DNA of 64,000 bases, taken from positions 1 to 64,000 of the forward strand of contig CAKZKT010000154.1 of assembly GCA_937124585.1 (NCBI GenBank), read 5' to 3'. Position 1 is the stretch's first letter. The number at the start of each line of letters is the position of its first letter. The notes under the pieces are model-generated. The model saw only the letters and a program-made list of their open reading frames with translations, did not search any database and had not been told where the DNA came from. This stretch comes from an uncultured Anaerolineae bacterium. GTDB taxonomy: Bacteria; Chloroflexota; Anaerolineae; CG2-30-64-16. Position numbers and translations under genes: made by a program. Below are positions 1-64,000 of the stretch, one piece after another.

Positions 1-52
1 CTCAGAGCGGGTTGGGACGAGCCATACCTGCTCAAAGTCCTGTTTGGACCAG

Positions 53-120
53 GGGCAATTTAGATGCAATTGCCCTACCTGATGTCCGAACTGATGTGTG
101 AACTCATGTCCGAACATCAG
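53..120. repeat. Inverted repeats at the left edge of the window
   Basis: GGGCAATT (53-60) pairs with AATTGCCC (68-75) around a 7-base loop. Just after it, CTGATGT (79-85) pairs with ACATCAG (114-120), with two copies of ATGTCCGAAC between. No gene was seen in 1-171. These stems lie downstream of the leftward sugar operon's last gene and could act as its terminator, but there is no T-run, so the role is open. Confidence 0.4.
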
Positions 121-171
121 TCCCTCATGAGGGGAAAGCGGTGATCCCGCTGGCTATCTCCTTCATCTAAG

Positions 172-1206
172 TCAACTTCCCATCAAATGACTCAGAATCA
201 GCCAGTCCAGTTCCTCGTAGTCCCGTGCGGCGATCAATTGTGCGACCGCAGCACGATCCAGGGAACGGCTCAATGCCACCAGGCGCAGGAACATGTGAAG
301 GGAGTTCCTGAGATGTTTCGTCGCTAGCTCGGCCGGCTGGGTGCGGATGGCCTTCACGTCCAGCCCCACGACGCCCACTTCCCAGTAGCGATTCTCGTCC
401 AGCACACGCACCTGATTGAACGCGCGGCGCAAGTCCACCGACCCGAACGAGCGATCCTGGTCGAACTTGAGGCCGTTTTGGTCGTTCAAGTGCACGCTCC
501 ACAGCTTGCCGAACGCCATGGCGAAGCCGATCTCGTCGGCCGGATCCAGCCCTGCCAGGATGGAATGCGCCGATTCCATCAGCACGCCGACGCGGCGGGG
601 GTCAGCACTCTGGAAGCCCAGCGCCAGCGCGTGGCCCATGGTGGGGATGTAAGCCAGGTCCATGGGTTCGTTGGGCTTCGGTTCGATCGCGATGCGAATC
701 GTCGGATCGTAGGCCAGCAGTGTGTTGATCGCCTCCAGCAGCTGGTGGGTGGCAGCCCCGACGTTTTTCGCCTCGCGCATGTAGGTGCCCTCGCGTGCCA
801 GCCAGAGCACGATCAGGTCGCATTCCAATTCCTGGGCGATGTCCACCGCGCGTTTGGAGCGCTCGATGGCGTAGGCGCGGGCCTTAGGGTCGTTGGCGGT
901 GAAAGCGCCATCTATCGTCATGGGGTGTTCCCACAACCGCGGGGCCACGAACTCGGCAAACAGGCCGTGGTCCTCCAGCTGTCTCCGCACCAGCCGCGCT
1001 CGTTCCCGGATCTGCTCGGGGGTCAGGTCGTCCAGGTCCGGCACGGCGTCATCGTCGTGGAACTGCACCGCGTCGAAGCCCAACTCCTTGTACAGAAGCA
1101 ACTTCTGCGCAAAGCTCATGCCCGGCCGAACCTCTGGCCCGAACGGATCGGCACCTTTATGGATGTTCCAGGGGCCAAAGGAGAAACGGTAGCCGTATTT
1201 GTCCAT
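172..1206 (-). CDS. Xylose-isomerase-like TIM-barrel sugar isomerase
   Basis: This 344-residue TIM barrel follows the class I xylose isomerase pattern of Actinoplanes and Streptomyces. Visible landmarks are FHDDD with the catalytic His at residue 50, FTANDP near 102, EPKPNEP (Glu175, Lys177), Glu211 with His214, the KFDQD loop (Asp249, Asp251) and Asp283. One metal ligand differs: where true xylose isomerases have HIDLNGQNG, this protein reads SVHLNDQNG, placing His239 at the usual Asp. The substrate may therefore not be xylose. The start at 1206 is chosen because GGAGGGA precedes it; an in-frame start at 1263 lacks a good ribosome site. It is the last gene of the long leftward sugar cluster, 13 bases after a small membrane protein gene. 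The fold call is firm; the substrate is not. Confidence 0.88.
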   Translation of the reverse strand: MDKYGYRFSFGPWNIHKGADPFGPEVRPGMSFAQKLLLYKELGFDAVQFHDDDAVPDLDDLTPEQIRERARLVRRQLEDHGLFAEFVAPRLWEHPMTIDGAFTANDPKARAYAIERSKRAVDIAQELECDLIVLWLAREGTYMREAKNVGAATHQLLEAINTLLAYDPTIRIAIEPKPNEPMDLAYIPTMGHALALGFQSADPRRVGVLMESAHSILAGLDPADEIGFAMAFGKLWSVHLNDQNGLKFDQDRSFGSVDLRRAFNQVRVLDENRYWEVGVVGLDVKAIRTQPAELATKHLRNSLHMFLRLVALSRSLDRAAVAQLIAARDYEELDWLILSHLMGS

Positions 1207-1219
1207 GGCTTCCCTCCGC

Positions 1220-1675
1220 TTAGTGATGTCCCTCTGAGCGCGGTGTGATATGGCTCCAGACATTGAAGGCCAGGAGCGCGATGAGCACCAGGGCGAACCC
1301 CAGGTTGAAAACCGTAGGGGTGAGAGGCTGAAACATCAAGACGACCCCCACCACAATGGTCGCGATGATGACTAACACCCCTATCAGGAAGATTCGTTGT
1401 GAGAGCCGACCGCTGACGGTCTGCGCCGCCAGGGCGATGATAAAGCCGAACTGGAGGATCGTTGCCACAAATAGCGGCACGGCCACAGCCGCAATGATCG
1501 GCTTTCCCAGCACGATGATCAGGATCAGGGCAACGAACATGACTACCGCTAACGATCCACCAGCGAGGGCCAGTTTGAAAGTTCTCGAAGATCTCCGGCG
1601 GACGACGGCGGCAACCACAAACCAAGAAACCGACAGTAAGGCCATAATGAGCGGGATGGTGATTTGAGATGTCAC
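1220..1675 (-). CDS. Small four-helix membrane protein of unknown function
   Basis: This 151-residue protein is almost entirely hydrophobic. Four membrane helices can be read at about residues 7-25, 36-58, 62-85 and 95-140 (the last possibly two helices), with an RRRSSR basic loop after the first. The C-terminus is hydrophilic and His-rich (SEGHH). No catalytic or transport motif is recognised. It sits between the oxidoreductase and xylose-isomerase-like genes of the leftward sugar cluster and is probably co-transcribed with the latter (13-base gap). A helper in sugar uptake or a membrane anchor would be guesses. Confidence 0.75.
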   Translation of the reverse strand: MTSQITIPLIMALLSVSWFVVAAVVRRRSSRTFKLALAGGSLAVVMFVALILIIVLGKPIIAAVAVPLFVATILQFGFIIALAAQTVSGRLSQRIFLIGVLVIIATIVVGVVLMFQPLTPTVFNLGFALVLIALLAFNVWSHITPRSEGHH

Positions 1676-1710
1676 GATGTTTCTTTGCTCCTTGATTCGA
1701 TCGCAGTTTG

Positions 1711-1822
1711 CATCCTGGGGATGCGAACGCCACTTCCATCGCGGTGGTACACCCGGCCGAAGAAACAGACATCCTCAGATGCGGTTTGCGGCACACGCGT
1801 TCGCATCTGTCCGCATCTGAGG
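1711..1822. repeat. Two inverted repeats between the membrane protein and oxidoreductase genes
   Basis: GCATCC (1711-1716) pairs with GGATGC (1720-1725) and is followed by GAAC. A related palindrome, GTTCGCATCC-AG-GGATGC, lies at 6163-6180. Further on, CCTCAGATGCGG (1773-1784) pairs perfectly with CCGCATCTGAGG (1811-1822) over 12 bases with a 26-base loop. The larger stem lies just downstream of the leftward oxidoreductase gene (stop at 1860) and may end or process the transcript there. Confidence 0.55.
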
Positions 1823-1859
1823 AGACGAACGTTGCTGCGGTCGTCATGCCGTCGCGGCG

Positions 1860-3050
1860 CTAATACTTCAGATCAATCTGCCGGCGCGTGGCCGCCGACT
1901 CGACGATTGCGTCACAGACCACCGCGTTGCGATAACCGTCCTCGAAAGTTGCGCCGAAGGGAGCCACATCCCTGTCATTCACAATGCAGTCCAGTAGATG
2001 ATGGATCTCATGAACGAAGGTGTGCTCCCAGCCAATGATGTGGCCATGCGGCCACCAATTGTTGATCCACGGATGGTAGCCCTCGGTCACGATCACCTCA
2101 TGGAAACCCTGCGTCTCCTTCGGCCGATCCTCAACCCAGAAAACCTCTAGCTCGTTCATCCGTTCCAGGTTAAAGCGGATGCTGCCTTTCTCGCCGTTGA
2201 CCTCCAGGCAGTTGTGGTTTTTGTGGCCGGCTGCGAAGCGTGAGCATTCCAGGGTGCCGATAGCACCGTTCTCGAATTCCACTGCCGCCGCAAAGGCATC
2301 ATCCACTTCGACTTTGGCCAACGTGCCATCGGCTGTCGGCCGCTCCGGGATGAAGGTCTTGGTCAGGGCGCTCACACTCTTCATCTCGCCGACCAGGAAG
2401 CGGGCTAGGTCAATGATGTGCGAGCCCAGGTCGCCGAGCGCGCCGCTACCCGCAGCCTGTTTGTCCAGACGCCAGATCATGGGTGTGCCGTAATGAGGCA
2501 TGATCCATTCTTGCAGGTAGACCGCCCGGAAATGGTAAATGCGCCCCAGCTGGCCGCCTTTGATCAGGTTATAGGCCTGGCGAATGGCCGGCACGAAACG
2601 ATAGTTGTGCGCCACCATATGCTTGACGCCAGCTTTGGTGACCGCGTCGAGCATAGCCTTGGCTTCCTCGGCGGTGCGAGCCATCGGTTTCTCGCACAAT
2701 ATGTGCTTGCTGGCGGCGGCAGCCGCAATGCATGGCTCCGCGTGCGCATCGTTGGGGCCGCCGTTGTCGAACAGCTGCACGGCCGGATCGGCCAGCATCT
2801 CACGCCAGTTACTGAAGACCTTGCGGTAGCCGTAGCGTTTCGCCGCCTCGCGGGTGGCCTCCACGTTGCGGCCGCAGATCGCTTCCAGTACGGGAATGGC
2901 CGGCGGCGGATACATCATATAGGGGAGCTTTTTGTACGCGTTGGTGTGCGCCTTGCCCATGAAGGCGTAGCCCAACATGCCCACTCCGATTTCAGGTGCC
3001 GCACCCACAGCTTTGGGGCCGGCCATTGTGGTGAAAGATTGTTCGCTCAT
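1860..3050 (-). CDS. Gfo/Idh/MocA-family NAD(P)-dependent sugar or inositol dehydrogenase
   Basis: This 396-residue oxidoreductase has an N-terminal Rossmann fold with the glycine-rich GVGMLGYAFMG at residues 22-32, the family CEKPMA motif (catalytic Lys121) and the GALGDLGSH segment (Asp207, His211) of the active site. The C-terminal half forms the usual beta-sheet substrate domain. Members oxidise or reduce a hydroxyl of sugars, inositols or sugar derivatives with NAD(P); the exact substrate cannot be read. It starts 3 bases before the stop of the preceding TIM-barrel isomerase gene, so the two are probably translated together. Such oxidoreductase-isomerase pairs are typical of inositol and keto-sugar pathways. 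Confidence 0.93.
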   Translation of the reverse strand: MSEQSFTTMAGPKAVGAAPEIGVGMLGYAFMGKAHTNAYKKLPYMMYPPPAIPVLEAICGRNVEATREAAKRYGYRKVFSNWREMLADPAVQLFDNGGPNDAHAEPCIAAAAASKHILCEKPMARTAEEAKAMLDAVTKAGVKHMVAHNYRFVPAIRQAYNLIKGGQLGRIYHFRAVYLQEWIMPHYGTPMIWRLDKQAAGSGALGDLGSHIIDLARFLVGEMKSVSALTKTFIPERPTADGTLAKVEVDDAFAAAVEFENGAIGTLECSRFAAGHKNHNCLEVNGEKGSIRFNLERMNELEVFWVEDRPKETQGFHEVIVTEGYHPWINNWWPHGHIIGWEHTFVHEIHHLLDCIVNDRDVAPFGATFEDGYRNAVVCDAIVESAATRRQIDLKY

Positions 3051-3053
3051 GGG

Positions 3054-4055
3054 TCACTTCCTCTCGAACGCTGCGTCGAAGGCGACGGCCGACGGCGCGA
3101 AGTCCAACCGGCGCAGGAACGCAGCCGCCTCGGCCGCGCCGTGCTCGCGATCCATCTTGCCGTCCTCCCATTCCACCGACAGCGGCCCCCAATAACCGAT
3201 GTCGTTCAGGGCGCGAATGATCTCCTCGAAGTTGATGGCGCCGCGGCCCAGCGAGCGAAAGTCCCAGAAGCGCCGCGCGTCGCCGAAGGGCAGATGCCCG
3301 CCGAATACACCCGCTTCGGTTGGCTTCCACGACCACCAGACATCCTTCATGTGGACATGGAAGATGCGGTCGGCGAATTTGCGCAAGAACGCCACATAGT
3401 CCACGCCTTGATAGCCGAAGTGGCTGGGGTCGTAGTTGAACCCGAAGGCGGGATGATAGTTGAGCGCCTTCAAGACCGCCTCGGCGCTGGCAATGTCGAA
3501 CGCAATCTCGGTGGGATGCACCTCCAGCGCAAAGCGGACACCCTCCGCCTGGAAGACGTCCAGGATAGGGGTCCACATCTCGGCGACGAACTTGAGCCCG
3601 TTCTCCAGGAAGTCGGGCGGGTTCGGCGGGAACGAGTAGACCATGTGCCAGATAGGCGAACCGGTGAAACCGGGGACGACCTTCACCCCCAGCTTGGCCG
3701 CGGCGCGCGCGGTGTTCTTCATCTCTTCGGCCGCGCGAGCACGCACGCCGTCCTCTTTGCCGTCCCCCCAAATGCGCGGAGGTAGGATGCTTTTGTGGCG
3801 CTCGTCAATGCGGTCGCACACCGCCTGGCCCACCAGGTGGTTGCTGATCGCAAAGCATTTCAGGCCATGCTTGTTCAGGATGTCCCAGCGGCTCTCCACG
3901 TAGCCGTCCTGCTCCAGTGCCTTGTCCACCTCGAAGTGATCGCCCCAGCAGGCGATCTCGACGCCGTCGTAGCCAAACGCTTTGGCCTTCTCGCAGATCG
4001 TGTCGAATGTCAGGTCGGCCCACTGGCCGGTAAACAGTGTGATTGGTCGTGGCAT
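3054..4055 (-). CDS. TIM-barrel sugar phosphate isomerase/epimerase
   Basis: This 333-residue protein of the AP-endonuclease-2/xylose isomerase-like superfamily has the four metal-site elements in order: ALEVHP (Glu178), NYDPSH (Asp209), HVHMKD (His235) and SVEWED (Glu295). The start at 4055 is set by GAGGAGA seven bases upstream; an upstream in-frame reading to 4175 overlaps a separate small relic and has no ribosome site. The motif set closely matches the isomerase at 23456-24418 (ALEMHP, NFDPSH, HMHGKD, SIEHED), so the two are paralogues. It is immediately followed by the Gfo/Idh/MocA gene, suggesting sequential steps on a keto-sugar or inositol derivative. Confidence 0.9.
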
Positions 4056-4080
4056 ATATCTCTCCTCATGATATGATAGA

Positions 4081-4206
4081 TTAGCTTCCATCTGTGCTGT
4101 CGGCGACATCGGCGTACTTGAAACCCCAGTCCCGAATCCGGTCGAGTTGGTGTTCCAGCGCCGAGAACGGATCAATCAGGGCGAAACAACCTACTTTGAT
4201 CCCCAT
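4081..4206 (-). pseudogene. Truncated N-terminus of a TIM-barrel sugar isomerase
   Basis: A 41-codon frame starts at 4206 behind a strong AAGGAGGGA ribosome site and ends at a TAA at 4081. It reads as the first strand and helix of a sugar isomerase ([12 protein letters not shown], then [19 protein letters not shown]) and then stops. The following isomerase gene is in another frame and has its own start and ribosome site, so this is not its true N-terminus. It looks like the stub left by deletion of an isomerase gene, although the intact ribosome site means the peptide could still be made. Confidence 0.6.
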
Positions 4207-4217
4207 GAAATCCCTCC

Positions 4218-5462
4218 TTACCGATACACGCCGTACTCACGCGTGAAATCGAACATCGCCTTCAGGTTTTCCGGCCTGGCCTCGTCCAGCATCACTGCAG
4301 CGTCCATGATCAGGCCTGGCGTACCTTTGGTGTAGTCAATGATCCGTTTGCAGTACCCCTTGACGTCGTCCGGCGTGCCGCCCAGCAACACGATGTTGGG
4401 GACGTTGCCCATCAGACAGATCTTGCCGCCCATCGCGTCCCAGGCACGTTCGAAGTTGGTGTTGGACAGGTGGTAGACAATCTTGCCGGCCGGCATGTCT
4501 GCGATGTGCTCGATGCGGCTCTCCCAATCAGCCTCCCAGTAAACGACCGGAATGATCCCTTTTTCGATCAGCGCCAGCAGGCCCCGGCGCAGGTAGGGCC
4601 AGTAGAACTCCTTGAACTGCGCATCGGACATGAACTCGCGCGTGGACTTGTGGACCCACACCCAGCAGAAGGGCAGCGCTGCGCCCGCCGCACCTGAGCC
4701 ATATTCGACGAAGATCTTCGTTGCGACCTCCAAGGCAGCGTGCAGCTTAGCGGGCCGGCGGCGCATATCGGCCAGGATGGCGCGCGTGCCCCGCAGTGTG
4801 TCGCCGATGATGTCGAAGGGAGGCCAGTCCCATCCGGCGAAAGCCATCGGGAAGCCCTTTGCCCTGGCCTCGCCCCAATACTGGAACTGCGAAGCCCACC
4901 ATTTCGCCGCCTCTTCGGCCCCGGCCTGGACCGCCCGCAGCGACTCCTGATATTCGGGGGTCAGCCAGAAGAAGTTGAGATTCATCCAGCCCGACCACAT
5001 GAAGCGCCGCCAGGGGATAGTCTGTGCAAAGCCCTCCATTGACTTGAACTGCCGCGGGGCCCATTTGCCCAACATAAAGCCGGATGGGTCGTAGACGAAC
5101 TCATCGTACTCGTCGGCCGTCATGTACTCGCCCTCGACGTACTGGTACATGACGTCGTCGTCCAGGCCATGGCCGGGCCATTTGAAGGCCTTCCAGCCAT
5201 AGAGTTCCATCGCCTTGGCCGGATACGCGAAGATGGGGCCGAAATCCACATCGGGCTGGAAGTAATCCAGGAACTTGTGGCAGGCCGCGCGCGCCAGCGC
5301 ATAATCGTTCATGGCGTCTTTGAACGTGACGCCGGCAAACTGATAGGGATACTTCTGGAACGGTCCAAACACCGGGATCCGGTCGGGCTGCTGGCACTGT
5401 GCTGCGGCCAGGACGCGCGCCAGGCGCTCGTTGTAGAGTTCTTCAACTGATTTCTCAGACAT
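4218..5462 (-). CDS. UroD-superfamily corrinoid methyltransferase (MT I-like)
   Basis: This 414-residue protein has the uroporphyrinogen decarboxylase-type barrel used by corrinoid methyltransferases such as MtaA, CmuA and MtvB. It opens with the PDRIP segment common to the family and ends EYGVYR. Where MtaA-type enzymes have an HxC zinc motif, this one reads VVYWEADWESR, like the Region 2 enzyme (31108-32376, VVFYEGVWNQR). A true heme-pathway decarboxylase is unlikely because a corrinoid protein gene starts 33 bases upstream in the same operon. The probable role is moving a methyl group from an unknown donor to that corrinoid protein. The start at 5462 has GGAGG at proper distance; an ATG at 5474 does not. 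Confidence 0.88.
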   Translation of the reverse strand: MSEKSVEELYNERLARVLAAAQCQQPDRIPVFGPFQKYPYQFAGVTFKDAMNDYALARAACHKFLDYFQPDVDFGPIFAYPAKAMELYGWKAFKWPGHGLDDDVMYQYVEGEYMTADEYDEFVYDPSGFMLGKWAPRQFKSMEGFAQTIPWRRFMWSGWMNLNFFWLTPEYQESLRAVQAGAEEAAKWWASQFQYWGEARAKGFPMAFAGWDWPPFDIIGDTLRGTRAILADMRRRPAKLHAALEVATKIFVEYGSGAAGAALPFCWVWVHKSTREFMSDAQFKEFYWPYLRRGLLALIEKGIIPVVYWEADWESRIEHIADMPAGKIVYHLSNTNFERAWDAMGGKICLMGNVPNIVLLGGTPDDVKGYCKRIIDYTKGTPGLIMDAAVMLDEARPENLKAMFDFTREYGVYR

Positions 5463-5494
5463 GGTAGCCTCCATCTGTGTGCGCGCAGGGTCGG

Positions 5495-6124
5495 TCAGGC
5501 GACCCAGCTTTTGGCCAGCCTGACCGCAGCCGCAGCATCGGCGCCATAGGCATCGGCGCCTGTGTAGCGCGCGGCCCCTTCATCCATGATCGCGCCACCG
5601 ATCATGATCTTGACCTGGTCGCGCAGCCCGGCGTCCTGAATAGCCTGGACGGTGCGCTTCATCTGATCGAAAGCCAGGGTCAGGAACCCGCTCATGCCCA
5701 CGATCTGCGGCCTGACCTCCCGGATCTTTTCCACGAACTTCGCTGCCGGCACGTCTACACCCAGGTCGTGGACCTCGAAACCGTTGACGTCCAGCATGAA
5801 GGAAACCACGTCCTTGCCGATGTCATGGATATCGCCGGCGACCGTGCCGATGACAACCTTGCCCAGCCTGGCCGCGGGCGCCGCCTGGCCGTGCAGCTTC
5901 GGCTTTACCATATCGCCGATGGCCTTCATCATCTCGCCCGCGATGATCAGCTCGGGCAGGTAGTACTCCTTCTGGTCAAACCGGTTGCCGACGATGGTCA
6001 TCGCCTGGCTGGCTGCCTCGAGGATGGCCTGCGGATCCTCGCCTGCATCCAGCATGGCCTGGGCCAGTTGTATGGCCTCCGCTTCGTTTATGTCTGCAAT
6101 GGCCGCAATAAGCTTTTCCCTCAT
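5495..6124 (-). CDS. Corrinoid (B12-binding) methyl-carrier protein
   Basis: This 209-residue protein matches the MtbC/MttC/MtvC family. An N-terminal helical cap (about residues 1-85) is followed by a Rossmann-like cobalamin domain with GDIHDIGKD, in which Asp98 and His100 form the DxHxxG signature; His100 is the lower axial cobalt ligand. Length is normal. It is very like the corrinoid protein at 30471-31106 in both cap and B12 domain. The start at 6124 is preceded by AGGAGTG. It lies between the UroD-type methyltransferase and a MetH-activation-like protein, and would carry the methyl group between them and an acceptor. Confidence 0.94.
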   Translation of the reverse strand: MREKLIAAIADINEAEAIQLAQAMLDAGEDPQAILEAASQAMTIVGNRFDQKEYYLPELIIAGEMMKAIGDMVKPKLHGQAAPAARLGKVVIGTVAGDIHDIGKDVVSFMLDVNGFEVHDLGVDVPAAKFVEKIREVRPQIVGMSGFLTLAFDQMKRTVQAIQDAGLRDQVKIMIGGAIMDEGAARYTGADAYGADAAAAVRLAKSWVA

Positions 6125-6220
6125 TGGATTCACTCCTGAGATCTGGTTGCGTTCCCACAAACGTTCGCATCCAGGGATGCTCATCCCACCACGAGGCAAA
6201 CCACGGCGTCCACCGCGGCG

Positions 6221-6913
6221 TCATGCAAGGCGCAGTCGGCGCTGCGCGCACCGTTCGCGAATGGTGCAAAAGTCGCAGTTGCTGGCGCCTTCCACACCCA
6301 GCGGCCCCGGACCGATGCCTATGATCAACGAGAGCGACTTGATGGGCGACATCACCAACGACTCGTTCAACGTCACGCCGATCGGCCGCGCGTCCAACAG
6401 CGAGAAGATCACCGCCTGATCGCCGACCGACCATTCCGACTCGCCGGGCGAGAGCGAAGCACTGGCGCGCCGGCCACGGCCGACCGCATCCGCCTCGATC
6501 GCCCGACACAGTTGCTGGCGCACCTGGTCCACCGCCCATGAGCCAAGGTCGTCCAGGAACATGGCCCGCAGCCGGTGCCCGTTGCGCTGGTACTCTGAGA
6601 TGCGCCGGCTGACGGCCGCACCGGCCGTGCAAACACCCACGGCGAGCTCCGTGGCGCCTGCCACCACAGTTACCACAGGGCCGCCGCCGATCCTTGTCCC
6701 GTCGGCCAGGATCACGCGCTCATGCCGGAATTCGCGGATCGGGAAGACTTCCCAGACCGCCGCCGGCTCGACCAGCGCCCGGGCATCAGCCAGGGCCGCT
6801 TCCCAATCGGCCCGCACGTCGGGCCGCGCCAGCAATCTCGGCAAATTGCCGCCGACCTGAGCAAGATAGCGTTCTGTATCGAAATGAATGTCCCAGCCGC
6901 GCCGAATGCGCAT
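6221..6913 (-). CDS. MetH activation-domain-like protein with C-terminal Cys cluster
   Basis: This 230-residue protein resembles the cobalamin-dependent methionine synthase activation domain, the part of MetH that binds S-adenosylmethionine for reductive reactivation, but stands alone. The central and C-terminal parts carry the family pattern (LDDLGSWAVD near 113, SLSPGESEWS near 150, GVTLNESLVMSP near 177). The C-terminus adds CDFCTIRERC (Cys213, 216 and 222, CX2CX5C), suggesting an iron-sulfur or zinc site. It is probably the repair partner of the corrinoid protein encoded 96 bases downstream, performing reductive methylation of cob(II)alamin. No ribosome site is clear; its start follows the preceding gene's stop by 10 bases. 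Confidence 0.8.
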   Translation of the reverse strand: MRIRRGWDIHFDTERYLAQVGGNLPRLLARPDVRADWEAALADARALVEPAAVWEVFPIREFRHERVILADGTRIGGGPVVTVVAGATELAVGVCTAGAAVSRRISEYQRNGHRLRAMFLDDLGSWAVDQVRQQLCRAIEADAVGRGRRASASLSPGESEWSVGDQAVIFSLLDARPIGVTLNESLVMSPIKSLSLIIGIGPGPLGVEGASNCDFCTIRERCAQRRLRLA

Positions 6914-6923
6914 ATCGCCCTGT

Positions 6924-7778
6924 TCAATCTCGCCCCATCAGCTGGCGCAGAAATGCCAGACCGTCCGCAGCCAGGCTATCGCTTGTCGGTGCCAGAGGCC
7001 GCCAGACAGCCGCGGCGCGCGCGATCTCCTTCACCTCGGTTGAGAACGATTCGATGACCAATGCGCCGCTGAAGTTGATCTTCTTCAACGCAGCCGCGAC
7101 TTCAGCCCAGGCTACATGCCCGCTGCCGGGGGCGCCACGATCATTTTCGTTGGCATGGACGTGCCACAGCTTGTCGCTGGCCATCTCGATGGCTTTGCCC
7201 AATTGCTTCTCCTCGATGTTGGCGTGGAAGGTGTCCATCATCAGGCCAACCGCCGGGCTGCCGATCAGCTCCACCAGCTCCAGAGCCTGTTCGGTGAGGT
7301 TGATGAAACTGGTCTCGAAACGGTTCAGCGGCTCGATGGCCAGCCTCACCCCTTTCTTCTCTGCGTACTCGGCTGCGACGCGCAGGTTCTTTGCCGCCAG
7401 TGCCAGATCAGCCTTGCGTTGCTCTGGGGTCTGTTGCCACTGCCGACCCACTGCGGCATAGATTGGGCCTGCTACCAGTGTACCGCCCATGCGGGCTGTA
7501 CCGTCAATGCAATGCTTCAAGTACGCGATCCCGGCCTGCTGGATCTGCTCGTCCGGGTGCGATGGATCTCGGCCGGCGCCCATCACGGCGCAAGTGGTGC
7601 AGGCCAATCCGGTACGCACGTAAACTTCGGCTGCTGCGTCATAATCCAAGTCGCCGGGGCTCTCGATGGGAATCTCCACCAGATCGAACCCCAGTGCCTT
7701 TGCGTGATCCAGCAAGTGCAGGTCCTTACTCTGAAATGGCGACGCCCAGATGAAGGTGTTGATGCCGTACTTGATCAC
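6924..7778 (-). CDS. D-tagatose/D-psicose 3-epimerase-like sugar epimerase
   Basis: A TIM barrel of 284 residues with the motif order of the ketose 3-epimerase family: LAIEPLNRFE (Glu149), MMDTFHANIEE (Asp182), WHVHANENDRG (His208) and LVIESF (Glu243). These four residues bind the metal and include the two catalytic glutamates. The start is taken as GTG at 7778, preceded by AAGGAG; an ATG 45 bases upstream gives an N-terminus unlike the family. It lies between the zinc dehydrogenase and the MetH-activation-like gene, consistent with interconversion of keto-sugars or inosose-like compounds. Confidence 0.9.
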   Translation of the reverse strand: MIKYGINTFIWASPFQSKDLHLLDHAKALGFDLVEIPIESPGDLDYDAAAEVYVRTGLACTTCAVMGAGRDPSHPDEQIQQAGIAYLKHCIDGTARMGGTLVAGPIYAAVGRQWQQTPEQRKADLALAAKNLRVAAEYAEKKGVRLAIEPLNRFETSFINLTEQALELVELIGSPAVGLMMDTFHANIEEKQLGKAIEMASDKLWHVHANENDRGAPGSGHVAWAEVAAALKKINFSGALVIESFSTEVKEIARAAAVWRPLAPTSDSLAADGLAFLRQLMGRD

Positions 7779-7813
7779 TGGGTTGTGCTCCTTCTGCGAG
7801 GAAACAAGGAAAT

Positions 7814-7852
7814 GAGTAGGCAAGGAAACAAGGTTCGCCTCCTTGTCTACTC
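7814..7852 (-). terminator. Intergenic hairpin between the dehydrogenase and epimerase genes
   Basis: GAGTAGGCAAGG (7814-7825) pairs with CCTTGTCTACTC (7841-7852) with one mismatch. The stretch also has repeated CAAGGAAACAAGG-like and CTTGTCTAC words. It lies just after the dehydrogenase stop (7876) within the leftward cluster. With no T-run it may be a partial terminator or RNA-stability stem. Confidence 0.4.
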
Positions 7853-7875
7853 GGCCCTTGTCTACCTGTCTACTT

Positions 7876-8940
7876 TCATGGTGTCACCTGTACTTTGATC
7901 GGATCGTCCTTGCGCGCTCGCAGATTGACAATGGCCGTCGCGGCCTCCGAGAGCGGCACGGCCTTGCTGACCAATGGCTCCAGGTTCAGCAAGCCATTGG
8001 CGATCATGGCGATGGTGGTGGGCCAGACACCGGGTGCCAGCCAGGAAAAACGGATCTCCTTGTCGGCCGTGTGGGTGGCCAATGCCGGCACATGGATCAC
8101 ATCGCCGGCATCCGGCAGGCCGAAGTGCACGATGATCGCCGCGCCGCCGGTGACATCTATGGCTTGTTCGAACGCAGCGTTGGAGCTGGTCGGCACGATG
8201 GCGCGATCGGCCAACTGGCCATACGTCAGGTCGGCGATGGCGGCCTTCAAATCTTTGACGAAATAGGGAGAACTCTCGTCCTTCGTGTTAAAGACGTAGT
8301 CGGCGCCCCACTTCCTGGCTTCTTCCAGGCGGTAATCGCGGGTGCCGACCATCGCCACCTTGCCGGCGCCGATCGCCTTTGCCATTTGGACCATCATGAT
8401 GCCGATGGGGCCGGGGCCAAAGATCACCACGAACTGACCCGGCTCGATGGCCAGCTTTTTCATGCCGTAGACGGCGCAGGCCAGCGGCTCGATGAACGCA
8501 CCCGCAGCGTAGCTGACGTTGTCGGCCAACTTAAAAAGGCCGGTGTAGCGCGAGAGCGCGTACTCGGCGAACGCGCCATCCGCGTTCACGCCCGGCACAT
8601 AAAGATTGGCGCACAGGTTGGTGTGTCCGCTGGCGCACGCATAGCAGGCATTGCAATGCTGCACCGGGTTGACCACCACGCGGTCGCCGGGCTTGAACAA
8701 CCCTAGCGACTTGGGGATTGCGCCTACCTCCACCACCTCGCCGGTGAACTCGTGCCCCAACACGATGGGCATCTTGCCCGTGGGGCTCAAGCCGAAGTAG
8801 TAGGAGATGTCCGAACCACAGATGCCACAGTTCCTGACCCTTACCAGCACATCGGCATCCCCCACCTTGGGGATGGGCAGCTCTTGTAATTCCATCCTCT
8901 CCGGTGCCAGGAAAACCTGGGCTTTCATCGTCTCTGCCAT
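7876..8940 (-). CDS. Zinc-dependent polyol/alcohol dehydrogenase (MDR family)
   Basis: This 354-residue medium-chain dehydrogenase keeps the catalytic zinc site (Cys41 in CGICGSD, His63-Glu64 in LGHEF) and all four structural zinc cysteines (Cys96, 99, 102, 110 in HCNACYACASGHTNLC). A Rossmann GPGPIG motif follows at about residue 175. The layout is that of sorbitol, threonine and other secondary-alcohol dehydrogenases that oxidise a polyol carbon with NAD(P). A strong AAGGAGG precedes the ATG. It sits between two TIM-barrel isomerase genes, consistent with oxidation of a sugar alcohol or inositol to a keto-sugar. Confidence 0.92.
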   Translation of the reverse strand: MAETMKAQVFLAPERMELQELPIPKVGDADVLVRVRNCGICGSDISYYFGLSPTGKMPIVLGHEFTGEVVEVGAIPKSLGLFKPGDRVVVNPVQHCNACYACASGHTNLCANLYVPGVNADGAFAEYALSRYTGLFKLADNVSYAAGAFIEPLACAVYGMKKLAIEPGQFVVIFGPGPIGIMMVQMAKAIGAGKVAMVGTRDYRLEEARKWGADYVFNTKDESSPYFVKDLKAAIADLTYGQLADRAIVPTSSNAAFEQAIDVTGGAAIIVHFGLPDAGDVIHVPALATHTADKEIRFSWLAPGVWPTTIAMIANGLLNLEPLVSKAVPLSEAATAIVNLRARKDDPIKVQVTP

Positions 8941-8951
8941 GTTGTGCCTCC

Positions 8952-9848
8952 TTATCCGTACTTCGCAACGAGCTCATCCATGAACGCCTTCGTGGGCGGC
9001 GTTGCTTCCAGGGCGCCCTCCCAGAAGCAGAGGTCAATGGGCCACCACTCGTCGGTGTAGCCCGCGTCGTAAAGTGCTTTGACGATGGCCGGGAAGTCGA
9101 GCACACCTTTGCCGAACGGCGCGTGGGTGCTGGTCTCCTCGTGGTGCAGCGTCCCGTCCGAGTCAATGAAATGCACGTGGCCGATCTTGCCGGTGAGCAT
9201 ATGGGCCAACTGAACCACGCCACCCGGCAAAGTCTCTTTTTCGCCGAGCTGACGTGAGCCGATCACCGAGCACATATAGGCGTGGCAGGAATCGAACAGC
9301 ACGCCGAAGTTCGGGTGATTCACTGCATAGCACAGCCGGACAATTTCGCTGGGCTTGTTCAGGTAGAAGCCCGGCTCGAACTCCCATACAAGCTTAATCC
9401 CGTATCGGCCACACACCTCGGCAGCGCGATGCCAGACGTCCGCGTAGCGCCAGAAGCAGGTCTCGTAGTCCAACCCGCCGGGGATGCCAGTGGGCGGTGC
9501 GTTAGTGTCCACTCGTAGTTTGGGGATATTCATGTCCAGGCAGATCTCGATCTGGCGCTTGACCTGGTCGAGATAGTCATTGGGATTGATCAGCGCTGGC
9601 ACGCCCGCGAACGCACCAGCGATACCCGAGATGCTGAGGCCGTGGTCGTCAAGCCACTTCTTGATCTCGAGTCGCTTCTCCCGGTTGGTGTAATCAGCCG
9701 GCCCGTAGTGGGGGTCGAATGCACCGAATTCAATGCCATCGAACTTTAGCTCGGCCAGCCGCTGTACAACCGTGGGGAGCGGGATCGGCTTGTCCGCATA
9801 GCCTCCCCAAATGTATGCCCAGGTTCCTACGGAAATCTTCTTAGCCAT
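8952..9848 (-). CDS. TIM-barrel sugar phosphate isomerase/epimerase
   Basis: This 298-residue protein is of the xylose isomerase-like barrel superfamily. Candidate metal ligands lie in WEFEPGFYLN (near residue 150), VLFDSCHAYM (near 187) and GHVHFIDSDG (near 229), with DEWWPIDLCF as the last barrel strand. It is closer to the inosose dehydratase/hexulose isomerase type than to the epimerase at 6924-7778. It is 11 bases upstream of the dehydrogenase gene. The substrate cannot be told. Confidence 0.88.
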   Translation of the reverse strand: MAKKISVGTWAYIWGGYADKPIPLPTVVQRLAELKFDGIEFGAFDPHYGPADYTNREKRLEIKKWLDDHGLSISGIAGAFAGVPALINPNDYLDQVKRQIEICLDMNIPKLRVDTNAPPTGIPGGLDYETCFWRYADVWHRAAEVCGRYGIKLVWEFEPGFYLNKPSEIVRLCYAVNHPNFGVLFDSCHAYMCSVIGSRQLGEKETLPGGVVQLAHMLTGKIGHVHFIDSDGTLHHEETSTHAPFGKGVLDFPAIVKALYDAGYTDEWWPIDLCFWEGALEATPPTKAFMDELVAKYG

Positions 9849-9958
9849 GAAGGACCTCCCTGAATGGTAAATTGGTAGATTGGTAGATTGGGATGCGGTA
9901 AATCGGTTGATGGTCGCCAGTTACCGATGTGCCGGTTGCGGCGGCACCGATCCCCGAT

Positions 9959-11158
9959 CTATCGGCTATAGTGCGGAATCATCGGCACATCCAGGTTGAT
10001 ATCCGGCCCAAAGAACTTGAAAATGATCAGGTCGCTGTGGCCTGTGTTTTCCACCGAGATCGGTCGGATCGCTGCATCGTGCGAGATCAAGAGCTCGTCG
10101 AAGCCGAAATGACCGCCTTCGACCTCGTGGCCGCCGTAGCGGCCTTTGCCGCGCCAGACCAGGATGTTGTAGACACCTCTGTCTACACTCTGGAAGGTCT
10201 TGCCCGCCTTCACGATCAGACGCTTGCCGCTGAACTTGGTGGTGTTGTAGTAGATCCAATGCTCTTCCCCGCCCTCTTGCCTGGTCTCTTCCACCAGCAC
10301 AGGCGAGGTGTGGTGGTTCTCGTAGAAGTATGGGTCGCCGCTGATCTCCCAGTTGATCTGGTCCAAGACTGCCTGTTCGCCGCGCGTGGCGCGCGCCTCA
10401 GGGGTGACATCTTTGAAGAGGAGGTGCTTGGAGATGATTTTGCCCGCGTTCAGGGCTTGGAGCATGGCGAAGACGTCGGAGTCCTCTTGCAGTTCGATGG
10501 TCAGCGCGGTGCCCGGCGCGTGCAGCACGCCGGACGGCAGATGGAATCCTTCGCCCGGCACCAACAGATAGGCGCGCGAGTGTTTCAGGATCAGATCGTC
10601 CTTCCATTCCACCAGGTGTTGCAGGAGGAGCTCTTGTTTGCCTTGCTCGACGATGTAGGGGTGGACGCCGAAGAAGGTCTCCGGGTGCGGGCCCAAGTCA
10701 ACGTCCTCTGGGAAGTAGTAGGCCTCTTCTTTGGGATTGGCACCTACCAACCTGGCGTCCTTCTCCATTTGGTGGATGTGAAACGGGATGCGCGCGGCGA
10801 AGTCGTAGATTTTCGCCAGGCGGCCCAGGCCTTTGTGTGTCCTGGCGTATTCGGCGCCCATGATCAGGTCGCCTGCGACCTCGACTGCCTCTTTGAGGGT
10901 GATTCGCGCGCCCTCGATGGCCAGATAGCTCAGCCCCTCGTCCGGCGGCCCTACCCGGTTATCGGCCCTGGTAGTCGAGCCAAGCCATCGCTCGCAGATC
11001 CAACCCCGCTCGCCCACGTCGTACTCTTCATCCTTCAAGCCCAGTCGCTTGCCGGGTGGCAGGAAATCTCGCGCTACCCATGCCGGCTCTAGCCGCAGGA
11101 TGCCATTGCCCTGGGCCAGGGCGGCAGCGATGGTGTCACGCTTTGTGTTATCTGTCAT
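9959..11158 (-). CDS. Cupin mannose-6-phosphate-isomerase-like protein
   Basis: This 399-residue protein has two cupin-like halves. A metal-site pattern is visible at IPFHIHQMEKDA followed by HPETFFG and, further on, a jelly-roll strand GEGFHLPSGVLHAPGTALTIE typical of type I mannose-6-phosphate isomerases. The C-terminal half is a second jelly roll (ISVENTGHSDLIIFKFFG). Isomerisation of mannose-6-phosphate or another aldose/ketose is likely, but the length and second half suggest a divergent substrate. The start at 11158 has GGAG upstream; an ATG at 11173 is possible. It sits between the GH4 glycosidase and TIM-barrel isomerase genes. Confidence 0.78.
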   Translation of the reverse strand: MTDNTKRDTIAAALAQGNGILRLEPAWVARDFLPPGKRLGLKDEEYDVGERGWICERWLGSTTRADNRVGPPDEGLSYLAIEGARITLKEAVEVAGDLIMGAEYARTHKGLGRLAKIYDFAARIPFHIHQMEKDARLVGANPKEEAYYFPEDVDLGPHPETFFGVHPYIVEQGKQELLLQHLVEWKDDLILKHSRAYLLVPGEGFHLPSGVLHAPGTALTIELQEDSDVFAMLQALNAGKIISKHLLFKDVTPEARATRGEQAVLDQINWEISGDPYFYENHHTSPVLVEETRQEGGEEHWIYYNTTKFSGKRLIVKAGKTFQSVDRGVYNILVWRGKGRYGGHEVEGGHFGFDELLISHDAAIRPISVENTGHSDLIIFKFFGPDINLDVPMIPHYSR

Positions 11159-11306
11159 GCCTCTACACTCCATCTCACGATGTGTGCTTCCTTGAAAATT
11201 CTCTCATATCCGGCAAATCACCACGAGTGAGCAGGATTGACCGAACGAACGGTAGTTCACAGCACATTCGTTCGATCCTCTTGATTCGTCGTCATCCCAC
11301 GGCGTT

Positions 11307-12719
11307 TCACCGCGCCAACTCGCCAAATCGCGCCGCGATGGCCAGTGCCGGATCGATCGGCACGTGCGCCCGTTTGACGTCCTTCGGGATCGAGATGGTC
11401 GGGGTGGGTTTGACCGTCTTGCCTTCGAACTGCGGCAGCCACTGTTTCTCGGCTTCCAGCATTTCGGCCACCATCTCGCGGGTCTCTTTCAGCGTCAGCA
11501 CCGCCGAGGTCAACGGATCCATGGCACAGGCCAGCACCGCCTTTTCCGGGTCGCCCTCGATGCCGGCCTCCACCGCCAGCCGCTGGACGTTGATGTTGGT
11601 CATGTTCAGCGCTGCGCACTGCGAGGGGAGCGCGCCGACGAAAGTTTTGTGGATGCCGGTGCGGTCTACGAACAACGGGTACTCGGCGCAACAATCGGCT
11701 GGCAGGTTGGTGATCATGCCCTCGTTGATGACATTACCGTTCAGCTTGAAGGTTTTACCCGTCTCCAGTGCCTCAATGATGTAGGAGCCGTATTCGACGC
11801 TGCGCGGGGGCAGGGTGGTGGGCTGGCCGGCCAGGATGTCCTGGCCCTCGTACTTATCTGCCACGTACTTGCACCAGTTGTAGTACGCGCCGCTCTCGCC
11901 GCCAAAGGACGGCTCGTCGCAATAAAGCGCCATTGCCCGCTCGGTGCTGCGAAACCAGGGTACATACTCCGACAAGTGGCCAGTGGACTCGGTCATGAAG
12001 TAGCCGAAATGGCGGAAGACTTCTCCGCGCACCTTCTCGTTGACGTAGTACTCTGGCTCCTCGAAGCGCGCGCGCAGCCTGGGATATAGATCTTGTCCTT
12101 TGTGTTCCAGCTTCAGGAACCAGGCCATATGGTTGATGCCTGCGGCCAGAAAGTCAATTTCTTCTTTCGGCACACCCACGTAACCGGAAATCAGATCTAG
12201 AGTAGTCTGCACGCCGTGGCAGAGGCCCACGAATTTGACCTTTGTCGTGCCCAATGCCCAGCAGATCATGGCCATGGGGTTGACGTAGTTCAGCAGATAG
12301 GCGTTCGGGCAGAGCTCTTCCATGTCGTGGGCCATGGCGAGCGTGGTGGGGATGCTGCGCAGCGCACGGAAGATGCCGCCCGGCCCCATGGTATCGCCGA
12401 TGCACTGGTCCACACCGTGCTTCAGCGGGATCTTGTAGTCATACTCGAAGCCTTGCACTCCGCCTACCTGAAAGGTGGCGATAACATAGTCCGCGTCCTT
12501 CAGCGCCGCGCGACGGTCGGTGGTGACCCACACGCTGGCGTTCAGGCCGTTCTCCTGAATGACCCGTTTGGTAAACGTCTCCAGTTGAGACGTACGTCTG
12601 GTGCTGGGCGCCATCAGTGCGAATTCGGTTCCTTTAACGCCCGGCGTCCCCAAGATATCCAGAATGAGCGTCTGGCAGAAGACAATGCTCCCTGCGCCGA
12701 TGATGGCAACTTTAGCCAT
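11307..12719 (-). CDS. GH4-family NAD+/metal-dependent alpha-glycosidase (alpha-galactosidase-like)
   Basis: This 470-residue protein is a glycoside hydrolase family 4 enzyme. It starts with a Rossmann NAD site (IIGAGS, residues 6-11), has NYVNPM (Asn148), CHGVQ (Cys167, His168) and INHMAW (His197) that place the divalent metal, and IGDTMGPGGIFRALR over the substrate. GH4 enzymes cleave by transient oxidation at C3. The CHGVQ and INHMAWF pattern is like MelA alpha-galactosidase/alpha-glucuronidase rather than 6-phospho-glycosidases. It is encoded next to the ATPases of the sugar importer, so it probably hydrolyses the imported glycoside in the cytoplasm. Confidence 0.93.
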   Translation of the reverse strand: MAKVAIIGAGSIVFCQTLILDILGTPGVKGTEFALMAPSTRRTSQLETFTKRVIQENGLNASVWVTTDRRAALKDADYVIATFQVGGVQGFEYDYKIPLKHGVDQCIGDTMGPGGIFRALRSIPTTLAMAHDMEELCPNAYLLNYVNPMAMICWALGTTKVKFVGLCHGVQTTLDLISGYVGVPKEEIDFLAAGINHMAWFLKLEHKGQDLYPRLRARFEEPEYYVNEKVRGEVFRHFGYFMTESTGHLSEYVPWFRSTERAMALYCDEPSFGGESGAYYNWCKYVADKYEGQDILAGQPTTLPPRSVEYGSYIIEALETGKTFKLNGNVINEGMITNLPADCCAEYPLFVDRTGIHKTFVGALPSQCAALNMTNINVQRLAVEAGIEGDPEKAVLACAMDPLTSAVLTLKETREMVAEMLEAEKQWLPQFEGKTVKPTPTISIPKDVKRAHVPIDPALAIAARFGELAR

Positions 12720-12747
12720 AGGTTTACCTCCGTTGGCGAAATGTTTT

Positions 12748-13824
12748 CTATTCCGAGAATCGCACCCCGGTGGTGCGATCGAAGAAGTGCAATCGCTCGC
12801 GGACGATGCCGAACCGCACGCTTTCGCCTCGCGAAAGCGGCGAGATGCCCGGTACGGTGCTGACCAGGGTCTGCCGGCCGATCCTGATGTGCAACAACGT
12901 CTCGACGCCCAGTGGCTCGGTCAGGGCGATTTCGCCTGCGAACAGGCCAGCCGGATCGGGGCGTACGTCTTCGGGGCGGATGCCCAGGATAAACTCGCAC
13001 GGCAGATTCGCCGGGTCGGTACACAGCTCACACGCCGGCAGGTGCACGTCGCTATCCATGATGGTGATCACACCGCCATCTGTGGCTGCGTTCAGCAGAT
13101 TGATCTTGGGAGAGCCGACGAGCTGGGCCACGAAAGTCGTGGCCGGCCGATCGTAGATATCTTCCGGCGTGCCCACCTGGACGATGCAGCCGTGGTTCAA
13201 CACGCCGATACGGTCGGCCATGGTCAACGCCTCGATTTGGTCGTGGGTTACGAAGAGGGTGGTGCTGCCCTGGGTGCGCTGCAAATGCGACAGCTCCACG
13301 CGCAACGCCTCGCGCAGCTTGGCATCCAGGTTCGACAACGGCTCATCCATGAGGTAGACACGTGGGTTACGGACAATGGCGCGACCGATGGAGACGCGTT
13401 GCATCTCGCCGCCGGAGAGGCGGGCCGTCTTGCGCTGCAGCAGATGGCTGATCCGCAACACCTCGGCCGTCTCGGTGACTCGCTTCCTGATCTCCTCTTC
13501 CTTCATCCTGCGCAGGGGTGCGCGCAGAGGAAAGGCCAGATTCTCGTACACGGTCATGGTCGGATAGAGCGAATATTGCTGAAAGACGAAAGCCACATCT
13601 CGATCGGCGGGCGGCAATGTATCCACCGGCTGTCCATCGAACGCGACGCTGCCGGCATCTTGCTTGGTCAGGCCGGCAATGATGCGCAATGTGGTGGTCT
13701 TGCCGGCGCCGGTGGGGCCCAGCAATACGAAAAACTCCGCGTGTTTGACCTCAAAAGAAACATTGTTGAGGGCGGTCACCGTCCCGAAACGCTTGGTGAT
13801 GTTCTGCAGCGTGATCTGGCTCAT
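12748..13824 (-). CDS. Sugar ABC transporter ATPase (MalK/UgpC type), copy 1
   Basis: This 358-residue ATPase has Walker A GPTGAGKT (about 36-43), signature LSGGEMQR (about 136), Walker B VYLMDEP and the H-loop THDQ. The C-terminal OB-fold regulatory region of about 120 residues is characteristic of MalK/UgpC. It overlaps the next ATPase gene by 4 bases (ATGA), so the two are translationally coupled. Together they probably form a heterodimer powering the two permeases at 15075-17017. Confidence 0.94.
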   Translation of the reverse strand: MSQITLQNITKRFGTVTALNNVSFEVKHAEFFVLLGPTGAGKTTTLRIIAGLTKQDAGSVAFDGQPVDTLPPADRDVAFVFQQYSLYPTMTVYENLAFPLRAPLRRMKEEEIRKRVTETAEVLRISHLLQRKTARLSGGEMQRVSIGRAIVRNPRVYLMDEPLSNLDAKLREALRVELSHLQRTQGSTTLFVTHDQIEALTMADRIGVLNHGCIVQVGTPEDIYDRPATTFVAQLVGSPKINLLNAATDGGVITIMDSDVHLPACELCTDPANLPCEFILGIRPEDVRPDPAGLFAGEIALTEPLGVETLLHIRIGRQTLVSTVPGISPLSRGESVRFGIVRERLHFFDRTTGVRFSE

Positions 13825-14939
13825 CCCCGCACCTCTTTGGCAATCGCCTTCTCGCTCTCAGGGTCGAAGAAACGTACCATTTCCGGGTTCAGGTCGAACC
13901 GCACCAGCGACCCGATGACGTAATGTACATCGCGACGGGCACGGATATGGACGATCGTGTCTTCACCGTTGCCGTTCGGCCGGAGCTCTCCGTTCAAGCT
14001 GACGTGCAGCATGGTATACGAGCCATGCAGGTCCGAGGCATAGACCATGCCCCGGATCGCGCCGGTTTCGCTCACCTGTGCCGCTTCGGGCCGAAAGCCG
14101 ACGATCACGTCATCCCGCTGCCATCTGGCGGCTAGGGTCGGCCTCCACGCTGGCGGGGTGGGATACACACTGCCGCCACGCAAATGCACCTCATCTCCGA
14201 CATATTTGCCCGGGACCAGGTTCATGCCTGGGCTGCCGATGAAGTTGGCCACGAACAGGTTGGCCGGATCGTGGTATACCTGGGCCGGTGTGCCGATCTG
14301 TTGCACCTCGGCCGCAGACATGACGACGATGCGATCACCCATAGCCATTGCCTCCACCTGGTCGTGCGTCACGTAAACGGTGGTGGCGTGTTGCGCCAAG
14401 TGCAGCCGTTTAATCTCTGCGCGCATGACCTCACGGAACTCGGCGTCCAGCGCGCCCAGCGGTTCATCCATCAGGAAACAGGCCGGCTTGCGTACCAGTG
14501 AGCGGGCCAGGGCAACCCGTTGCTTATCACCGCCGCTCAATGCAGGCGGCTTGCGCTGCAGCAGATGGCCGATCTCCAACAGCTTGACAACCTCTGCGAC
14601 CCTCTGATTGATCTCCGCGCGCTTCATCCCCTGCGACTCCAGCGGGAACGCGATGTTCTGGCGTACGGTCATCTGGGGATAGAGTGCGAAGAACTGGAAT
14701 ACGAATGCGATATCGCGCTGGCTGGCGCTCAACCAGGTCACGTCCTTGCCGTTGATGAAGATCCTGCCCTCTGTGACGGCCTCCAGGCCGGAGATCATGC
14801 GCAGCGTGGTGGTTTTGCCGCAGCCAGAGGGGCCCAACAGTGCCACAAATTCGCCGTCGTAGATCGTGAGGTCCATCGGCTTCACGGCCCATAAATCGCC
14901 GAATTTCTTTGCGACTTGTCTGAGTTCGATTTCTGCCAT
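13821..14939 (-). CDS. Sugar ABC transporter ATPase (MalK/UgpC type), copy 2
   Basis: This 372-residue paralogue of the neighbouring ATPase has Walker A GPSGCGKT, signature LSGGDKQR, Walker B CFLMDEP and THDQ, plus the C-terminal regulatory OB domain. The start at 14939 has GAGG upstream; an ATG at 14951 is less likely. Two different ATPases next to two permeases suggest a heterodimeric motor, where many carbohydrate importers use a homodimer. Confidence 0.94.
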   Translation of the reverse strand: MAEIELRQVAKKFGDLWAVKPMDLTIYDGEFVALLGPSGCGKTTTLRMISGLEAVTEGRIFINGKDVTWLSASQRDIAFVFQFFALYPQMTVRQNIAFPLESQGMKRAEINQRVAEVVKLLEIGHLLQRKPPALSGGDKQRVALARSLVRKPACFLMDEPLGALDAEFREVMRAEIKRLHLAQHATTVYVTHDQVEAMAMGDRIVVMSAAEVQQIGTPAQVYHDPANLFVANFIGSPGMNLVPGKYVGDEVHLRGGSVYPTPPAWRPTLAARWQRDDVIVGFRPEAAQVSETGAIRGMVYASDLHGSYTMLHVSLNGELRPNGNGEDTIVHIRARRDVHYVIGSLVRFDLNPEMVRFFDPESEKAIAKEVRG

Positions 14940-14978
14940 AACTAGCCTCATAAGTTCCGGGTAGTCGGATGGCCGATT

Positions 14979-15045
14979 CCAGGTCGGAAGGTTTCAGGTT
15001 GAAGGTTCAGCCTGTCAATCTGAAATCTGGAACCTGATAACCTGG
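14979..15045. repeat. Imperfect inverted repeat between ATPase and permease genes
   Basis: CCAGGT (14979-14984) and TCAGGTT (14994-15000) pair with AACCTGA (15031-15037) and ACCTGG (15040-15045), forming a nested stem in the 135-base gap between the second ATPase gene and the inner permease gene. The gap contains several AGGTT/AACCT words and looks like a decayed dispersed repeat. Confidence 0.4.
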
Positions 15046-15074
15046 AGCCCGCAACCTGCCAACCCGCAACGCCG

Positions 15075-16088
15075 TTACTGCCGTATTGCGCCGAAGGTGA
15101 CCCCGCGCAGCAGGTACTGACGTAGTGCGAAAGTGACGATAACCACCGGGATCAGGAAGAGCATGGAACCGGCCGCAATCACATGCCATTCGATGCCGCC
15201 GATGCCCAGGTTGGCCGGAATGGCCGGCGGAGCGGTGCGAGCCTTTTCGCTGGTCAGCATGAGCGCGAACGCATATTCATTCCAGGCAAAGATCAGGCAG
15301 AAGACCGCTGTCGCGGCGATGCCCGTCACGCACTGCGGCAGGACGATCTTGCGAAAGGCCTGTAACCGGCTATAGCCATCCACCAGCGCTGCTTCCTCGT
15401 ACTCGATGGGAATCTCGTCAATGAACCCTTTCAGCAGCCAGACGGAGAAGGAGAGATTAAACACCGTGTAGAGCAAGATCATCCCGACATGGGTATCGTA
15501 CAGGCCCACAGCGCGGTACATCAGGAAGATGGGAATAGTCACGACCACGGCGGGCAACATGCGCGTGCTCAAAATGAAGAAGAGCCAGTCGCGCTTGCCG
15601 GGAATGTCGTAGCGGCTGAACGCGTATGCCGAGAGCAGCCCCAACGTGACCGCCAGAATCGTCGAACTGATTGCGATGATCAGCGAGTTGCTGAGCTGGC
15701 TCACGAACTTGCTCGGCCCCAGGATGCGCATGCCGCGCGCCAGTGTCTGCCTCTCCCAGAAGTTCAGGTCGGTGCGTTGTTGCTGCTCTGCCAGCGCCGC
15801 CGCAGACAGCTGCGTCCGATTGGTGAAGAGGCCGATAAAGCCATCCAGGGAGGGCACAAAGATAACCTTTGGCGGCGAAGCGGTGGCATCGGGCCGTGCC
15901 TTGAAAGCGGTCATCGCCATCCACAGCACCGGGATCAACATGACAAAGGCGATGATGATGGAGAGGATCAACCGCGCCGTGATACCCAGCCTGGCGCGAG
16001 GTGTGATTTGATCCACGCGCACCGATTCAACGACCGCGAAGCCAGGCCCTACCCGACTGAAAGCGTGCTCGACGCGGGTGCTTGCCAT
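15075..16088 (-). CDS. Sugar ABC transporter permease (MalG-like)
   Basis: This 337-residue inner-membrane permease begins with a hydrophilic tail of about 40 residues and then has six membrane helices. The EAA loop that contacts the ATPase is visible as YEEAALVDGYSRLQAFRKI (near residue 235). A periplasmic segment of about 75 residues follows the first helix, as usual in MalG types. It starts 2 bases after the stop of the partner permease gene, so the pair is one transcript. Confidence 0.93.
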   Translation of the reverse strand: MASTRVEHAFSRVGPGFAVVESVRVDQITPRARLGITARLILSIIIAFVMLIPVLWMAMTAFKARPDATASPPKVIFVPSLDGFIGLFTNRTQLSAAALAEQQQRTDLNFWERQTLARGMRILGPSKFVSQLSNSLIIAISSTILAVTLGLLSAYAFSRYDIPGKRDWLFFILSTRMLPAVVVTIPIFLMYRAVGLYDTHVGMILLYTVFNLSFSVWLLKGFIDEIPIEYEEAALVDGYSRLQAFRKIVLPQCVTGIAATAVFCLIFAWNEYAFALMLTSEKARTAPPAIPANLGIGGIEWHVIAAGSMLFLIPVVIVTFALRQYLLRGVTFGAIRQ

Positions 16089-16090
16089 GG

Positions 16091-17017
16091 CTATGCCTCC
16101 TTCATTTTGTTCAGGTACCAGATGTACACGTTGCTGACGGCAATGATGACGATCAGCACCACGTAGGCCAGGGCGCTGGCCATGCCGGTGCGCGCCTGAC
16201 CCTGAAAAACCATCCGATACAGGGCCACCGATACGGTTTCCGTAACATTGCCCGGCCCGCCGCCGGTCAGGCCCATCACCAGATCGAACGCTTTGAACGC
16301 CTCAATGGTGCGGAACAGCACGGCCAGCAACAATAACGGCGCTACATGTGGCAGGGTGATGCGCCAGAACTGGCGCCATGGACTGGCCCGGTCGATCTCG
16401 GCGGCTTCATAGATGTAGTCCGGGATTGCCTTGAGGCCAGAAAGGCATAACAACATCACGAAGGGGCTCCACATCCAGACGTCCACGATGACAACCGAGA
16501 TCAGGGCGTGGTCTTTCAGCCAGATGGGCGCGGTCGTCGGATTCCAGAATCCGATCATGTAATTGAAAATGCCCATCAGGGGGTTGAAGATCAAACGCCA
16601 GAACATCCCCACGATCACCGGCGAGAGCATCATGGGGATGAGAATCAGCGTCGTGAGCAGCCCATTGGCTTTGAATTTGGCCCGCAACAAAAGCGCCAGG
16701 CCAAAGCCGATCAGCGTTTGGGACAGCACCGAGAGCAACGCGTAACGTCCAGTGACAGCAAACGCGGCCCAGATTTTCGGGTCGTTGAGCAGGGCGTCAA
16801 AATTGCCCGTGCCGATCCATACCGGAGGCGCTTTTCCGCTGTGCGAGTACTGGGTGAAGCTAAGAAAAAGGCTGTAAAACAGCGGAAAGACGTTCCACAG
16901 AATCAGTAATACCAGGGTAGGCATGATGAAGAGCTGCTGGATTGCGCGGTCGTTGATTTGGCGACGCGCCTTGATTCGCAGCGGCTCCCCCCCAGCAACG
17001 GCTTCAGATGTGGTCAT
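16091..17017 (-). CDS. Sugar ABC transporter permease (MalF-like)
   Basis: This 308-residue permease has six predicted membrane helices and the EAA loop IYEAAEIDRASPWRQFWRI near residue 208. It lacks the extra helices of enteric MalF and so is of the short UgpA/LacF type. It pairs with the following MalG-like permease. The binding protein is encoded 367 bases upstream, separated by hairpins that probably set a different expression level. Confidence 0.93.
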   Translation of the reverse strand: MTTSEAVAGGEPLRIKARRQINDRAIQQLFIMPTLVLLILWNVFPLFYSLFLSFTQYSHSGKAPPVWIGTGNFDALLNDPKIWAAFAVTGRYALLSVLSQTLIGFGLALLLRAKFKANGLLTTLILIPMMLSPVIVGMFWRLIFNPLMGIFNYMIGFWNPTTAPIWLKDHALISVVIVDVWMWSPFVMLLCLSGLKAIPDYIYEAAEIDRASPWRQFWRITLPHVAPLLLLAVLFRTIEAFKAFDLVMGLTGGGPGNVTETVSVALYRMVFQGQARTGMASALAYVVLIVIIAVSNVYIWYLNKMKEA

Positions 17018-17384
17018 GAGGGTTCCTCGTTTTCGGGCAGCCAGGATGATAGGGAAAAATCCGTGTCTATCTGTGTTCTGTTTTCATTGGCCGCGGTGCC
17101 GCGCCCGATACGGACATCTGCTCTGAAAATCAACGCCAAGACGCGAAGACGTCAGGGCACCAGGAAAACCACAGGTCTTTGCGTCTTGGCGCCTCTGTGC
17201 CTTGGCGTTTTCATTCGCCGTGGCGCCGGTCGCCGTATGGGCATCTGTCCTGCAAACCTTCCGACGTGCCGGGCATTTTGAAGGATGCCCGGCACGTCAG
17301 GAAGTTCAGCTGAAAACGTTCTTGCGATGAATCCACCGACGCGCCAGGCCTGGCGGCATGATCGGCGCGTCGGCGGCAACACGG
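17018..17384. repeat. Hairpin-rich spacer between binding-protein and permease genes
   Basis: No gene is seen in these 367 bases. Three stems are clear. CCGACGCGCC (17336-17345) pairs with GGCGCGTCGG (17364-17373) just past the binding-protein stop. GACGTGCCGGGCAT (17263-17276) pairs over 14 bases with ATGCCCGGCACGTC (17285-17298), a variant of the dispersed GTGCCAGGCAC family. CGCCAAGACGC (17134-17144) pairs with GCGTCTTGGCG (17181-17191), with a second CTTGGCGTT nearby as an alternative partner. Strong stems after a binding-protein gene commonly stabilise its mRNA and reduce read-through into the permeases. Confidence 0.7.
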
Positions 17385-18776
17385 CTACTTAAGATAGCCG
17401 TACTTCTTAAAGATATCCTCGTGCGCCTTGGCGATGGCATCGAGGGCTTCTTTGGCCGTCCCCTTGCCGCCGACGACATAGTCGCTGAGCGCGGCCTGGG
17501 CCGCAGGCAGCAGTTCGCCGTACTGCGGGATGTTGTAGAAGTCCTTAACCATTGCCATGGTCTCCGCGAACGCGGCATTGTAGGGCGCGGCCTTGACGAA
17601 GGCCTCGGAGGCCAGGGCTTTCTTGTTGCAGGTGTAACCGCCCAGCTCACCCCACTTCATCTGGATGTCGTCGCGCGCGAACCATTTGATGAAGTCATAC
17701 GAGGCTTGCTTGCGCTCGGCGCTGATGTAGGCGTTGATGCTGGTGCCCTGCCCGCCCAATGAGGCGAAGTGATGCCCATAAGGCCCCTTGGGATTGGAGA
17801 AGAAACCGACCTTGTCCCAATACTTCGGATTCGTCCCCTGGTTGGCCAGCGCCGGGAAGAACGCGAAGTAGTTCATGGCGAAGACAACTTGCCCGTTGAT
17901 GAAGTAGTCATTCATCTCGGGGAAGAAGCTGTTGGTGTTGCCGGGCGGGCCGGAATCATAGAGGGCTTTGTAGGCTTCCAGTGCCTCCACGCATTCTTTT
18001 TTGTTGAGCACGCCATCCACCTTGTAGTCCTTGTTCCAGTCGCAGCCATAGGTGAAGAGGGCGTTTTGGAAGCCCATCGTAATCGCGTCGTAATCCTTCT
18101 GCGTGTAAACGGCCGCGCCGTACAACGGCGGATTGGCCGTGGGCCGATGGAAGAACTTCGCCATGTCCACGAACATCTTGTAGTCTTTGGGCGGAATGGT
18201 GTAGTCGTAGCCGTATTTGGCCTTGAAGGCCGCTTTCTCGTTGGGGTCCTCTACGATGTCTTTGCGATAGGCCCAGCCGTTGGCATCGCCTTCGGTGGGA
18301 TAGGCGTAGTATTTGCCAGAACCGGGCGGGTACTCGCCGTAATACTTAAGGGTCGCCTCGGTTACGGTATCCTTGAGGTTATTCTTGATCAGGAAGTCGG
18401 TCAAATCAACGTAGTGACCTTCTGTCACTGCCTGGCCCAGCCACTGGCTATCGCCGACCACCATGTCGAAGCCGGTACCGCGCGCGGCCCACTCGGCTGA
18501 CACCTTGTTAAAGTAGCTTCCCCAGGGCTCCTGCACCACGGTGACCTTGATGCCGGTCTCTTTCTGATACAGGTTGCCGATCTCCTGTAGATAGTTCGCC
18601 GGATCCCACTGCGCCCACCAGATGACCAGCTCCTTGACGACCGGAGCAGGTTTGGCTGCCGGTTCGGGGGCTTTGGTTGCTTCGGGGGCCTTGGTGGGTG
18701 CCGGCGCAGGCGCACATGCGACCGCGCCGAACACCAACGAGAGCGCCATAACGAGGAATATGACTTTCTTGAACAC
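17385..18776 (-). CDS. Sugar ABC transporter extracellular binding lipoprotein
   Basis: This 463-residue secreted lipoprotein of the family 1 sugar-binding type has a signal peptide with lipobox FGAVAC (acylated Cys near residue 22). An Ala/Pro/Thr/Lys-rich linker (residues 23-47) typical of Chloroflexota lipoproteins follows, and then the mature fold beginning ELVIWWAQWDP. The start is taken as GTG at 18776, preceded by AGGAGA; a longer in-frame reading would put about 43 residues before the signal peptide. It delivers the unknown sugar to the permeases encoded downstream. A binding-protein gene opening the operon fits the usual order. Confidence 0.94.
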   Translation of the reverse strand: MFKKVIFLVMALSLVFGAVACAPAPAPTKAPEATKAPEPAAKPAPVVKELVIWWAQWDPANYLQEIGNLYQKETGIKVTVVQEPWGSYFNKVSAEWAARGTGFDMVVGDSQWLGQAVTEGHYVDLTDFLIKNNLKDTVTEATLKYYGEYPPGSGKYYAYPTEGDANGWAYRKDIVEDPNEKAAFKAKYGYDYTIPPKDYKMFVDMAKFFHRPTANPPLYGAAVYTQKDYDAITMGFQNALFTYGCDWNKDYKVDGVLNKKECVEALEAYKALYDSGPPGNTNSFFPEMNDYFINGQVVFAMNYFAFFPALANQGTNPKYWDKVGFFSNPKGPYGHHFASLGGQGTSINAYISAERKQASYDFIKWFARDDIQMKWGELGGYTCNKKALASEAFVKAAPYNAAFAETMAMVKDFYNIPQYGELLPAAQAALSDYVVGGKGTAKEALDAIAKAHEDIFKKYGYLK

Positions 18777-18885
18777 GGTAGCTTTCTCCTCTGCTAGTAA
18801 AGTTGGCGAGCAATCACGATCTCCATTCTGCGGATTCAGTAGCGAGGTACGGCAGACAGTCTCACCTCCTTTCGTTTTTCTACCT

Positions 18886-19281
18886 TTAGCGAGCACGCTG
18901 CGCATTCAGCGCATGATGCCTGCTCAAGATTTTCGCGACCGTGTTGTTCAGATCATCCATATCGAACGGAAAGTTCAGATAGGTGATCATATCGTTGGAC
19001 TCGGGACGGGAAGGCTGCTCGGAGATGATCAGCACTGGCATCTGGCCTACATGATCGAGCAATGATGCCCGGGCGAGGATGGACATGGCATCATGGATCG
19101 GCAACGTGGGGGCGACGATAAGCAGATCCGATCGCAGAGGAGAAGTTCTGGCGTCTTGCTGCGTGATCGGATCCGCAGCAAGACGGCTCACTCGCACCCC
19201 TACGAGACTCCTGAGCTTCAGCTCGATCGCTGCGTAGAGGGCGTCGTGATCGCATAAGACATGAACTTCCTTGGTCATCAT
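18886..19281 (-). CDS. Degenerate response-regulator receiver-like protein
   Basis: This 131-residue stand-alone protein has the length and strand pattern of a CheY-type receiver. The phospho-acceptor Asp is missing: the usual DLxLLDxxMP segment reads DLLIVAPTLP (Ala at the Asp site, near residue 57), and the conserved KPF reads FPF. It therefore cannot be phosphorylated in the normal way and may act as a pseudo-receiver that binds a kinase or regulator. It lies between the sugar operon and the kinase/regulator pair, all leftward, with phased repeats in its upstream region. No ribosome site is evident; Met at 19281 or 19278 could be used. Confidence 0.68.
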   Translation of the reverse strand: MMTKEVHVLCDHDALYAAIELKLRSLVGVRVSRLAADPITQQDARTSPLRSDLLIVAPTLPIHDAMSILARASLLDHVGQMPVLIISEQPSRPESNDMITYLNFPFDMDDLNNTVAKILSRHHALNAQRAR

Positions 19282-19372
19282 CGCCGTCGTCGAGATCTGG
19301 CAGGTCTTGTGTGATTATGAAACAGAAGGAGCTGTTCCGTATCGTTAGAACAATTTAATCATATCAGAATGG

Positions 19373-19426
19373 CGTTCCAAAACCGTTACAATTCGGCGCG
19401 CGGACATTCCAAAAACATTCCAAAAA
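19373..19426. promoter_or_regulatory. Phased CATTCCAAAAA direct repeats, candidate OmpR-type binding sites
   Basis: CATTCCAAAAA occurs at 19405-19415 and again at 19416-19426, an exact 11-base step. A variant CGTTCCAAAAC lies at 19373-19383, 32 bases from the first. OmpR/PhoB-type regulators bind direct repeats spaced by one helical turn. The repeats sit in the otherwise empty 165-base gap between the regulator gene (19447-20154) and the pseudo-receiver gene, in the latter's upstream region, so they may be sites for that regulator. Confidence 0.5.
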
Positions 19427-19446
19427 ACGTGCACTGGTTTATGTAC

Positions 19447-20154
19447 TCAGCTCATTTCCAACCCAGGCGGAAGAAAGATGTAGCCCAGCCCGGGGCGAGT
19501 GCGAATATATGTGGGGCGCTGCGGATTGGTCTCGATCTTCCGGCGCAGACGGTGGATGGCTTGGCGGATCAGCTTGTCCCCTTCTTCATAGCCGGGACCC
19601 CATACCCGCTCGGTGAGATAGTCGGGCACGAGGATGCGGCCGGGTTGCTTGACCAACTCGCACAACAGGCGGTACTCGGTCGGTGTCAGCTCGACCTCCT
19701 GGCCGCGGACGAAGACGCGACGTCGGCTGAAATCCACCCGCAGGTCGCCGGCTTCGTACTGCATCTCGGAGGGCAGCCCTTCGGTGAACTCCACCCGGCG
19801 CAGCGCCGCGCGCACTCGAGCCAGCAGCTCGGGTACGCTGAATGGTTTGGTGATGTAGTCATCTGCCCCTAGGTCCAAGCCCAGGACTTTGTCGGCTTCT
19901 TCGGCCATCGCAGTAATTATAATGATCGGTACCGTGGAGAATTCGCGGATTCGTCGGCAGGCCTCGTAGCCGTTCATCACGGGCATTTTGATGTCTAACA
20001 GGATCAGATCGGGCTGCTCATCGGCGGCCAGTTGCACGGCCTGCAGTCCGTCGGAGGCCGTCAACACCTCGTAATTTCTGGCTTCCAGGTTCGTCTGGAT
20101 GGCCCAGATGTATCTTGGCTCATCTTCTGCCACCAGAATGCGCACTTTCTTCAT
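19447..20154 (-). CDS. OmpR/PhoB-type response regulator
   Basis: This 235-residue protein has an intact receiver (Glu10, Asp11, phospho-acceptor Asp54, Thr81, Lys103 in TKPF) and a C-terminal winged helix from about residue 140 (ELTPTEYRLLCELVKQPG, then TERVWG and IRQAIHRLRRKIE). The start at 20154 overlaps the stop of the histidine kinase gene by 4 bases (ATGA), so the pair is translationally coupled. It probably transmits the kinase signal to the sugar genes downstream; candidate sites are the phased repeats at 19373-19426. Confidence 0.95.
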   Translation of the reverse strand: MKKVRILVAEDEPRYIWAIQTNLEARNYEVLTASDGLQAVQLAADEQPDLILLDIKMPVMNGYEACRRIREFSTVPIIIITAMAEEADKVLGLDLGADDYITKPFSVPELLARVRAALRRVEFTEGLPSEMQYEAGDLRVDFSRRRVFVRGQEVELTPTEYRLLCELVKQPGRILVPDYLTERVWGPGYEEGDKLIRQAIHRLRRKIETNPQRPTYIRTRPGLGYIFLPPGLEMS

Positions 20155-23100
20155 CGGTGTTCCTCCCTGACGCGTACTGGCAAGGTAAAGCAAAAGGTGC
20201 TGCCTGCACCAGGTTGGCTTTCCACCCAGATGCGGCCACCGTGTGCCTCCACAATTCCGCGGCACACGGCCAGCCCGAGGCCTGCTCCGCGCAGGCGCCT
20301 CGTCACTTCGTTCTCGACGCGATGAAAGCGCTCGAAGATGCGATCCCACTCCTCGGCCGGGATGCCGATCCCCTCATCGCTGACAGCTACCACGATTTGC
20401 AGGTTGTCCCGATACGCCTGCACCGTGATCGTTCCGCCGCCCGGCGAGTACTTGATCGCATTGTCCAGCAGGTTGCGCAATACCTGCTCGATGCGTTTGG
20501 CGTCTACTCGCGCCACCAGTGGCTCGGCTGGCAGATGGGTGATCAGATGATGTTGGTTCGACAGCGCCTCCATGGACTTCACTGTGTTGCCGATCAGCGG
20601 ATTCAGGTCGGTGAGGCGCCTGTCCAGGCTCAGCCGGCCGCTTTCAATGCGGCCCAGGTCCAGCAGGTGCTCCACGATCCGCTCCAGCTTGGTCGTCTCT
20701 TCGCTGATGCTCAGCAGGAATTTCTGCTGAGTCTCTTGATCGAAGTCGGCGTCATCCATCAGCAATGAAGAGGCCGAGATTTTGATCAGCCCCAGCGGCG
20801 TCCGCAGCTCGTGTGAGACATTGGCGATCAGTTCGGAACGCAGCCGATCCACCTCGCGCAGGATTTTCACCTCGGCAGCCTGTTGCGCCAGCCGGGCGTT
20901 CTCGACAGCGATGCCGATCTGATGGCCGATGGTGGTGAGGAGCTGCATCCGGTTAGGGCTCAGCGCCTGCGATCTGTGGCTGATGCAACCCAGCACGCCC
21001 AGCACCTTGTCTTTGGACTGGATGGGCACGCCGGTCAGGGTGAAGATCGCATGTGGCTGCGAGCTCTGGATCATTAAGCGGACTGTTGCCAACACCTCTT
21101 CGATCTGCAAATGCGCTGCAGCCTCAGCGCGCTGGGCTGTCGCAACGCCAGCTAGCTGGATGTGTTTGATCTTCTCCACAGCCGCCTCCGGGATGCCGCG
21201 GTGGGCGGCCAGGCTCAACTGTTGTCCATCATCGTCCAGCAGTTGTACCCAGCCGGCATCCATGTCCATGACCTTCAAGGCGTTGTCCAGGGTGGCGTTC
21301 AGGATCTGATCCAGGCCGATGGACTGGCCAATGGTGGTAGCGATCATGTTCAGCGCGGCCAAGTCCTGATTGCGCCTTTGAATCTCCGCCTCAACGCGAG
21401 CGCGCTCGGTGATTTCTGCCTGGAGCGCCTTGTTGGCGCTCAATAGCTCGGCCGTGCGCTCCTGTACGCGCATCTCCAACTCGTCATGAGCTCGTCGCAA
21501 CGCTTCTTCGGCCTGCTTACGTTCTGTGATGTCCTCGGAAATGCCCAACAGGTATTGCGGCTTGCCCTCTGAGTCAAAGATCGGCACCTTCAGGGTGTGC
21601 AGGATGCGGATGCCGCGATGCCGTGTCTGGATCGGCTCCTCCGGGAAGTCCACCAGCCGCTTTTGGCTCAGAACCAGGCGATCCTGGGCCACGAAGTAGT
21701 CGGCCTGCTCCTTTGGAAAGAGATCGTAGTCGGTCTTGCCGATCATTTCCTCTTTGGTATAACCGACCAGCTCCGCGCCGACCTTGTTCCAGCGCACGAA
21801 GCGCAGGTCCTTGGCCTCTTTGACGAAAATCATGATGGGGATGTTTTCGACGATGGAATCCAGGAAGGCCTGGGTGCGCTTGGCCTCTTCCTCAGCGCGT
21901 TTGCGCTCGGTGATGTCCTCCGAGATGCCCATGAGATACTGCGGCTTGCCATCAACATCGTAGATGGGCACTTTGAGGGTGTGCAGGATGCGGATGCCTT
22001 TGTGTCGTGTGTGGATGGGTTCTTCGGGAATATCTACCAGTTTGCCCGCGGCAAGCGCCTCGCGATCCTTGGCATGGAAGAAATCGGCCTCTTCTTGGGG
22101 AAAGAAGTCATGATCGGTCTTCCAGAGCAGCTCTTCCCGTGGATAACCCACCAGTTCCTCGCCAGCCCGATTCCAAAGCACCCATTTGAGATCCTGTGCC
22201 TCTTTGACGAACACCATGATGGGGATGTTCTCCACCACCGAATCCAGGAAGGCCTGGGTACGTTTGGCCTCCTCCTCGGCGCGTTTGCGTTCAGTGATGT
22301 CCTCGGAAATGCCCACCAGGTACTGCGGCCGGCCAGCTGCATCCAGGATAGGCACCTTGAGGGTGTGCAGGATCCTGACTCCCTTGTGGCGGGTGTGCAC
22401 CGGCTCCTCGGGCGTGTCCACCAGTCTGCCGGTCGTTAGCGCCTCGCGATCTTTGCTGGTGAAGAAGTCGGCTTCTTCTTTCGGGAAGACGTCGTAGTCG
22501 GTCTTGCCGATCAATTCCTCGCGGGACAGGCCGATGGTTTCTGCGCCAGCTTTGTTCCAGCGCACCCAGTGCAGATCCCTGGCGTCTTTGACGAAAAACA
22601 TCAGTGGGATGTTCTCGACTACCGAGTCGAGGAACGCCGTGGTCTCCTCTAACTGTCGTGCATGTTCGGTCAGCGCCTGCTGTGCCCGCTTGTGCTCAGC
22701 GAAGAGACGGGCGTTTTCGATGGCGTTGGCCAGTTGATCGGCCATGGTCTGGAGCGTGGTGATGTCTTCTTCGGTGAAGGCGGATGGCTGGGCGGACTGG
22801 ATGGTCATGGCACCGATGGCCCGGCCGCGGCTGATGAGGGGTAACGCCAGCTTGGAGCGTGTCAACGGCAGCAACGGGTTCTTCTGGACCGCAGCCTCCT
22901 CGTTGACATCCTGTTCCAGCCGCGACCGCCGGTTGGCAATGCTCCAGCCGACCATGGTATCGCCGCCAACCTCAATCCTGCGCCCCTCGGCTACCATCTT
23001 CCGGCCGGCCTCGCCGGTGCCCGCCCGCAGCACGGCCCAACGGCCGGTGCCGTCGCTCCAATCTACCAGATACAGGCCGACGTAGTAAAGCCCGAACCGC

Positions 23101-23312
23101 TCGCGGGTGAGTTCAACGACTTGTTGGATCAACTCGTCGGGGTCGAGGATGCTGCCGGTGACGCGCGAGACCTCGGCTGCGGCCTGAAGCAGCAGAGCGC
23201 GGCGATCCAGCTTCAGATTGGCCTGATGGAGGAGTTGTTCCACTTGGGTCGCCTCGGCCGATTGAGGGCCGAGGCCCATCGTCGGAGATTCGGTCAATTG
23301 TAAAAGGTTCAT
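20151..23312 (-). CDS. Soluble GAF/PAS sensor histidine kinase with triple PAS repeat
   Basis: This 1053-residue protein has no membrane helix and so senses in the cytoplasm. Domains in order are GAF (about 30-205), three PAS units (about 228-345, 356-473, 484-601), a coiled-coil linker, a second GAF (about 650-805), HisKA with NVSHELRTP (phospho-His834), and HATPase with NLLDNAIKYSP (near 947), DEGIG (near 979) and RGAGLGL. The PAS units form an exact 128-residue tandem repeat (384 bases in DNA). Each unit has ENIPxMxFVK and KTDxDxFPxExADFF, so each may bind the same ligand. Its stop overlaps the start of its regulator gene. Confidence 0.94.
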   Translation of the reverse strand: MNLLQLTESPTMGLGPQSAEATQVEQLLHQANLKLDRRALLLQAAAEVSRVTGSILDPDELIQQVVELTRERFGLYYVGLYLVDWSDGTGRWAVLRAGTGEAGRKMVAEGRRIEVGGDTMVGWSIANRRSRLEQDVNEEAAVQKNPLLPLTRSKLALPLISRGRAIGAMTIQSAQPSAFTEEDITTLQTMADQLANAIENARLFAEHKRAQQALTEHARQLEETTAFLDSVVENIPLMFFVKDARDLHWVRWNKAGAETIGLSREELIGKTDYDVFPKEEADFFTSKDREALTTGRLVDTPEEPVHTRHKGVRILHTLKVPILDAAGRPQYLVGISEDITERKRAEEEAKRTQAFLDSVVENIPIMVFVKEAQDLKWVLWNRAGEELVGYPREELLWKTDHDFFPQEEADFFHAKDREALAAGKLVDIPEEPIHTRHKGIRILHTLKVPIYDVDGKPQYLMGISEDITERKRAEEEAKRTQAFLDSIVENIPIMIFVKEAKDLRFVRWNKVGAELVGYTKEEMIGKTDYDLFPKEQADYFVAQDRLVLSQKRLVDFPEEPIQTRHRGIRILHTLKVPIFDSEGKPQYLLGISEDITERKQAEEALRRAHDELEMRVQERTAELLSANKALQAEITERARVEAEIQRRNQDLAALNMIATTIGQSIGLDQILNATLDNALKVMDMDAGWVQLLDDDGQQLSLAAHRGIPEAAVEKIKHIQLAGVATAQRAEAAAHLQIEEVLATVRLMIQSSQPHAIFTLTGVPIQSKDKVLGVLGCISHRSQALSPNRMQLLTTIGHQIGIAVENARLAQQAAEVKILREVDRLRSELIANVSHELRTPLGLIKISASSLLMDDADFDQETQQKFLLSISEETTKLERIVEHLLDLGRIESGRLSLDRRLTDLNPLIGNTVKSMEALSNQHHLITHLPAEPLVARVDAKRIEQVLRNLLDNAIKYSPGGGTITVQAYRDNLQIVVAVSDEGIGIPAEEWDRIFERFHRVENEVTRRLRGAGLGLAVCRGIVEAHGGRIWVESQPGAGSTFCFTLPVRVREEHR
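21528..22679 (-). repeat. Exact 384-bp tandem repeat coding the three PAS domains
   Basis: The shared word GATGTCCTC, at the end of each PAS unit, falls at 21528, 21912 and 22296, giving two equal steps of 384 bases. Neighbouring words such as CCAGGAAGGCCTGGGT also recur. No insertion or deletion separates the copies, so the duplication is recent or kept uniform by gene conversion. The outer limit is approximate. Confidence 0.85.
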
Positions 23313-23342
23313 AGCGTTTTCCTTGATCCACTACGATCTACT

Positions 23343-23376
23343 ACGTGCCAGGCATCCTGCCAACTGCCTGGCACGT
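23343..23376. repeat. GTGCCAGGCAC-family inverted repeat upstream of the kinase gene
   Basis: ACGTGCCAGGCA pairs with TGCCTGGCACGT across a 10-base loop. It sits 31 bases upstream of the leftward histidine kinase start and downstream of the leftward isomerase gene (stop at 23456). Confidence 0.85.
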
Positions 23377-23455
23377 GTGGGCACGCATCTGGCACCAGCG
23401 GAACAAGCAGATTATACCATCATCACTCAGAGAAGCGATGTGCCGCCCGGCGGCC

Positions 23456-24418
23456 TTATGCCCAGTACATCTCCCCGGCCAGCTCGTAGATGCACGCCTC
23501 CTTGAGCACTGCCAGTCCCTTCGTCAGCCCCTCATTGCTGGACATCAGTCCGTCCTCGTGTTCGATAGAGATCACGTAGTCATAGCCGACCAGCCGCAGG
23601 GCGCTGACGATATCCTTCCAGACCCTCACATCGTGGCCATAGCCAATGCTACGAAACGTCCACGATCGCTCCGGGATACGCGTGTACGGCTTGTTGTCGT
23701 TGCAGCCATTGATCGCCACGTTGAACGGGTCCACGTACACGTCTTTGCCGTGCATGTGGAAGATGGCCGGCCCCAGCTTGCGGATGGCGGCCACCGGATC
23801 CACGCCGTTCCAGAAGAGATGGCTGGGGTCGAAATTGGAGCCGATGACCGGGCCGACAGCCTGGCGCAATCGAAGCAGCGTGTCCACGTTGTAGACGATC
23901 ATGCCAGGATGCATCTCTAGCGCCACCTTGATGCCGTGGTCGGTGGCGAAAGCTGCTGCCCGGTGCCAATAGGGTATGGCGACCTCCTCCCATTGATACT
24001 GCAACATCGCGGTGAACTCGGGCGGCCAGGGACAGGTGATCCAGTTGATACTGACATCGTCTGGCGAGCCGCCTGGACAACCAGAGAAGGTGTTGACCAC
24101 GGGCACGCCCAGCAGCGCAGCCAGCCGCACCGCCTTGCGAAAGTCCCGGTCGGCCTTTTCGGCTATAGCCCGGTTCGGGTGGAGCGGGTTGTCGTGGCAG
24201 CTCAGCGCGCTGATGATAAGGCCACGCTTGTGCACCGCATCCAGGAAGGCCTGGCGTTTGCCCTCGCTCTCGAGCAGCTCGTCCACGGGGCAGTGTGGCG
24301 TGCCGGCCAGCCCACCAGCACCAAGCTCCACCGCCTGCAGCCCGATCCCGGCTGCCTTGTCCAATGCCTCTTCAAAGCTGAGTCTGGCCCATAGGGCCGT
24401 GAACACACCGATGCGCAT
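23456..24418 (-). CDS. TIM-barrel sugar phosphate isomerase/epimerase
   Basis: This 320-residue barrel has candidate metal residues in ALEMHPG (Glu168), NFDPSHLFWNG (Asp197), HMHGKD (His223) and SIEHEDG near residue 290. It is the closest relative in the window of the isomerase at 3054-4055. The start at 24418 follows a near-perfect AAGGAGGT. It is divergent from the aldolase-kinase pair at 24696-27136, across a 277-base region holding a promoter and a split inverted repeat. Isomerase, kinase and aldolase together suggest a route from an unusual sugar to triose phosphate. Confidence 0.9.
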   Translation of the reverse strand: MRIGVFTALWARLSFEEALDKAAGIGLQAVELGAGGLAGTPHCPVDELLESEGKRQAFLDAVHKRGLIISALSCHDNPLHPNRAIAEKADRDFRKAVRLAALLGVPVVNTFSGCPGGSPDDVSINWITCPWPPEFTAMLQYQWEEVAIPYWHRAAAFATDHGIKVALEMHPGMIVYNVDTLLRLRQAVGPVIGSNFDPSHLFWNGVDPVAAIRKLGPAIFHMHGKDVYVDPFNVAINGCNDNKPYTRIPERSWTFRSIGYGHDVRVWKDIVSALRLVGYDYVISIEHEDGLMSSNEGLTKGLAVLKEACIYELAGEMYWA

Positions 24419-24515
24419 TGTGACCTCCTTGCATAAGGCTAAGTCTGCACCCGGCATCGGGGCCGGTCCCTCGATGGCCAGGCAGATGTCTTGCAATCAC
24501 TATAATATCACACCA

Positions 24516-24599
24516 CGTGCCAGGCACTTTGCAAGCCTGACCCGACATCATCCCCTGGCGGGGATCTATGTACGGTCGGGCCGGGAATGCCTGGCACGT
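24516..24599. repeat. GTGCCAGGCAC-family repeat with arms 60 bases apart
   Basis: ACGTGCCAGGCA (24516-24527) and TGCCTGGCACGT (24588-24599) are the same arms as elsewhere, here separated by 60 bases. The copy has probably been split by an insertion, or two half copies lie together. The right arm runs directly into TTTTT and the promoter for the aldolase gene. Confidence 0.75.
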
Positions 24600-24603
24600 G
24601 TTT

Positions 24604-24632
24604 TTGACGCACAGCGCGCTTCTCTGTATACT
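24604..24632 (+). promoter_or_regulatory. Sigma-70-type promoter for the aldolase-kinase genes
   Basis: TTGACG (24604-24609) and TATACT (24627-24632) are separated by exactly 17 bases. The expected start of RNA is near 24639, giving a leader of about 57 bases before the aldolase ATG at 24696. The -35 box begins 5 bases after the right arm of the inverted repeat. Confidence 0.75.
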
Positions 24633-24695
24633 CTTCTGGCAGAATGCCTTTGCCCGATCACCATATCTGCTGTCTCCCGCTTTGAGGATGGGCTC

Positions 24696-25637
24696 ATGAC
24701 CGAAACGCCGATTGCATCGTTTACGAGCGCCGACGCGATCCAGGCTGCCTACCGGGCGCGCATCGCCATCCCCGCGTTCAACATCCCCTACCTGCCCATG
24801 CTGCAAGCCGTGACTCAAGCGATCGTTGACCAGGACGCGTTCGCGTTCATCGAAGTTGCCCGCCTGGAGTATGTCAAGTTTCAGGCCGTCAGCCCGGCCG
24901 CCGTGGCGGCGGAATACCGCAAGTGGCATCACCCGCGCCACATGCGCCTGCACCAGGATCACGTCCCGGTGATTGACGAGGACGGCGTCCGGGTAGATTA
25001 TCTCTCCGACCTGCGGGCCGCGATTGACCTGGGCTTTGACTCGGTCATGGTGGACGGGTCACGCCTGCCGTTGGATGAGAACATCGCTGCCACTCGCCAG
25101 GCTGTGATGCTCGCCCACCAGGCGGGCCTGCCGTGCGAGGCCGAGCTGGGCGCAGTGATGGGACACGAAACGGGGCCGCTGCCGCCTTATGAGGTGCTCT
25201 TCGCCAGCGGCCGCGGCTTCACCGATGTGGCCGAGGCCGCCCGTTTCGTGCGGGAGACCGGCTGCGACTGGCTTTCAGTAGCGGCCGGTAACGTCCACGG
25301 TGCTATTGCCCAGGGGCTGAAGGATCAGCGCAAGCCCCAGGCGCGGCTGGCGCTCGATCACATCCAGGCGCTAGCCGAGGCCACCGGCATCCCCCTGGTG
25401 CTGCACGGCGGCTCCGGCATTCAACAGGAGTACATCCTGGCAGCGGTGCAGCGCGGGGTGGCCAAGATCAATGTCGGTACCGAGCTCCGCCAACCATACG
25501 AAATGACGTTGCGCGAAACGGGCGATGTCGCCGCCGCGCAAGAAGCCGTCTACCGGCGCACATGCTGGTTGATCCGGGATTTCTTCGGGTGGGCCGGGAA
25601 GGCCGGGCTGATCGTAGGGGAGGAGGATCACACATGA
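24696..25637 (+). CDS. Class II fructose-bisphosphate-type aldolase
   Basis: This 313-residue aldolase is of the FbaA/GatY/KbaY family. Metal and catalytic residues are visible: QDH (Asp88, His89), Glu150 in EAELG, His201 in AAGNVHG, His237 in LHGGSGI and KINVGTE at 258-264 for the phosphate. It splits a ketose bisphosphate to dihydroxyacetone phosphate and an aldehyde; chain length and stereochemistry are unknown. GAGG precedes the ATG. Its last bases overlap the start of the FGGY kinase gene (ATGA), so kinase and aldolase are probably consecutive steps. Confidence 0.93.
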   Translation: MTETPIASFTSADAIQAAYRARIAIPAFNIPYLPMLQAVTQAIVDQDAFAFIEVARLEYVKFQAVSPAAVAAEYRKWHHPRHMRLHQDHVPVIDEDGVRVDYLSDLRAAIDLGFDSVMVDGSRLPLDENIAATRQAVMLAHQAGLPCEAELGAVMGHETGPLPPYEVLFASGRGFTDVAEAARFVRETGCDWLSVAAGNVHGAIAQGLKDQRKPQARLALDHIQALAEATGIPLVLHGGSGIQQEYILAAVQRGVAKINVGTELRQPYEMTLRETGDVAAAQEAVYRRTCWLIRDFFGWAGKAGLIVGEEDHT

Positions 25638-27136
25638 GCCTGTTGGGAATTGACATCGGCATCTCGGGCTGCAAGGCTGTGGCTTTCGATCTGGAGGGCC
25701 GTCCTCTGAGTCAGGCCTACCGCGAATATCGCCTGTATCAGCCGCAGCCTGGCTGGATGGAACTAGAGCCCGCCGAGGTGTGGGCTGCCGTGCGCGATGC
25801 CATCTGCCAGGTCACGGCCAGCTGCGGTGATCCGGTGCGCAGCCTGGCCATTTCGACGCACGGCGAGTCGGTGGTGCCGGTGGATGCAGCCGGACGGTCA
25901 CTCTATCGTTTTATCACTGCCATTGACACGCGCGCGGCCGAACAGGCGCGGCGTTGGGAAGAACAGCCCGGCCGGGAGCGCGTCTTCGCCGTCACCGGCA
26001 TGCCGTTGCATCCCATGTACACGGCCAACAAGCTGATGTGGCTGCGGGAGTTCGACCCGGCTACCTTCCACGCAGCACATCGCTTCCTGTGCATGGCCGA
26101 TTTCTTGTATGCGCAATTGGGCCTGCCGCCGGCCATGAGCCACAGCCTGGCATCGCGCACCATGCTGCAGGACGTCCACACGTTGGGCTGGTCGGCCGAG
26201 ATGATGGCTTACGCCGGGCTGCAACCGACGCAGTTCTCCCCGGCGTTGCCGTCGGCCACTGTGCTGGGCGAGGTCCCGTCCCAGGTTGCCGAAGATCTGG
26301 GCTTAGCACCCGGCGCCTTGGGCGTTATCGGCGGGCACGATCAGTGTTGCGGAGCGCTGGGCATCGGCGGCATCCGCGAAGGGATCGTTATGGACTCCAC
26401 AGGCACCGTGGAATGCGTGGCGGCGGCCATGCCACGGCTGGTGCTGGACCGGCGGCTGCTGGACGGCAATCTGCCCGTGGAGCCGCACACCGCGCCCGGC
26501 ATGTACATCGTGCTGGGTTGGTCGTCGGTGGGCGGCGCGCTGCTGCGCTGGTATCGCGATACCTTCGCGGCTGAAGAACGCATCGAAGCCGCCAGGATGG
26601 GCCGCGATGCCTACGACATCATCTTGAGCCAGGCCGCAGCCGGGCCCTCGCCGGTGCTGATCCTACCGCACTTCGTCGGCAGCGGCACACCGTGGCTCGA
26701 CCCGGCCTCCAAAGGCGCGATCCTGGGCCTGGACCTCAGCACCACGCGCGGTCAGATCATCAAGGGCATCCTGGACAGCGTCACCTACGAGATCAAGCTG
26801 AGCATTGACACCATGGAGGCCGCCGGCATCGCCGTGCAAGAGCTGCGGGCCATGGGCGGCGGCGCCAGGTCGTCGTTGTGGCTGCAAACCAAGGCTGATA
26901 TCATCGGCAAGCCGGTGCGGGCCATGGATGTGGCAGAGGCGCCATGCCTGGGCTGCGCGATCCTGGCCGGCGTGGCGCTGGGCGAATACGCCTCGATCCC
27001 GGAGGCGGTAGCTCAGATGGTGCGGATCAACCGGACCTATGAACCTGACCTGGTGCTGCACGCGTGCTACGCGGAGAAGGCAGCCCTTTATAAGGAGATT
27101 TACCCGACGTTGGCGCCGTTGAACCACAGGATGTGA
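25634..27136 (+). CDS. FGGY-family carbohydrate kinase
   Basis: This 500-residue sugar kinase has the N-terminal ATP/phosphate loop DIGISGCKA (residues 7-15), the catalytic Asp236 in GGHDQCCG and the C-terminal adenosine motif MGGGARS. Length and motifs fit the xylulokinase/gluconate kinase group. The start at 25634 overlaps the aldolase stop by 4 bases. An in-frame upstream reading to 25562 would lie inside the aldolase gene and is not preferred. It phosphorylates a sugar, ketose or polyol, presumably the aldolase substrate precursor. Confidence 0.94.
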   Translation: MSLLGIDIGISGCKAVAFDLEGRPLSQAYREYRLYQPQPGWMELEPAEVWAAVRDAICQVTASCGDPVRSLAISTHGESVVPVDAAGRSLYRFITAIDTRAAEQARRWEEQPGRERVFAVTGMPLHPMYTANKLMWLREFDPATFHAAHRFLCMADFLYAQLGLPPAMSHSLASRTMLQDVHTLGWSAEMMAYAGLQPTQFSPALPSATVLGEVPSQVAEDLGLAPGALGVIGGHDQCCGALGIGGIREGIVMDSTGTVECVAAAMPRLVLDRRLLDGNLPVEPHTAPGMYIVLGWSSVGGALLRWYRDTFAAEERIEAARMGRDAYDIILSQAAAGPSPVLILPHFVGSGTPWLDPASKGAILGLDLSTTRGQIIKGILDSVTYEIKLSIDTMEAAGIAVQELRAMGGGARSSLWLQTKADIIGKPVRAMDVAEAPCLGCAILAGVALGEYASIPEAVAQMVRINRTYEPDLVLHACYAEKAALYKEIYPTLAPLNHRM

Positions 27137-27294
27137 GGGTGTCTCCGCCAGCACTGCGGTTTGCTCCCCAAGGAGACGCCAGGAGGAGGGGTAGAAGTAG
27201 CTTTCGGCGTGCTAGCCGACGGCGAAATCGGGGAGCGAGGATCGTACGGTGCAGTGCTACCGCCAGGCATTTTGAGTCTGACGGCGCTATCGCC

Positions 27295-27960
27295 TCACTC
27301 GCCAACCGCAACCAGTTTCTGGCACAATCGCACGCCCTCCATGGCGTCGGTGCTCCAATAATCGGCGCCCACGAACCGACAGACCTGCTCGTCCACCTGG
27401 CCACCCAGCAGGATCGGGATGCGCACGCCGTCCTGCGCCATCATGGTCCGCAGCGCCTCGGTCGTGCGGCGCATGGAAGCGTGCGCCGCCGTGATCAGGC
27501 CGGACATGCCGATGGCGTGCGGTTTCAGCGCGCGCGCCGCCTCCACGAACTTCTCCGGCGGCACATCCACACCCAGGTCCACCACGGTGAAACCGTAGGA
27601 GCGCAGCAACATCATCAACAGGTTCTTGCCCAGGTCGTGGATGTCGCCCTGCACGGTGCCCAGCAGCACCAGGCCAGCGCTGTGGCCGGAGAACTTCTGC
27701 TCCACGGCCGGCAGGACCATGTCCATGATCTGGCGCAGGATGTCGCCGGCCATGATCAGGCCTGACAGGTAGTAACGCCGCTGGGCATAGCGCTCGCCGA
27801 CCTCGCGCATGCCGGCCTGGCACTCCTCGATGATCTGCAACGGGTCGTCGCCGGCCGCCATGCGCTGTCGCACGATTTGCAACGCCTCGTTTTCCTGCAG
27901 GTCGGCCAGCGCTTGCGCCAGGCGCGTGGCTGTGCGCTTCGCTTTCTCGGCTTCAGTCAT
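27295..27960 (-). CDS. Corrinoid (B12-binding) methyl-carrier protein
   Basis: This 221-residue protein has a helical cap (about 12-95) and a cobalamin domain with GDIHDLGKN (Asp106, His108). The family is MtbC/MttC-like but the protein is more divergent than the two near-twins at 5495 and 30471. GAGGAGC precedes its ATG. It is convergent with the FGGY kinase gene and 25 bases downstream of the GntR regulator gene, with which it is probably co-transcribed. Its methyltransferase partner may be any UroD-type protein in the region. Confidence 0.92.
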   Translation of the reverse strand: MTEAEKAKRTATRLAQALADLQENEALQIVRQRMAAGDDPLQIIEECQAGMREVGERYAQRRYYLSGLIMAGDILRQIMDMVLPAVEQKFSGHSAGLVLLGTVQGDIHDLGKNLLMMLLRSYGFTVVDLGVDVPPEKFVEAARALKPHAIGMSGLITAAHASMRRTTEALRTMMAQDGVRIPILLGGQVDEQVCRFVGADYWSTDAMEGVRLCQKLVAVGE

Positions 27961-27985
27961 ACATGCTCCTCATTGCCTCGACGGT

Positions 27986-28771
27986 TCACGATTCAGGGGC
28001 CTGGACGCCCACAGTGGAGCGAAAGCGCAGACGATTCCCCGGCACGATGAACCAGCCCCAACTCACCGGCCGCTCGTCGAAGTCGAAAAAGATGTGTTCG
28101 ATGCGAAAGGCCGCGCTGCCGGCCGCTTCTCCCAGCAGTTGTGCTTCCTCCTCGGTCAGCGTGGTGGCCTCGATGCTCAGGTCGCCGCGCTTCAGCACCG
28201 TCTCGCCGCGGCCTTGAAACAGCCCCTGCAGGCTGGTGATCCCCATCTCGGCCTCCACGATGGGCCGCGTCGGGTCGAAGACCAGGTATTCGCGGTGGAA
28301 GGCCACCGGCCGCTCGCCGTGCGACAGGAGGCGGCGGATCGAGATCACCTTGTTGCCGGCGGGCACGCCCAGCTTTTCACTGATGCGCGGCGTGACCGGG
28401 ACGGTCCTCACTGCCAGGAACCGCACCGTGGTGTCTTCATGCGCGAACAGGGCTTCCAGCGCGGCCAGGCCAAAGGTCGCCGTGCCCAGCACCAGCGGCT
28501 TGACGAAGGTGCCGCGCCCGCGCTCGGCAGTGACCAGGCCCTCGTCCAGCAGGATCGTCAGCGCGCGGCGCGCGGTCATGGGGCTGACCTCGTACTGCTC
28601 GCAGAGCTGCGTTTCGGAGGGGAGACGGTCGCCCGGCCGGAGCTTCCCTGTCGCGATCTGCCGGCGCAGGATGTTGGCCAGCTGGTAGTAGGGCGGCTCG
28701 AACGAGTCGCGATTGATGCGCGAGCCCTGCGCCGCCCTGGTGTTGGTCTTGGAGGTTTGTACGGTTGCCAT
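27986..28771 (-). CDS. GntR/HutC-family transcription regulator
   Basis: This 261-residue regulator has an N-terminal winged helix-turn-helix (about residues 25-95: YYQLANILRRQIATGKL, then SETQLCEQYEVSPMTARRAL and GRGTFV) and a C-terminal UTRA effector domain (about 110-250). HutC-type regulators usually repress a neighbouring operon until a small ligand binds UTRA. Its promoter overlaps that of the divergent methyltransferase operon, and the palindrome at 28866-28882 between them is the likely operator. The ligand may be a methylated substrate of the operon; this is inference. Confidence 0.92.
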   Translation of the reverse strand: MATVQTSKTNTRAAQGSRINRDSFEPPYYQLANILRRQIATGKLRPGDRLPSETQLCEQYEVSPMTARRALTILLDEGLVTAERGRGTFVKPLVLGTATFGLAALEALFAHEDTTVRFLAVRTVPVTPRISEKLGVPAGNKVISIRRLLSHGERPVAFHREYLVFDPTRPIVEAEMGITSLQGLFQGRGETVLKRGDLSIEATTLTEEEAQLLGEAAGSAAFRIEHIFFDFDERPVSWGWFIVPGNRLRFRSTVGVQAPES

Positions 28772-28848
28772 CCTGAGCAGGTCTCCCTGGGCGGCCCGGA
28801 CTGTCAGCGGAACGGCCGCCGATGCGGGCCGGAAGTCGTTCGATTGCT

Positions 28849-28877
28849 ATCATATACGCGTTGTGGGAATTTGACAA
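28849..28877 (-). promoter_or_regulatory. Leftward promoter for the GntR regulator gene
   Basis: On the minus strand TTGTCA (28877-28872) and TATGAT (28854-28849) are 17 bases apart, one mismatch each from consensus. The -35 box overlaps that of the rightward promoter, so RNA polymerase probably cannot use both at once. Confidence 0.75.
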
Positions 28878-28882
28878 GTTCC
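28866..28882. promoter_or_regulatory. Candidate GntR operator palindrome over both -35 boxes
   Basis: GGAATTTGACAAGTTCC is a 17-base palindrome with seven of eight pairs matched around a central A. It covers the -35 boxes of both divergent promoters, so a bound repressor would shut both. The adjacent regulator is the natural candidate. Confidence 0.6.
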
Positions 28883-28899
28883 ATAGGGTACTATATAAT
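28871..28899 (+). promoter_or_regulatory. Consensus sigma-70 promoter of the corrinoid methyltransferase operon
   Basis: TTGACA (28871-28876), a 17-base spacer and TATAAT (28894-28899) match the bacterial consensus exactly. The start of RNA is expected near 28906, about 34 bases before the first gene at 28940. A promoter this strong suggests tight repression when the substrate is absent. Confidence 0.85.
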
Positions 28900-28939
28900 T
28901 AGCTCAGTTCCAGCGCCCGTCCGACCAACGGAGGTCTTC

Positions 28940-29635
28940 GTGCCACCCACGCGCAAAGTGTTGGCCTGCGCCACCGTCATGGAGGAATTGCAGCCCTGGC
29001 TGCCGGCCGGTATCGCCTGTCAGGTGCTCGACTTCGGCCTGCACGTCAACCCGCCGGCGCTCAAGGCCGCCCTGCAGGCCGCCATAGACGCCGCAGCCGC
29101 CGATGAGATCATTCTGGGCTATGGCCTGTGCAGCATGGCGGTGATCGGGCTGCGCGCCAACGGCTGTACCTTGATCGTGCCGCGCGTGGACGATTGCATC
29201 TCCATCTTCCTGGGCTCCGGCGACGAGTACCGCCGGCAGGCGCGGTCGGAGCCCGGCACCTATTACCTGACCAAAGGCTGGATCGAAGTGGGCGACACGC
29301 CCTTCCGCGAGTACGACCGCCTGGCCGGGCAATATGGCCCGGAGCGGGCCGAACGGCTGATCCGCCTGGCCCTCAAACACTACACCCGCCTGGCATTGAT
29401 CCATACCGGCCCCGGCGATATGGCGCCCTATCGCGCCTACGCGCGCAGCCTGGCCGAGCGTTGGGGCCTGCGCTTCGCGGAGCTGGCCGGCTCCGACGCG
29501 CTGGTGCGCAAGATGATCTTCGGCCCCTGGGACGACGACTTCGTGGTGATCCCGCCCGGCGGAACCATCCTCTATCAGCACTTTTTTCCGGCCGACGGCC
29601 GGGAATCCACTGACCCGAAAGGACTTGCTGCATGA
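28940..29635 (+). CDS. DUF1638-family protein opening the methyltransferase operon
   Basis: This 231-residue protein has the DUF1638 pattern: an early CATVMEEL segment, ILGYGLCSMAVIGLRA near residue 55, VPRVDDCISIFLGS near 77 and GDDFVVIPPG near the end. The biochemical role of the family is not established; members are repeatedly found next to corrinoid methyltransferases. Cys and Asp residues in GYGLC and PRVDDC are candidates for a ligand site. The start is GTG at 28940, with GGAGGT six bases upstream. Its stop overlaps the ATG of the methyl-THF methyltransferase gene (ATGA). Confidence 0.88.
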   Translation: MPPTRKVLACATVMEELQPWLPAGIACQVLDFGLHVNPPALKAALQAAIDAAAADEIILGYGLCSMAVIGLRANGCTLIVPRVDDCISIFLGSGDEYRRQARSEPGTYYLTKGWIEVGDTPFREYDRLAGQYGPERAERLIRLALKHYTRLALIHTGPGDMAPYRAYARSLAERWGLRFAELAGSDALVRKMIFGPWDDDFVVIPPGGTILYQHFFPADGRESTDPKGLAA

Positions 29636-30426
29636 AAATTATCGGTGAAAAGCTCAACGGCACCCGCAAACAGGTCAAAGAGGCGATCTTGAGCCGCGAC
29701 GCGGCGTTCATCCAGAAGCTGGCCGCGGACCAGGCGGCTGCCGGCGCGCACTGGATTGACGTCAACGCCGGCACTGCGGCCGAGCGCGAACCGGAGGATC
29801 TGGTCTGGCTGGTGGAGACGGTGCAGGCGGCCGTGACCAGGCCGCTGTGTCTGGACAGCGCCAACCCGGCCGCGCTGGCGGCCGCGCTGCCGCGCGTGAA
29901 ACAGGCGCCCCTCATCAACTCCATCAGCGGCGAAGCCGCGCGGCTGGCCGGCGTGCTGCCGCTGGCCGCGCAAGCCAGGGGCGGGGTGATCGCCCTGGCC
30001 ATGGACGACACGGGCATCCCGGCCACGGCCGAGGGCCGGCTGGCGATCGTCCGCCGGCTGATCGAGGCGACGCGCGGCGCGGGCATCCCCGACGAGCAGG
30101 TGTACGTGGATCCGCTGGTCCTGACCGTCGGCGCGAGCGGCGATGCGGCGCGCGTGACCCTGGCCACGGTGCGCGCGGTCAAAGCCGAGTTCCCGCACGT
30201 GCATTTCACCTCGGGCCTCAGCAACGTCTCCTTCGGCCTCCCTGTGCGCTCGCTCATCAACCGCGCCTTCCTGACCCTGATGCTGGAGGCCGGCCTCGAC
30301 ACCGCCATCCTCGACCCGTTGGATCGGGAACTGCGCAAAGCGATGCTGGCCGCCGAGGCCGTGTTGGGCATTGACCGGCACTGCCTGAACTACACCCGGG
30401 CGTATCGGGCGGGGTTATTGGAATAA
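29632..30426 (+). CDS. Methyltetrahydrofolate:corrinoid methyltransferase (MT II-like)
   Basis: This 264-residue protein is a DHPS-like pterin-binding TIM barrel of the AcsE/MtvA/MetH family. It shows GEKLNGTRK at the N-terminus, WIDVNAGT near residue 44, CLDSANP near 68, LINSISGE near 92, VDPLVLTVG near 161 and GLSNVSFGLP near 190. It moves a methyl group between the corrinoid protein and tetrahydrofolate, giving methyl-THF for the Wood-Ljungdahl or one-carbon pathways. It overlaps the DUF1638 stop and is followed 44 bases later by the corrinoid protein gene, the order seen in O-demethylase operons. Confidence 0.93.
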   Translation: MKIIGEKLNGTRKQVKEAILSRDAAFIQKLAADQAAAGAHWIDVNAGTAAEREPEDLVWLVETVQAAVTRPLCLDSANPAALAAALPRVKQAPLINSISGEAARLAGVLPLAAQARGGVIALAMDDTGIPATAEGRLAIVRRLIEATRGAGIPDEQVYVDPLVLTVGASGDAARVTLATVRAVKAEFPHVHFTSGLSNVSFGLPVRSLINRAFLTLMLEAGLDTAILDPLDRELRKAMLAAEAVLGIDRHCLNYTRAYRAGLLE

Positions 30427-30470
30427 AGCAAAAGACCGTAACGGTCCCATCACAAACAAGGAGGGTTTTC

Positions 30471-31106
<636 letters not shown>

Positions 31107-31107
31107 T

Positions 31108-32376
31108 ATGGCGACCAATCCCCTTGATGCAGGCAAAAGCACAGAGCAATTGCTGGCCGAACGCGCCAAACGCCTCCAGGATGCCATGGAGCTGAAGCAG
31201 CCGGACCGCATCCCCATCAACATGCCGGCGGGCTACCTGCTGGCGGAATACGGCGGCGTCACGCACCTGGAACTCCAGGACAACTGGGAGACCCAGCAAA
31301 CCCTGCTGGAGAAATTAGCGCTCGAATTTGAGCCGGACGCCATACTGGGCCTCTACAACAGCCCCCGGCCCAGCCTGGCCCTCGGCGATCGCATGACCAT
31401 CTGGCCGGGCTATGGCCTGCCGGAAAGCGGGTCGTTCCAGTTCGTGGAGCACGAGTTCATGAAGGCCGAGGACTACGACGCGTTCCTGCGCGATCCGTCG
31501 GACTGGACGATCCGCACCTATCTCCCGCGCGCGTTCCGCGAGCTGGAGGGGCTCAAGTATCTGCCGCCGCTGGGCATGTTCGCGTTCGGGCATTATAACC
31601 TGGGCAACTTGCCCATGCTGGCCGCGCCGCCGGTGGCGGCATCGGTGCAGGCGCTGGGCAAAGCCATCGAGGCCGCGGTGGCCGATGCGGCCAGGACGGG
31701 CGAGTCGGTGCGCCGCATGATGGCGCTCGGCTTCCCGCCGCCCCCTCTGGCCGGCTCGCTGATCGAGGCGCCCTTCGATTTCATGTCCGACACGTTGCGC
31801 GGCATGAGAGGCATCATGTTGGACATGCTCCGCCGGCCCGAGAAACTGCTGGCGGCCGAGCGGATCGTGCTCGACTTTCAGCTCGAGTTTGCGCTCAACT
31901 TCGCCAAGACCACCGGCCTGAAGGTCGCGTTCATCCCCTTGCACCGCGGCTCCGATGGCTTCATGTCGCTCCCGCAGTTCGAGAAGTTCTACTGGCCGCA
32001 GCTCAAGGAGATGATGGTCACGCTGGTGAACAACGGCATCACGCCCGTCGTCTTCTACGAGGGGGTCTGGAATCAGCGGCTGCAATATCTCACCGAGCTG
32101 CCCCGAGGCAAGACGGTCGGCTGGTTCCAGGCCAGCGACATCTTCAAGGTCAAAGAGGTCGTCGGCGACACCATGTGCATCATGGGCGGCATGAAGAACT
32201 CGCTGCTGCAGAGCGGCACCGTGGAAGAGGTGCGCGCATTCACCCGAAAGTTGTGCGAGGTGGTGGGCAAGGGCGGTGGCTTCATCATGTGCACCGGTGT
32301 CGGCGAGATGGAGGGCAGCAAGCTGGAGAACGTGCGCGCCTGGGTGGACGCCACCCGGGAATTTGGGGTATACTGA
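31108..32376 (+). CDS. UroD-superfamily corrinoid methyltransferase (MT I-like)
   Basis: This 422-residue protein is similar along its length to the methyltransferase at 4218-5462 (PDRIP near residue 31, FMSDTLRG near 230, C-terminal TREFGVY). Where MtaA-type enzymes have HxC it reads VVFYEGVWNQR. In acetogen O-demethylases the UroD-type MT I takes the methyl group from the substrate and passes it to the corrinoid protein. Its position beside the corrinoid protein gene and in one operon with MT II-like and activator genes supports that role. The methyl donor is unknown; a methoxylated aromatic or methylated sugar is possible. Confidence 0.9.
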   Translation: MATNPLDAGKSTEQLLAERAKRLQDAMELKQPDRIPINMPAGYLLAEYGGVTHLELQDNWETQQTLLEKLALEFEPDAILGLYNSPRPSLALGDRMTIWPGYGLPESGSFQFVEHEFMKAEDYDAFLRDPSDWTIRTYLPRAFRELEGLKYLPPLGMFAFGHYNLGNLPMLAAPPVAASVQALGKAIEAAVADAARTGESVRRMMALGFPPPPLAGSLIEAPFDFMSDTLRGMRGIMLDMLRRPEKLLAAERIVLDFQLEFALNFAKTTGLKVAFIPLHRGSDGFMSLPQFEKFYWPQLKEMMVTLVNNGITPVVFYEGVWNQRLQYLTELPRGKTVGWFQASDIFKVKEVVGDTMCIMGGMKNSLLQSGTVEEVRAFTRKLCEVVGKGGGFIMCTGVGEMEGSKLENVRAWVDATREFGVY

Positions 32377-32389
32377 GAGCCGTCGTCAT

Positions 32390-32419
32390 GTGCCAGGCAC
32401 CTGGGAGGGTGCCTGGCAC
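32390..32419. repeat. GTGCCAGGCAC-family inverted repeat
   Basis: GTGCCAGGCACC pairs with GGTGCCTGGCAC around a TGGGAG loop in the 60-base gap between methyltransferase and transporter genes. It could weaken read-through from the first four genes into the transporter. Confidence 0.88.
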
Positions 32420-32436
32420 GTCAGCGAGGAAAACCG

Positions 32437-33663
32437 ATGATCACGCCCGTCTCTCGCACCGCATCGGAGCCCAGGAACGTCGCGCGCGCGGCCTGGCTGA
32501 TCCTGGCCGTGTTGCTGCTTTTCTCCATTGCGGCGCCGCTGAACCAGTTCAAGGTGCCGCCGATCATGCCCGTGCTCATGAGCGCGCTCGGCGTCTCGGC
32601 TGCCGGTGCCGGCCTGCTGATGTCGGTCTATGCCGTCACCGGGCTGATCCTGGCGCTGCCGGCCGGGTTCATCTTCCAGAAGGCCGGCTATCGCGCCACG
32701 GGGCTGCTGGCCGGCGGCTCGATTGTCCTCGGCGCCGGCCTGGGCGCGCTCAGCCAGGGCGTGGGCGGGCTGCTTGCCGGTCGTGTCATCGAGGGGATCG
32801 GCACGAGCTTCATGGCTGTGTTGGCGCCTGCGATCATCGCCCAATGGTTTGTGACGCAGCGACGGGGCACAGCGATGGGGATCTGGGCGGCCTGGGTGCC
32901 CGTGGGCTCGACTGCGATGTTGATCATGGCACCCGGCCTGGCGCAGACGGGTAGCTGGCGCACGGTCTGGTGGTTCGGTGCATGCTACGCTGTAGTCGTC
33001 ACCGCGCTCTATCTGATATTCGTGCGGCCGCCGGCCCCGAACGCTGCGATGGCGCCCTCGCATCCGGCCGTCGGCGCGCGGGCAGAGGATGTCAACGCGG
33101 CTCACGTGTTGCGCAACCGGGATATCTGGCTGGTGGCGACCGCGTTCGGCGCGTTCAATGCTGCCGTCATCGGGTTTGCCACCTACATGCCGACCTTCCT
33201 GGCCACTCAGCGCGGCCTGTCGCTGAACCAGGCGGCCCTGGTCGCCAGTATCCCGACGTTGATCACCATTTTCTCGGCGCCAGGGGGTGGCATCCTGTCG
33301 GACAGGATCGGCTCGCGCAAGAAGCCATATCTCGTCGGCCTGGCTCTGGCAGCGGTGTTGCTGCCGCTCACCGGCGCAGTGCGCGGCGGCGCGCTGTTGA
33401 GTCTGGTGACCATCAGCGGCCTCGTGCTGGGCCTGGTTCCGACCAATATCTTTGCAGCGGCGGTGGAAGCGACCGGCGATGAGCGCCAGGGCGGTATGGC
33501 GATGGCGGTCGTCATGGTGGGCCAGAATGCGGGCATGCTGATCGGCCCCATCATTTTCGGCGCGCTGGTTGACTCGGCAGTGGGATGGCCGGCGGCTTTC
33601 GCCAGCCTGTCGCTGATGGCGCTGTTGGGTCTGCTTGCCGGCTGGCTGGCGAGGACGCGCTGA
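32437..33663 (+). CDS. Major facilitator superfamily transporter
   Basis: This 408-residue protein has about 12 membrane helices in two halves separated by a cytoplasmic loop near residues 190-225. The GILSDRIGSRKKP loop (near 287) is the MFS motif A equivalent of the second half. GAGGAA precedes the ATG. Within the corrinoid operon it is the likely importer of the methylated substrate or exporter of the demethylated product. The class cannot be narrowed by eye. Confidence 0.92.
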   Translation: MITPVSRTASEPRNVARAAWLILAVLLLFSIAAPLNQFKVPPIMPVLMSALGVSAAGAGLLMSVYAVTGLILALPAGFIFQKAGYRATGLLAGGSIVLGAGLGALSQGVGGLLAGRVIEGIGTSFMAVLAPAIIAQWFVTQRRGTAMGIWAAWVPVGSTAMLIMAPGLAQTGSWRTVWWFGACYAVVVTALYLIFVRPPAPNAAMAPSHPAVGARAEDVNAAHVLRNRDIWLVATAFGAFNAAVIGFATYMPTFLATQRGLSLNQAALVASIPTLITIFSAPGGGILSDRIGSRKKPYLVGLALAAVLLPLTGAVRGGALLSLVTISGLVLGLVPTNIFAAAVEATGDERQGGMAMAVVMVGQNAGMLIGPIIFGALVDSAVGWPAAFASLSLMALLGLLAGWLARTR

Positions 33664-33728
33664 GCCGGCCCGGCAACAACGGGGGAATCGCCGAACCTGA
33701 GCCTCCACCATCGCGGAGGGTGGGAGGA

Positions 33729-35531
33729 TTGTCGTACATCATTGACTTCCAACCCGTAGGCCGCCGTGGGCCGTGTCCCGAGGGTGGCACGCTGCTGGAC
33801 GCCGCGCGCGCGTTGGGCGTAGACCTGGCCAGCGTCTGCGGCGGGGTCGGCTCGTGCGGGAGATGCCGGGTGCAGCTGGTGACGGGCGAGTTGACGCCCG
33901 TCACGGTGAACGAAGAGGCGGAGCTCACGGCCGAGGAGCTGGCCCGCGGCTACCGGCTGGCCTGCCTGGCCGAGCCGCTGAGCGACTGTCGCATCTCTGT
34001 GCCGTCCGAATCGCTCACCGCGCTGCAACGCACCCAGGTGGAAGGGCTGGAGGTGCCGGTGGCGGTCGAGCCGAGCGTCGCAAGCTATGTCGTCGCCCTG
34101 GACCCGCCTACCCTGGAGGACCTGCGCGGTGACGATGAGCGCCTGTGCCAGGCCGTGCACGCGGCGATCGGCATCCCCGTGCGGCTGTCCGACCTGGAAG
34201 TGGCCCGGCTGGCGACAGCCGCGCTCCGCAGGCTGAACTGGCGCGCGCGCGTCGTCCTGCGCGAGGACGAGATCATCCACGTCGCCGCGGCCGATGCGCC
34301 CTGGTTGGGCCTGGCGGTGGACATCGGCACCACCAAGATCGCCGCCTACGTGGTAGACCTGGGGACGGGCCAGACGCTGGCCGCGCGCGGGGCCATGAAC
34401 CCGCAGATCGCCTACGGCGAGGACGTCATCGCCCGGCTGATGTACGCCGACAAAGGGCCGGACGAGGCTGCGCGCCTGGCCGCTTTGCTGGCGGATGAGT
34501 TGAGCCGGCTGGCGGCGGACGCGTGTGCCGAGATCGGCGCGCAGGCGACCGACATCGTGGATGCCGTGATCGTTGGTAACACCGCCATCCACCACCTGTT
34601 CCTGCGGTTGCCCGTGCGCCAACTGGCCGAGGCGCCCTATGTGCCGGCCGTGCGCGCGGCGGTGGACGTCAAGGCGCGCGAGGTGGGCCTGCGGATCGCG
34701 GCGGGCGCGTACGTGCATCTGCTGCCCAACATCGCCGGCTACGTGGGCGCGGATCACGTGGCGATGCTGCTGGCCACCGGCGTGGCCGACGCGACCGAGA
34801 CGACCCTGGCCATTGATATCGGCACCAACACCGAGATCTGCCTGGCCCATCGCGGCCGGCTGACCAGCCTGTCGTGCGCGTCCGGCCCTGCGTTCGAGGG
34901 CGCGCACATCACCTTCGGCATGCGCGCCGCGCCGGGCGCGATCGAGCGGGTGCGCATCGCCGACGGCCGGGTCGAGATCAAGACCATCGGCGACGAGCCG
35001 CCGGTGGGTGTGTGCGGGTCGGGCATCCTGGATGCCATGGCGCAACTGCGCCTGGCCGGCGTGCTGGACGGCCGGGGCCGGCTGACGGGCCCGCAAGTCC
35101 GCCAGGCCAACGGCGACGCCGAGTTCGTGCTGGCCGACGAAAACAGATCGGGCAACGGCCGCGCCATCACCGTCACCCAGCACGACATCCGCGAGCTGCA
35201 GCTGGCCAAAGCCGCGATCCGCAGCGGGATCGAGGCGTTGCTGGCCGATGCCGGGATCACGGCCGCGGACCTCCGGCGGGTGATCATCGCGGGCGCGTTC
35301 GGCACGTACATTGACGTCGGCAGCGCCATGACCGTCGGCCTGCTGCCCGTGCTGCCGCACGAACGGATCACCCAGGTGGGCAACGCGGCGGGCACCGGCG
35401 CGCGGCTGGCGCTGATCTCGCGCGCGCAGCGCCGCAAAGCGCAGGCGATCGCCCACAGCGTGCGCTACCTGGAACTGGCGCGCACGCCGAAGTTCATGCG
35501 CAGCTTTGCGGAGGCGATGTATCTGAAGTAG
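33729..35531 (+). CDS. [2Fe-2S] ASKHA reductive activator of corrinoid proteins (RACo-like, DUF4445)
   Basis: This protein of about 600 residues starts with a ferredoxin-like domain with Cys37, Cys43, Cys46 and Cys79 (CX5CX2CX32C), followed by a linker and the DUF4445 ATPase region (AVDIGTTKIAAYVVD near 196, AIDIGTNTEICL near 358, GICGSG-type loop near 423). Such activators reduce inactive cob(II)alamin using ATP and an electron donor, and are the fourth component of O-demethylase systems. The start is uncertain. TTG at 33729 has GGAGG nine bases upstream; GTG at 33720 or an ATG inside the transporter gene are alternatives. It ends the operon. Confidence 0.9.
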   Translation: MSYIIDFQPVGRRGPCPEGGTLLDAARALGVDLASVCGGVGSCGRCRVQLVTGELTPVTVNEEAELTAEELARGYRLACLAEPLSDCRISVPSESLTALQRTQVEGLEVPVAVEPSVASYVVALDPPTLEDLRGDDERLCQAVHAAIGIPVRLSDLEVARLATAALRRLNWRARVVLREDEIIHVAAADAPWLGLAVDIGTTKIAAYVVDLGTGQTLAARGAMNPQIAYGEDVIARLMYADKGPDEAARLAALLADELSRLAADACAEIGAQATDIVDAVIVGNTAIHHLFLRLPVRQLAEAPYVPAVRAAVDVKAREVGLRIAAGAYVHLLPNIAGYVGADHVAMLLATGVADATETTLAIDIGTNTEICLAHRGRLTSLSCASGPAFEGAHITFGMRAAPGAIERVRIADGRVEIKTIGDEPPVGVCGSGILDAMAQLRLAGVLDGRGRLTGPQVRQANGDAEFVLADENRSGNGRAITVTQHDIRELQLAKAAIRSGIEALLADAGITAADLRRVIIAGAFGTYIDVGSAMTVGLLPVLPHERITQVGNAAGTGARLALISRAQRRKAQAIAHSVRYLELARTPKFMRSFAEAMYLK

Positions 35532-35542
35532 GGGCGGGCGTT

Positions 35543-35572
35543 TCCGGCGCCAGATGCACCTGACGCCGGAAG
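35543..35572. terminator. Bidirectional hairpin between convergent genes
   Basis: TTCCGGCGCCAG (35543-35554) pairs with CTGACGCCGGAA (35561-35572), with one mismatch and loop ATGCAC. It lies in the 65-base gap between the activator gene and the leftward TDT-family gene, where a shared terminator is expected. No T-run is present. Confidence 0.6.
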
Positions 35573-35596
35573 TCCTTGCCCGTCATGCGGATCCGG

Positions 35597-36688
35597 CTAA
35601 TGCGCCGGCGCGAAGACCTGGCCGGAGATCACTCCGCGCAGCGTCCTGAGGAGCACGAGCCCCCACACCACCAGCAAAAAGAGGACCACCCCGTAGTAAA
35701 CGGCCTGCAAGAAGGCGAATCCGCTCGTTCGCCAGGCCACCCCCGAAGCCACCCCCAGCGCGCCCGACGGGAACGTGAACGCCCACCATGACAACGCGTA
35801 GGGCAGATTCTGCTGCCGGATGTAATGCGACACCACCAACAACGCCATGACGAACCACCAGGCCGCGAAGCCCCAGGTCATCAGGATGCCCAGCTTCGCC
35901 AGCGGCGCGAAGGCTTGCAGGCTGATCCCCAGCAGCGGCATGTGCTCGAAAAGCTGCAACAACTTCGCCAGGTCCACGGCCAGGATGGCGGGCGGCGCAA
36001 TGCCGATGAAAAAGGTCGCGGCGAACCGGCTCATCGGCAATTCCTCAAAGATGTAGCGGTGGTAGACGGCCGCGCCCACGAACAGGAACAGGAAGAAGCC
36101 CACGCCGAGGCCGGCCATGCACAGGCCGAAGACCCAGTCGGCCTGGGCCGGGAAGATGTGGGCCAGCTCCAGGCCGGCGACCGGGATCAGCAGCTTGGAG
36201 ACGGGCGGGATGTACCAGCCGAAGTTCGCGTGGCTGAGCTTGATCCCCGCGTGCCGGTAGATGCGTTCCAGGATCACGAAGCCCATGCCGAAGATGGCCG
36301 TCGCGCCGATCAACCACAGCCAGAGTGCGATCTGCTGTGAGACGGATGGCGCGAAGAACAGGTCGGGATACCTGAGCAGATCGAGCGCGAGGATGATCAA
36401 TGAAATCGGCATGGTGGGAAAGAAGTTGGCCGCGACCGGGTGATTCAGATCGTTGCGCACCGCGGCCGGGAACCTGATGAAGCGCCATAGCCACGGCGGC
36501 AGCATCACCAGGAACATCGCCGCGGCGATGACCGTGAACGCGCCGGCGACCGGCCTGACGATCCCCGCGGGGATGAAGGAGATGGCCAGCGGGATCACCG
36601 CGGTGCCCATCACGGCTGCGAACCAGGCCGGGCTGAAGTGCTGCGCGATTTCGTTGAACGAATGCTTTTTGGTTGTGGCTGTGCTCAT
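35597..36688 (-). CDS. TDT/SLAC1-family membrane transporter (TehA-like)
   Basis: This 363-residue protein has about ten membrane helices and the pattern of the tellurite-resistance/dicarboxylate transporter family (early FSPAWFAAVMGTAVIP, later WWAFTFPSGALGVASG near residue 305). The family includes anion channels and C4-dicarboxylate or sulfite exporters; the exported ion cannot be deduced. It is transcribed opposite to its neighbours, with a weak ribosome region. Its link to the methyltransferase genes is only positional. Confidence 0.9.
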   Translation of the reverse strand: MSTATTKKHSFNEIAQHFSPAWFAAVMGTAVIPLAISFIPAGIVRPVAGAFTVIAAAMFLVMLPPWLWRFIRFPAAVRNDLNHPVAANFFPTMPISLIILALDLLRYPDLFFAPSVSQQIALWLWLIGATAIFGMGFVILERIYRHAGIKLSHANFGWYIPPVSKLLIPVAGLELAHIFPAQADWVFGLCMAGLGVGFFLFLFVGAAVYHRYIFEELPMSRFAATFFIGIAPPAILAVDLAKLLQLFEHMPLLGISLQAFAPLAKLGILMTWGFAAWWFVMALLVVSHYIRQQNLPYALSWWAFTFPSGALGVASGVAWRTSGFAFLQAVYYGVVLFLLVVWGLVLLRTLRGVISGQVFAPAH

Positions 36689-36836
36689 AGATCACGCTTG
36701 CTGGATAAAATGTTGCGAGCCCGCTGAAGCAAGGCTTCGCAAACTATGATGCATGGCCCGCGCAGAAGGTTACTGATGACAGCCTCTATGCCGGCCGTGC
36801 CGGGTGATGACGTCTTTCATCTTTTTGAGGGAAGCT

Positions 36837-36865
36837 TGTTGCCTGGTACTGGCCATGCTATAGTG
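36837..36865 (+). promoter_or_regulatory. Candidate promoter upstream of the UroD-like genes
   Basis: TTGTTG (36837-36842) and TATAGT (36860-36865) are 17 bases apart. RNA would start just before the possible mobile element and run to the methyltransferase-like gene at 37089. Confidence 0.45.
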
Positions 36866-36868
36866 CGT

Positions 36869-37004
36869 CAGATAAAGATTCGGGGGTCATGACTCGGCCC
36901 CCAGAGTATCACAATTCGAGCGGTTTTGCTCTACTCGAGAGCATGGCATCTCTCGCCCATCTTGTCCAGTTGGGCACAGCCCAAAATCACGGATCTTTAT
37001 CTGA
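36869..37004. mobile_element. Possible MITE-like element of 136 bases
   Basis: TCAGATAAAGATTC (36869-36882) and GGATCTTTATCTGA (36991-37004) are inverted copies with 13 of 14 bases matched, 108 bases apart. Inside are smaller stems such as GGGG(N11)CCCC near 36883. No transposase is present. Terminal inverted repeats around a short non-coding core are the form of a MITE, but a target-site duplication was not found. Confidence 0.35.
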
Positions 37005-37102
37005 ACTTCTATATGATGGGCTGGGACGGCGAAGGCCGTCCGACTCCTGCAACGTTGTACGATCACGGTCTGGAATGGGTGCTGACGCATGGCATATCAT
37101 GA
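36893..37102 (+). pseudogene. Orphan C-terminal peptide of unknown family
   Basis: An open frame with no start codon until 37013 reads protein-like at its end (ITDLYLNFYMMGWDGEGRP, then LYDHGLEWVLTHGIS) and stops at 37102, overlapping the first bases of the next gene. The composition looks like a real C-terminus rather than chance, but the family is not recognised. It may be the end of a gene lost by deletion or insertion. Confidence 0.25.
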
Positions 37103-38369
37103 CAATTGGATTATCCACCCCGACGATATCCGTATCCTGCGCGACCTGCTGAAACGCCAGCGCGAGATCGCGGCCGACCCGATCATGGCGGAACGGCGCC
37201 GCCTGTGGACCGAACACGCGTCGCTGCGCAGCCGGCGGCCGATGATCCTGGCCGAGACGTGCGGCGTGCTCGATGAGTGCGTGCCCGTCTCAACGCTGCG
37301 CTGCCGGGAACCGTGGGCGCGCAGCATGGAGCGCGGCCTGCGCGAGCTGATCTTCCGCTACGAGTCGGTGGGCGACGATTTCGTCGTCGAGCCGCGCATC
37401 CGCTACGGTTGGTTCATCGAGATCGGCGACTTCGGCGTGCAGACCGAGCACCACCGCGGAGAGAACGACGGCAGGCTGGGCAGCTACAAAGTAGATCCGC
37501 CGATCAAGGACCTGGATCGCGACCTCGACCGGCTCCACTTTCGGTCGCTGCGGGTGGATCGGGAGAAGACGGCGGCCTGGGCGGCCCTGCTGGAAGAGCA
37601 GTTCGGCGACATCCTGCCGCCGGTCAACCGCGGCTGGTACTGGTGGACGACCGGCCTGACCATCACCGCCATTGACCTGATCGGCCTGGAGCAGATGCTG
37701 GTCGCCATGGTCGAGAAACCAGCCGGCCTGCACCGCTTGATGGCCTTCCTGCGCGACGAGATGCTGAATTTCCTGGAGTGGTTCGAGGCCGAGGGGCTGC
37801 TGCCGCCCAACAACGAGGACGACTACGTCGGGTCGGGCAGCATCGGCTACACGCGCGAGCTGCCGGCCGCGGATTGGCAGCCGGGCCAGCCCGTGCGGCT
37901 GCGCGACATGTGGGGCCTCTCCGAGTCGCAGGAGACGGTCGGCGTCTCTCCGCGCATGTTCGAGGAGTTCGTCTTCCAGTATCAGTATCCGATCATCTCT
38001 CGCTTCGGGCTGAGCTACTACGGCTGCTGCGAGCCGATTGACCGGCGGATCAAGATCATCAAGCGGCTGCCCAACCTGCGCCGCCTCTCCGTCTCGCCGT
38101 GGTGCAACCAAGAGGTGATGGCCGACGCGCTGGGCAAAGACTACATCTTCTGCCGCAAGCCCGCGCCGTCTCTGATCAGCACGGCCGTGTGGGACGAGGA
38201 CGCGATCCGGCAGGATCTGCGCACGACGGTGCGGATCGCGTCCGCAGCCGGCTGTCCCCTGGAGCTGGTGATGAAAGACGTGCACACGCTGGCCGATCAG
38301 CCGTGGCGGTTGGGCCGTTGGGTGCAGCTCGCGCGAGAGGTATGTTTGGAGCTGGGGACATATCATTGA
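37089..38369 (+). CDS. UroD-superfamily protein, divergent methyltransferase-like
   Basis: This 426-residue protein has the UroD-like barrel (GWYWWTTGLTITAIDLIGLEQM near residue 180, LPNLRRLSVSPWCNQ near 318). A Cys pair in YYGCCEP near residue 301 sits where corrinoid methyltransferases bind zinc. A heme-pathway role is unlikely, because the gene is in a pair with another UroD-like gene and no other heme gene is near. The pair (this and 38378) are separated by 8 bases and are probably co-expressed. The substrate is unknown. Confidence 0.85.
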   Translation: MAYHDNWIIHPDDIRILRDLLKRQREIAADPIMAERRRLWTEHASLRSRRPMILAETCGVLDECVPVSTLRCREPWARSMERGLRELIFRYESVGDDFVVEPRIRYGWFIEIGDFGVQTEHHRGENDGRLGSYKVDPPIKDLDRDLDRLHFRSLRVDREKTAAWAALLEEQFGDILPPVNRGWYWWTTGLTITAIDLIGLEQMLVAMVEKPAGLHRLMAFLRDEMLNFLEWFEAEGLLPPNNEDDYVGSGSIGYTRELPAADWQPGQPVRLRDMWGLSESQETVGVSPRMFEEFVFQYQYPIISRFGLSYYGCCEPIDRRIKIIKRLPNLRRLSVSPWCNQEVMADALGKDYIFCRKPAPSLISTAVWDEDAIRQDLRTTVRIASAAGCPLELVMKDVHTLADQPWRLGRWVQLAREVCLELGTYH

Positions 38370-38377
38370 GGAATAAC

Positions 38378-39430
38378 ATGGACGCACGCACTGCCCGCAA
38401 CCGGCGTTTTCTGACCGACCTGTTTGCAGGCCCCGTTCCCGGCCACGCCATCATCATGGATCCCGAGCCGCGCGAGAACGCGCTGCAGCGCTTCGGCGAC
38501 TTCACGCTGGGGCTGCGGCCGCAGGCCGAATGGCTGGCGTATCTGCTGCGGGACTACGAGGATCGCTTCCGCTGGCACGAGGCGCTGGACGACGACAGCG
38601 TGCCCTACGTCAAGCTGAGCACGGGCACGCAGCTCTTCGCGGCCGCGTTCGGCTGCCCCGTCCACGTGTACGAGGACTCGCCGCCCGCGGCCCCGCCGCT
38701 GGTGACGACGCCGGAGGAGGCCGACCGGCTGACCGTGCCCGGCCTCGACGCGGCGCCGCTGGCGCGCGTCTTCGAGATGGTCCGGCTGGTGCGCGAGCGG
38801 GTTGGCCCCGATGTGCCGATCAGCGTGCCCGACATCCAGAGCGCGTTCGACATCGCAGCCCTGATCTGGCGCAAGGAGGACCTGTGCGTCGCCACGAAGC
38901 TCGCGCCGGATGCGGTGCAGCGCCTCGTCGAGAAGTGTCAGGCGCTCCTGATCCGCTTCTTCGACGCGTTCATGCGGGAGGTGGGCGAGGTCAACCTGTG
39001 CCACTGCCCGACCGCCTGGGCGCCGCCGGCGCTGGGGGTCTGGCTGTCGGAGAATGAGGCGGGCGCGATGTCGGTGCGCATGTTCGAGGCGTTCTGCCTG
39101 CCGGGCCTGGTCGAGCTTTCGGAGCGGTACGGCGGGCTGTTCGTCCATTGCTGTGCCACGGCCGACCATCAGTACGGCAGCTTCAAGAAGATCCCCAACC
39201 TGCGCGGGATGAACCGGGTATTCCAGAAGCCCGGCCCGCGGCCGGCCGTCGAGGCCTTCTCCGGCCAGACTGTGCTGATGATGGCCTGGATCGAGGAGGA
39301 CACGGCGCACGAGATGCTCGACATGGCACGGCCCGACACTCGCTTCCTGTTCAACACGCCCGGCCGGCCGTTGGACGAGGCGAAGGCCACGCTGGAGCGC
39401 CTGCGCGAGCATTGCGCCCGCCCGGCGTAA
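38378..39430 (+). CDS. UroD-superfamily methyltransferase-like protein with HxC motif
   Basis: This 350-residue UroD-like barrel has the HxC-type motif FVHCCATADHQ near residue 251, as in MtaA/MtbA and MetE-related zinc methyltransferases that activate a thiol. Other visible elements are VPDIQSAFDIAALIW near 147 and VNLCHCPTAW near 205, a second possible Cys-His cluster. The start at 38378 has GAGGAA. It follows the divergent UroD-like gene at 37089, suggesting a two-subunit or two-step system. Methyl donor and acceptor are unknown. Confidence 0.86.
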   Translation: MDARTARNRRFLTDLFAGPVPGHAIIMDPEPRENALQRFGDFTLGLRPQAEWLAYLLRDYEDRFRWHEALDDDSVPYVKLSTGTQLFAAAFGCPVHVYEDSPPAAPPLVTTPEEADRLTVPGLDAAPLARVFEMVRLVRERVGPDVPISVPDIQSAFDIAALIWRKEDLCVATKLAPDAVQRLVEKCQALLIRFFDAFMREVGEVNLCHCPTAWAPPALGVWLSENEAGAMSVRMFEAFCLPGLVELSERYGGLFVHCCATADHQYGSFKKIPNLRGMNRVFQKPGPRPAVEAFSGQTVLMMAWIEEDTAHEMLDMARPDTRFLFNTPGRPLDEAKATLERLREHCARPA

Positions 39431-39450
39431 CGCCTCCCCACGAGCGGCGG

Positions 39451-39489
39451 TCACGTGCCAGGGCATCTTGGAGAGTGCCTGGCACGTGA
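39451..39489. repeat. GTGCCAGGCAC-family inverted repeat upstream of the first GH2 gene
   Basis: TCACGTGCCAGG (39451-39462) pairs with CCTGGCACGTGA (39478-39489). One arm has an extra G (CCAGGGCA), a sign of decay. It lies in the 100-base gap between the UroD-like and GH2 genes. Confidence 0.85.
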
Positions 39490-39530
39490 ATACGACTAAC
39501 CATAGTTTCTTACGAGAGAGATGTGACCGC

Positions 39531-42500
39531 ATGACCGACGCTTTTGCACTGCGGATCAAACAACTTCTGAACGGCTGGTGGGATCTGCAGCCGGTGGCGC
39601 ACGACGACCTGTCCGTGCCGCTGACGCCGACCGCCGTGCCCACCGACGGCTGGGCCGAGGGGCGCACGGCCGTGCGCCGCTACCTGGTGCCCGGCTTTTT
39701 CACCGATCACCCCTATCCCGAGGCGTGGCGCACGAGCCGCAGCGCGTGGACGCGCACGCGCTTCGCCGTCGCCGACCTGCCCCCCAACCGCCGCGCCTAT
39801 CTGACCGTCGGGGCTGCCATCCCGAAGGCCCACATCTTCGTGAACGGCCGCAAGGTGGCCGAACAGGACGACATGTTCATCGGCGACGAGATAGACGTGA
39901 CCGCCGCCCTCCGCACGGGCGAAAACGAGCTGGCCGTTTTCCTGACCGAGCACCGCACCTTCCCCCATCCGCGGACGGGCGAGCTCAAGCTCGTGGATGT
40001 GCCGTGGGGCTGCTGCATCTCCCTGGGCCAGGCCGGCATCTGGCAGGACGTGACCCTCGAATGGCGGCCGACCGTCCATATCGCCGATGTGACGATCGTG
40101 ACCTCTGTTCGGGAGAGCCGTATCGCCGTCACCTGCGAGGCGCGCAACGCCGGCCGCGATCCGTTTGCCGGCGTGCTCGCCGCGTCGGTGCGAGACGGCG
40201 ACCGCACCGTCTTGAGCCTGCCGTCGGCCCCGCTGCGCCTGGCTCCCGGCGAGACGCAACGGCTGACCCTGGCCGCGTCGTGGGCCGATTTCCATCCCTG
40301 GCAGCCGGAGGACCCGCACCTGTACCGGCTCGTCGCCGAGCTCCGGCGCGACGGCCAGGCCGTGGACGCGCTCGCCACGCGCTTCGGCTTTCGCGAGGTG
40401 TGGATCGAGGGGCATCGCATCCTGCTCAACGGCCGGCCGCAGCGCTGGTACGGCGAGTGGTGTCACAAGACCCACGCGCACTGGCTGCGGCCGGAGTACG
40501 TGCGCCAGTGGTATCGCCAGCTCCGCGACGGCCACATGAACTACGTGCGCATGCACACCTTCCCGCACCCCGGATACTTCCTGGACATCGCCGACGAGAT
40601 GGGCATCCTCGCCTGCCAGGAGACCGCGCTCTACGGCTCCTTCGAGGGCGCGCTGAATACGCCGGACCTCTGGCCCAGGGCGGCCGCCCACGTCCGCCGC
40701 ATGGTACGCCGCGACAAGAACCACCCCTCGCTGGTGATCTGGAGCGTGGAGAACGAGATGCGCTGGGCGCTGCGCACCATGCCGGCCGCGGTCGAGGAGC
40801 TGCCGAAGCTGCGCCGCCTGTTCAACGAGCTCGACCCCACTCGGCCGGCCTATCACGAGGGTGACAGCGCTCTCTGGAACGAGAGGCAGCAGCCGATCAT
40901 CTCGCGGCACTACGGCCCGGCCTGCCACGGCTGGGGCTGGTGGGAGCGCGACCGGCCCCTGCACGCCGGCGAGCTGGGGCGCTGGCACTACGGCTCGCCG
41001 TACACCGCGCTCCTGTGGGCCGGCGATGAGGTATACGCCGACTACGAGGCGATGTGTCGCTCCATCGCCCGGGACGCGGCCCGCATCGTCGAGCTCGGCC
41101 GCGCCAACGAGGCCTCCTGTCTCTTCATCTGGAACACCTCCGGCCTGGACAACTTCCGGCCGGCCGAGGCGCGCACCTTCGCCTGGCCCGATCCGCAGGC
41201 GCCCTACGCCAAGCCGCTGGCCCACCGGCCCTACGAGAGCGAGTACGCCTGGTGGCAGGACGGGCCGGGCTACCGCCCCGGCCCCAGCTTCGAGATCATC
41301 CACCGCGCGCAACGCCCTCTGGCCGTCGTGATCTGGCAGGAGCGGACGCAGTTCTACGCCGACCGCCGCGCCGCGCACCGCTGTTTCGTCGTCAACGACC
41401 TGCCCCAGGCCGTGGCGGGCCGGCTCAGCGTGCGCCTGGAGCAGGACGGCCGCACGCTGTGGGAGGATGCGCGGCCGCTCGTCGTGCCCGCAGGCGGCAC
41501 GGCCGAGGCGACCTGGCGGGTGTCGCTCGACGCGGTGGCGCCGGATCCTGTGTCGGGCGACAGCCGCGCGACCCTCGTCACGCGCTTCGAGTGCCCTGCG
41601 GGCGCCGACGAGGTGCAGCGGCTGCTGCGGGTCGTCCATCCCCGCTGCCGGGCCGAGCCTTTGCGCCTGCCGGCCGTCGGCGTGTGGGGTGGGGGCGCGA
41701 TCGTCGGCTGGCTGGGCGCGCACGGCGTGGCGCCGTTGCTCCTGGCCGGCGAGGCCCTGCCCGATCCGCGCGACGTCCCGATCGTGGTGGTCGGCGAGGA
41801 CAGCGTGACGCCCGGCAGCCCGATCGTGTCGCGTTTCCACGACTACGTCGCGAGGGGCGGCGGGCTGCTCGTGCTGGAACAGACGCACAGCCTCTTCCCC
41901 GGCCTGGCGCTGGCCCGCATGCCGGCCGAGATGGCCCACGTGCGCGATGCCGGCCATCCCGCGCTGGCGGGGATCGGCGATGCCGACCTGCGCTTCTTCG
42001 GCGATGATCCGTTCGGCCTGCCCTCCTCCGATTCATGGGTCACCCTCTATCCGTATGTCAAGCCGACCGATGGCCATCTCGTCCGGCCGCTGGTGGATTC
42101 CAGCGGCGGCGATTTCGGCGTCGGCGGCCTGGCCTGGGCGCCGGTGATCGAAGCGCGCGTTGGCGCAGGCACGGTCATCGCCAGCCAGCTCCGTCTGGCC
42201 GACCGCCTGGACGAGCTCCCCGTCGGCGACCGGCTGCTGCGCAACGCGCTGGCCTACCTGGCGGCCGCGGCCCGTGCCGGAGCGGACGGCGCGCAAGAGG
42301 CCGAAGCGCGCACAGTCGCGGTGGACGCAACGTTGCAGGAAGCCTGGCCCGATGGCCTGACGCTCGACCTGACCCCCTGGCCTCCTCCCCCGCTGCGCGG
42401 GACGCAAGCAGCCCCTGCAGGGGAGGGGGCGCCCCCGGCCCCTCTCCCGGTGGGACAGGGGCCGGGGGAGAGGTCATCGGTGGGACAGGGGCCGGGGGAG

Positions 42501-43661
42501 AGGTCATCGGCGCCCGGCCCGGCGGAGGGGCCTTCTGCCGCGGCGGTCGCCCTGGTGAGCGGCGAGCGGCCGCCCGACCTGCCCGTTGCCCGCTGCCGTC
42601 GCGCGCTGGAGGAGGGCGCCACCTTGATCGTCTGGGGCCTGGCCGAGGCCGGCCGGCCCTACTGGGAGGAGGTCATCGGCCGCCCCATCGCGCTGTTCGA
42701 GCCCGAGCACGTGACCTACCAGCTCGTGAGGACGAAGCCCGATCCGCTGACGGCCGCCATCAGCCACGAGGACATCTGCTGGATCGAGAACTGGTCGTAT
42801 CGGCGCGACCGGCCGAAAGAGGTGATCGTGGATCGTCTGCTGACCGTGGCTGGCGGGGAGAACCTGCTGGAGAACGCCACGCGCTCGGGGCTGGATGTCC
42901 TGTTCGGCGACGACCAGGCGTCGGAGCGCACCCGGATGGTGGCGATGAGCGCCTACTTCGATGCGCCGCCTCCACGCACAGGCGGCGGGCTGGTGCGGCT
43001 GGCCGTCGGCCGCGGGCAACTCCTCTTCTGTCAGATCCGCTGGCGGCCCGACAAGCCGCAGTTCCGCCGCGTCCTCGGCCTGCTGCTGTGGAACCTGGAC
43101 GTGCGGACCGGCAGCGACGTGCTGGCGGGCGAGCGCACGCCGACGGCCGGCAAGCGCAGCGACGGCTATCCGACGACGCTGCGCGTGGCGCGCGGCCTCG
43201 ACGCGGCGGCCCTGGCCGAACTGGTCGAGATCGCCACGCGGCGGGTCGAGTATTGCAGCGACAACATGACGTTCCGCCGCTGGCCCGGCTGGCAGTCGGT
43301 CGAGACCCCCGATGGCCGGCTCGCCGCCACGGCCGTCGCGGGGGCGGGGCCGATCGCCATCGGCCTGGAGGTGCACAGCGGCGAGCCGCGCAAGCTGATC
43401 GAGACGGTGGGCGGGCTGCCCAATCCCGACCTGCAGACGGCGCTGGCGCTGGCCGGCGGAGGTCGCGTCCGGGCCTGGATCAACGGCGCCGATCGGGGCG
43501 AGCTCGTCCTGGCGGGGACCGGCCGGCTCGCCGACATTGATTTCGAGGCTGGCACCAACCTGGTGCTGCTGGCCTGGGAACCGCCGGCCCCCGACGCATC
43601 CCTGGCGCTGCGCTTCGAGGACCGGGCCGGCCGGCCGGAGATCACCTTCGAGTTCGTCTGA
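39531..43661 (+). CDS. Large GH2-family glycoside hydrolase with C-terminal GATase-like region
   Basis: This protein of 1376 residues has a GH2 jelly roll (about 15-170, LNGWWDLQ and FVNGRKVAE), an Ig-like domain and a TIM barrel (from about 300: LLNGRPQRWYGEW, then LVIWSVENEMRW with Asn-Glu as acid/base near residue 407). The usual nucleophile motif is not evident; IWNTSGLDNF occupies the expected zone. A glutamine-amidotransferase-like beta-galactosidase domain follows (HDYVARGGGLLVLEQ near 775). Near residue 945 a low-complexity insert includes a perfect 10-residue duplication (VGQGPGERSS). No signal peptide is seen. Beta-galactosidase, mannosidase or glucuronidase activity is possible. 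Confidence 0.85.
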   Translation: MTDAFALRIKQLLNGWWDLQPVAHDDLSVPLTPTAVPTDGWAEGRTAVRRYLVPGFFTDHPYPEAWRTSRSAWTRTRFAVADLPPNRRAYLTVGAAIPKAHIFVNGRKVAEQDDMFIGDEIDVTAALRTGENELAVFLTEHRTFPHPRTGELKLVDVPWGCCISLGQAGIWQDVTLEWRPTVHIADVTIVTSVRESRIAVTCEARNAGRDPFAGVLAASVRDGDRTVLSLPSAPLRLAPGETQRLTLAASWADFHPWQPEDPHLYRLVAELRRDGQAVDALATRFGFREVWIEGHRILLNGRPQRWYGEWCHKTHAHWLRPEYVRQWYRQLRDGHMNYVRMHTFPHPGYFLDIADEMGILACQETALYGSFEGALNTPDLWPRAAAHVRRMVRRDKNHPSLVIWSVENEMRWALRTMPAAVEELPKLRRLFNELDPTRPAYHEGDSALWNERQQPIISRHYGPACHGWGWWERDRPLHAGELGRWHYGSPYTALLWAGDEVYADYEAMCRSIARDAARIVELGRANEASCLFIWNTSGLDNFRPAEARTFAWPDPQAPYAKPLAHRPYESEYAWWQDGPGYRPGPSFEIIHRAQRPLAVVIWQERTQFYADRRAAHRCFVVNDLPQAVAGRLSVRLEQDGRTLWEDARPLVVPAGGTAEATWRVSLDAVAPDPVSGDSRATLVTRFECPAGADEVQRLLRVVHPRCRAEPLRLPAVGVWGGGAIVGWLGAHGVAPLLLAGEALPDPRDVPIVVVGEDSVTPGSPIVSRFHDYVARGGGLLVLEQTHSLFPGLALARMPAEMAHVRDAGHPALAGIGDADLRFFGDDPFGLPSSDSWVTLYPYVKPTDGHLVRPLVDSSGGDFGVGGLAWAPVIEARVGAGTVIASQLRLADRLDELPVGDRLLRNALAYLAAAARAGADGAQEAEARTVAVDATLQEAWPDGLTLDLTPWPPPPLRGTQAAPAGEGAPPAPLPVGQGPGERSSVGQGPGERSSAPGPAEGPSAAAVALVSGERPPDLPVARCRRALEEGATLIVWGLAEAGRPYWEEVIGRPIALFEPEHVTYQLVRTKPDPLTAAISHEDICWIENWSYRRDRPKEVIVDRLLTVAGGENLLENATRSGLDVLFGDDQASERTRMVAMSAYFDAPPPRTGGGLVRLAVGRGQLLFCQIRWRPDKPQFRRVLGLLLWNLDVRTGSDVLAGERTPTAGKRSDGYPTTLRVARGLDAAALAELVEIATRRVEYCSDNMTFRRWPGWQSVETPDGRLAATAVAGAGPIAIGLEVHSGEPRKLIETVGGLPNPDLQTALALAGGGRVRAWINGADRGELVLAGTGRLADIDFEAGTNLVLLAWEPPAPDASLALRFEDRAGRPEITFEFV
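42451..42510 (+). repeat. Perfect 30-bp tandem duplication inside the GH2 gene
   Basis: The 30-base word starting TGGGACAGGGGCC at 42451 is repeated exactly at 42481. It lies in a G-rich, palindrome-prone block (about 42370-42520) that also has CCCCTGCAGGGG. The length is a multiple of three, so the frame is kept. It belongs to the class of G-rich inserts also found at 47481-47550 and 60258-60310. Confidence 0.9.
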
Positions 43662-43679
43662 TGGGGTAATCCGCCTGCC

Positions 43680-45105
43680 ATGTCGTTCCTGGGACTTTTC
43701 CCGCTTGCCTTCAAGCGACTGCGGAGCCGGCCGTGGCTGGCCCTGCTCCTGGTGCTGACGACCGCGCTCGTCATCGGCTTCACGGGGAGCATTCCTGTCT
43801 TCGCCAACGCGGTCAGCAGCAAGATCCTGCAGGACGAGATTGATGTCCGTGCACACACCAGGGGCTGGCCCATCTTCTCCGTGCGGGTGAGCGCCAGGCC
43901 CGACGCCCGCACGCCCATGAGCGTCCCCGAGAGCCTGGCGACGCGCGTCTGGGTCGGGGACATGCTCCGCAATTGGACTGCTCTGCCTCTCGTCTCAACC
44001 TATGTCGAGCTTCAGAGCCCGATGTATCGGCTGGCCCCGCGGTCGGGATCGAGCGCCTACAACTCTCAATATCTGGCCAGCGTGCGGGTCGTCCATGTGC
44101 CTGATATCGAGGATCACCTGCGGATCACCGACGGCGCGGCTTACGAGCAGATCGGCGATCCGTCGCAGCTCCATGTCTGGCTTGAGTCGTCCTTCGCGGC
44201 CAAACTGGCGTTGCACGTCGGGGATGTGCTGGAATTGGGCGACCTGTACGCCACCGGCGACAGGGGCCTTCCGGTCATTGTTGCGGGTTTCTGGGAGGCC
44301 GCTCCGTCGGATGCATCTGGCGGCGTTGGCCAGGAGTTCTGGTATCGGCCGGCGCCGATGCATTTCGATGGCTCTTTGCTGGTCACAGCCGACCAGTTTC
44401 AGCAATTCGTCAGCGCCAGGCTGGATCGTGGGGCTGATCTCCTGTTCTGGTACTACGTCTTCGACGATCGTCGGCTCAACTTTTCCTTCACCGATCGTTA
44501 CATCGCTGCGCTGCGCCAGACGGATCGCGAGGTCGGGCGCCGGCTTCCTGGCGGCGTCATGGATTTCGATCCCCAGGAAGACCTGTTGCGCGGCCAGCAA
44601 CGCAAAGCCGCGCTGACGCGCACGCTCTTCGCGCTGAGCCTGCCGGTGCTGCTGATCGATCATGCTGAGCTTTTTGATCTCGTTGACCGCCACGCAGATG
44701 CGCGATCAGGCCGGGGAATTTGCCGTTTTCGTCAGCCGTGGGGCGGGCCGTGGGCAGGTGTTGGCCCTGGCCGCGGTCGAGGCGCTGCTGATCGCCGGCG
44801 TGGCGCTGCCGGTCGGCTTGATCCTGGCCCTGGGGCTGGCGACTGCCTTGGGGTTTTCGACCGGTTTCCTGGCGTTCGCGCTGGAAACCGCCAGCGGCGT
44901 CTCCCTCGCCCGACCGTTGCACGTTGGTCTCCATGCGCTGGACTGGCGGCCTGTCGCCGCCATCATCGGGATCAGCCTGAGTATTCGCGTGGCTGCAGCC
45001 TGGCGCATCAGCCACATCAATCTGGCGGGGTTCGAGCGTCAGCAAGCGCGACCGGTCGCATTGTGGACGGCCGGTCGTCTGCTGCTCATCGCCGTTCGGA
45101 AGTAG
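43680..45105 (+). pseudogene. Frameshifted, truncated FtsX-type ABC permease
   Basis: The first frame gives an N-terminal membrane helix (LALLLVLTTALVIGF), a periplasmic domain and then LFALSLPVLLI, where the FtsX helices should begin. There the frame runs off, and the expected continuation (SFLISLTATQMRDQAGEFAV and two more helices) is read in the +1 frame from 44662 to 45105. Removing one base near 44659 (ATCGATCATG to ATCGTCATG) restores one reading frame. The family normally has a second half with another FtsX domain, which is absent, and no ATPase is nearby. The gene is probably inactive, unless the shift is a sequencing error. Confidence 0.75.
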
Positions 45106-45109
45106 ATGC

Positions 45110-46210
45110 ATGAAGATTCCTCTCGCCCGCTATCTGGAGAAGCTGGAGCGGCTGATTGACCTCGACCACGTGGCGCGCACGCGCGAGCTACAACGCCGCG
45201 CCTTCGCGTTCGAGCCGGTGGATCACATCCCGACCGTCATCAGCTATCCCGTGCCCGAAGCCGAGTGGCCGCGCTTCGGCTACCTGGAGTTCTTCGCCGA
45301 TCCGACTATCATGCTGTTGGATCAACTGCAGGATGTCTACGCCGGCGCGAAGCTGCGAGACGACCGGCTGTACGGCATCCGCGCGAACTATGGCACGGGA
45401 ATCATCGCCTCCATGTTCGGCTGCAGGACCGTCACCTTCGATGACTCGTTGCCGATCGGTCTAGCGGTCGCGCCCGAACGGCTGGAAGCCGTGCTGGAGG
45501 CCGGCGTGCCCGATCTGCACAGCGGGCTGTTGGGCCGCGCGCTCGACACGGTGGTCTGTTTCCGCGAGGCATTGCGCCCCTATCCCGCGCTGTCGCAGGC
45601 CGTCGGCTCGCAGCTCCTCGACATCCAGGGCCCGTTCGACAACGCCAGCATCATCTGGGGATCGAGCATCTTCGCCGCGTTCTACGACGCGCCGGAGCGG
45701 GTGCAGCGGCTGATGGCGGTCGTGACCGAGGCGATCCTGGCCGTGGTGCAGGAGCACCGCCGGGTGGACGGCTGCCCGCTCGACGAGCATAGCGGTTGGT
45801 GGAACTTCCTGGACGGCCTGTGTGTGCGCAACGATTCCTCGATTAACCTGAGCTCGCGGCACTACGCGGCGCTGGTGCGGCCCTACGATGAGCAGTTGCT
45901 GCGGCCCTATGGCGGCTGGATCCACTTCTGCGGCCGCGCGGCGTGGTGGCCGGCGCTGCTGGAGGTCCCCGGCCTGCGCGGGATCAACCCGTACCAGGGC
46001 GAGTTCTACGACCTGTATGGCATGTACGAACGGTGCGAGGCGGCCCGCGTCGCCATCGTGCAGTGGACGACGCCGGTGGATGCCCGCTGCCGCGAGCGGA
46101 TCCGCACCGGCTTCTCGCGCGTGCTCTGGGCCGAGGATTTCGACGCGGCCCGCCGCGCCCTCGATCACCTGTACGCCACCGGCCACGCCGATGGCTACCT
46201 GGACGGATGA
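45110..46210 (+). CDS. UroD-superfamily methyltransferase-like protein with HxC motif
   Basis: This 366-residue barrel has PVDHIPTV near residue 36, the family opening, and GWIHFCGRAAWW near 268, an HxC zinc-type motif as in MtaA/MtbA. LLEVPGLRGINPYQGE follows, equivalent to the segment after HxC in the protein at 38378. It starts 5 bases after the FtsX relic and ends before an inverted repeat and the second GH2 gene. Its placement among glycosidase genes suggests a methylated carbohydrate substrate, but this is inference. Confidence 0.86.
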   Translation: MKIPLARYLEKLERLIDLDHVARTRELQRRAFAFEPVDHIPTVISYPVPEAEWPRFGYLEFFADPTIMLLDQLQDVYAGAKLRDDRLYGIRANYGTGIIASMFGCRTVTFDDSLPIGLAVAPERLEAVLEAGVPDLHSGLLGRALDTVVCFREALRPYPALSQAVGSQLLDIQGPFDNASIIWGSSIFAAFYDAPERVQRLMAVVTEAILAVVQEHRRVDGCPLDEHSGWWNFLDGLCVRNDSSINLSSRHYAALVRPYDEQLLRPYGGWIHFCGRAAWWPALLEVPGLRGINPYQGEFYDLYGMYERCEAARVAIVQWTTPVDARCRERIRTGFSRVLWAEDFDAARRALDHLYATGHADGYLDG

Positions 46211-46216
46211 TCGTGT

Positions 46217-46259
46217 CATCACGTGCCAGGCGTCCTCTCAAGGCGCCTGGCACGTGATG
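46217..46259. repeat. GTGCCAGGCAC-family inverted repeat with 16-base arms
   Basis: CATCACGTGCCAGGCG (46217-46232) pairs perfectly with CGCCTGGCACGTGATG (46244-46259) around an 11-base loop. It is among the longest-armed copies in the window and lies 25 bases before the second GH2 start. Confidence 0.92.
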
Positions 46260-46284
46260 GCCGTTTATGTGGAGCCTGACACCC

Positions 46285-49200
46285 ATGACCACCCATCCCA
46301 AACGCCGTGACCTGTTCGCCGAGATCGCTGCGGGCGACACGTCCGCCGATCTCCAGCCGCGCGCGTTCCGTCGCGCCGCGCTGATCGAGCCGCAGCCGCC
46401 CGATCTGCCGGCCCGCTTCCTGCCGACCGAGGCGCATGACCCGACGGCCGCCTTCACGCCGCTGCCGCGGCTCGACACCGCGCAGAAGCTGGCCGAGGAG
46501 CTGGCCCGCTATCGGGCGCGCTATGCGCCCTTCCTCCGCAACTTGGCCCCTGCGCCCGAGTCGACGCGTATCGTCCAGCCCTTCGTCGAGTTCGACTGGC
46601 GCATCCAGACCGCGGCCGACCTGGCGAATTTCGCCCACGTCCTGAGCAGTGTCGAAGAAGCCGTCCATGCCGGCGCGGGGCAGTGGCAACGGGTGCGCAT
46701 CCCGCACTACGGCGGGCCCCTCGGCCGGGCCACGACCCTCTACCGGACGACATTTACCGTCACTGCAGGGATACTGGCGCGCAGCGCGCTCTTCGTCCGC
46801 TTCGGCGGCGTGGACTACCGCGCGCACGTCTTCGTGAATGGGGTGTATCTCGGCTCGCACGAGGGGTTCTTCGCGCCGTTCGAGTTCGATTGCACCGCGG
46901 CCGTGCACGAGGGGGAGAACGTGCTGCTGGTGCAGGTGCAGAACGACGCGATCTGCATGGGCAACGATTCGTGGGGCGCCGACGGCAGCCTGTACGAGGG
47001 AGACAAGCTCTACGCTGCCACCGGCCCCGGCTGGGACGATCCGGAGATCGGTTGGCACCACTGCCCGCCCGGCATGGGCATCTCTCAGGCCGTCACGCTC
47101 GAGGCGCGGCCGCCGCTCTTCATCTCCGACATCTTCGTGCGGCCCCTGGTGGAGCGGTCGGCCGCCGAGGCGTGGATCGAGGTGACCAACACGGGCCTCT
47201 TGCGTCGGCCGGTGGCCATCGAGCTGTCGCTGTTCGGCCAAAACTTCGAGGAAACGGTCTTCGTCGGCCAGGCCTACGAGCTGTCCGGGCCGGCCGGGCC
47301 GGGCGTCAACGAATATCGCCTGCCGTTCGAAATTCCCGCGCCGCGCCTCTGGGATCTGGAGACGCCGTGGCTCTATCAGCTCCAGGTCCGTCTGCTCGAC
47401 GCAGAGGGCAAGCTGCTCGACGTGCGGGCCGCGCAGTTCGGAATGCGGTCGTTTCGGATGGAAGAGGACCTACCCCCCGGCCCCCTCCCTCTCAGGGAGG
47501 GGGAGCACGGACATCCCCCTCTCCTCGCAGGAGAGGGGGGACAGGGGGGTGAGGTTGGCCACCTTTATCTCAACGGCCGGCCGATCCGCCTGCGCGGGGC
47601 CAACACGATGGGCTTCGAGCAGCAGGACGTCATGGCTGGGGATTGGGATCAGCTCGTGAACGACATCCTGCTGGCGAAGATCTGCCGCATGAACTTCCTC
47701 CGCCTGACCCAGCGGCCGGTGCAGCCTGAGGTCTACGACTATTGCGACCGGCTGGGCCTGCTGACGCAGACCGACCTGCCGCTTTTCGGCGTGCTGCGGC
47801 GCAATCAGTTCAGCGAGGCCGCGCGCCAGGCCGGCGAGATGGAGCGCCTGGTGCGCAATCATCCGTGCAACATCATGGTCACCTACATCAATGAGCCGTT
47901 CCCCGGCGGCTGGGGCAAGCTGCACCGCCAGCTCTCGCGGCCCGAGCTGGAGCGCTTCTTCGTGGCCGCCGATCAGGCCGTGCGGCTGGCGAACCCCGAC
48001 CGGGTGATCAAGGCGGTGGACGGCGACTACGACCCGCCCGGCCCCGGCCTGCCCGACAACCACTGCTACTGCGGCTGGTACAACGGCCACGGCGTGGATC
48101 TGGGCCGGCTCCACAAGGGCTATTGGCAGCGGGTCAAGCCGGGCTGGTGCTACGGCTGCGGCGAGTTCGGCGCGGAGGGGCTGGATCACGAGAACGTGAT
48201 GCGCGGCTGCTACCCGGCGAGCTGGCTGCCGGCCACGGCCGACGAAGAGGCTGCCTGGACCCCCGACCGGATCGTGCGGGCGCAGACGGGTCGCTTTCAT
48301 TACATGTGGTTCGACACTCAGCACTCTGTGGCCGACTGGATCGCGGCCAGCCAGGCGCACCAGGCGTGGGTCACCCGGCTGATGACCGAGGCCTTCCGCC
48401 GCGATCCGCGCATGGTCTCCTTCGCTATCCATCTCTTCATCGACGCGTTCCCGTCGGGCTGGATGAAGGCGATCATGGACGTCTGGCGCCAGCCCAAGCC
48501 GGCTTACTTCGCCTATCGCGAGGCGCTGGCGCCGCTGCAGGCGAACCTGCGCGGGGATCGCACCGCGTTCTTCGCGGGCGAGCAGATGACCTTCGAGGCG
48601 TGGGTTTGCAACGACGGCGTGGACGCGCCTGCCGAAGCCTGGCTGCACTACCAGTTGGATCTCGGCGGTCGGGTGCACTTCAGCGGCCGCGCGCCGGCGA
48701 CCGTGCCATCGTGCAGCAGCGCGTTCCAGGGCTTCCTGCGCCTGCCTGCGCCCGCCGTTGCCGAGCGCACGACCGTCACGCTGCGGCTGGCGCTGGTCGG
48801 CGCCGATGGCCGGGTGCTGCACGACACGGCGGTGGACGTGGAGGTCTTTCCGGCCGGAAGTTGTCACGTGCCTGGCACTTGCGAAGTGCCAGGCACGTCC
48901 CACCCATGCCGTGCCTGCATCGTGGGCCCTGTCGAGAGCGAGGCCAACCGGCTGGCGCAGACATTGGGGGCGACGCCGATCGGCCTGGGCGACGTCGGGC
49001 CGGGCGACGCGATCCTGGTGGGCGACGCGACGCAGGAGGCGGAGGCCGTGGCGGCCGCGGTCGGCCGCGGAGCCACGGCCGTCTACCTGGGGCTGCCTCC
49101 GGGCCGCCACGAGACCGTGGCCGGCGCGGTGGAAGTGACGCGCTGCGGCATGAACGCGCGCCATTTCGTCTCGCGCGCCACGGGCCATCCGCTCGTGGCC

Positions 49201-49470
49201 GACTTCCGGCCGACCGATTTCCGCTTCTGGTACGACGACCGCGTCGGCTACGTGACGCCGTTCCTGGCGTCCACGCTGACCGCGCCGGGCTGGACGCCCA
49301 TCCTGATGAGCGGCAACGGCGACTGGTCGAGTGGCTGGAGGCCGGCCCTGGCCGCGGCCGAAAAAACATACGGCGCCGGCCGCGTCCGCGTCTGCCAGCT
49401 CGATCTGGCGAACCGCGTGGCGGGCAATCCGGTCGCGCGCATCTTTGCCGGCCGGCTGCTGTGGGGATGA
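46285..49470 (+). CDS. GH2-family glycoside hydrolase
   Basis: This 1061-residue enzyme has an N-terminal jelly roll (about 95-280, FVNGVYLGSHEGFFAPFEFD), an Ig-like domain, a TIM barrel (from about 425, YLNGRPIRLRGANTMGFEQQD) and C-terminal domains. The acid/base Glu is in YINEP (near residue 536) and the nucleophile Glu in CGEFGAEG (near 629), so the catalytic pair is complete. Two repeat insertions are translated: a G-rich palindromic block near residues 396-425 and an 11-codon GTGCCTGGCAC palindrome near 861-871 (HVPGTCEVPGT). No signal peptide is evident. Specificity is unknown; beta-galactosidase or beta-glucuronidase relatives are most likely. Confidence 0.9.
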   Translation: MTTHPKRRDLFAEIAAGDTSADLQPRAFRRAALIEPQPPDLPARFLPTEAHDPTAAFTPLPRLDTAQKLAEELARYRARYAPFLRNLAPAPESTRIVQPFVEFDWRIQTAADLANFAHVLSSVEEAVHAGAGQWQRVRIPHYGGPLGRATTLYRTTFTVTAGILARSALFVRFGGVDYRAHVFVNGVYLGSHEGFFAPFEFDCTAAVHEGENVLLVQVQNDAICMGNDSWGADGSLYEGDKLYAATGPGWDDPEIGWHHCPPGMGISQAVTLEARPPLFISDIFVRPLVERSAAEAWIEVTNTGLLRRPVAIELSLFGQNFEETVFVGQAYELSGPAGPGVNEYRLPFEIPAPRLWDLETPWLYQLQVRLLDAEGKLLDVRAAQFGMRSFRMEEDLPPGPLPLREGEHGHPPLLAGEGGQGGEVGHLYLNGRPIRLRGANTMGFEQQDVMAGDWDQLVNDILLAKICRMNFLRLTQRPVQPEVYDYCDRLGLLTQTDLPLFGVLRRNQFSEAARQAGEMERLVRNHPCNIMVTYINEPFPGGWGKLHRQLSRPELERFFVAADQAVRLANPDRVIKAVDGDYDPPGPGLPDNHCYCGWYNGHGVDLGRLHKGYWQRVKPGWCYGCGEFGAEGLDHENVMRGCYPASWLPATADEEAAWTPDRIVRAQTGRFHYMWFDTQHSVADWIAASQAHQAWVTRLMTEAFRRDPRMVSFAIHLFIDAFPSGWMKAIMDVWRQPKPAYFAYREALAPLQANLRGDRTAFFAGEQMTFEAWVCNDGVDAPAEAWLHYQLDLGGRVHFSGRAPATVPSCSSAFQGFLRLPAPAVAERTTVTLRLALVGADGRVLHDTAVDVEVFPAGSCHVPGTCEVPGTSHPCRACIVGPVESEANRLAQTLGATPIGLGDVGPGDAILVGDATQEAEAVAAAVGRGATAVYLGLPPGRHETVAGAVEVTRCGMNARHFVSRATGHPLVADFRPTDFRFWYDDRVGYVTPFLASTLTAPGWTPILMSGNGDWSSGWRPALAAAEKTYGAGRVRVCQLDLANRVAGNPVARIFAGRLLWG
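47481..47539 (+). repeat. G-rich double palindrome translated inside the second GH2 gene
   Basis: CCCCCTCCCT (47481-47490) pairs with AGGGAGGGGG (47494-47503), and CCCCCTCTCCT (47515-47525) pairs with AGGAGAGGGGG (47529-47539), each with a 3-base loop. A run of ACAGGGGGGTGAGG follows. The block is read in frame as a Pro/Gly/Glu-rich loop and closely resembles a block in the FdrA gene at 60258-60310, in the same orientation relative to coding. Confidence 0.88.
48866..48898 (+). repeat. GTGCCTGGCAC palindrome inserted in the GH2 coding sequence
   Basis: ACGTGCCTGGCACTT (48866-48880) pairs perfectly with AAGTGCCAGGCACGT (48884-48898) around GCG. The whole is 33 bases, exactly 11 codons, and keeps the frame. 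It has the arms of the intergenic family but in the opposite order (CCTGG first). Confidence 0.92.
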
Positions 49471-49481
49471 TCGGGGACGTT

Positions 49482-49637
49482 ACGTGCCAGGCTCTCGTCA
49501 CGTGCCAGGCACCTCGCAGGTGCCTGGCACGTCCGTCGCGTCCGTCGCGTCCGCCACGTGCCAGGCATCTTGTAGAGTGCCTGGCACGTCCGTCGCGTCC
49601 GCCACGTGCCAGGCATCTTGTAGAGTGCCTGGCACGT
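49482..49637. repeat. Array of three GTGCCAGGCAC inverted repeats plus a half copy
   Basis: A half copy ACGTGCCAGGC at 49482-49492 is followed by full copies at 49500-49532 (15-base arms, CGC loop), 49556-49589 and 49604-49637. The last two copies are identical and 48 bases apart. Spacers are built of CCGTCGCGTCCG words. The array fills the gap between the second GH2 and GH36 genes. Confidence 0.93.
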
Positions 49638-49656
49638 CAATCTGAGGAAGGACCTC

Positions 49657-51732
49657 ATGACACACGTGATCACATTCCATTCTGCTCCGGCCGGTGCGAC
49701 CGCGTTCGGCGTGGCCGAGGGCCGCTCGGCCTGGCTGCAGCGGCTGTTCGGCCTCTCCTGTGGCGATGCCGAAGAGGACCGTGCCCCGGCCCGTGTCCGC
49801 GGCCTGGTGCGGCTCGACACCGACCGCGGCCGCTTCGAGGGCGAGTCGCTGCCCCTGACGGCCTGCGAGGCGACGCCCGACGGCGTGAGCTTCACCTGGA
49901 CGACGCCGGACGCCGCGCTGCGCCTGGAGAGTCGCTGGCAGCTTTGTGGCCAGGACGGCATCTGGCGCCGCCGCGACGCCCTGCGCAACGACAGCGCCGG
50001 GCCGATCACCGTGTTCGCCTGCCTGGCGCGCTTCCCATTCGCGGCGGGCCGCTACGAGCTCTACAGCCAGGGGAGCGGCTGGTGCAACGAGAATCAAGGC
50101 GTGTGGCAGCCGCTGCATCACGGCGCGGTCGTCCTGGGCAACGTCGGCGGCCGCACCACGCAGGGCGGCACGCCCTACCTCTGCCTGCGCGCGGAGGGTG
50201 ATGACCGGGCCGTGGCGTTCCACCTCTTGCCGCGCGGCAACTGGACGATCCGCGTAGTCGGGGAGAGCGTCGGCACGCGGCCCCTCCTCTTTGCCGTGGT
50301 CGAGCTGGGCCTGGCGACCGGGTCGTTGCGCCTGGAGCTGCCGGCCGGCGGCCGGCTGGCGCTGCCGGAGATCCTGATCCAGGCCGTGCCCGGCGGCATC
50401 CCCGAGCTGGGCGCGCCCGCACTGCATCGCCACGTCCTGGAGCACGACTTCGCCGGCGCCAAACCGCATGCACCGGTCGTCTACAACACCTGGTTCGACA
50501 CGTTCGAGCATCTCGACGTGGCTCGGCTGCGCCGGCAGCTCGCGGCCGCGGCCGAGGTCGGCTGCGAGGTCTTCACCGTGGACGCTGGCTGGTACGGCGC
50601 AGGCGAGGGGCCGTGGCATCGGCAGGTGGGCGACTGGCGCGAGAAGCGCGGCGCGGCCTTCGACGGCCGCATGGCCGACTTTGCCGACGAGGTGCGGGCG
50701 GCCGGCCTCGGCTTCGGCCTCTGGATGGAGCCGGAGCGCAACCATCCATCCGCGCCGGCCGTCCAGGCGCATCCCGAGTGGTTCCGGCCGGGCAGCGACG
50801 GCTTCCTGTACCCCGACCTGACCCAGGAAGCCGCCCGGGACTACATCCTCGGCGAGATGTCCCGCCTGGTCGAGACCTATCGCCTGGCCTGGATGAAGGT
50901 GGACTTCAACTTTGAGCTGGGCGAGGATCCGGCTGCGCTGTCGGCCTACTACGAGCGCTGGTATGCGCTGCTGGACACGCTGCGCGGCCGCTTCCCCGCC
51001 ACCTTTTTCGAGGGGTGCGCCAGCGGCGGCATGCGCTCGGACCTCAACACGCTGGCCCACTTCGACGGCCACTTCCTGTCGGACACCGTCGAGCCGGTGG
51101 ATGTATTGCGCATCACGCAGGGCGCGTTGCTGCGCCTGCCGCCGGGGCGGATGACCAAATGGGCGTGCCTGCGCTCGGCCGGTCGGTCGGTCGTGCCCTA
51201 CGGCGCGACGCCGGACGACGCGGCCGAGACGATCCTCGCGCCGTGGAACGCGGGCTGGACGACCTCGGTCTCCGTGGACGTGGATTACGCCGCGCGCGCG
51301 GCGATGGTGGGCATGTTCGGGCTGAGCGGCGACCTGGCCGGGCTGCCCGTATGGGCGCGCGAGCGCCTGTGCCATCACGTCGCCTTCTTCAAGCGCTGGC
51401 GCGGCTTCATCGCCGGCGCGATCGCGCACCTGCTGACCCCCATCCGGCCGCGGCCCGACCGCCAGGGCTGGGTCGCGCTCCAGCTCCAGGCGCCGCGCGG
51501 CGACCGCTCGCTGCTCTTCGTCTATCGGCTGGATGGCGCGGATGGCCGGCTGCGCATCCGCCTGCGCGGGCTGGCCGATGATCAGCGCTACATGCTGGCC
51601 GACAACGATCAGCCCGCCGCGGCGCCGTGCATTCTGACCGGCCGCAAGCTGATGGCTGACGGCCTGGTCGTGGCGCTGGACGCGACCTTCCGCGCCAAAG
51701 TGTTCGTCGTCGAGCCGGAGGGGACGCCATGA
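49657..51732 (+). CDS. GH36-family alpha-galactosidase-like glycosidase
   Basis: This 691-residue enzyme has an N-terminal beta-supersandwich (about 1-270) and a catalytic barrel (YNTWFDTFEHLD near 278, VDAGWYGAGEGPWH near 308, LWMEPERNH near 357). The likely nucleophile is Asp in WMKVDFNFEL (near 417), and the acid/base is Asp in HFLSDTVEP (near 478). The family hydrolyses alpha-galactosides such as melibiose and raffinose, or related alpha-glycosides. GAGGAAGG precedes the ATG. The stop overlaps the start of the esterase-like gene (ATGA). Confidence 0.92.
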   Translation: MTHVITFHSAPAGATAFGVAEGRSAWLQRLFGLSCGDAEEDRAPARVRGLVRLDTDRGRFEGESLPLTACEATPDGVSFTWTTPDAALRLESRWQLCGQDGIWRRRDALRNDSAGPITVFACLARFPFAAGRYELYSQGSGWCNENQGVWQPLHHGAVVLGNVGGRTTQGGTPYLCLRAEGDDRAVAFHLLPRGNWTIRVVGESVGTRPLLFAVVELGLATGSLRLELPAGGRLALPEILIQAVPGGIPELGAPALHRHVLEHDFAGAKPHAPVVYNTWFDTFEHLDVARLRRQLAAAAEVGCEVFTVDAGWYGAGEGPWHRQVGDWREKRGAAFDGRMADFADEVRAAGLGFGLWMEPERNHPSAPAVQAHPEWFRPGSDGFLYPDLTQEAARDYILGEMSRLVETYRLAWMKVDFNFELGEDPAALSAYYERWYALLDTLRGRFPATFFEGCASGGMRSDLNTLAHFDGHFLSDTVEPVDVLRITQGALLRLPPGRMTKWACLRSAGRSVVPYGATPDDAAETILAPWNAGWTTSVSVDVDYAARAAMVGMFGLSGDLAGLPVWARERLCHHVAFFKRWRGFIAGAIAHLLTPIRPRPDRQGWVALQLQAPRGDRSLLFVYRLDGADGRLRIRLRGLADDQRYMLADNDQPAAAPCILTGRKLMADGLVVALDATFRAKVFVVEPEGTP

Positions 51733-53849
51733 ACAGCCTCGAGCGCGTGCGCCACGCGCTCGATTTCCTGGCGGCCCGGCGTCCTTGCGTTGATCTGCGA
51801 GGCAGGGTTATGATGCCGATGCCCCAGGGCCCCATCCCGCCCGGCGTTGACCTGCGCGACATGTTGCGCCAGCACATCGTCGGCCGCAGCCTGGCGTGCA
51901 TGGCGCGGGCGGCCGAGCGACGGCGGGCGAGCCTGGCTTCGGGCGACGTGGCCGCCTACTGCGCCGCGATCCGCGCGGCGGTGGCCGGCTTCTATGGCCC
52001 GTTGCCCGTCGGCCCCCACGCGGCGCCGGTGCAGGCCACCGAAGTCAGCCGCTTCGAGAAGCGGGGCTACCGGCTGGAGAACGTGCTGTTCGACTCCTTC
52101 CCCGGCTGGCAGGTCAACGCGACCGTCTACGTGCCGCTCGATTTCGCGCCCCCGTTCCCGGCCGTGGTGATCCCGGTGGGCCATTCCGGCAAGCAGTTCG
52201 AGAGCTACCAGTTGCCGGCCCAGTTCTTCGCGCGCTGCGGCTACCTGGCCGTCACCTTCGACCCGCCCGGCCAGGCCGGCGAAAAGCGCCCCGGCAACGA
52301 CCACTTTGTGGACGGCGTGCGCGCCTACCTGGTGGGCGAGACCTCCAGCCGCTACTTCGTGGCCGACGCGCTGCGTTGCATTGACTACCTGGCGACGCGG
52401 CCCGACGTGGACCTGAGCCGCGGGGTTGCCATGACCGGCGTATCGGGCGGCGGGACGACGACGACGCTGGCGACCCTGCTCGACGAGCGCATCGCGGTGG
52501 CCGGGCCGTCCTGCTGCCTGACGCCGCTGGCCGATCTCGACATCGCGCAGTGCTACGCCGGCTGCCCGGAGACCCACATGTGGCGGCGCTACGCCGAGGG
52601 GATTGACGAGGTGGATCTGCTCTGCGCGGCCGCGCCCACGCCCATCCTGCTGATGGCGGGCGAGTACGACGAGGTGTTCCGCATCGCCGACACGCGGCGT
52701 CTGGCCGGGGAAGTGGCCGCGTTCTACGCTCAGGCTGGCGCGGCGGAGCGCTTCACGTTCTTCGTGGATCGGGCCGGGCACGGCTACACGCTGGCACAGG
52801 CGCGGCAATTCGTCCGCTTCATGGATCGCTGGCTGCGTCATACTCCCGACCGCCCGCTGTCCGACCTGCCGGACGAGAGTTTTCGCCTCGATCCCGACGA
52901 CGAGCTGCGCTGTCATCCCCGCACCGATGTCCACATGCGCAGTCTGACCCTCGCGCGCGCCCGTGCGCTGGAAGCCGCGCGCGATCGGGACGCCGGCCGC
53001 ATTCGAGCGGCCGCCGCGGCCATCGCCGGGGTCGAGGGGCCGGTCGGCCGGCCTGCTGCGGTGGAGGGAGAGCCGTTCCGCGTCTGGACGCACGACTGGC
53101 AGTCGCTGTTGCTGCGGCCGGAAGGAGGCATCGAGCTGCCGGCGACGTTCCTCTGCCCGCCCGGCGGGCCGCACGGCGCGATCCTTCATCTGGACGACGG
53201 CGGCCGCCATCGGCTGCTCTATCGCCACGGCCTGCTGGCCCGTGCGGTCGGCTTCCTGGAGCGTGAGCAGGCCGGCCTGGCCGTGCTGACGGTGGATTTG
53301 CGCGGCTGGGGCGACTCGGCGCCTGCGATGTATCCTTACGAGATGGCGTCGTGGGGCGGTCTGGATCGCTACGTGGCGTATGCCACGGCTGCGCTGGGCG
53401 ACTCGATCATGGGGATGCGCACGCGCGATGCGCTGGCCGCGCTCGCCTATCTGCGTAGCCGGCCCGAGGTGGACGGGACGCGGATCGTTGTGTCGGGCTG
53501 CAGGCTGGCCGGCGTGATCGCGCTCCTCGTGGCGGCCATTGACCCCGCGGTCGCCGGGGTGGTGACGTGGGACAGCCCGGTCAGCTTCCGCGCGCTGCTG
53601 GAGGAAGAGGCCTACGCCTGGCCGGCCGACGCGTTCATCCCGAACGTCCTGCTGCACTTCGACCTGCCGGAGCTGGCGGTCAGCTTGCCGTGCCCGGTGC
53701 ACAGGATCAACCTGCGCGATGGCGGGGGCCGGCCAGTGCAGCCTGCGGACACCAGCGCAGGCGCGCCGGCCGTCGAGGCCGACGCCGAAGAAATCATCGT
53801 GGCCGCGCTGCGCCGCGGGCCAGGCAGGTCTCGGCCAGCCAGAGGTTGA
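51729..53849 (+). CDS. Tandem alpha/beta-hydrolase, acetyl-xylan-esterase-like
   Basis: This 706-residue protein has two alpha/beta-hydrolase halves. In the first, GVSGGGT (near residue 238) gives the nucleophile Ser, GEYDE (near 312) the acid and GHGYT (near 350) the His, so it looks active. The second half (about 440-700) has the fold (AILHLDDGGR, DLRGWGDS) but its nucleophile elbow reads VSGCRLAG, without the usual GxSxG, so it may be structural. It is translationally coupled to the GH36 gene, suggesting removal of acyl groups from the same glycan. The 3' end overlaps the convergent regulator gene by 56 bases. Confidence 0.87.
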   Translation: MNSLERVRHALDFLAARRPCVDLRGRVMMPMPQGPIPPGVDLRDMLRQHIVGRSLACMARAAERRRASLASGDVAAYCAAIRAAVAGFYGPLPVGPHAAPVQATEVSRFEKRGYRLENVLFDSFPGWQVNATVYVPLDFAPPFPAVVIPVGHSGKQFESYQLPAQFFARCGYLAVTFDPPGQAGEKRPGNDHFVDGVRAYLVGETSSRYFVADALRCIDYLATRPDVDLSRGVAMTGVSGGGTTTTLATLLDERIAVAGPSCCLTPLADLDIAQCYAGCPETHMWRRYAEGIDEVDLLCAAAPTPILLMAGEYDEVFRIADTRRLAGEVAAFYAQAGAAERFTFFVDRAGHGYTLAQARQFVRFMDRWLRHTPDRPLSDLPDESFRLDPDDELRCHPRTDVHMRSLTLARARALEAARDRDAGRIRAAAAAIAGVEGPVGRPAAVEGEPFRVWTHDWQSLLLRPEGGIELPATFLCPPGGPHGAILHLDDGGRHRLLYRHGLLARAVGFLEREQAGLAVLTVDLRGWGDSAPAMYPYEMASWGGLDRYVAYATAALGDSIMGMRTRDALAALAYLRSRPEVDGTRIVVSGCRLAGVIALLVAAIDPAVAGVVTWDSPVSFRALLEEEAYAWPADAFIPNVLLHFDLPELAVSLPCPVHRINLRDGGGRPVQPADTSAGAPAVEADAEEIIVAALRRGPGRSRPARG

Positions 53850-56763
53850 TCTGGATCTGCAGGAAGCGGGCGGCCAGCGGCTCGGCCAGCCGCCGCGCCT
53901 GCTCCAGCAGCACGACCGCCGCGTCCAGGTCGCCGCGGCCGCGGGCGGCCAGGGCCAGGTTGGCGTGGCATTTGGCGCTGTGCTCGAGGTTGCCGTGGCT
54001 CTCCGCCTCGGCCAGGCTGCGGCGGAACCACGCCTCGGCCTCGTCCCAGCGCGCCTCGGCCAGCGCGATCTCGCCCGCGGTGCTGAACGGGTACTGCCGG
54101 GCCAGGCGTAGGTCGTGCGCCTCGGCCAACGCGGTGGCGGCCGCCAGGTGCCGATGGGCGGTCGCGAGATCGTCCATGAGCATGGCGTGGTACGCGGCGT
54201 TGTTGTGGCCGAGTACCTGGCGGTGCGGATCGGCCACAGCCGCTGCCGCGGCGGCCACTTCCTGGTACATGGCCACTGCGGCGGGCAGGTCGCCGGCCTC
54301 GGCCAGCAGGTTGCCCAGCTCGAAGCGGCTGAGGAGCGCGATGTCCGTCGCGGCGTGCTCCTCGGCCAGGCGGCTGGCTTCGGCAAGGTGGCTGCGAGCT
54401 TCGGCCAGGCCGGGCCCGCCGAGGCGCAGGCCGGCCGCGCCGAGCAGGAAGTGGGCCCGCGCGTGGGCCACGGGGTCGCGATCGGCGTCCAGGAACTCCA
54501 GGCTCCGGGTGGCCCAGCGCATCAGCTCGTCAGGCCGGCCGGCGGGCAGGCAGGTCTCGGCCAGGCCCAGACAGGCGCGCGCCGCCACGGGCCGGTCGCC
54601 GGCCGCCTGGGCGGATGCCAGCGCAGCCTCGAACGCTTCGCGCGCCGCGGCCAGGTCGCCTGCCTGGTAAAGGGCGTCGCCCAGGCCCAGGTGGCGCAAC
54701 GGGGTGGGGTCCAGCGCCAGCGCCTGGCGGAAGAAGCCGACCGCCTCACCGGCCGCGGCCAGCGCGAGCGCATGGCGGCCGGCCAGGTCGGCGTAGCGCG
54801 CGGCCGCCAGGGGATCGCCGGCCTGCAGGGCGTGGTTCATCAGCCGCGCTGCAACCGGGCCAAGCTGTCGGCCGTGGGCTGCTTCCAGCGCCTCGGCCGC
54901 GCGGCGATGCAGGAATGCCCGCCGCGGCCCGCTCAGCGCGTCGCGCACCACCCTCGCCACCAGCGGATGGCCGAACGCCAGGTGCTCGGCCCGTTCGACC
55001 AGGATGCCGGCAGCCAGCAGTGCGTCCAGCGCGTCCAGGGTCTCCTCCTCGCTCCGGCCGCTCACCCGGCGCAGGAGGCCGGCGTCGAAGGCGGGCTCCA
55101 ACACGGCCGCGGCCTGGAGCACCTGCTGCGCCGTGCCGGGCAGCCGGCTCAGCCGTGCGCGCAGCAGGTCGGCCAGGCCGGGCGGCACGGCCGGCATCCC
55201 CTCGGCCACGGCCGTCCGGCTCAGCTCGATGAGGAAGTAGGGGTTGCCCGCGCTCTGGAACTGCACCTGATGGGTGAGCTGCGGCGGGACGTGCAGCGCA
55301 GCGATCAGCGCGGCCGACTCTTCGGGCGCCAGGCGCTCCAGCGCGATGCGGCGGAGGATCCCCTCTCGGCCCCATGCCGCGACCTGATAGGCCAGGCCGG
55401 CCGGCGCCTCGTCGGGGCGATAGGCCAGGACCAGGAGAAGCGGCGCCCGTCGCAGGCGATGCACCAGGTAGGCCAGCCACTCCAACGTGGTGGAATCGGC
55501 CCAGTGCACGTCGTCCACGAAGATGACCAGCGGCCGGGCCGGCAGCGCCAGCAGAACCTGAACGAATGCCTCGAAGATGCGGTGGCGCTCCTCCTCCAGC
55601 GGCAGGGCGGCCGCAGGGGGCAGCCCCGGCACGGCGTGGCGCACCTCCGGCAGCAGCCGGGCGACCTCGGCCAGCCACGCGGCGGGCACGGGCGAGCCGG
55701 CCGTCAGCAGGGCGCGCGTGCAGGGATGGGCCGCGAACAGCTCGGTCAGCGGCGCGAACGGCAGCCCCTGCGTAGCCTCCACGCAGGCCGCCGCGAGGGC
55801 CGTGCACCCTCCTTCGGCAGTCTGCAGCCACTGTTGCCACAATCGCGATTTGCCGATCCCCAGCTCGCCGGTGATCGCGGCCACGCGGGCTTCGCCGGCA
55901 GCCGCGCGGCGCAGTTCTTCATCCAGCGCGGCGAGCTCGCGGCTCCGGCCCACAAACGGCAGCCCGGCCGCATCGCTGCCCGGGGCCTGGGGCAAGGCTG
56001 GCCGCGCGGTCGGCTGGGGAGCATCCAGCCCGCCAGCAGCGATCGCATCGCGCAGCGCGTCGGTCTCGGGCAGCGGCGCCACCCCCAGCTCGCGCGCCAG
56101 GATCGCGGCCAGCGCGTCGTACTGGCGCAGCGCTTCGCCCCGTTCGCCCAGCCGGCCGTGGGCCTCCATCAGCGCCCGGTAGAACGGCTCGTGCAGGGGA
56201 TCGTGCCCCAGCGCCTGTCGCGCCACGGCAATGACCGCGTGCCAGTCCCCGCGAGCCGTTGCGTCGGCGATGGCTGCGGCGGCCAGGCGCAGATAGGCCT
56301 GGGCCAACCGCTCGCGCTCGGCTAGGGCCCACAGCTCGAACTCCGCGGCGTCGGCCAGGCTCAGGCCGTCGAGGAACGGGCCGCGATATAGCGCCAGCAC
56401 AGCCCGGAGGTCGGGGGCCGGCCCAGGGGCAGGACGTTGACGCCCGCCCACGCTCTCGGCCGCGCGCTCTAGCTGGCGCACGTCGGCCCAGACGCCGTCG
56501 CCCAGCGCCAGGCGGTCGGCGTCCGCGGCGATGGCGTCATCCCCCAGGCCGCGGCGGACGGCCCACAGGAGGTTGCGCAGGTTCTTGCGCGCGGCGTCCT
56601 CCGCGCTCTCGGCCCACAGCAGGCCCAGGATGCGGTCGCGCGGCTGCGGCCCCTCGCTTGCGGCCAGGTAGGCCAGCAGCGCGATGGCTTTCGCGGGCAG
56701 GGACGCGGTCTCGCCGTCCCGCTCGAGGCGCGGCATGCCGAGGAAGTGCAAGCGTGCGGTCAT
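53794..56763 (-). CDS. BTAD/SARP-type AAA regulator with TPR region
   Basis: This 989-residue regulator has an N-terminal winged helix (residues 1-95, LFxLLWAESAEDAARKNLR type), a bacterial transcriptional activation domain (about 100-245), an AAA ATPase with Walker A GELGIGKS (near 303) and Walker B VIFVDDVHWAD (near 418), and a long helical TPR-like region to the end. The start at 56763 has no ribosome site but a TATAAT six bases upstream on the minus strand, which points to a leaderless mRNA. Targets may be the neighbouring glycosidase genes or the operon behind it. Confidence 0.9.
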   Translation of the reverse strand: MTARLHFLGMPRLERDGETASLPAKAIALLAYLAASEGPQPRDRILGLLWAESAEDAARKNLRNLLWAVRRGLGDDAIAADADRLALGDGVWADVRQLERAAESVGGRQRPAPGPAPDLRAVLALYRGPFLDGLSLADAAEFELWALAERERLAQAYLRLAAAAIADATARGDWHAVIAVARQALGHDPLHEPFYRALMEAHGRLGERGEALRQYDALAAILARELGVAPLPETDALRDAIAAGGLDAPQPTARPALPQAPGSDAAGLPFVGRSRELAALDEELRRAAAGEARVAAITGELGIGKSRLWQQWLQTAEGGCTALAAACVEATQGLPFAPLTELFAAHPCTRALLTAGSPVPAAWLAEVARLLPEVRHAVPGLPPAAALPLEEERHRIFEAFVQVLLALPARPLVIFVDDVHWADSTTLEWLAYLVHRLRRAPLLLVLAYRPDEAPAGLAYQVAAWGREGILRRIALERLAPEESAALIAALHVPPQLTHQVQFQSAGNPYFLIELSRTAVAEGMPAVPPGLADLLRARLSRLPGTAQQVLQAAAVLEPAFDAGLLRRVSGRSEEETLDALDALLAAGILVERAEHLAFGHPLVARVVRDALSGPRRAFLHRRAAEALEAAHGRQLGPVAARLMNHALQAGDPLAAARYADLAGRHALALAAAGEAVGFFRQALALDPTPLRHLGLGDALYQAGDLAAAREAFEAALASAQAAGDRPVAARACLGLAETCLPAGRPDELMRWATRSLEFLDADRDPVAHARAHFLLGAAGLRLGGPGLAEARSHLAEASRLAEEHAATDIALLSRFELGNLLAEAGDLPAAVAMYQEVAAAAAAVADPHRQVLGHNNAAYHAMLMDDLATAHRHLAAATALAEAHDLRLARQYPFSTAGEIALAEARWDEAEAWFRRSLAEAESHGNLEHSAKCHANLALAARGRGDLDAAVVLLEQARRLAEPLAARFLQIQINLWLAETCLARGAARPR

Positions 56764-56923
56764 GGGGGCATTATACGGGAAAACGGGGCAAGGGGAAAGC
56801 CCCACCTGGTCTCAATACGTGGTCCGCAAGGTCGTGCAGTTAGCCCAACAGCAAGGCGTCTCTGCTGGGACCCTCGTCAATGTTCTTTTGGCCGAGAAGC
56901 TACAGGAGACGGCTGCGGCTTGA
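56762..56923 (+). CDS. Possible 53-residue ribbon-helix-helix-like protein or relic
   Basis: A short frame begins at an ATG that overlaps the ATG of the divergent regulator gene (both in CATG, 56761-56764). Its second half reads VVRKVVQLAQQQGVSAGTL then VNVLLAEKLQE, similar to the helices of ribbon-helix-helix antitoxin-like proteins. The N-terminal strand is not convincing, so it may be a remnant. No ribosome site is seen at 5-10 bases. It fills the space between the regulator and hydrolase genes. Confidence 0.3.
   Translation: MGALYGKTGQGESPTWSQYVVRKVVQLAQQQGVSAGTLVNVLLAEKLQETAAA
56770..56775 (-). promoter_or_regulatory. -10 box of a probable leaderless promoter
   Basis: TATAAT on the minus strand lies six bases before the A of the regulator's ATG (56763), so RNA would begin at or next to that ATG. 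No good -35 box is seen (TTTCCC at about 17 bases). Leaderless starts often have only a strong -10. Confidence 0.5.
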
Positions 56924-56932
56924 AGGGGTCAT

Positions 56933-57610
56933 TCACGCGGACAGGCACAAGCTGTTCGGGTCCCGAGCACCCCGCACCGTCTCCACCATCCCCCGCACCG
57001 CGGCGAGCTCGTCGCGGTTGATGGTGTGCCCCATGCCCGCATAGATGCGCAGGGTCACGTCTGCGCCGAGGCGGCGGAAGACGTCGGCGGTTTCTTCGAC
57101 GCGCGACAGCGGGATGTGGGGATCCACGTCGCTGCAGCCCAGGAAGACGGGGGTGCCGGCCAGGGTGCCGGGATAGGCGCGCGGGGTGCCCGGCGGGCCG
57201 ATCAGGCCGCCGCTGAGGCCGATGATGCCGGCGTAGCGTCGCGCATGGCGGGCGGCGAATTCGGTGGCCAGACAGGCGCCCTGCGAGAAGCCCAGCAGGA
57301 AGATGCGCTTCGCGGGCAGGCCGGCGCGTTCGGCCTGCGCGATCACATCGCGCACCACGGCCAGCGCCGACGAGAGCCATGGCTCGTTGGCCGCGATGGC
57401 CGCGGTGAACGGCAGCGGATACCAGGTCTGGCCGGCCGCCTGGGGCACCAGGTAGGCCACGCCAGGCACGGCGATCTCGTCGGCCAGCGCCAGGATGTCC
57501 CCGGCGCGAGCCCCGCGGCCATGGATCAGCACCATCGCTGCGGACGCGTCCGCGAGCGCCGGCCCGGCCGTCAGCAGCCGATAGCCCGCATGGGGGCCGG
57601 GGACGCTCAT
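56933..57610 (-). CDS. Phospholipase/carboxylesterase-family hydrolase (MhqD-like)
   Basis: This 225-residue alpha/beta-hydrolase has VLIHGRGA near residue 28, the nucleophile elbow LGFSQGA near 121, an Asp in GCSDVDPHIP near 172 and His in GMGHTINRDE near 205. The size matches YtpA/MhqD/YpfH-type esterases. It overlaps the preceding double-glyoxalase gene by 4 bases (ATGA). The pairing with an MhqO-like dioxygenase matches the Bacillus quinone-resistance genes mhqD and mhqO, where the hydrolase acts on ring-opened or adduct esters. Confidence 0.9.
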   Translation of the reverse strand: MSVPGPHAGYRLLTAGPALADASAAMVLIHGRGARAGDILALADEIAVPGVAYLVPQAAGQTWYPLPFTAAIAANEPWLSSALAVVRDVIAQAERAGLPAKRIFLLGFSQGACLATEFAARHARRYAGIIGLSGGLIGPPGTPRAYPGTLAGTPVFLGCSDVDPHIPLSRVEETADVFRRLGADVTLRIYAGMGHTINRDELAAVRGMVETVRGARDPNSLCLSA

Positions 57611-58686
57611 CGCCGGACAGGCGCCAGCTCGCGGAGCGGCCGCAGGCGCGCCTCGATCTCCGGCCGCTGCTGCTCCAGCCACGGCGGCAGCCGCAGCGCT
57701 GTGCCCAGGCGATCCGGCTCTTCGTCCATCGCGAACCCCGGGCCGGCCGTCGCTAGCTCGATGATGTGGCCGTCGGGATCGGCCGTGTAGATGCTCTTGA
57801 AGTAGAGCCGATCCATCACCGGCGAGACGCGCAGCCCGGCCCGCAGCAGCTTCTCGCGCCAGGTGAGCTGCGTCTCCGCGTCGGGTACGGTCAGCGCGAA
57901 GTGGTGCGTCTGCCCGGCGCCGAACTGCGCGCGGCGCTCGCGGGCCGGATTCCGCTCGAAGTAGGTGATGATGGTGCCCGGCCGGCCGTCGCCCACGCCC
58001 CAATACCAGTGCGCGGAGGTGGGATCGTCGAAGTTGCTGGTCTGCTTGATGCGGCGCATGCCCAGCAGCTCGCTGAAGAAGGCGTCGGTGCGGCGGATGT
58101 CGGCGCCGATGGCGGTGATGTGATGCATGCCGTGGCGCAGCGCCATGTCGGGCGTGATGACGGGAACCGGCTCCGGCCAAGTCTCGGCTGCGATGCGCGC
58201 GTGATCCCGGTTGGCGATCACCATCTCGGCGGGCGGGGTGCGCAGGGCCATACCCAGCTGATCGGCCGGCTCGTCGGCCGTCCAGCCCCGCGTCTGCGCG
58301 GCGATCTCCAGGATCGTGCCGTCGGGATCGCGGAAGTAGATCGAGCTGAAATAGAGCCGATCCAGCGGGCCGTTGACCGGGATGCCCAGGTCGGTCAGCC
58401 GGCGCTTCCACTTGAGCAGGCCCACGCGGTTGGGGACGGCCAGCGCCAGGTGGTGGGTGCCGCCGATGCCCGGATAGCCGCGGCGCGCGCCGGGCCACTC
58501 GAAGAAGGTGATGACGCTGCCCGGCCGGCCCTGTTCATCCCCGAAGTAGATGTGATAGCTGCCCGGGTCGTCGAAGTTGACCGTGACCTTGATCAGCCGC
58601 TGGCCCAGCACCTGCGTGTAGAAGTCCACGGTGCGCTGCGCGTCGGCCGAGACGATGCTGATGTGATGGATGCCCTGGATCGTCAT
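57607..58686 (-). CDS. Double-glyoxalase ring-cleaving dioxygenase (MhqO-like)
   Basis: This 359-residue protein has two vicinal-oxygen-chelate halves (about 1-150 and 160-320). Each half opens with a metal His: GIHHISI at residue 5 and GMHHITAI near 181. Other metal ligands are in GTHHLALA (near 76), GQTHHFAL (near 250), ILEIAAQ and IIELATAG. MhqO/LinE-like enzymes open hydroquinone or catechol rings. The start at 58686 overlaps the YceI stop, and its own stop overlaps the MhqD-like start. Chlorohydroquinones or methoxyhydroquinones would be reasonable substrates; none can be proven by eye. Confidence 0.9.
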   Translation of the reverse strand: MTIQGIHHISIVSADAQRTVDFYTQVLGQRLIKVTVNFDDPGSYHIYFGDEQGRPGSVITFFEWPGARRGYPGIGGTHHLALAVPNRVGLLKWKRRLTDLGIPVNGPLDRLYFSSIYFRDPDGTILEIAAQTRGWTADEPADQLGMALRTPPAEMVIANRDHARIAAETWPEPVPVITPDMALRHGMHHITAIGADIRRTDAFFSELLGMRRIKQTSNFDDPTSAHWYWGVGDGRPGTIITYFERNPARERRAQFGAGQTHHFALTVPDAETQLTWREKLLRAGLRVSPVMDRLYFKSIYTADPDGHIIELATAGPGFAMDEEPDRLGTALRLPPWLEQQRPEIEARLRPLRELAPVRR

Positions 58687-59204
58687 GCGTGCACCAGCTC
58701 CAGCTCCACGCTGATCTTCACCTGTTCGCCCACCAGCCAGCCGCCGGCCTCCAGGGCCACGTTCCAGGTCAGGCCGAAGTCCTTGCGGTTGAGGGCCGCG
58801 GTGGCGGTCAGGCCCCAGCGCAGGTTGCCCCACGGATCCTTGTTGCGGCCGCTGTCGGTCACCTCGAAGGTGATGGGCCGGGTCACCCCGCGGATGGTCA
58901 GGTCGCCGGTGACGCGGTAGGTGTCCTCGCCGGTCCGCTCGATCTTCGTGCTGCGGAAGGCCATGCGCGGATGGTTCTCCACGTCGAAGAAGTCGGCCGA
59001 GCGCAGGTGCGCGTCGCGGTTGGGCTCGTTGGTGGTGATGCTGGCGACGTCCACGTAGCCCTCGACGCCGGAGCGCAGGAGGTCGTCCGGGTCTACGTTC
59101 ACCGTGCCGTCGAACTGGGTGAAGCGGCCGCGGACGGTGGCGATCATCATGTGCTTGACCGAGAACTCGATCAGGCTGTGGGCAGGGTCAATTTTCCAGG
59201 ACAT
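58683..59204 (-). CDS. YceI-family isoprenoid/lipid-binding-like protein
   Basis: This 173-residue protein has the YceI lipocalin-like barrel pattern: SLIEFSVKHMM near residue 10, RGRFTQFDG near 25, NRDAHLRSADFFD near 62 and LTIRGVTRPITFEV near 101. The family binds polyprenyl or amphiphilic ligands. It lacks a signal peptide, so it is cytoplasmic. GAGGAGC precedes the start at 59204. It forms a coupled set with the MhqO-like and MhqD-like genes (4-base overlaps) and may handle quinones. Confidence 0.92.
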   Translation of the reverse strand: MSWKIDPAHSLIEFSVKHMMIATVRGRFTQFDGTVNVDPDDLLRSGVEGYVDVASITTNEPNRDAHLRSADFFDVENHPRMAFRSTKIERTGEDTYRVTGDLTIRGVTRPITFEVTDSGRNKDPWGNLRWGLTATAALNRKDFGLTWNVALEAGGWLVGEQVKISVELELVHA

Positions 59205-59235
59205 GGCGCAAAGCTCCTCGTGATCAGATGATGAT

Positions 59236-59534
59236 GTGCGTTCGCAACGCACGGAAGGATCATCGCGCCGTTGCGTCCTTCGGGGCGTCCTTCGGGGTGT
59301 CCTGACTTTGGATTGCGGTGTTGTGGATTGCGGCGTCTCGACGCCGCTTTGGCATCGTGTGCGGCGGGCTGATGGAAAAGCGGCGACGCGTCGCCGCAAG
59401 CCAAAGCGGCAGCGTGCTGCCGCAGGCCAAACTGTGGCTTGCGGCGTCTTGACGCCGCTTTGGCATTGTGTGTGGCGGTTTGATGCAAAAGCGGCGACAC
59501 GTCGCCGCAAGCCAATGCGGCAGCACGCTGCCGC
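59236..59534. repeat. Tandem 111-bp unit with three GC-rich hairpins
   Basis: This region fills the gap between the YceI gene and the FdrA-associated gene (59205-59552), with no gene seen. Each unit holds three stems with 2-base loops: GCGGCGTC/GACGCCGC (59330-59347 and 59441-59458), GCGGCGAC/GTCGCCGC (59380-59397 and 59491-59508), and GCGGCAGC/GCTGCCGC (59406-59423 and 59517-59534). All three recur at exactly 111 bases. A further stem GTGCGTT-CGC-AACGCAC is at 59236-59252. Linkers such as TTTGGCAT are conserved between units. Confidence 0.93.
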
Positions 59535-59552
59535 ATCGTTTACCCCCTGCTT

Positions 59553-59723
59553 CTACAGCAATTGGTCGAGCAGGTCAAGCATCTCCTGGTCGCCCCCGGC
59601 CGGCGGCGACCAGTCCACGTAGATCACTTGCACGTCCTGTTGCTCCAGGGCCAGGCCGAAATCGCGCACGCCCACGTTGATGGCGATCAACGGACCGGTG
59701 AACAGAGCCATCAAGTCATCCAT
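59553..59723 (-). CDS. Small FdrA-associated protein (56 residues)
   Basis: A 56-residue protein, LIAINVGVRDFGLALEQQ then VIYVDWSPPAGGD and LLDQLL, of the kind annotated as a small FdrA-domain protein. It starts at 59723, 8 bases inside the end of the FdrA gene, and ends just before the hairpin unit. The VDWSPPAGGD pattern is characteristic of these proteins. It is easy to miss because of its length. It probably forms a subunit with FdrA. Confidence 0.75.
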   Translation of the reverse strand: MDDLMALFTGPLIAINVGVRDFGLALEQQDVQVIYVDWSPPAGGDQEMLDLLDQLL

Positions 59724-61287
59724 CGCGCCCCCCTTCGCCCCTTTGGATCAGATCACGGCAGAATTCGGCGGCCTGGGCGCTGCTGGGCAGGACATAGACG
59801 CCGGCCTCCATCAGCATGGCCTTCTGCCGATCCAGGCCCTGGACGTCCAGATCGGTGCCGCACACCGAGGCCACGACCGTCAAGCGGCCGCCGCGGCGCG
59901 CGGCGCTTTCCTGCGCCTGCCGGATCGCGGGGATCAGGTCGCCGACCGGGTCCGACGCGGCCATTTCGCCCAGGATGAAATCCAGGAGCAGGATCGCCAC
60001 TTCCGGGTCGTTCGCCTCTTGCAAGATGCGCTTGCGCCGCTCGGTGGCATCAATCATGGGATGCGGCTTGCCGCGCGTGAAGTGGTCGTCGCCCATGTCA
60101 ATGATGCTGTGTTCCAGGCTCGTCTCCGGATTGGTCAGCCGGTAGCGGCTGTCCAGCGGCGTGTTGGAATAGACCGGAATGCCTGCATCCCACAGCACCT
60201 GCTGGGCCTGAAAGCAGAAGGTGCCGCCGGCGAAGAGGCCGCGCAAGTAGCGCGGTGATCTCACCCCCCTGCCCTCCTCTCCTGGGAAGCGAGGGGGGAT
60301 TTCCTCTCCTTTTTCCTTCCGGGGCATGCGGAGAAGGAGGGCCGATGTGACGCCCAGGGCAGCCAGCGTCCGCTCCACGGCCTGGTCAATGGTCCTGGCC
60401 TGGACGAAGCGCGGGCCGGCGTCCAGCGCGGTCTTCAGCCCTAACAGACAGCCGATGACCGGCTTGGGGCAGCGCCGGATGCGTTCCTGCAACAGCTCCA
60501 GGGTGCGCGCGCCGGCCGGCTTGGAGATCACCGCGATGACCTCCGTGGCCGGATCGGCCCCCAGAACGTCCAGGGCCATCAGCGTCGTGATCCCGCCCAC
60601 GGCGTCCGCGAGGTCGTGGCTGCCGGTGCCGATGGCGTGGGAGATGCCGCTGCCGGCCTGGTGGATCAGGCTGGTGAACTCCTGGATGCCCGTTCCCGAG
60701 GCGCCAATGATGCCCACCGGCCCGCGACGCACCCGGTTGGCGAAGCCGATGCCTACCCCCCCGATTAGGCTGGTGCCGCAATCGGGGCCCATCACCAGGC
60801 GACGGCGAGCGCGGCCGAGCTGTTTGAGCTCGACCTCCTGCTCCAGGGGCACGTTGTCGCTGAAGATGAAGACGTGCTTGCCTTGCTCCAGAGCCTTGCG
60901 CGCTTCGCGGCCGGCATACGCGCCCGGCGTCGAGATGACCACCAGGTTTGCCTGCGGCTGCGCGGCGCAGGCGGCCTCCAGCGAGCGGTAGTCGGCGGCC
61001 CGGACAGCCTGGGAGCTGCTCGTCAGGCGGGCGTCCATCTCGCCCAGCAGCCGCGCGATCAGCGCCTCGTCGTTGGCGAGGATGGCGACCACCAGGTCGT
61101 TCGGCCTGGCTGCGCTCACCTCGGCTGCCCGGATGCCGAGCCCGGCCAGGAGCTCTTTGTTGGCGTCGGTCGCCATGACGACCGCGCATTCGCGCACGCC
61201 CGGCTCGTCGGAAAGGGCCCGGGCAACCCGCATCAGGAAGACGGAATCGTAGTATTGGTTTTTGCGGATCAGGTAACCGGATGCCAC
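59716..61287 (-). CDS. fdrA: FdrA family acyl-CoA synthetase-like protein
   Basis: This 523-residue protein has a CoA-binding-like Rossmann domain (GIIGASGTGIQEF near residue 197) and a ligase-like domain (FSGGTFCFQ-type segment near 358). The family is related to succinyl-CoA synthetase. E. coli FdrA, with YlbE (DUF1116) and YlbF, has been reported as oxamate carbamoyltransferase of allantoin degradation. Here the FdrA-DUF1116 pair supports a similar role. The start is GTG at 61287, preceded by GGGGAGGC; another GTG at 61305 overlaps the inverted repeat. A G-rich palindromic insert (residues about 326-345) lies in the linker between domains. Confidence 0.88.
   Translation of the reverse strand: MASGYLIRKNQYYDSVFLMRVARALSDEPGVRECAVVMATDANKELLAGLGIRAAEVSAARPNDLVVAILANDEALIARLLGEMDARLTSSSQAVRAADYRSLEAACAAQPQANLVVISTPGAYAGREARKALEQGKHVFIFSDNVPLEQEVELKQLGRARRRLVMGPDCGTSLIGGVGIGFANRVRRGPVGIIGASGTGIQEFTSLIHQAGSGISHAIGTGSHDLADAVGGITTLMALDVLGADPATEVIAVISKPAGARTLELLQERIRRCPKPVIGCLLGLKTALDAGPRFVQARTIDQAVERTLAALGVTSALLLRMPRKEKGEEIPPRFPGEEGRGVRSPRYLRGLFAGGTFCFQAQQVLWDAGIPVYSNTPLDSRYRLTNPETSLEHSIIDMGDDHFTRGKPHPMIDATERRKRILQEANDPEVAILLLDFILGEMAASDPVGDLIPAIRQAQESAARRGGRLTVVASVCGTDLDVQGLDRQKAMLMEAGVYVLPSSAQAAEFCRDLIQRGEGGRDG
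60258..60310 (-). repeat. G-rich palindromic insert translated in FdrA
   Basis: On the coding strand the block reads CCCCCCTCGC then CCAGGAGAGGAGGGCAGG followed by GGGGTGAGA, matching the insert of the second GH2 gene in order and orientation. It gives IPPRFPGEEGRGVRSP against PPLLAGEGGQGGEVG. It sits in the interdomain linker, so it is tolerated. Confidence 0.75.
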
Positions 61288-61303
61288 GTTGCCTCGCCTC
61301 CCC

Positions 61304-61437
61304 ACGTGCCAGGCACCCTCTCAGGTGCCTGGCACGTCGGTTGTTCCGCCATCACGTGCCAGGCACCTGGGAGGGTGCCTGGCACGTCGGTTATTCCGCC
61401 ATCACGTGCCAGGCACCTGGGAGGGTGCCTGGCACGT
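61304..61437. repeat. Array of three GTGCCAGGCAC inverted repeats
   Basis: Copies at 61304-61337, 61354-61387 and 61404-61437 each have 14-base arms. The period is 50 bases, and spacers are nearly identical (CGGTTGTTCCGCCATC against CGGTTATTCCGCCATC). The array fills the gap between the DUF1116 stop (61437) and the FdrA start; the last arm touches the DUF1116 stop codon. Copies 2 and 3 share an identical loop. Confidence 0.94.
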
Positions 61438-62681
61438 CAGCTCACATATTTCTGTCCGAAGCGCGCCAGCGCCTTCTTGAAGCACGCCAGCGGCGCGCGC
61501 ACCAGCCCGCCGCCGATCTTGGGATGGCCGGACTCCCGGTGGGCGATGGCCGTGTCAATGATCGGCGTGATGCCGGTTTGCACTACCTTGCGGATGTCAA
61601 TGCCCAGCGGCGCGCCCTCGAAGTCAAATGCCGGCATGAGATAGTGCGGATGGCGGGTCACGGTGATGTGCGCCATCTCGCGGGTGTAGGCCAGCGCCTG
61701 CTCAGCCGTGCCGCCCACCAGGGTCAAGATGCCCGGCGCGCCGCCCAGTACGAACCCGCCCCAGCCCACCGTCTCGGTGATGGCCGAGTCCCCCATGTCC
61801 AGCCCGGCGTCCTCCTCCCGATAGCCGGGGACGTACAGCCCGTCCACCTTGGGCGCGGGCGCGGTGAACCACTCATCGCCCAGCCCGCTCACCCGGATGC
61901 CGAATTCCGTCCCGTTGCGGCACATGGCGGTCACCACGGTCGAGCAGGCGATGTCGCGGGCTGGGTCGGCGATGGCTTTGCCGGCGGCCATGGCCAGCCC
62001 CAGGAAGAGCAGGTTGTGGCCGATCATGTAGCCGAGGGTCTGGAGCAGCTGCGGCTGGGGCACGCTGGCCTGGATCATGGGGATGGCGAGCGCGTTGGCG
62101 AACAGGCTGGAGGAGGCGCTGTGGCGGTTGTGCAGCTCATCGCCCATCTGCAGGGCCTGCGTGATGATCGGCTTCAGGCTGATCCCGCCCGCCTGGTGCA
62201 CGGCCGCGGCCATGGCCGGCGCGGCCACGTCCCGCCAGAAGCGCAGGCCGGCGAGCGCCTTCTCCGAGTAGTCGCCGAACTGTTGCATCCCCTCCACGTT
62301 GCGGCAGAACGCCCGGTTGCCGAAAGCGCGATTCTCCACCACGAACACCGGCAGCGAGGGAGAGATCGTCCCGGCCATCGGCCCCACGGCCTGGTGATGA
62401 TGGTTCGGCTCCAGGCTGACCTCGCCGGACGCTAGCAACGCCTCCGCCTCGGCGACGCTGCTCGCCCACCCCTCGAAGAGGGTGATGCCGATGAGCGCGC
62501 CGCGCATCGCGCCGCACATGGCCGACCACGGGATGGGCGGCCCGGCGTGGAGGATCATGCGCCCCTGCAGGCCGGGGATCACCTGCCCGGCCGGCGCGAT
62601 GTCGGCCAGCACCGGATCCCCCTGGATCAGCCGGCTGACGGCCTCCTGGTTAGCCAGATCGATTTGTTGTTTGATGTCCAT
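61437..62681 (-). CDS. DUF1116-family protein (YlbE/AllG-like)
   Basis: This 414-residue protein matches DUF1116: PGQVIPGLQGRMILHAGPPI-type start near residue 32, EPNHHHQAVGPMAG near 91, FVVENRAFGN near 112, HNRHSASSSLF near 185 and MGDSAITETVGWGG near 297. The E. coli member YlbE has been reported as a subunit of oxamate carbamoyltransferase with FdrA. It starts at 62681 after GAGGAGA and is followed by the FdrA gene across a triple inverted-repeat array. The partner YlbF (DUF2877) is not in the window. Confidence 0.9.
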   Translation of the reverse strand: MDIKQQIDLANQEAVSRLIQGDPVLADIAPAGQVIPGLQGRMILHAGPPIPWSAMCGAMRGALIGITLFEGWASSVAEAEALLASGEVSLEPNHHHQAVGPMAGTISPSLPVFVVENRAFGNRAFCRNVEGMQQFGDYSEKALAGLRFWRDVAAPAMAAAVHQAGGISLKPIITQALQMGDELHNRHSASSSLFANALAIPMIQASVPQPQLLQTLGYMIGHNLLFLGLAMAAGKAIADPARDIACSTVVTAMCRNGTEFGIRVSGLGDEWFTAPAPKVDGLYVPGYREEDAGLDMGDSAITETVGWGGFVLGGAPGILTLVGGTAEQALAYTREMAHITVTRHPHYLMPAFDFEGAPLGIDIRKVVQTGITPIIDTAIAHRESGHPKIGGGLVRAPLACFKKALARFGQKYVS

Positions 62682-62693
62682 GGAATCTCCTCT

Positions 62694-62728
62694 ACGTGCC
62701 AGGCACTTTGCAGAAGTGCCTGGCACGT
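62694..62728. repeat. GTGCCAGGCAC-family inverted repeat next to the DUF1116 start
   Basis: ACGTGCCAGGCACTT (62694-62708) pairs with AAGTGCCTGGCACGT (62714-62728) around TGCAG. It ends 12 bases upstream of the DUF1116 ATG, right next to its ribosome site, so folding could limit translation. Confidence 0.93.
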
Positions 62729-62738
62729 AAAGCCACGC

Positions 62739-63902
62739 CTATTTGGGCGAACCCACCACCCCCTCGACGAACCAATTGACCGAGCCCAGCTTGTCGTCGG
62801 CCAGGGTCTCTCCCTCGGCAACTTTCACCGCGCCGCTTTGATCCTTGATCGGGCCCTTGAAGACCACGATCTTGCCGTCGTCGGTGTCCTTCATCGCCTG
62901 CAAGGTCTTGTCCTGTACCTCTTTGGGCACCTTGGGGCCGAACGGCGCGATCGCCATGCAGCCGTCCTTCACGCCGCAGCGCAGAAAGATGGGCTTCCAG
63001 GTCTTGTCAATCACCGACTGGGTCAGCCAGGTGATCTTGCCGCCCAGGGTGTAGCCGGTGCCGGTGATCCAGTACTGGGGTGCGAACTGCTGGGCCGACA
63101 GGTCCTGGAAACCGATCGAGTAGACCCCGCGCGATTCGGCCGTGCCGATGACGGTGGAGGGGGAGTCCACATGCATGGTGATCACGTCCACGCCCTGGTT
63201 GATCAGCGAGTTGGTGGTGTCCGCCTCCTTGGTGCGGTCGCCCCAGCTGAAGGTGTAGGCGACGATGGTCTGCGCCTGCGGGTTGACCGACCGCGCGCCC
63301 AGCGTGAAGGCGTTGATGAAGGTGATGGTCCAGCCGAGGGGGAAGGCGGCCACGAAGCCCAGCTTGTTCGACTTGGTCATCGAGCCGGCCGCCACGCCCA
63401 TGGCGTACCAGCTGTTGGGCGGCGCGCCGAAGTAGTTGGCGAAGTTGTCGCTCATCATCCAGCCGCCCGCATGCTCGAAGATGACATCCTTGTAGGTCTT
63501 GGACAGCTCGAAGGCCGGATTCTGATGGTTGAAGGCGGTCGCGAAGATCAGCCTGGCGCCCTGGCGGATCATGTTTTCCATGGTCGTCTTGGCGCCGGCC
63601 TCATCGGGGACGTTCTCGGCCTCGATGAGCTTGACACAGGGGATGTTCTTGGCCATCGCGGCCATGCTGCCGGCCATGGCCTGATTGTAGCCGGCGTCGT
63701 TCTTCGGCCCGCCGTACAGCGCGCCCACGATGAGGCACGGTTCGGCCGGCGTGGCGGTGGGCTGGGCCGGCGCGGCGGTGGGTTGCGCGGGCGGCTGCGT
63801 GGGCGCCGGCGCAGCAGTGGGCGCTGCCGGCGCCGCGCAGGCGGTCAGCAGCAACGAGATGCAGAGCAGACAGACGAACACTTTGCGCAGATGGGTGTGC
63901 AT
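62739..63902 (-). CDS. BMP-family ABC transporter substrate-binding lipoprotein
   Basis: This 387-residue lipoprotein has a signal peptide with lipobox LLTAC (Cys near residue 22) and an Ala/Pro/Thr/Gln-rich linker (to about 55). The BMP/PnrA-like fold follows (VGALYGGPKNDAGYNQA near 60, FATAFNHQNP near 118, GVDVITMHVDSPS near 236). The family imports nucleosides, purines and related compounds. AAAGGAGGAAG precedes the start at 63902. With the FdrA/DUF1116 genes behind it, uptake of a purine, allantoin or related ureide is plausible. No permease is visible before the window ends. Confidence 0.92.
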   Translation of the reverse strand: MHTHLRKVFVCLLCISLLLTACAAPAAPTAAPAPTQPPAQPTAAPAQPTATPAEPCLIVGALYGGPKNDAGYNQAMAGSMAAMAKNIPCVKLIEAENVPDEAGAKTTMENMIRQGARLIFATAFNHQNPAFELSKTYKDVIFEHAGGWMMSDNFANYFGAPPNSWYAMGVAAGSMTKSNKLGFVAAFPLGWTITFINAFTLGARSVNPQAQTIVAYTFSWGDRTKEADTTNSLINQGVDVITMHVDSPSTVIGTAESRGVYSIGFQDLSAQQFAPQYWITGTGYTLGGKITWLTQSVIDKTWKPIFLRCGVKDGCMAIAPFGPKVPKEVQDKTLQAMKDTDDGKIVVFKGPIKDQSGAVKVAEGETLADDKLGSVNWFVEGVVGSPK

Positions 63903-64000
63903 GGCTTCCTCCTTTGGATTGAGTGATGGATGTTTCATTCCGTTCCCAAATACACCCGCCCCAGGCTGGCGGGCGCCGAATGCCTGCGGGTGCCGCCCCA

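Follow-up and report, generated by a model that had tools for sequence, protein, structure and literature searches.

Many polysaccharides of plants, algae, and bacteria contain methylated sugars. In the searchable literature, the known route for demethylating a sugar is P450 oxidative (PMC10033563), and corrinoid-dependent sugar demethylation was not found there, in agreement with the first-pass annotation, to which no pathway of this kind was known as established in these bacteria. In the CdmBCA chloromethane system of Acetobacterium dehalogenans, the donor enzyme CdmB belongs to the UroD superfamily, lacks zinc, and is paired with a separate corrinoid protein, and MT2 and an activator complete the system (PMC13222342). 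The methoxy-aromatic O-demethylases MtvB, OdmB, VdmB, and MtoB fall in the same superfamily and also have four parts, namely a donor enzyme, a corrinoid protein, a folate-side enzyme, and an activator (PMC13222342).

The window analyzed here, a stretch of 64,000 nucleotides from an uncultured Anaerolineae bacterium, contains a carbohydrate operon that runs in one direction from 172 to 18776 and includes UroD1, CP1, and MetHact. A UroD-type methyltransferase, a corrinoid protein, and a MetH-activation-like protein had been reported among codirectional sugar genes, and every gene named was found in its place on the minus strand. The features of the operon are as follows.

172..1206, minus strand: xylose-isomerase-like TIM barrel (TIGR02631, 206 bits, cut-off 447)
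1860..3050, minus strand: LgdA-like Gfo/Idh dehydrogenase (NF052479, 374.6 bits, below the cut-off of 650; PDB 6a3f, 6.1e-95)
3054..4055, minus strand: TIM_B, a 2-hydroxy-3-keto-glucal hydratase-like TIM barrel (2zds, 1.8e-127; 8ro4, 6.9e-40)
4080..4205, minus strand: 41-codon remnant of a TIM_E sugar isomerase-like gene (88-89% identity to the N-terminus of the intact TIM_E at the same position in genomes G003 and G115)
4218..5474, minus strand: UroD1, UroD-type methyltransferase, apparently a substrate:corrinoid enzyme (MT I) (Pfam URO-D, CdmB match, UroD/MtaA fold)
5495..6124, minus strand: CP1, corrinoid protein (B12-binding and B12-binding_2 over cut-off; D-x-H-x-x-G motif)
6221..6913, minus strand: MetHact, MetH-activation-like protein (Met_synt_B12 below threshold; kept with UroD1 in stand-alone modules)
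6924..7778, minus strand: ketose-3-epimerase-type TIM barrel (best PDB match D-tagatose 3-epimerase, 4.8e-43)
7876..8940, minus strand: zinc-dependent MDR dehydrogenase (ADH_N, ADH_zinc_N; IolM model 214.5, cut-off 450)
8952..9848, minus strand: TIM_C, xylose-isomerase-like TIM barrel (PF01261, 127.5 bits)
9959..11173, minus strand: CUP404, phosphomannose-isomerase (PMI)-fold protein of no named family (AF2 pLDDT 83.7; Foldseek to mannose-6-phosphate isomerases, 3.6e-16)
11307..12719, minus strand: GH4 enzyme, alpha-galactosidase subfamily (NF011657, 534.8 bits, over the cut-off of 486, a family score and not a sugar specificity)
12748..18776, minus strand: CUT1-type carbohydrate ABC importer with two ATPases, two permeases, and the binding protein at 17385-18776 (Pfam SBP_bac_8, BPD_transp_1, ABC_tran)

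The intergenic gaps were mostly -4 to 162 bp, with two larger gaps of 319 and 367 bp. Promoter and terminator scans were at chance level, and the terminator-like matches did not exceed those in shuffled sequence. A foreign base composition of the cassette was also considered, and none was convincing (UroD1 0.607, CP1 0.622, and MetHact 0.671, with the remainder of the operon at 0.57-0.63).

An inositol pathway was rejected as the host pathway. The IolM, IolO, IolG, and IolE models all scored far below their cut-offs, leaving inositol, which had been suggested as a substrate class, without family-level support. Among the Thermotoga-type models, IolG reached 119.6 bits (cut-off 355), IolM 214.5 (450), and IolO 146.8 (300), and the levoglucosan-dehydrogenase and D-psicose-epimerase models outscored IolG and IolO. 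A literature search on IolN returned nothing useful. From the 3-keto-glycoside/levoglucosan set, a dehydrogenase-like gene (374.6/650) and a hydratase-like gene (8ro4, 6.9e-40) were present in the operon, and the eliminase and reductase were not identified in it.

UroD1, whose true start judged from homologs is probably at 5462, was compared with its relatives. The Pfam URO-D domain scored 85.1 bits (cut-off 23.9), and a fold search returned the UroD/MtaA fold; CdmB was not returned by this search, whose library ends in April 2026. The closest solved relative was CdmB (1e-28 with the single sequence), and in profile comparison CdmB reached 8.5e-45 versus 4.1e-5 for MtaA and 4.8e-4 for UroD. 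In the UroD1 tree, CdmB was represented by its C-terminal part only and had a long branch, and its tree position was not used. The columns of the zinc-ligand H and C of MtaA are occupied by Y312 and E314 in UroD1, and the third position has no Cys. TIGR01463 scored 30.7 bits (cut-off 235). The reading of UroD1 as an MtaA/MtbA-type acceptor-side methylcorrinoid:thiol methyltransferase was rejected, because the H-x-C...C zinc site is missing. With CdmB nearest, the MtaA zinc positions replaced, and a corrinoid protein as partner, UroD1 looks like a donor-side substrate:corrinoid methyltransferase of the CdmB group. The proteins L038-L049 (~38-40% identity to UroD1), first taken for the same system, formed a separate clade with other neighbors and no sugar TIM barrels.

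CP1 matched B12-binding (81.7 bits) and B12-binding_2 (51.1 bits), both above their cut-offs; its D-x-H-x-x-G motif (GDIHD-x-G) was invariant. Its gene adjoined UroD1 both in the window and at every orthologous locus whose sequence was read on that side. MetHact scored 16.4 bits against Met_synt_B12 (PF02965; cut-off 25), with an ortholog at 24.3, and the match covered the C-terminal part only. It was kept near UroD1 in other genomes, and its role is probably corrinoid reactivation. Intact full-length MetH was not found in genome G000, where only domain pieces were present. The methyl-transfer gene list of the first-pass annotation was correct as far as it went and did not mention another corrinoid module, located at 27.3-35.5 kb, with MT2, RACo, two further corrinoid proteins, and a second UroD. 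These features and a further pair are listed here.

24696..27136, plus strand: class II aldolase and xylulokinase-like FGGY kinase
29632..30426, plus strand: MT2, methyl-H4folate:corrinoid methyltransferase (NF005719, 325.3 bits, cut-off 259)
30471..32376, plus strand: CP2 and UroD2, second corrinoid protein/methyltransferase pair (UroD2 33% identical to UroD1)
33720..35531, plus strand: RACo, ATP-dependent corrinoid reductive activator (RACo_C_ter, 286.7 bits, cut-off 27)

Both domains of a RACo-type activator were present (C-terminal ASKHA, 286.7/27 bits; Fer2, 48.8/21 bits). The genome also encodes Fhs, MTHFR, and an acetyl-CoA synthase (CdhC) domain, which could form a C1/Wood-Ljungdahl outlet for the methyl group.

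The distribution of the cassette was then examined. UroD1 belongs to a single clade across 16 genomes, often in the order CP1-UroD1-RACo-MetHact, and the module is rare, being present in 14/396 genomes of the class at E<=1e-110. Sugar genes and cassette occurred together in four genomes. The arrangement goes beyond chance, as genomes of three families, namely G027, G003, and G115 (the last with a rearrangement), kept the operon with the cassette. G004 has the operon without the cassette, a natural swap at one position. In G002 and G655, of different families, CP1-UroD1 lies behind another CUT1 importer, all five proteins of which are 59-65% identical. The TIM_E isomerase gene, decayed in the window and intact in relatives, adjoins UroD1 in G003, G115, and G681 and is found in further UroD1 genomes. 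The neighborhood test for a sugar link gave 9/16 versus 1/27. Genome-wide, UroD1 and CUP404 co-occurred strongly (5/7 versus 1/143, p=2e-7, in counts that ignore phylogeny and transfer), even where the two genes were unlinked.

Conserved synteny and genome co-occurrence connect UroD1 with carbohydrate genes, and the reading that we prefer, with a probability of roughly 0.5, is that UroD1-CP1 is a corrinoid-dependent O-demethylase cassette for a methyl ether of a CUT1-imported carbohydrate (sugar, cyclitol, or glycone). We infer that the carbohydrate is the methyl donor, that transfer runs in the direction and order given here, and that CP1 is the partner of this particular MT2 and RACo. The methylated carbohydrate would enter through the CUT1 ABC importer, and UroD1 would bind it and set its CH3 beside the Co(I) of CP1, with methyl-Co(III)-CP1 and a carbohydrate freed of its methyl group as the products. 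MT2 (29632) would pass the methyl on to tetrahydrofolate, from which the Wood-Ljungdahl/C1 genes of the same genome could take it, and CP1 in the Co(II) state would be rescued by RACo, probably also by MetHact. Demethylation would precede isomerization, with the product processed by the GH4, the LgdA-like dehydrogenase, the hydratase-like and epimerase-type TIM barrels, the PMI-fold protein, and the xylose-isomerase-like protein; the G004 operon fits such a peripheral demethylation step.

Counting against the carbohydrate reading, cleavage of an aliphatic ether is chemically harder. All characterized UroD-type donor enzymes described in PMC13222342 act on methoxy-aromatics or haloalkanes. Several UroD1 modules (L074, L085, L071, and L073) lack a sugar gene within the stretch of DNA that was read, and the G004 operon does without the cassette. 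The earlier proposal of a methylated sugar or inositol ether demethylated by corrinoid chemistry gains from the CdmB-group assignment and from the linkage to carbohydrate genes, while its placing of the methyl on the sugar or inositol itself goes further than these data; the methyl may sit on the glycone or on the methoxy-aglycone of a glycoside.

The likeness of two of its gene products to those of 3-keto-glycoside cleavage operons makes a methoxylated aglycone a rival to be taken seriously, if an unlikely one. The operon would then take a natural-product glycoside apart through oxidation, beta-elimination, hydration, and reduction, with UroD1 demethylating the methoxylated aromatic aglycone and not the sugar. 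The LgdA-like dehydrogenase and the 2-hydroxy-3-keto-glucal-hydratase-like TIM barrel recall glycoside beta-elimination operons (PMC10628242), and CdmB relatives use methoxy-aromatics (PMC13222342); however, no aromatic-pathway gene was recognized in the operon, a CUT1 carbohydrate importer precedes the module in G002 and G655, and the GH4 belongs to an alpha-galactosidase subfamily. It is improbable that UroD1-CP1-RACo-MetHact landed in the operon as a passenger, being a mobile module that transfers methyl from a non-sugar substrate. The cassette-free operon of G004, the stand-alone modules without sugar genes, the 92% identity of UroD1 between two families versus 60-80% for flanking genes, and a chloromethane enzyme as nearest solved relative speak for it, whereas the placement retained in three other genomes, the association with two different CUT1 importers, the partner gene TIM_E, and the co-occurrence of unlinked genes speak against it. 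Housekeeping of methionine/folate C1 units, with UroD1 carrying methyl to or from CP1, a thiol or folate being the other partner, while MetHact completes a split methionine synthase, would suit the MetH pieces of G000, the resemblance of MetHact to a MetH activation domain, and genes near the L074 module that resemble, as read by eye, sulfur amino-acid genes, but it is very improbable given the rarity of the module and the missing thiol site, for which a methionine synthase reading was rejected, and it leaves the sugar linkage unexplained.

Beyond this locus, we tentatively suggest, at somewhat less than even odds, that a zinc-free UroD-type family may need no oxygen to cleave aliphatic methyl ethers in sugars or cyclitols, clade-invariant residues (e.g., E314, R320, H335, and D391) assisting the leaving alkoxide, as a swappable cassette in Chloroflexota sugar operons with relatives in Actinomycetota and Planctomycetota. 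If the O-demethylase reading is true, a UroD-type clade of unknown donor would gain a substrate class. The idea lends itself to direct tests, given a conserved cassette, an operon that occurs both with and without that cassette, and a pair of importers.

Compared with the Cdm system, the locus shares the pairing of a UroD-superfamily enzyme with a separate corrinoid protein; UroD1, however, aligns well with CdmB mainly over its own C-terminal half, and the cassette sits in a carbohydrate operon with MetHact added. MtvB, OdmB, VdmB, and MtoB are alike in superfamily and in the four parts, a likeness by description and not by sequence, but no aromatic genes were recognized beside UroD1. The LgdA-like dehydrogenase and hydratase-like TIM barrel have likely counterparts in 3-keto-glycoside beta-elimination/levoglucosan operons, in which a corrinoid module is not reported (PMC10628242), whereas here GH4, PMI-fold, and epimerase-type genes are added. 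P450 demethylation of 6-O-methyl-D-galactose in marine bacteria matches the proposed purpose, removal of a methyl ether from a sugar, but it uses O2 and releases formaldehyde (PMC10033563), whereas the corrinoid route, if true, would run without oxygen and save the methyl as methyl-tetrahydrofolate.

The sugar operon was read on the minus strand from 18776 to 172. A carbohydrate ABC importer of CUT1 type comes first, then a GH4 enzyme and CUP404. After these come a TIM barrel, then a zinc dehydrogenase, and then a TIM barrel of epimerase type, which is followed by the cassette MetHact-CP1-UroD1. Past UroD1 lie a hydratase-like TIM barrel (TIM_B), a Gfo/Idh enzyme resembling LgdA, and a small membrane protein, and the run ends with a xylose-isomerase-like protein. 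The central features are as follows:

9959-11173, minus strand, CUP404, a 404-aa protein
6221-6913, minus strand, MetHact, MetH-activation-like protein
5495-6124, minus strand, CP1, corrinoid protein
4218-5474, minus strand, UroD1, UroD-type methyltransferase
4080-4205, minus strand, 41-codon remnant, after UroD1, of the isomerase-like TIM barrel TIM_E; 88-89% identical to the intact genes that G003 and G115 have at this position
3054-4055, minus strand, TIM_B
1860-3050, minus strand, LgdA-like enzyme

Most intergenic gaps were <165 bp, and terminator-like matches within the operon did not exceed chance level. The genes from which the first-pass annotation had proposed corrinoid demethylation of a methylated sugar or inositol, then isomerisation, were found at their positions. 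The MetH-activation match of MetHact was sub-threshold (~32 residues), but one ortholog scored near the cut-off. Upstream of the operon, a histidine kinase (20151-23312, minus strand) adjoins a response regulator and is kept in G004 (L127); its three sensor repeats are nearly identical and look PAS-like by eye.

A single-sequence search of the PDB matched UroD1 to one protein only, the Acetobacterium dehalogenans chloromethane enzyme CdmB (1e-28), and a 15-sequence profile gave 8.5e-45 for CdmB versus 4.1e-5 for MtaA and 4.8e-4 for UroD. At the MtaA H-x-C zinc positions UroD1 carries Y312-x-E314, and E314 and R320 are conserved in nearly all aligned donor-type homologs. Zinc was not detected in CdmB, whose kin MtvB, OdmB, VdmB, and MtoB demethylate methoxy-aromatics (PMC13222342). 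The CdmB match, the replaced zinc positions, and the UroD/MtaA fold of the AF2 model (pLDDT 77.6) support a donor-side (MT I) role; transfer direction and donor are inferred.

A second corrinoid module, missed by the first-pass annotation, lies on the plus strand at about 29-35.5 kb, downstream of an aldolase and an FGGY kinase. It contains DUF1638, MT2, CP2, UroD2, an MFS-like transporter, and RACo; MT2, a methyl-H4folate:corrinoid methyltransferase, scored above the NCBIfam cut-off. With CP1-UroD1, this module completes a methyl-transfer system of donor enzyme, corrinoid protein, folate-side enzyme, and activator, in which MT2 and RACo would act for CP1. The same genome encodes Fhs and MTHFR, and also a haem-copper oxidase and an acetyl-CoA synthase domain of CdhC type. 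DUF1638 (about 28991-29635, plus strand) is a constant neighbour of MT2, corrinoid protein, and UroD genes. A CP3 (corrinoid protein)/GntR-type regulator pair (27295-28771, minus strand), which might be a corrinoid-based sensor, precedes the module, divergent from DUF1638-MT2-CP2-UroD, and recurs in numerous relatives (L044, L046-L048, L050, L055, L057, L061, L062, and L064).

UroD1 orthologs were searched in relatives, the class, the phylum, and one named-genome scan. Fifteen further genomes carried one (about 51% identity or above), forming one clade (support 100/100) that takes in a Thermoleophilia and a Planctomycetota MAG; within the class UroD1 is rare (14/396 genomes at E<=1e-110). The unit CP1-UroD1-RACo-MetHact recurs (L074, L084-L088), which places MetHact in the corrinoid module rather than among the sugar genes. 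A separate UroD clade (L038-L049; about 37-39% to UroD1) carries a CP2-like protein, and its frequent neighbours are an ABC importer whose two ATPases are short (about 234 and 239 aa), an MDR dehydrogenase, and a protein of 573 aa. Beside the UroD1 module of G647, a rhamnose mutarotase has a further UroD-type gene on each side, and one of these two genes keeps the H-x-C motif intact (L086 3901-6499, minus strand).

Sugar genes and cassette occur together in G027 and G003, and rearranged in G115. In G002 and G655, genomes of different families, CP1-UroD1 stands behind another CUT1 importer (five proteins, 59-65% identical between the two genomes). With phylogeny and contig extent ignored, 9/16 genomes had a TIM barrel of sugar type or a CUT1 binding protein near UroD1, versus 1/27 loci in other UroD clades (p=1.7e-4). 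Orthologs (>=74%) of UroD1 and CUP404 co-occurred in 5/7 UroD1 genomes versus 1/143 others (p=2e-7; by genus 1.7e-5), likewise ignoring phylogeny and contig extent, with G024 and G087 of the same genus; in two of these genomes the genes are not adjacent. G004, of the window's own family, keeps the operon from the histidine kinase-response regulator pair through the xylose-isomerase-like gene (identities: MDR 91%, TIM_B 85%, LgdA-like 79%). There the cassette position is occupied by a protein of 101 aa and a further Gfo/Idh (L127 15235-16713, plus strand), and the G004 genome yielded no UroD1 ortholog (best E 2e-10). The cassette was therefore swapped at one position; the G004 pair may offer another way of processing the same modified sugar or a different one.

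TIM_E adjoins UroD1 in G003 and G115 and a stand-alone module in G681. It occurs in further UroD1-bearing genomes (G087, G527, G606, G647, G656) and in G049, a relative that lacks UroD1. In G647 it lies within an operon of the same type, alongside the xylose-isomerase-like gene and an FGGY kinase. L149, L151, and L034, from UroD1-bearing genomes, hold a conserved UPF0261-creatininase-TIM_E set near a gene for LarA, which resembles lactate racemase; the set may be a second branch of the same sugar pathway.

As to substrate, inositol found no family-level support: all inositol models scored below their cut-offs. GH4 scored above the alpha-galactosidase subfamily cut-off, the 6924 product is of ketose 3-epimerase type, and CUP404 has a phosphomannose-isomerase fold. 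The matches of TIM_B to the 2-hydroxy-3-keto-glucal hydratase 8ro4 (6.9e-40) and of the 1860 product to the LgdA group make C3-oxidation chemistry, as described in PMC10628242, likely. The candidate substrates are a methylated glycone and a glycoside with a methoxy-aglycone.

Cleavage of an aliphatic ether by Co(I) would be chemically demanding, and this difficulty is both the chief doubt and the chief interest. In the open-licence papers searched, no sugar or cyclitol was found to be demethylated by a corrinoid-dependent route; the closest sugar precedent there is the removal of the methyl group from 6-O-methyl-galactose by a P450-dependent reaction (PMC10033563). The parts and logic of the system are already known, and the carbohydrate setting is its new element.
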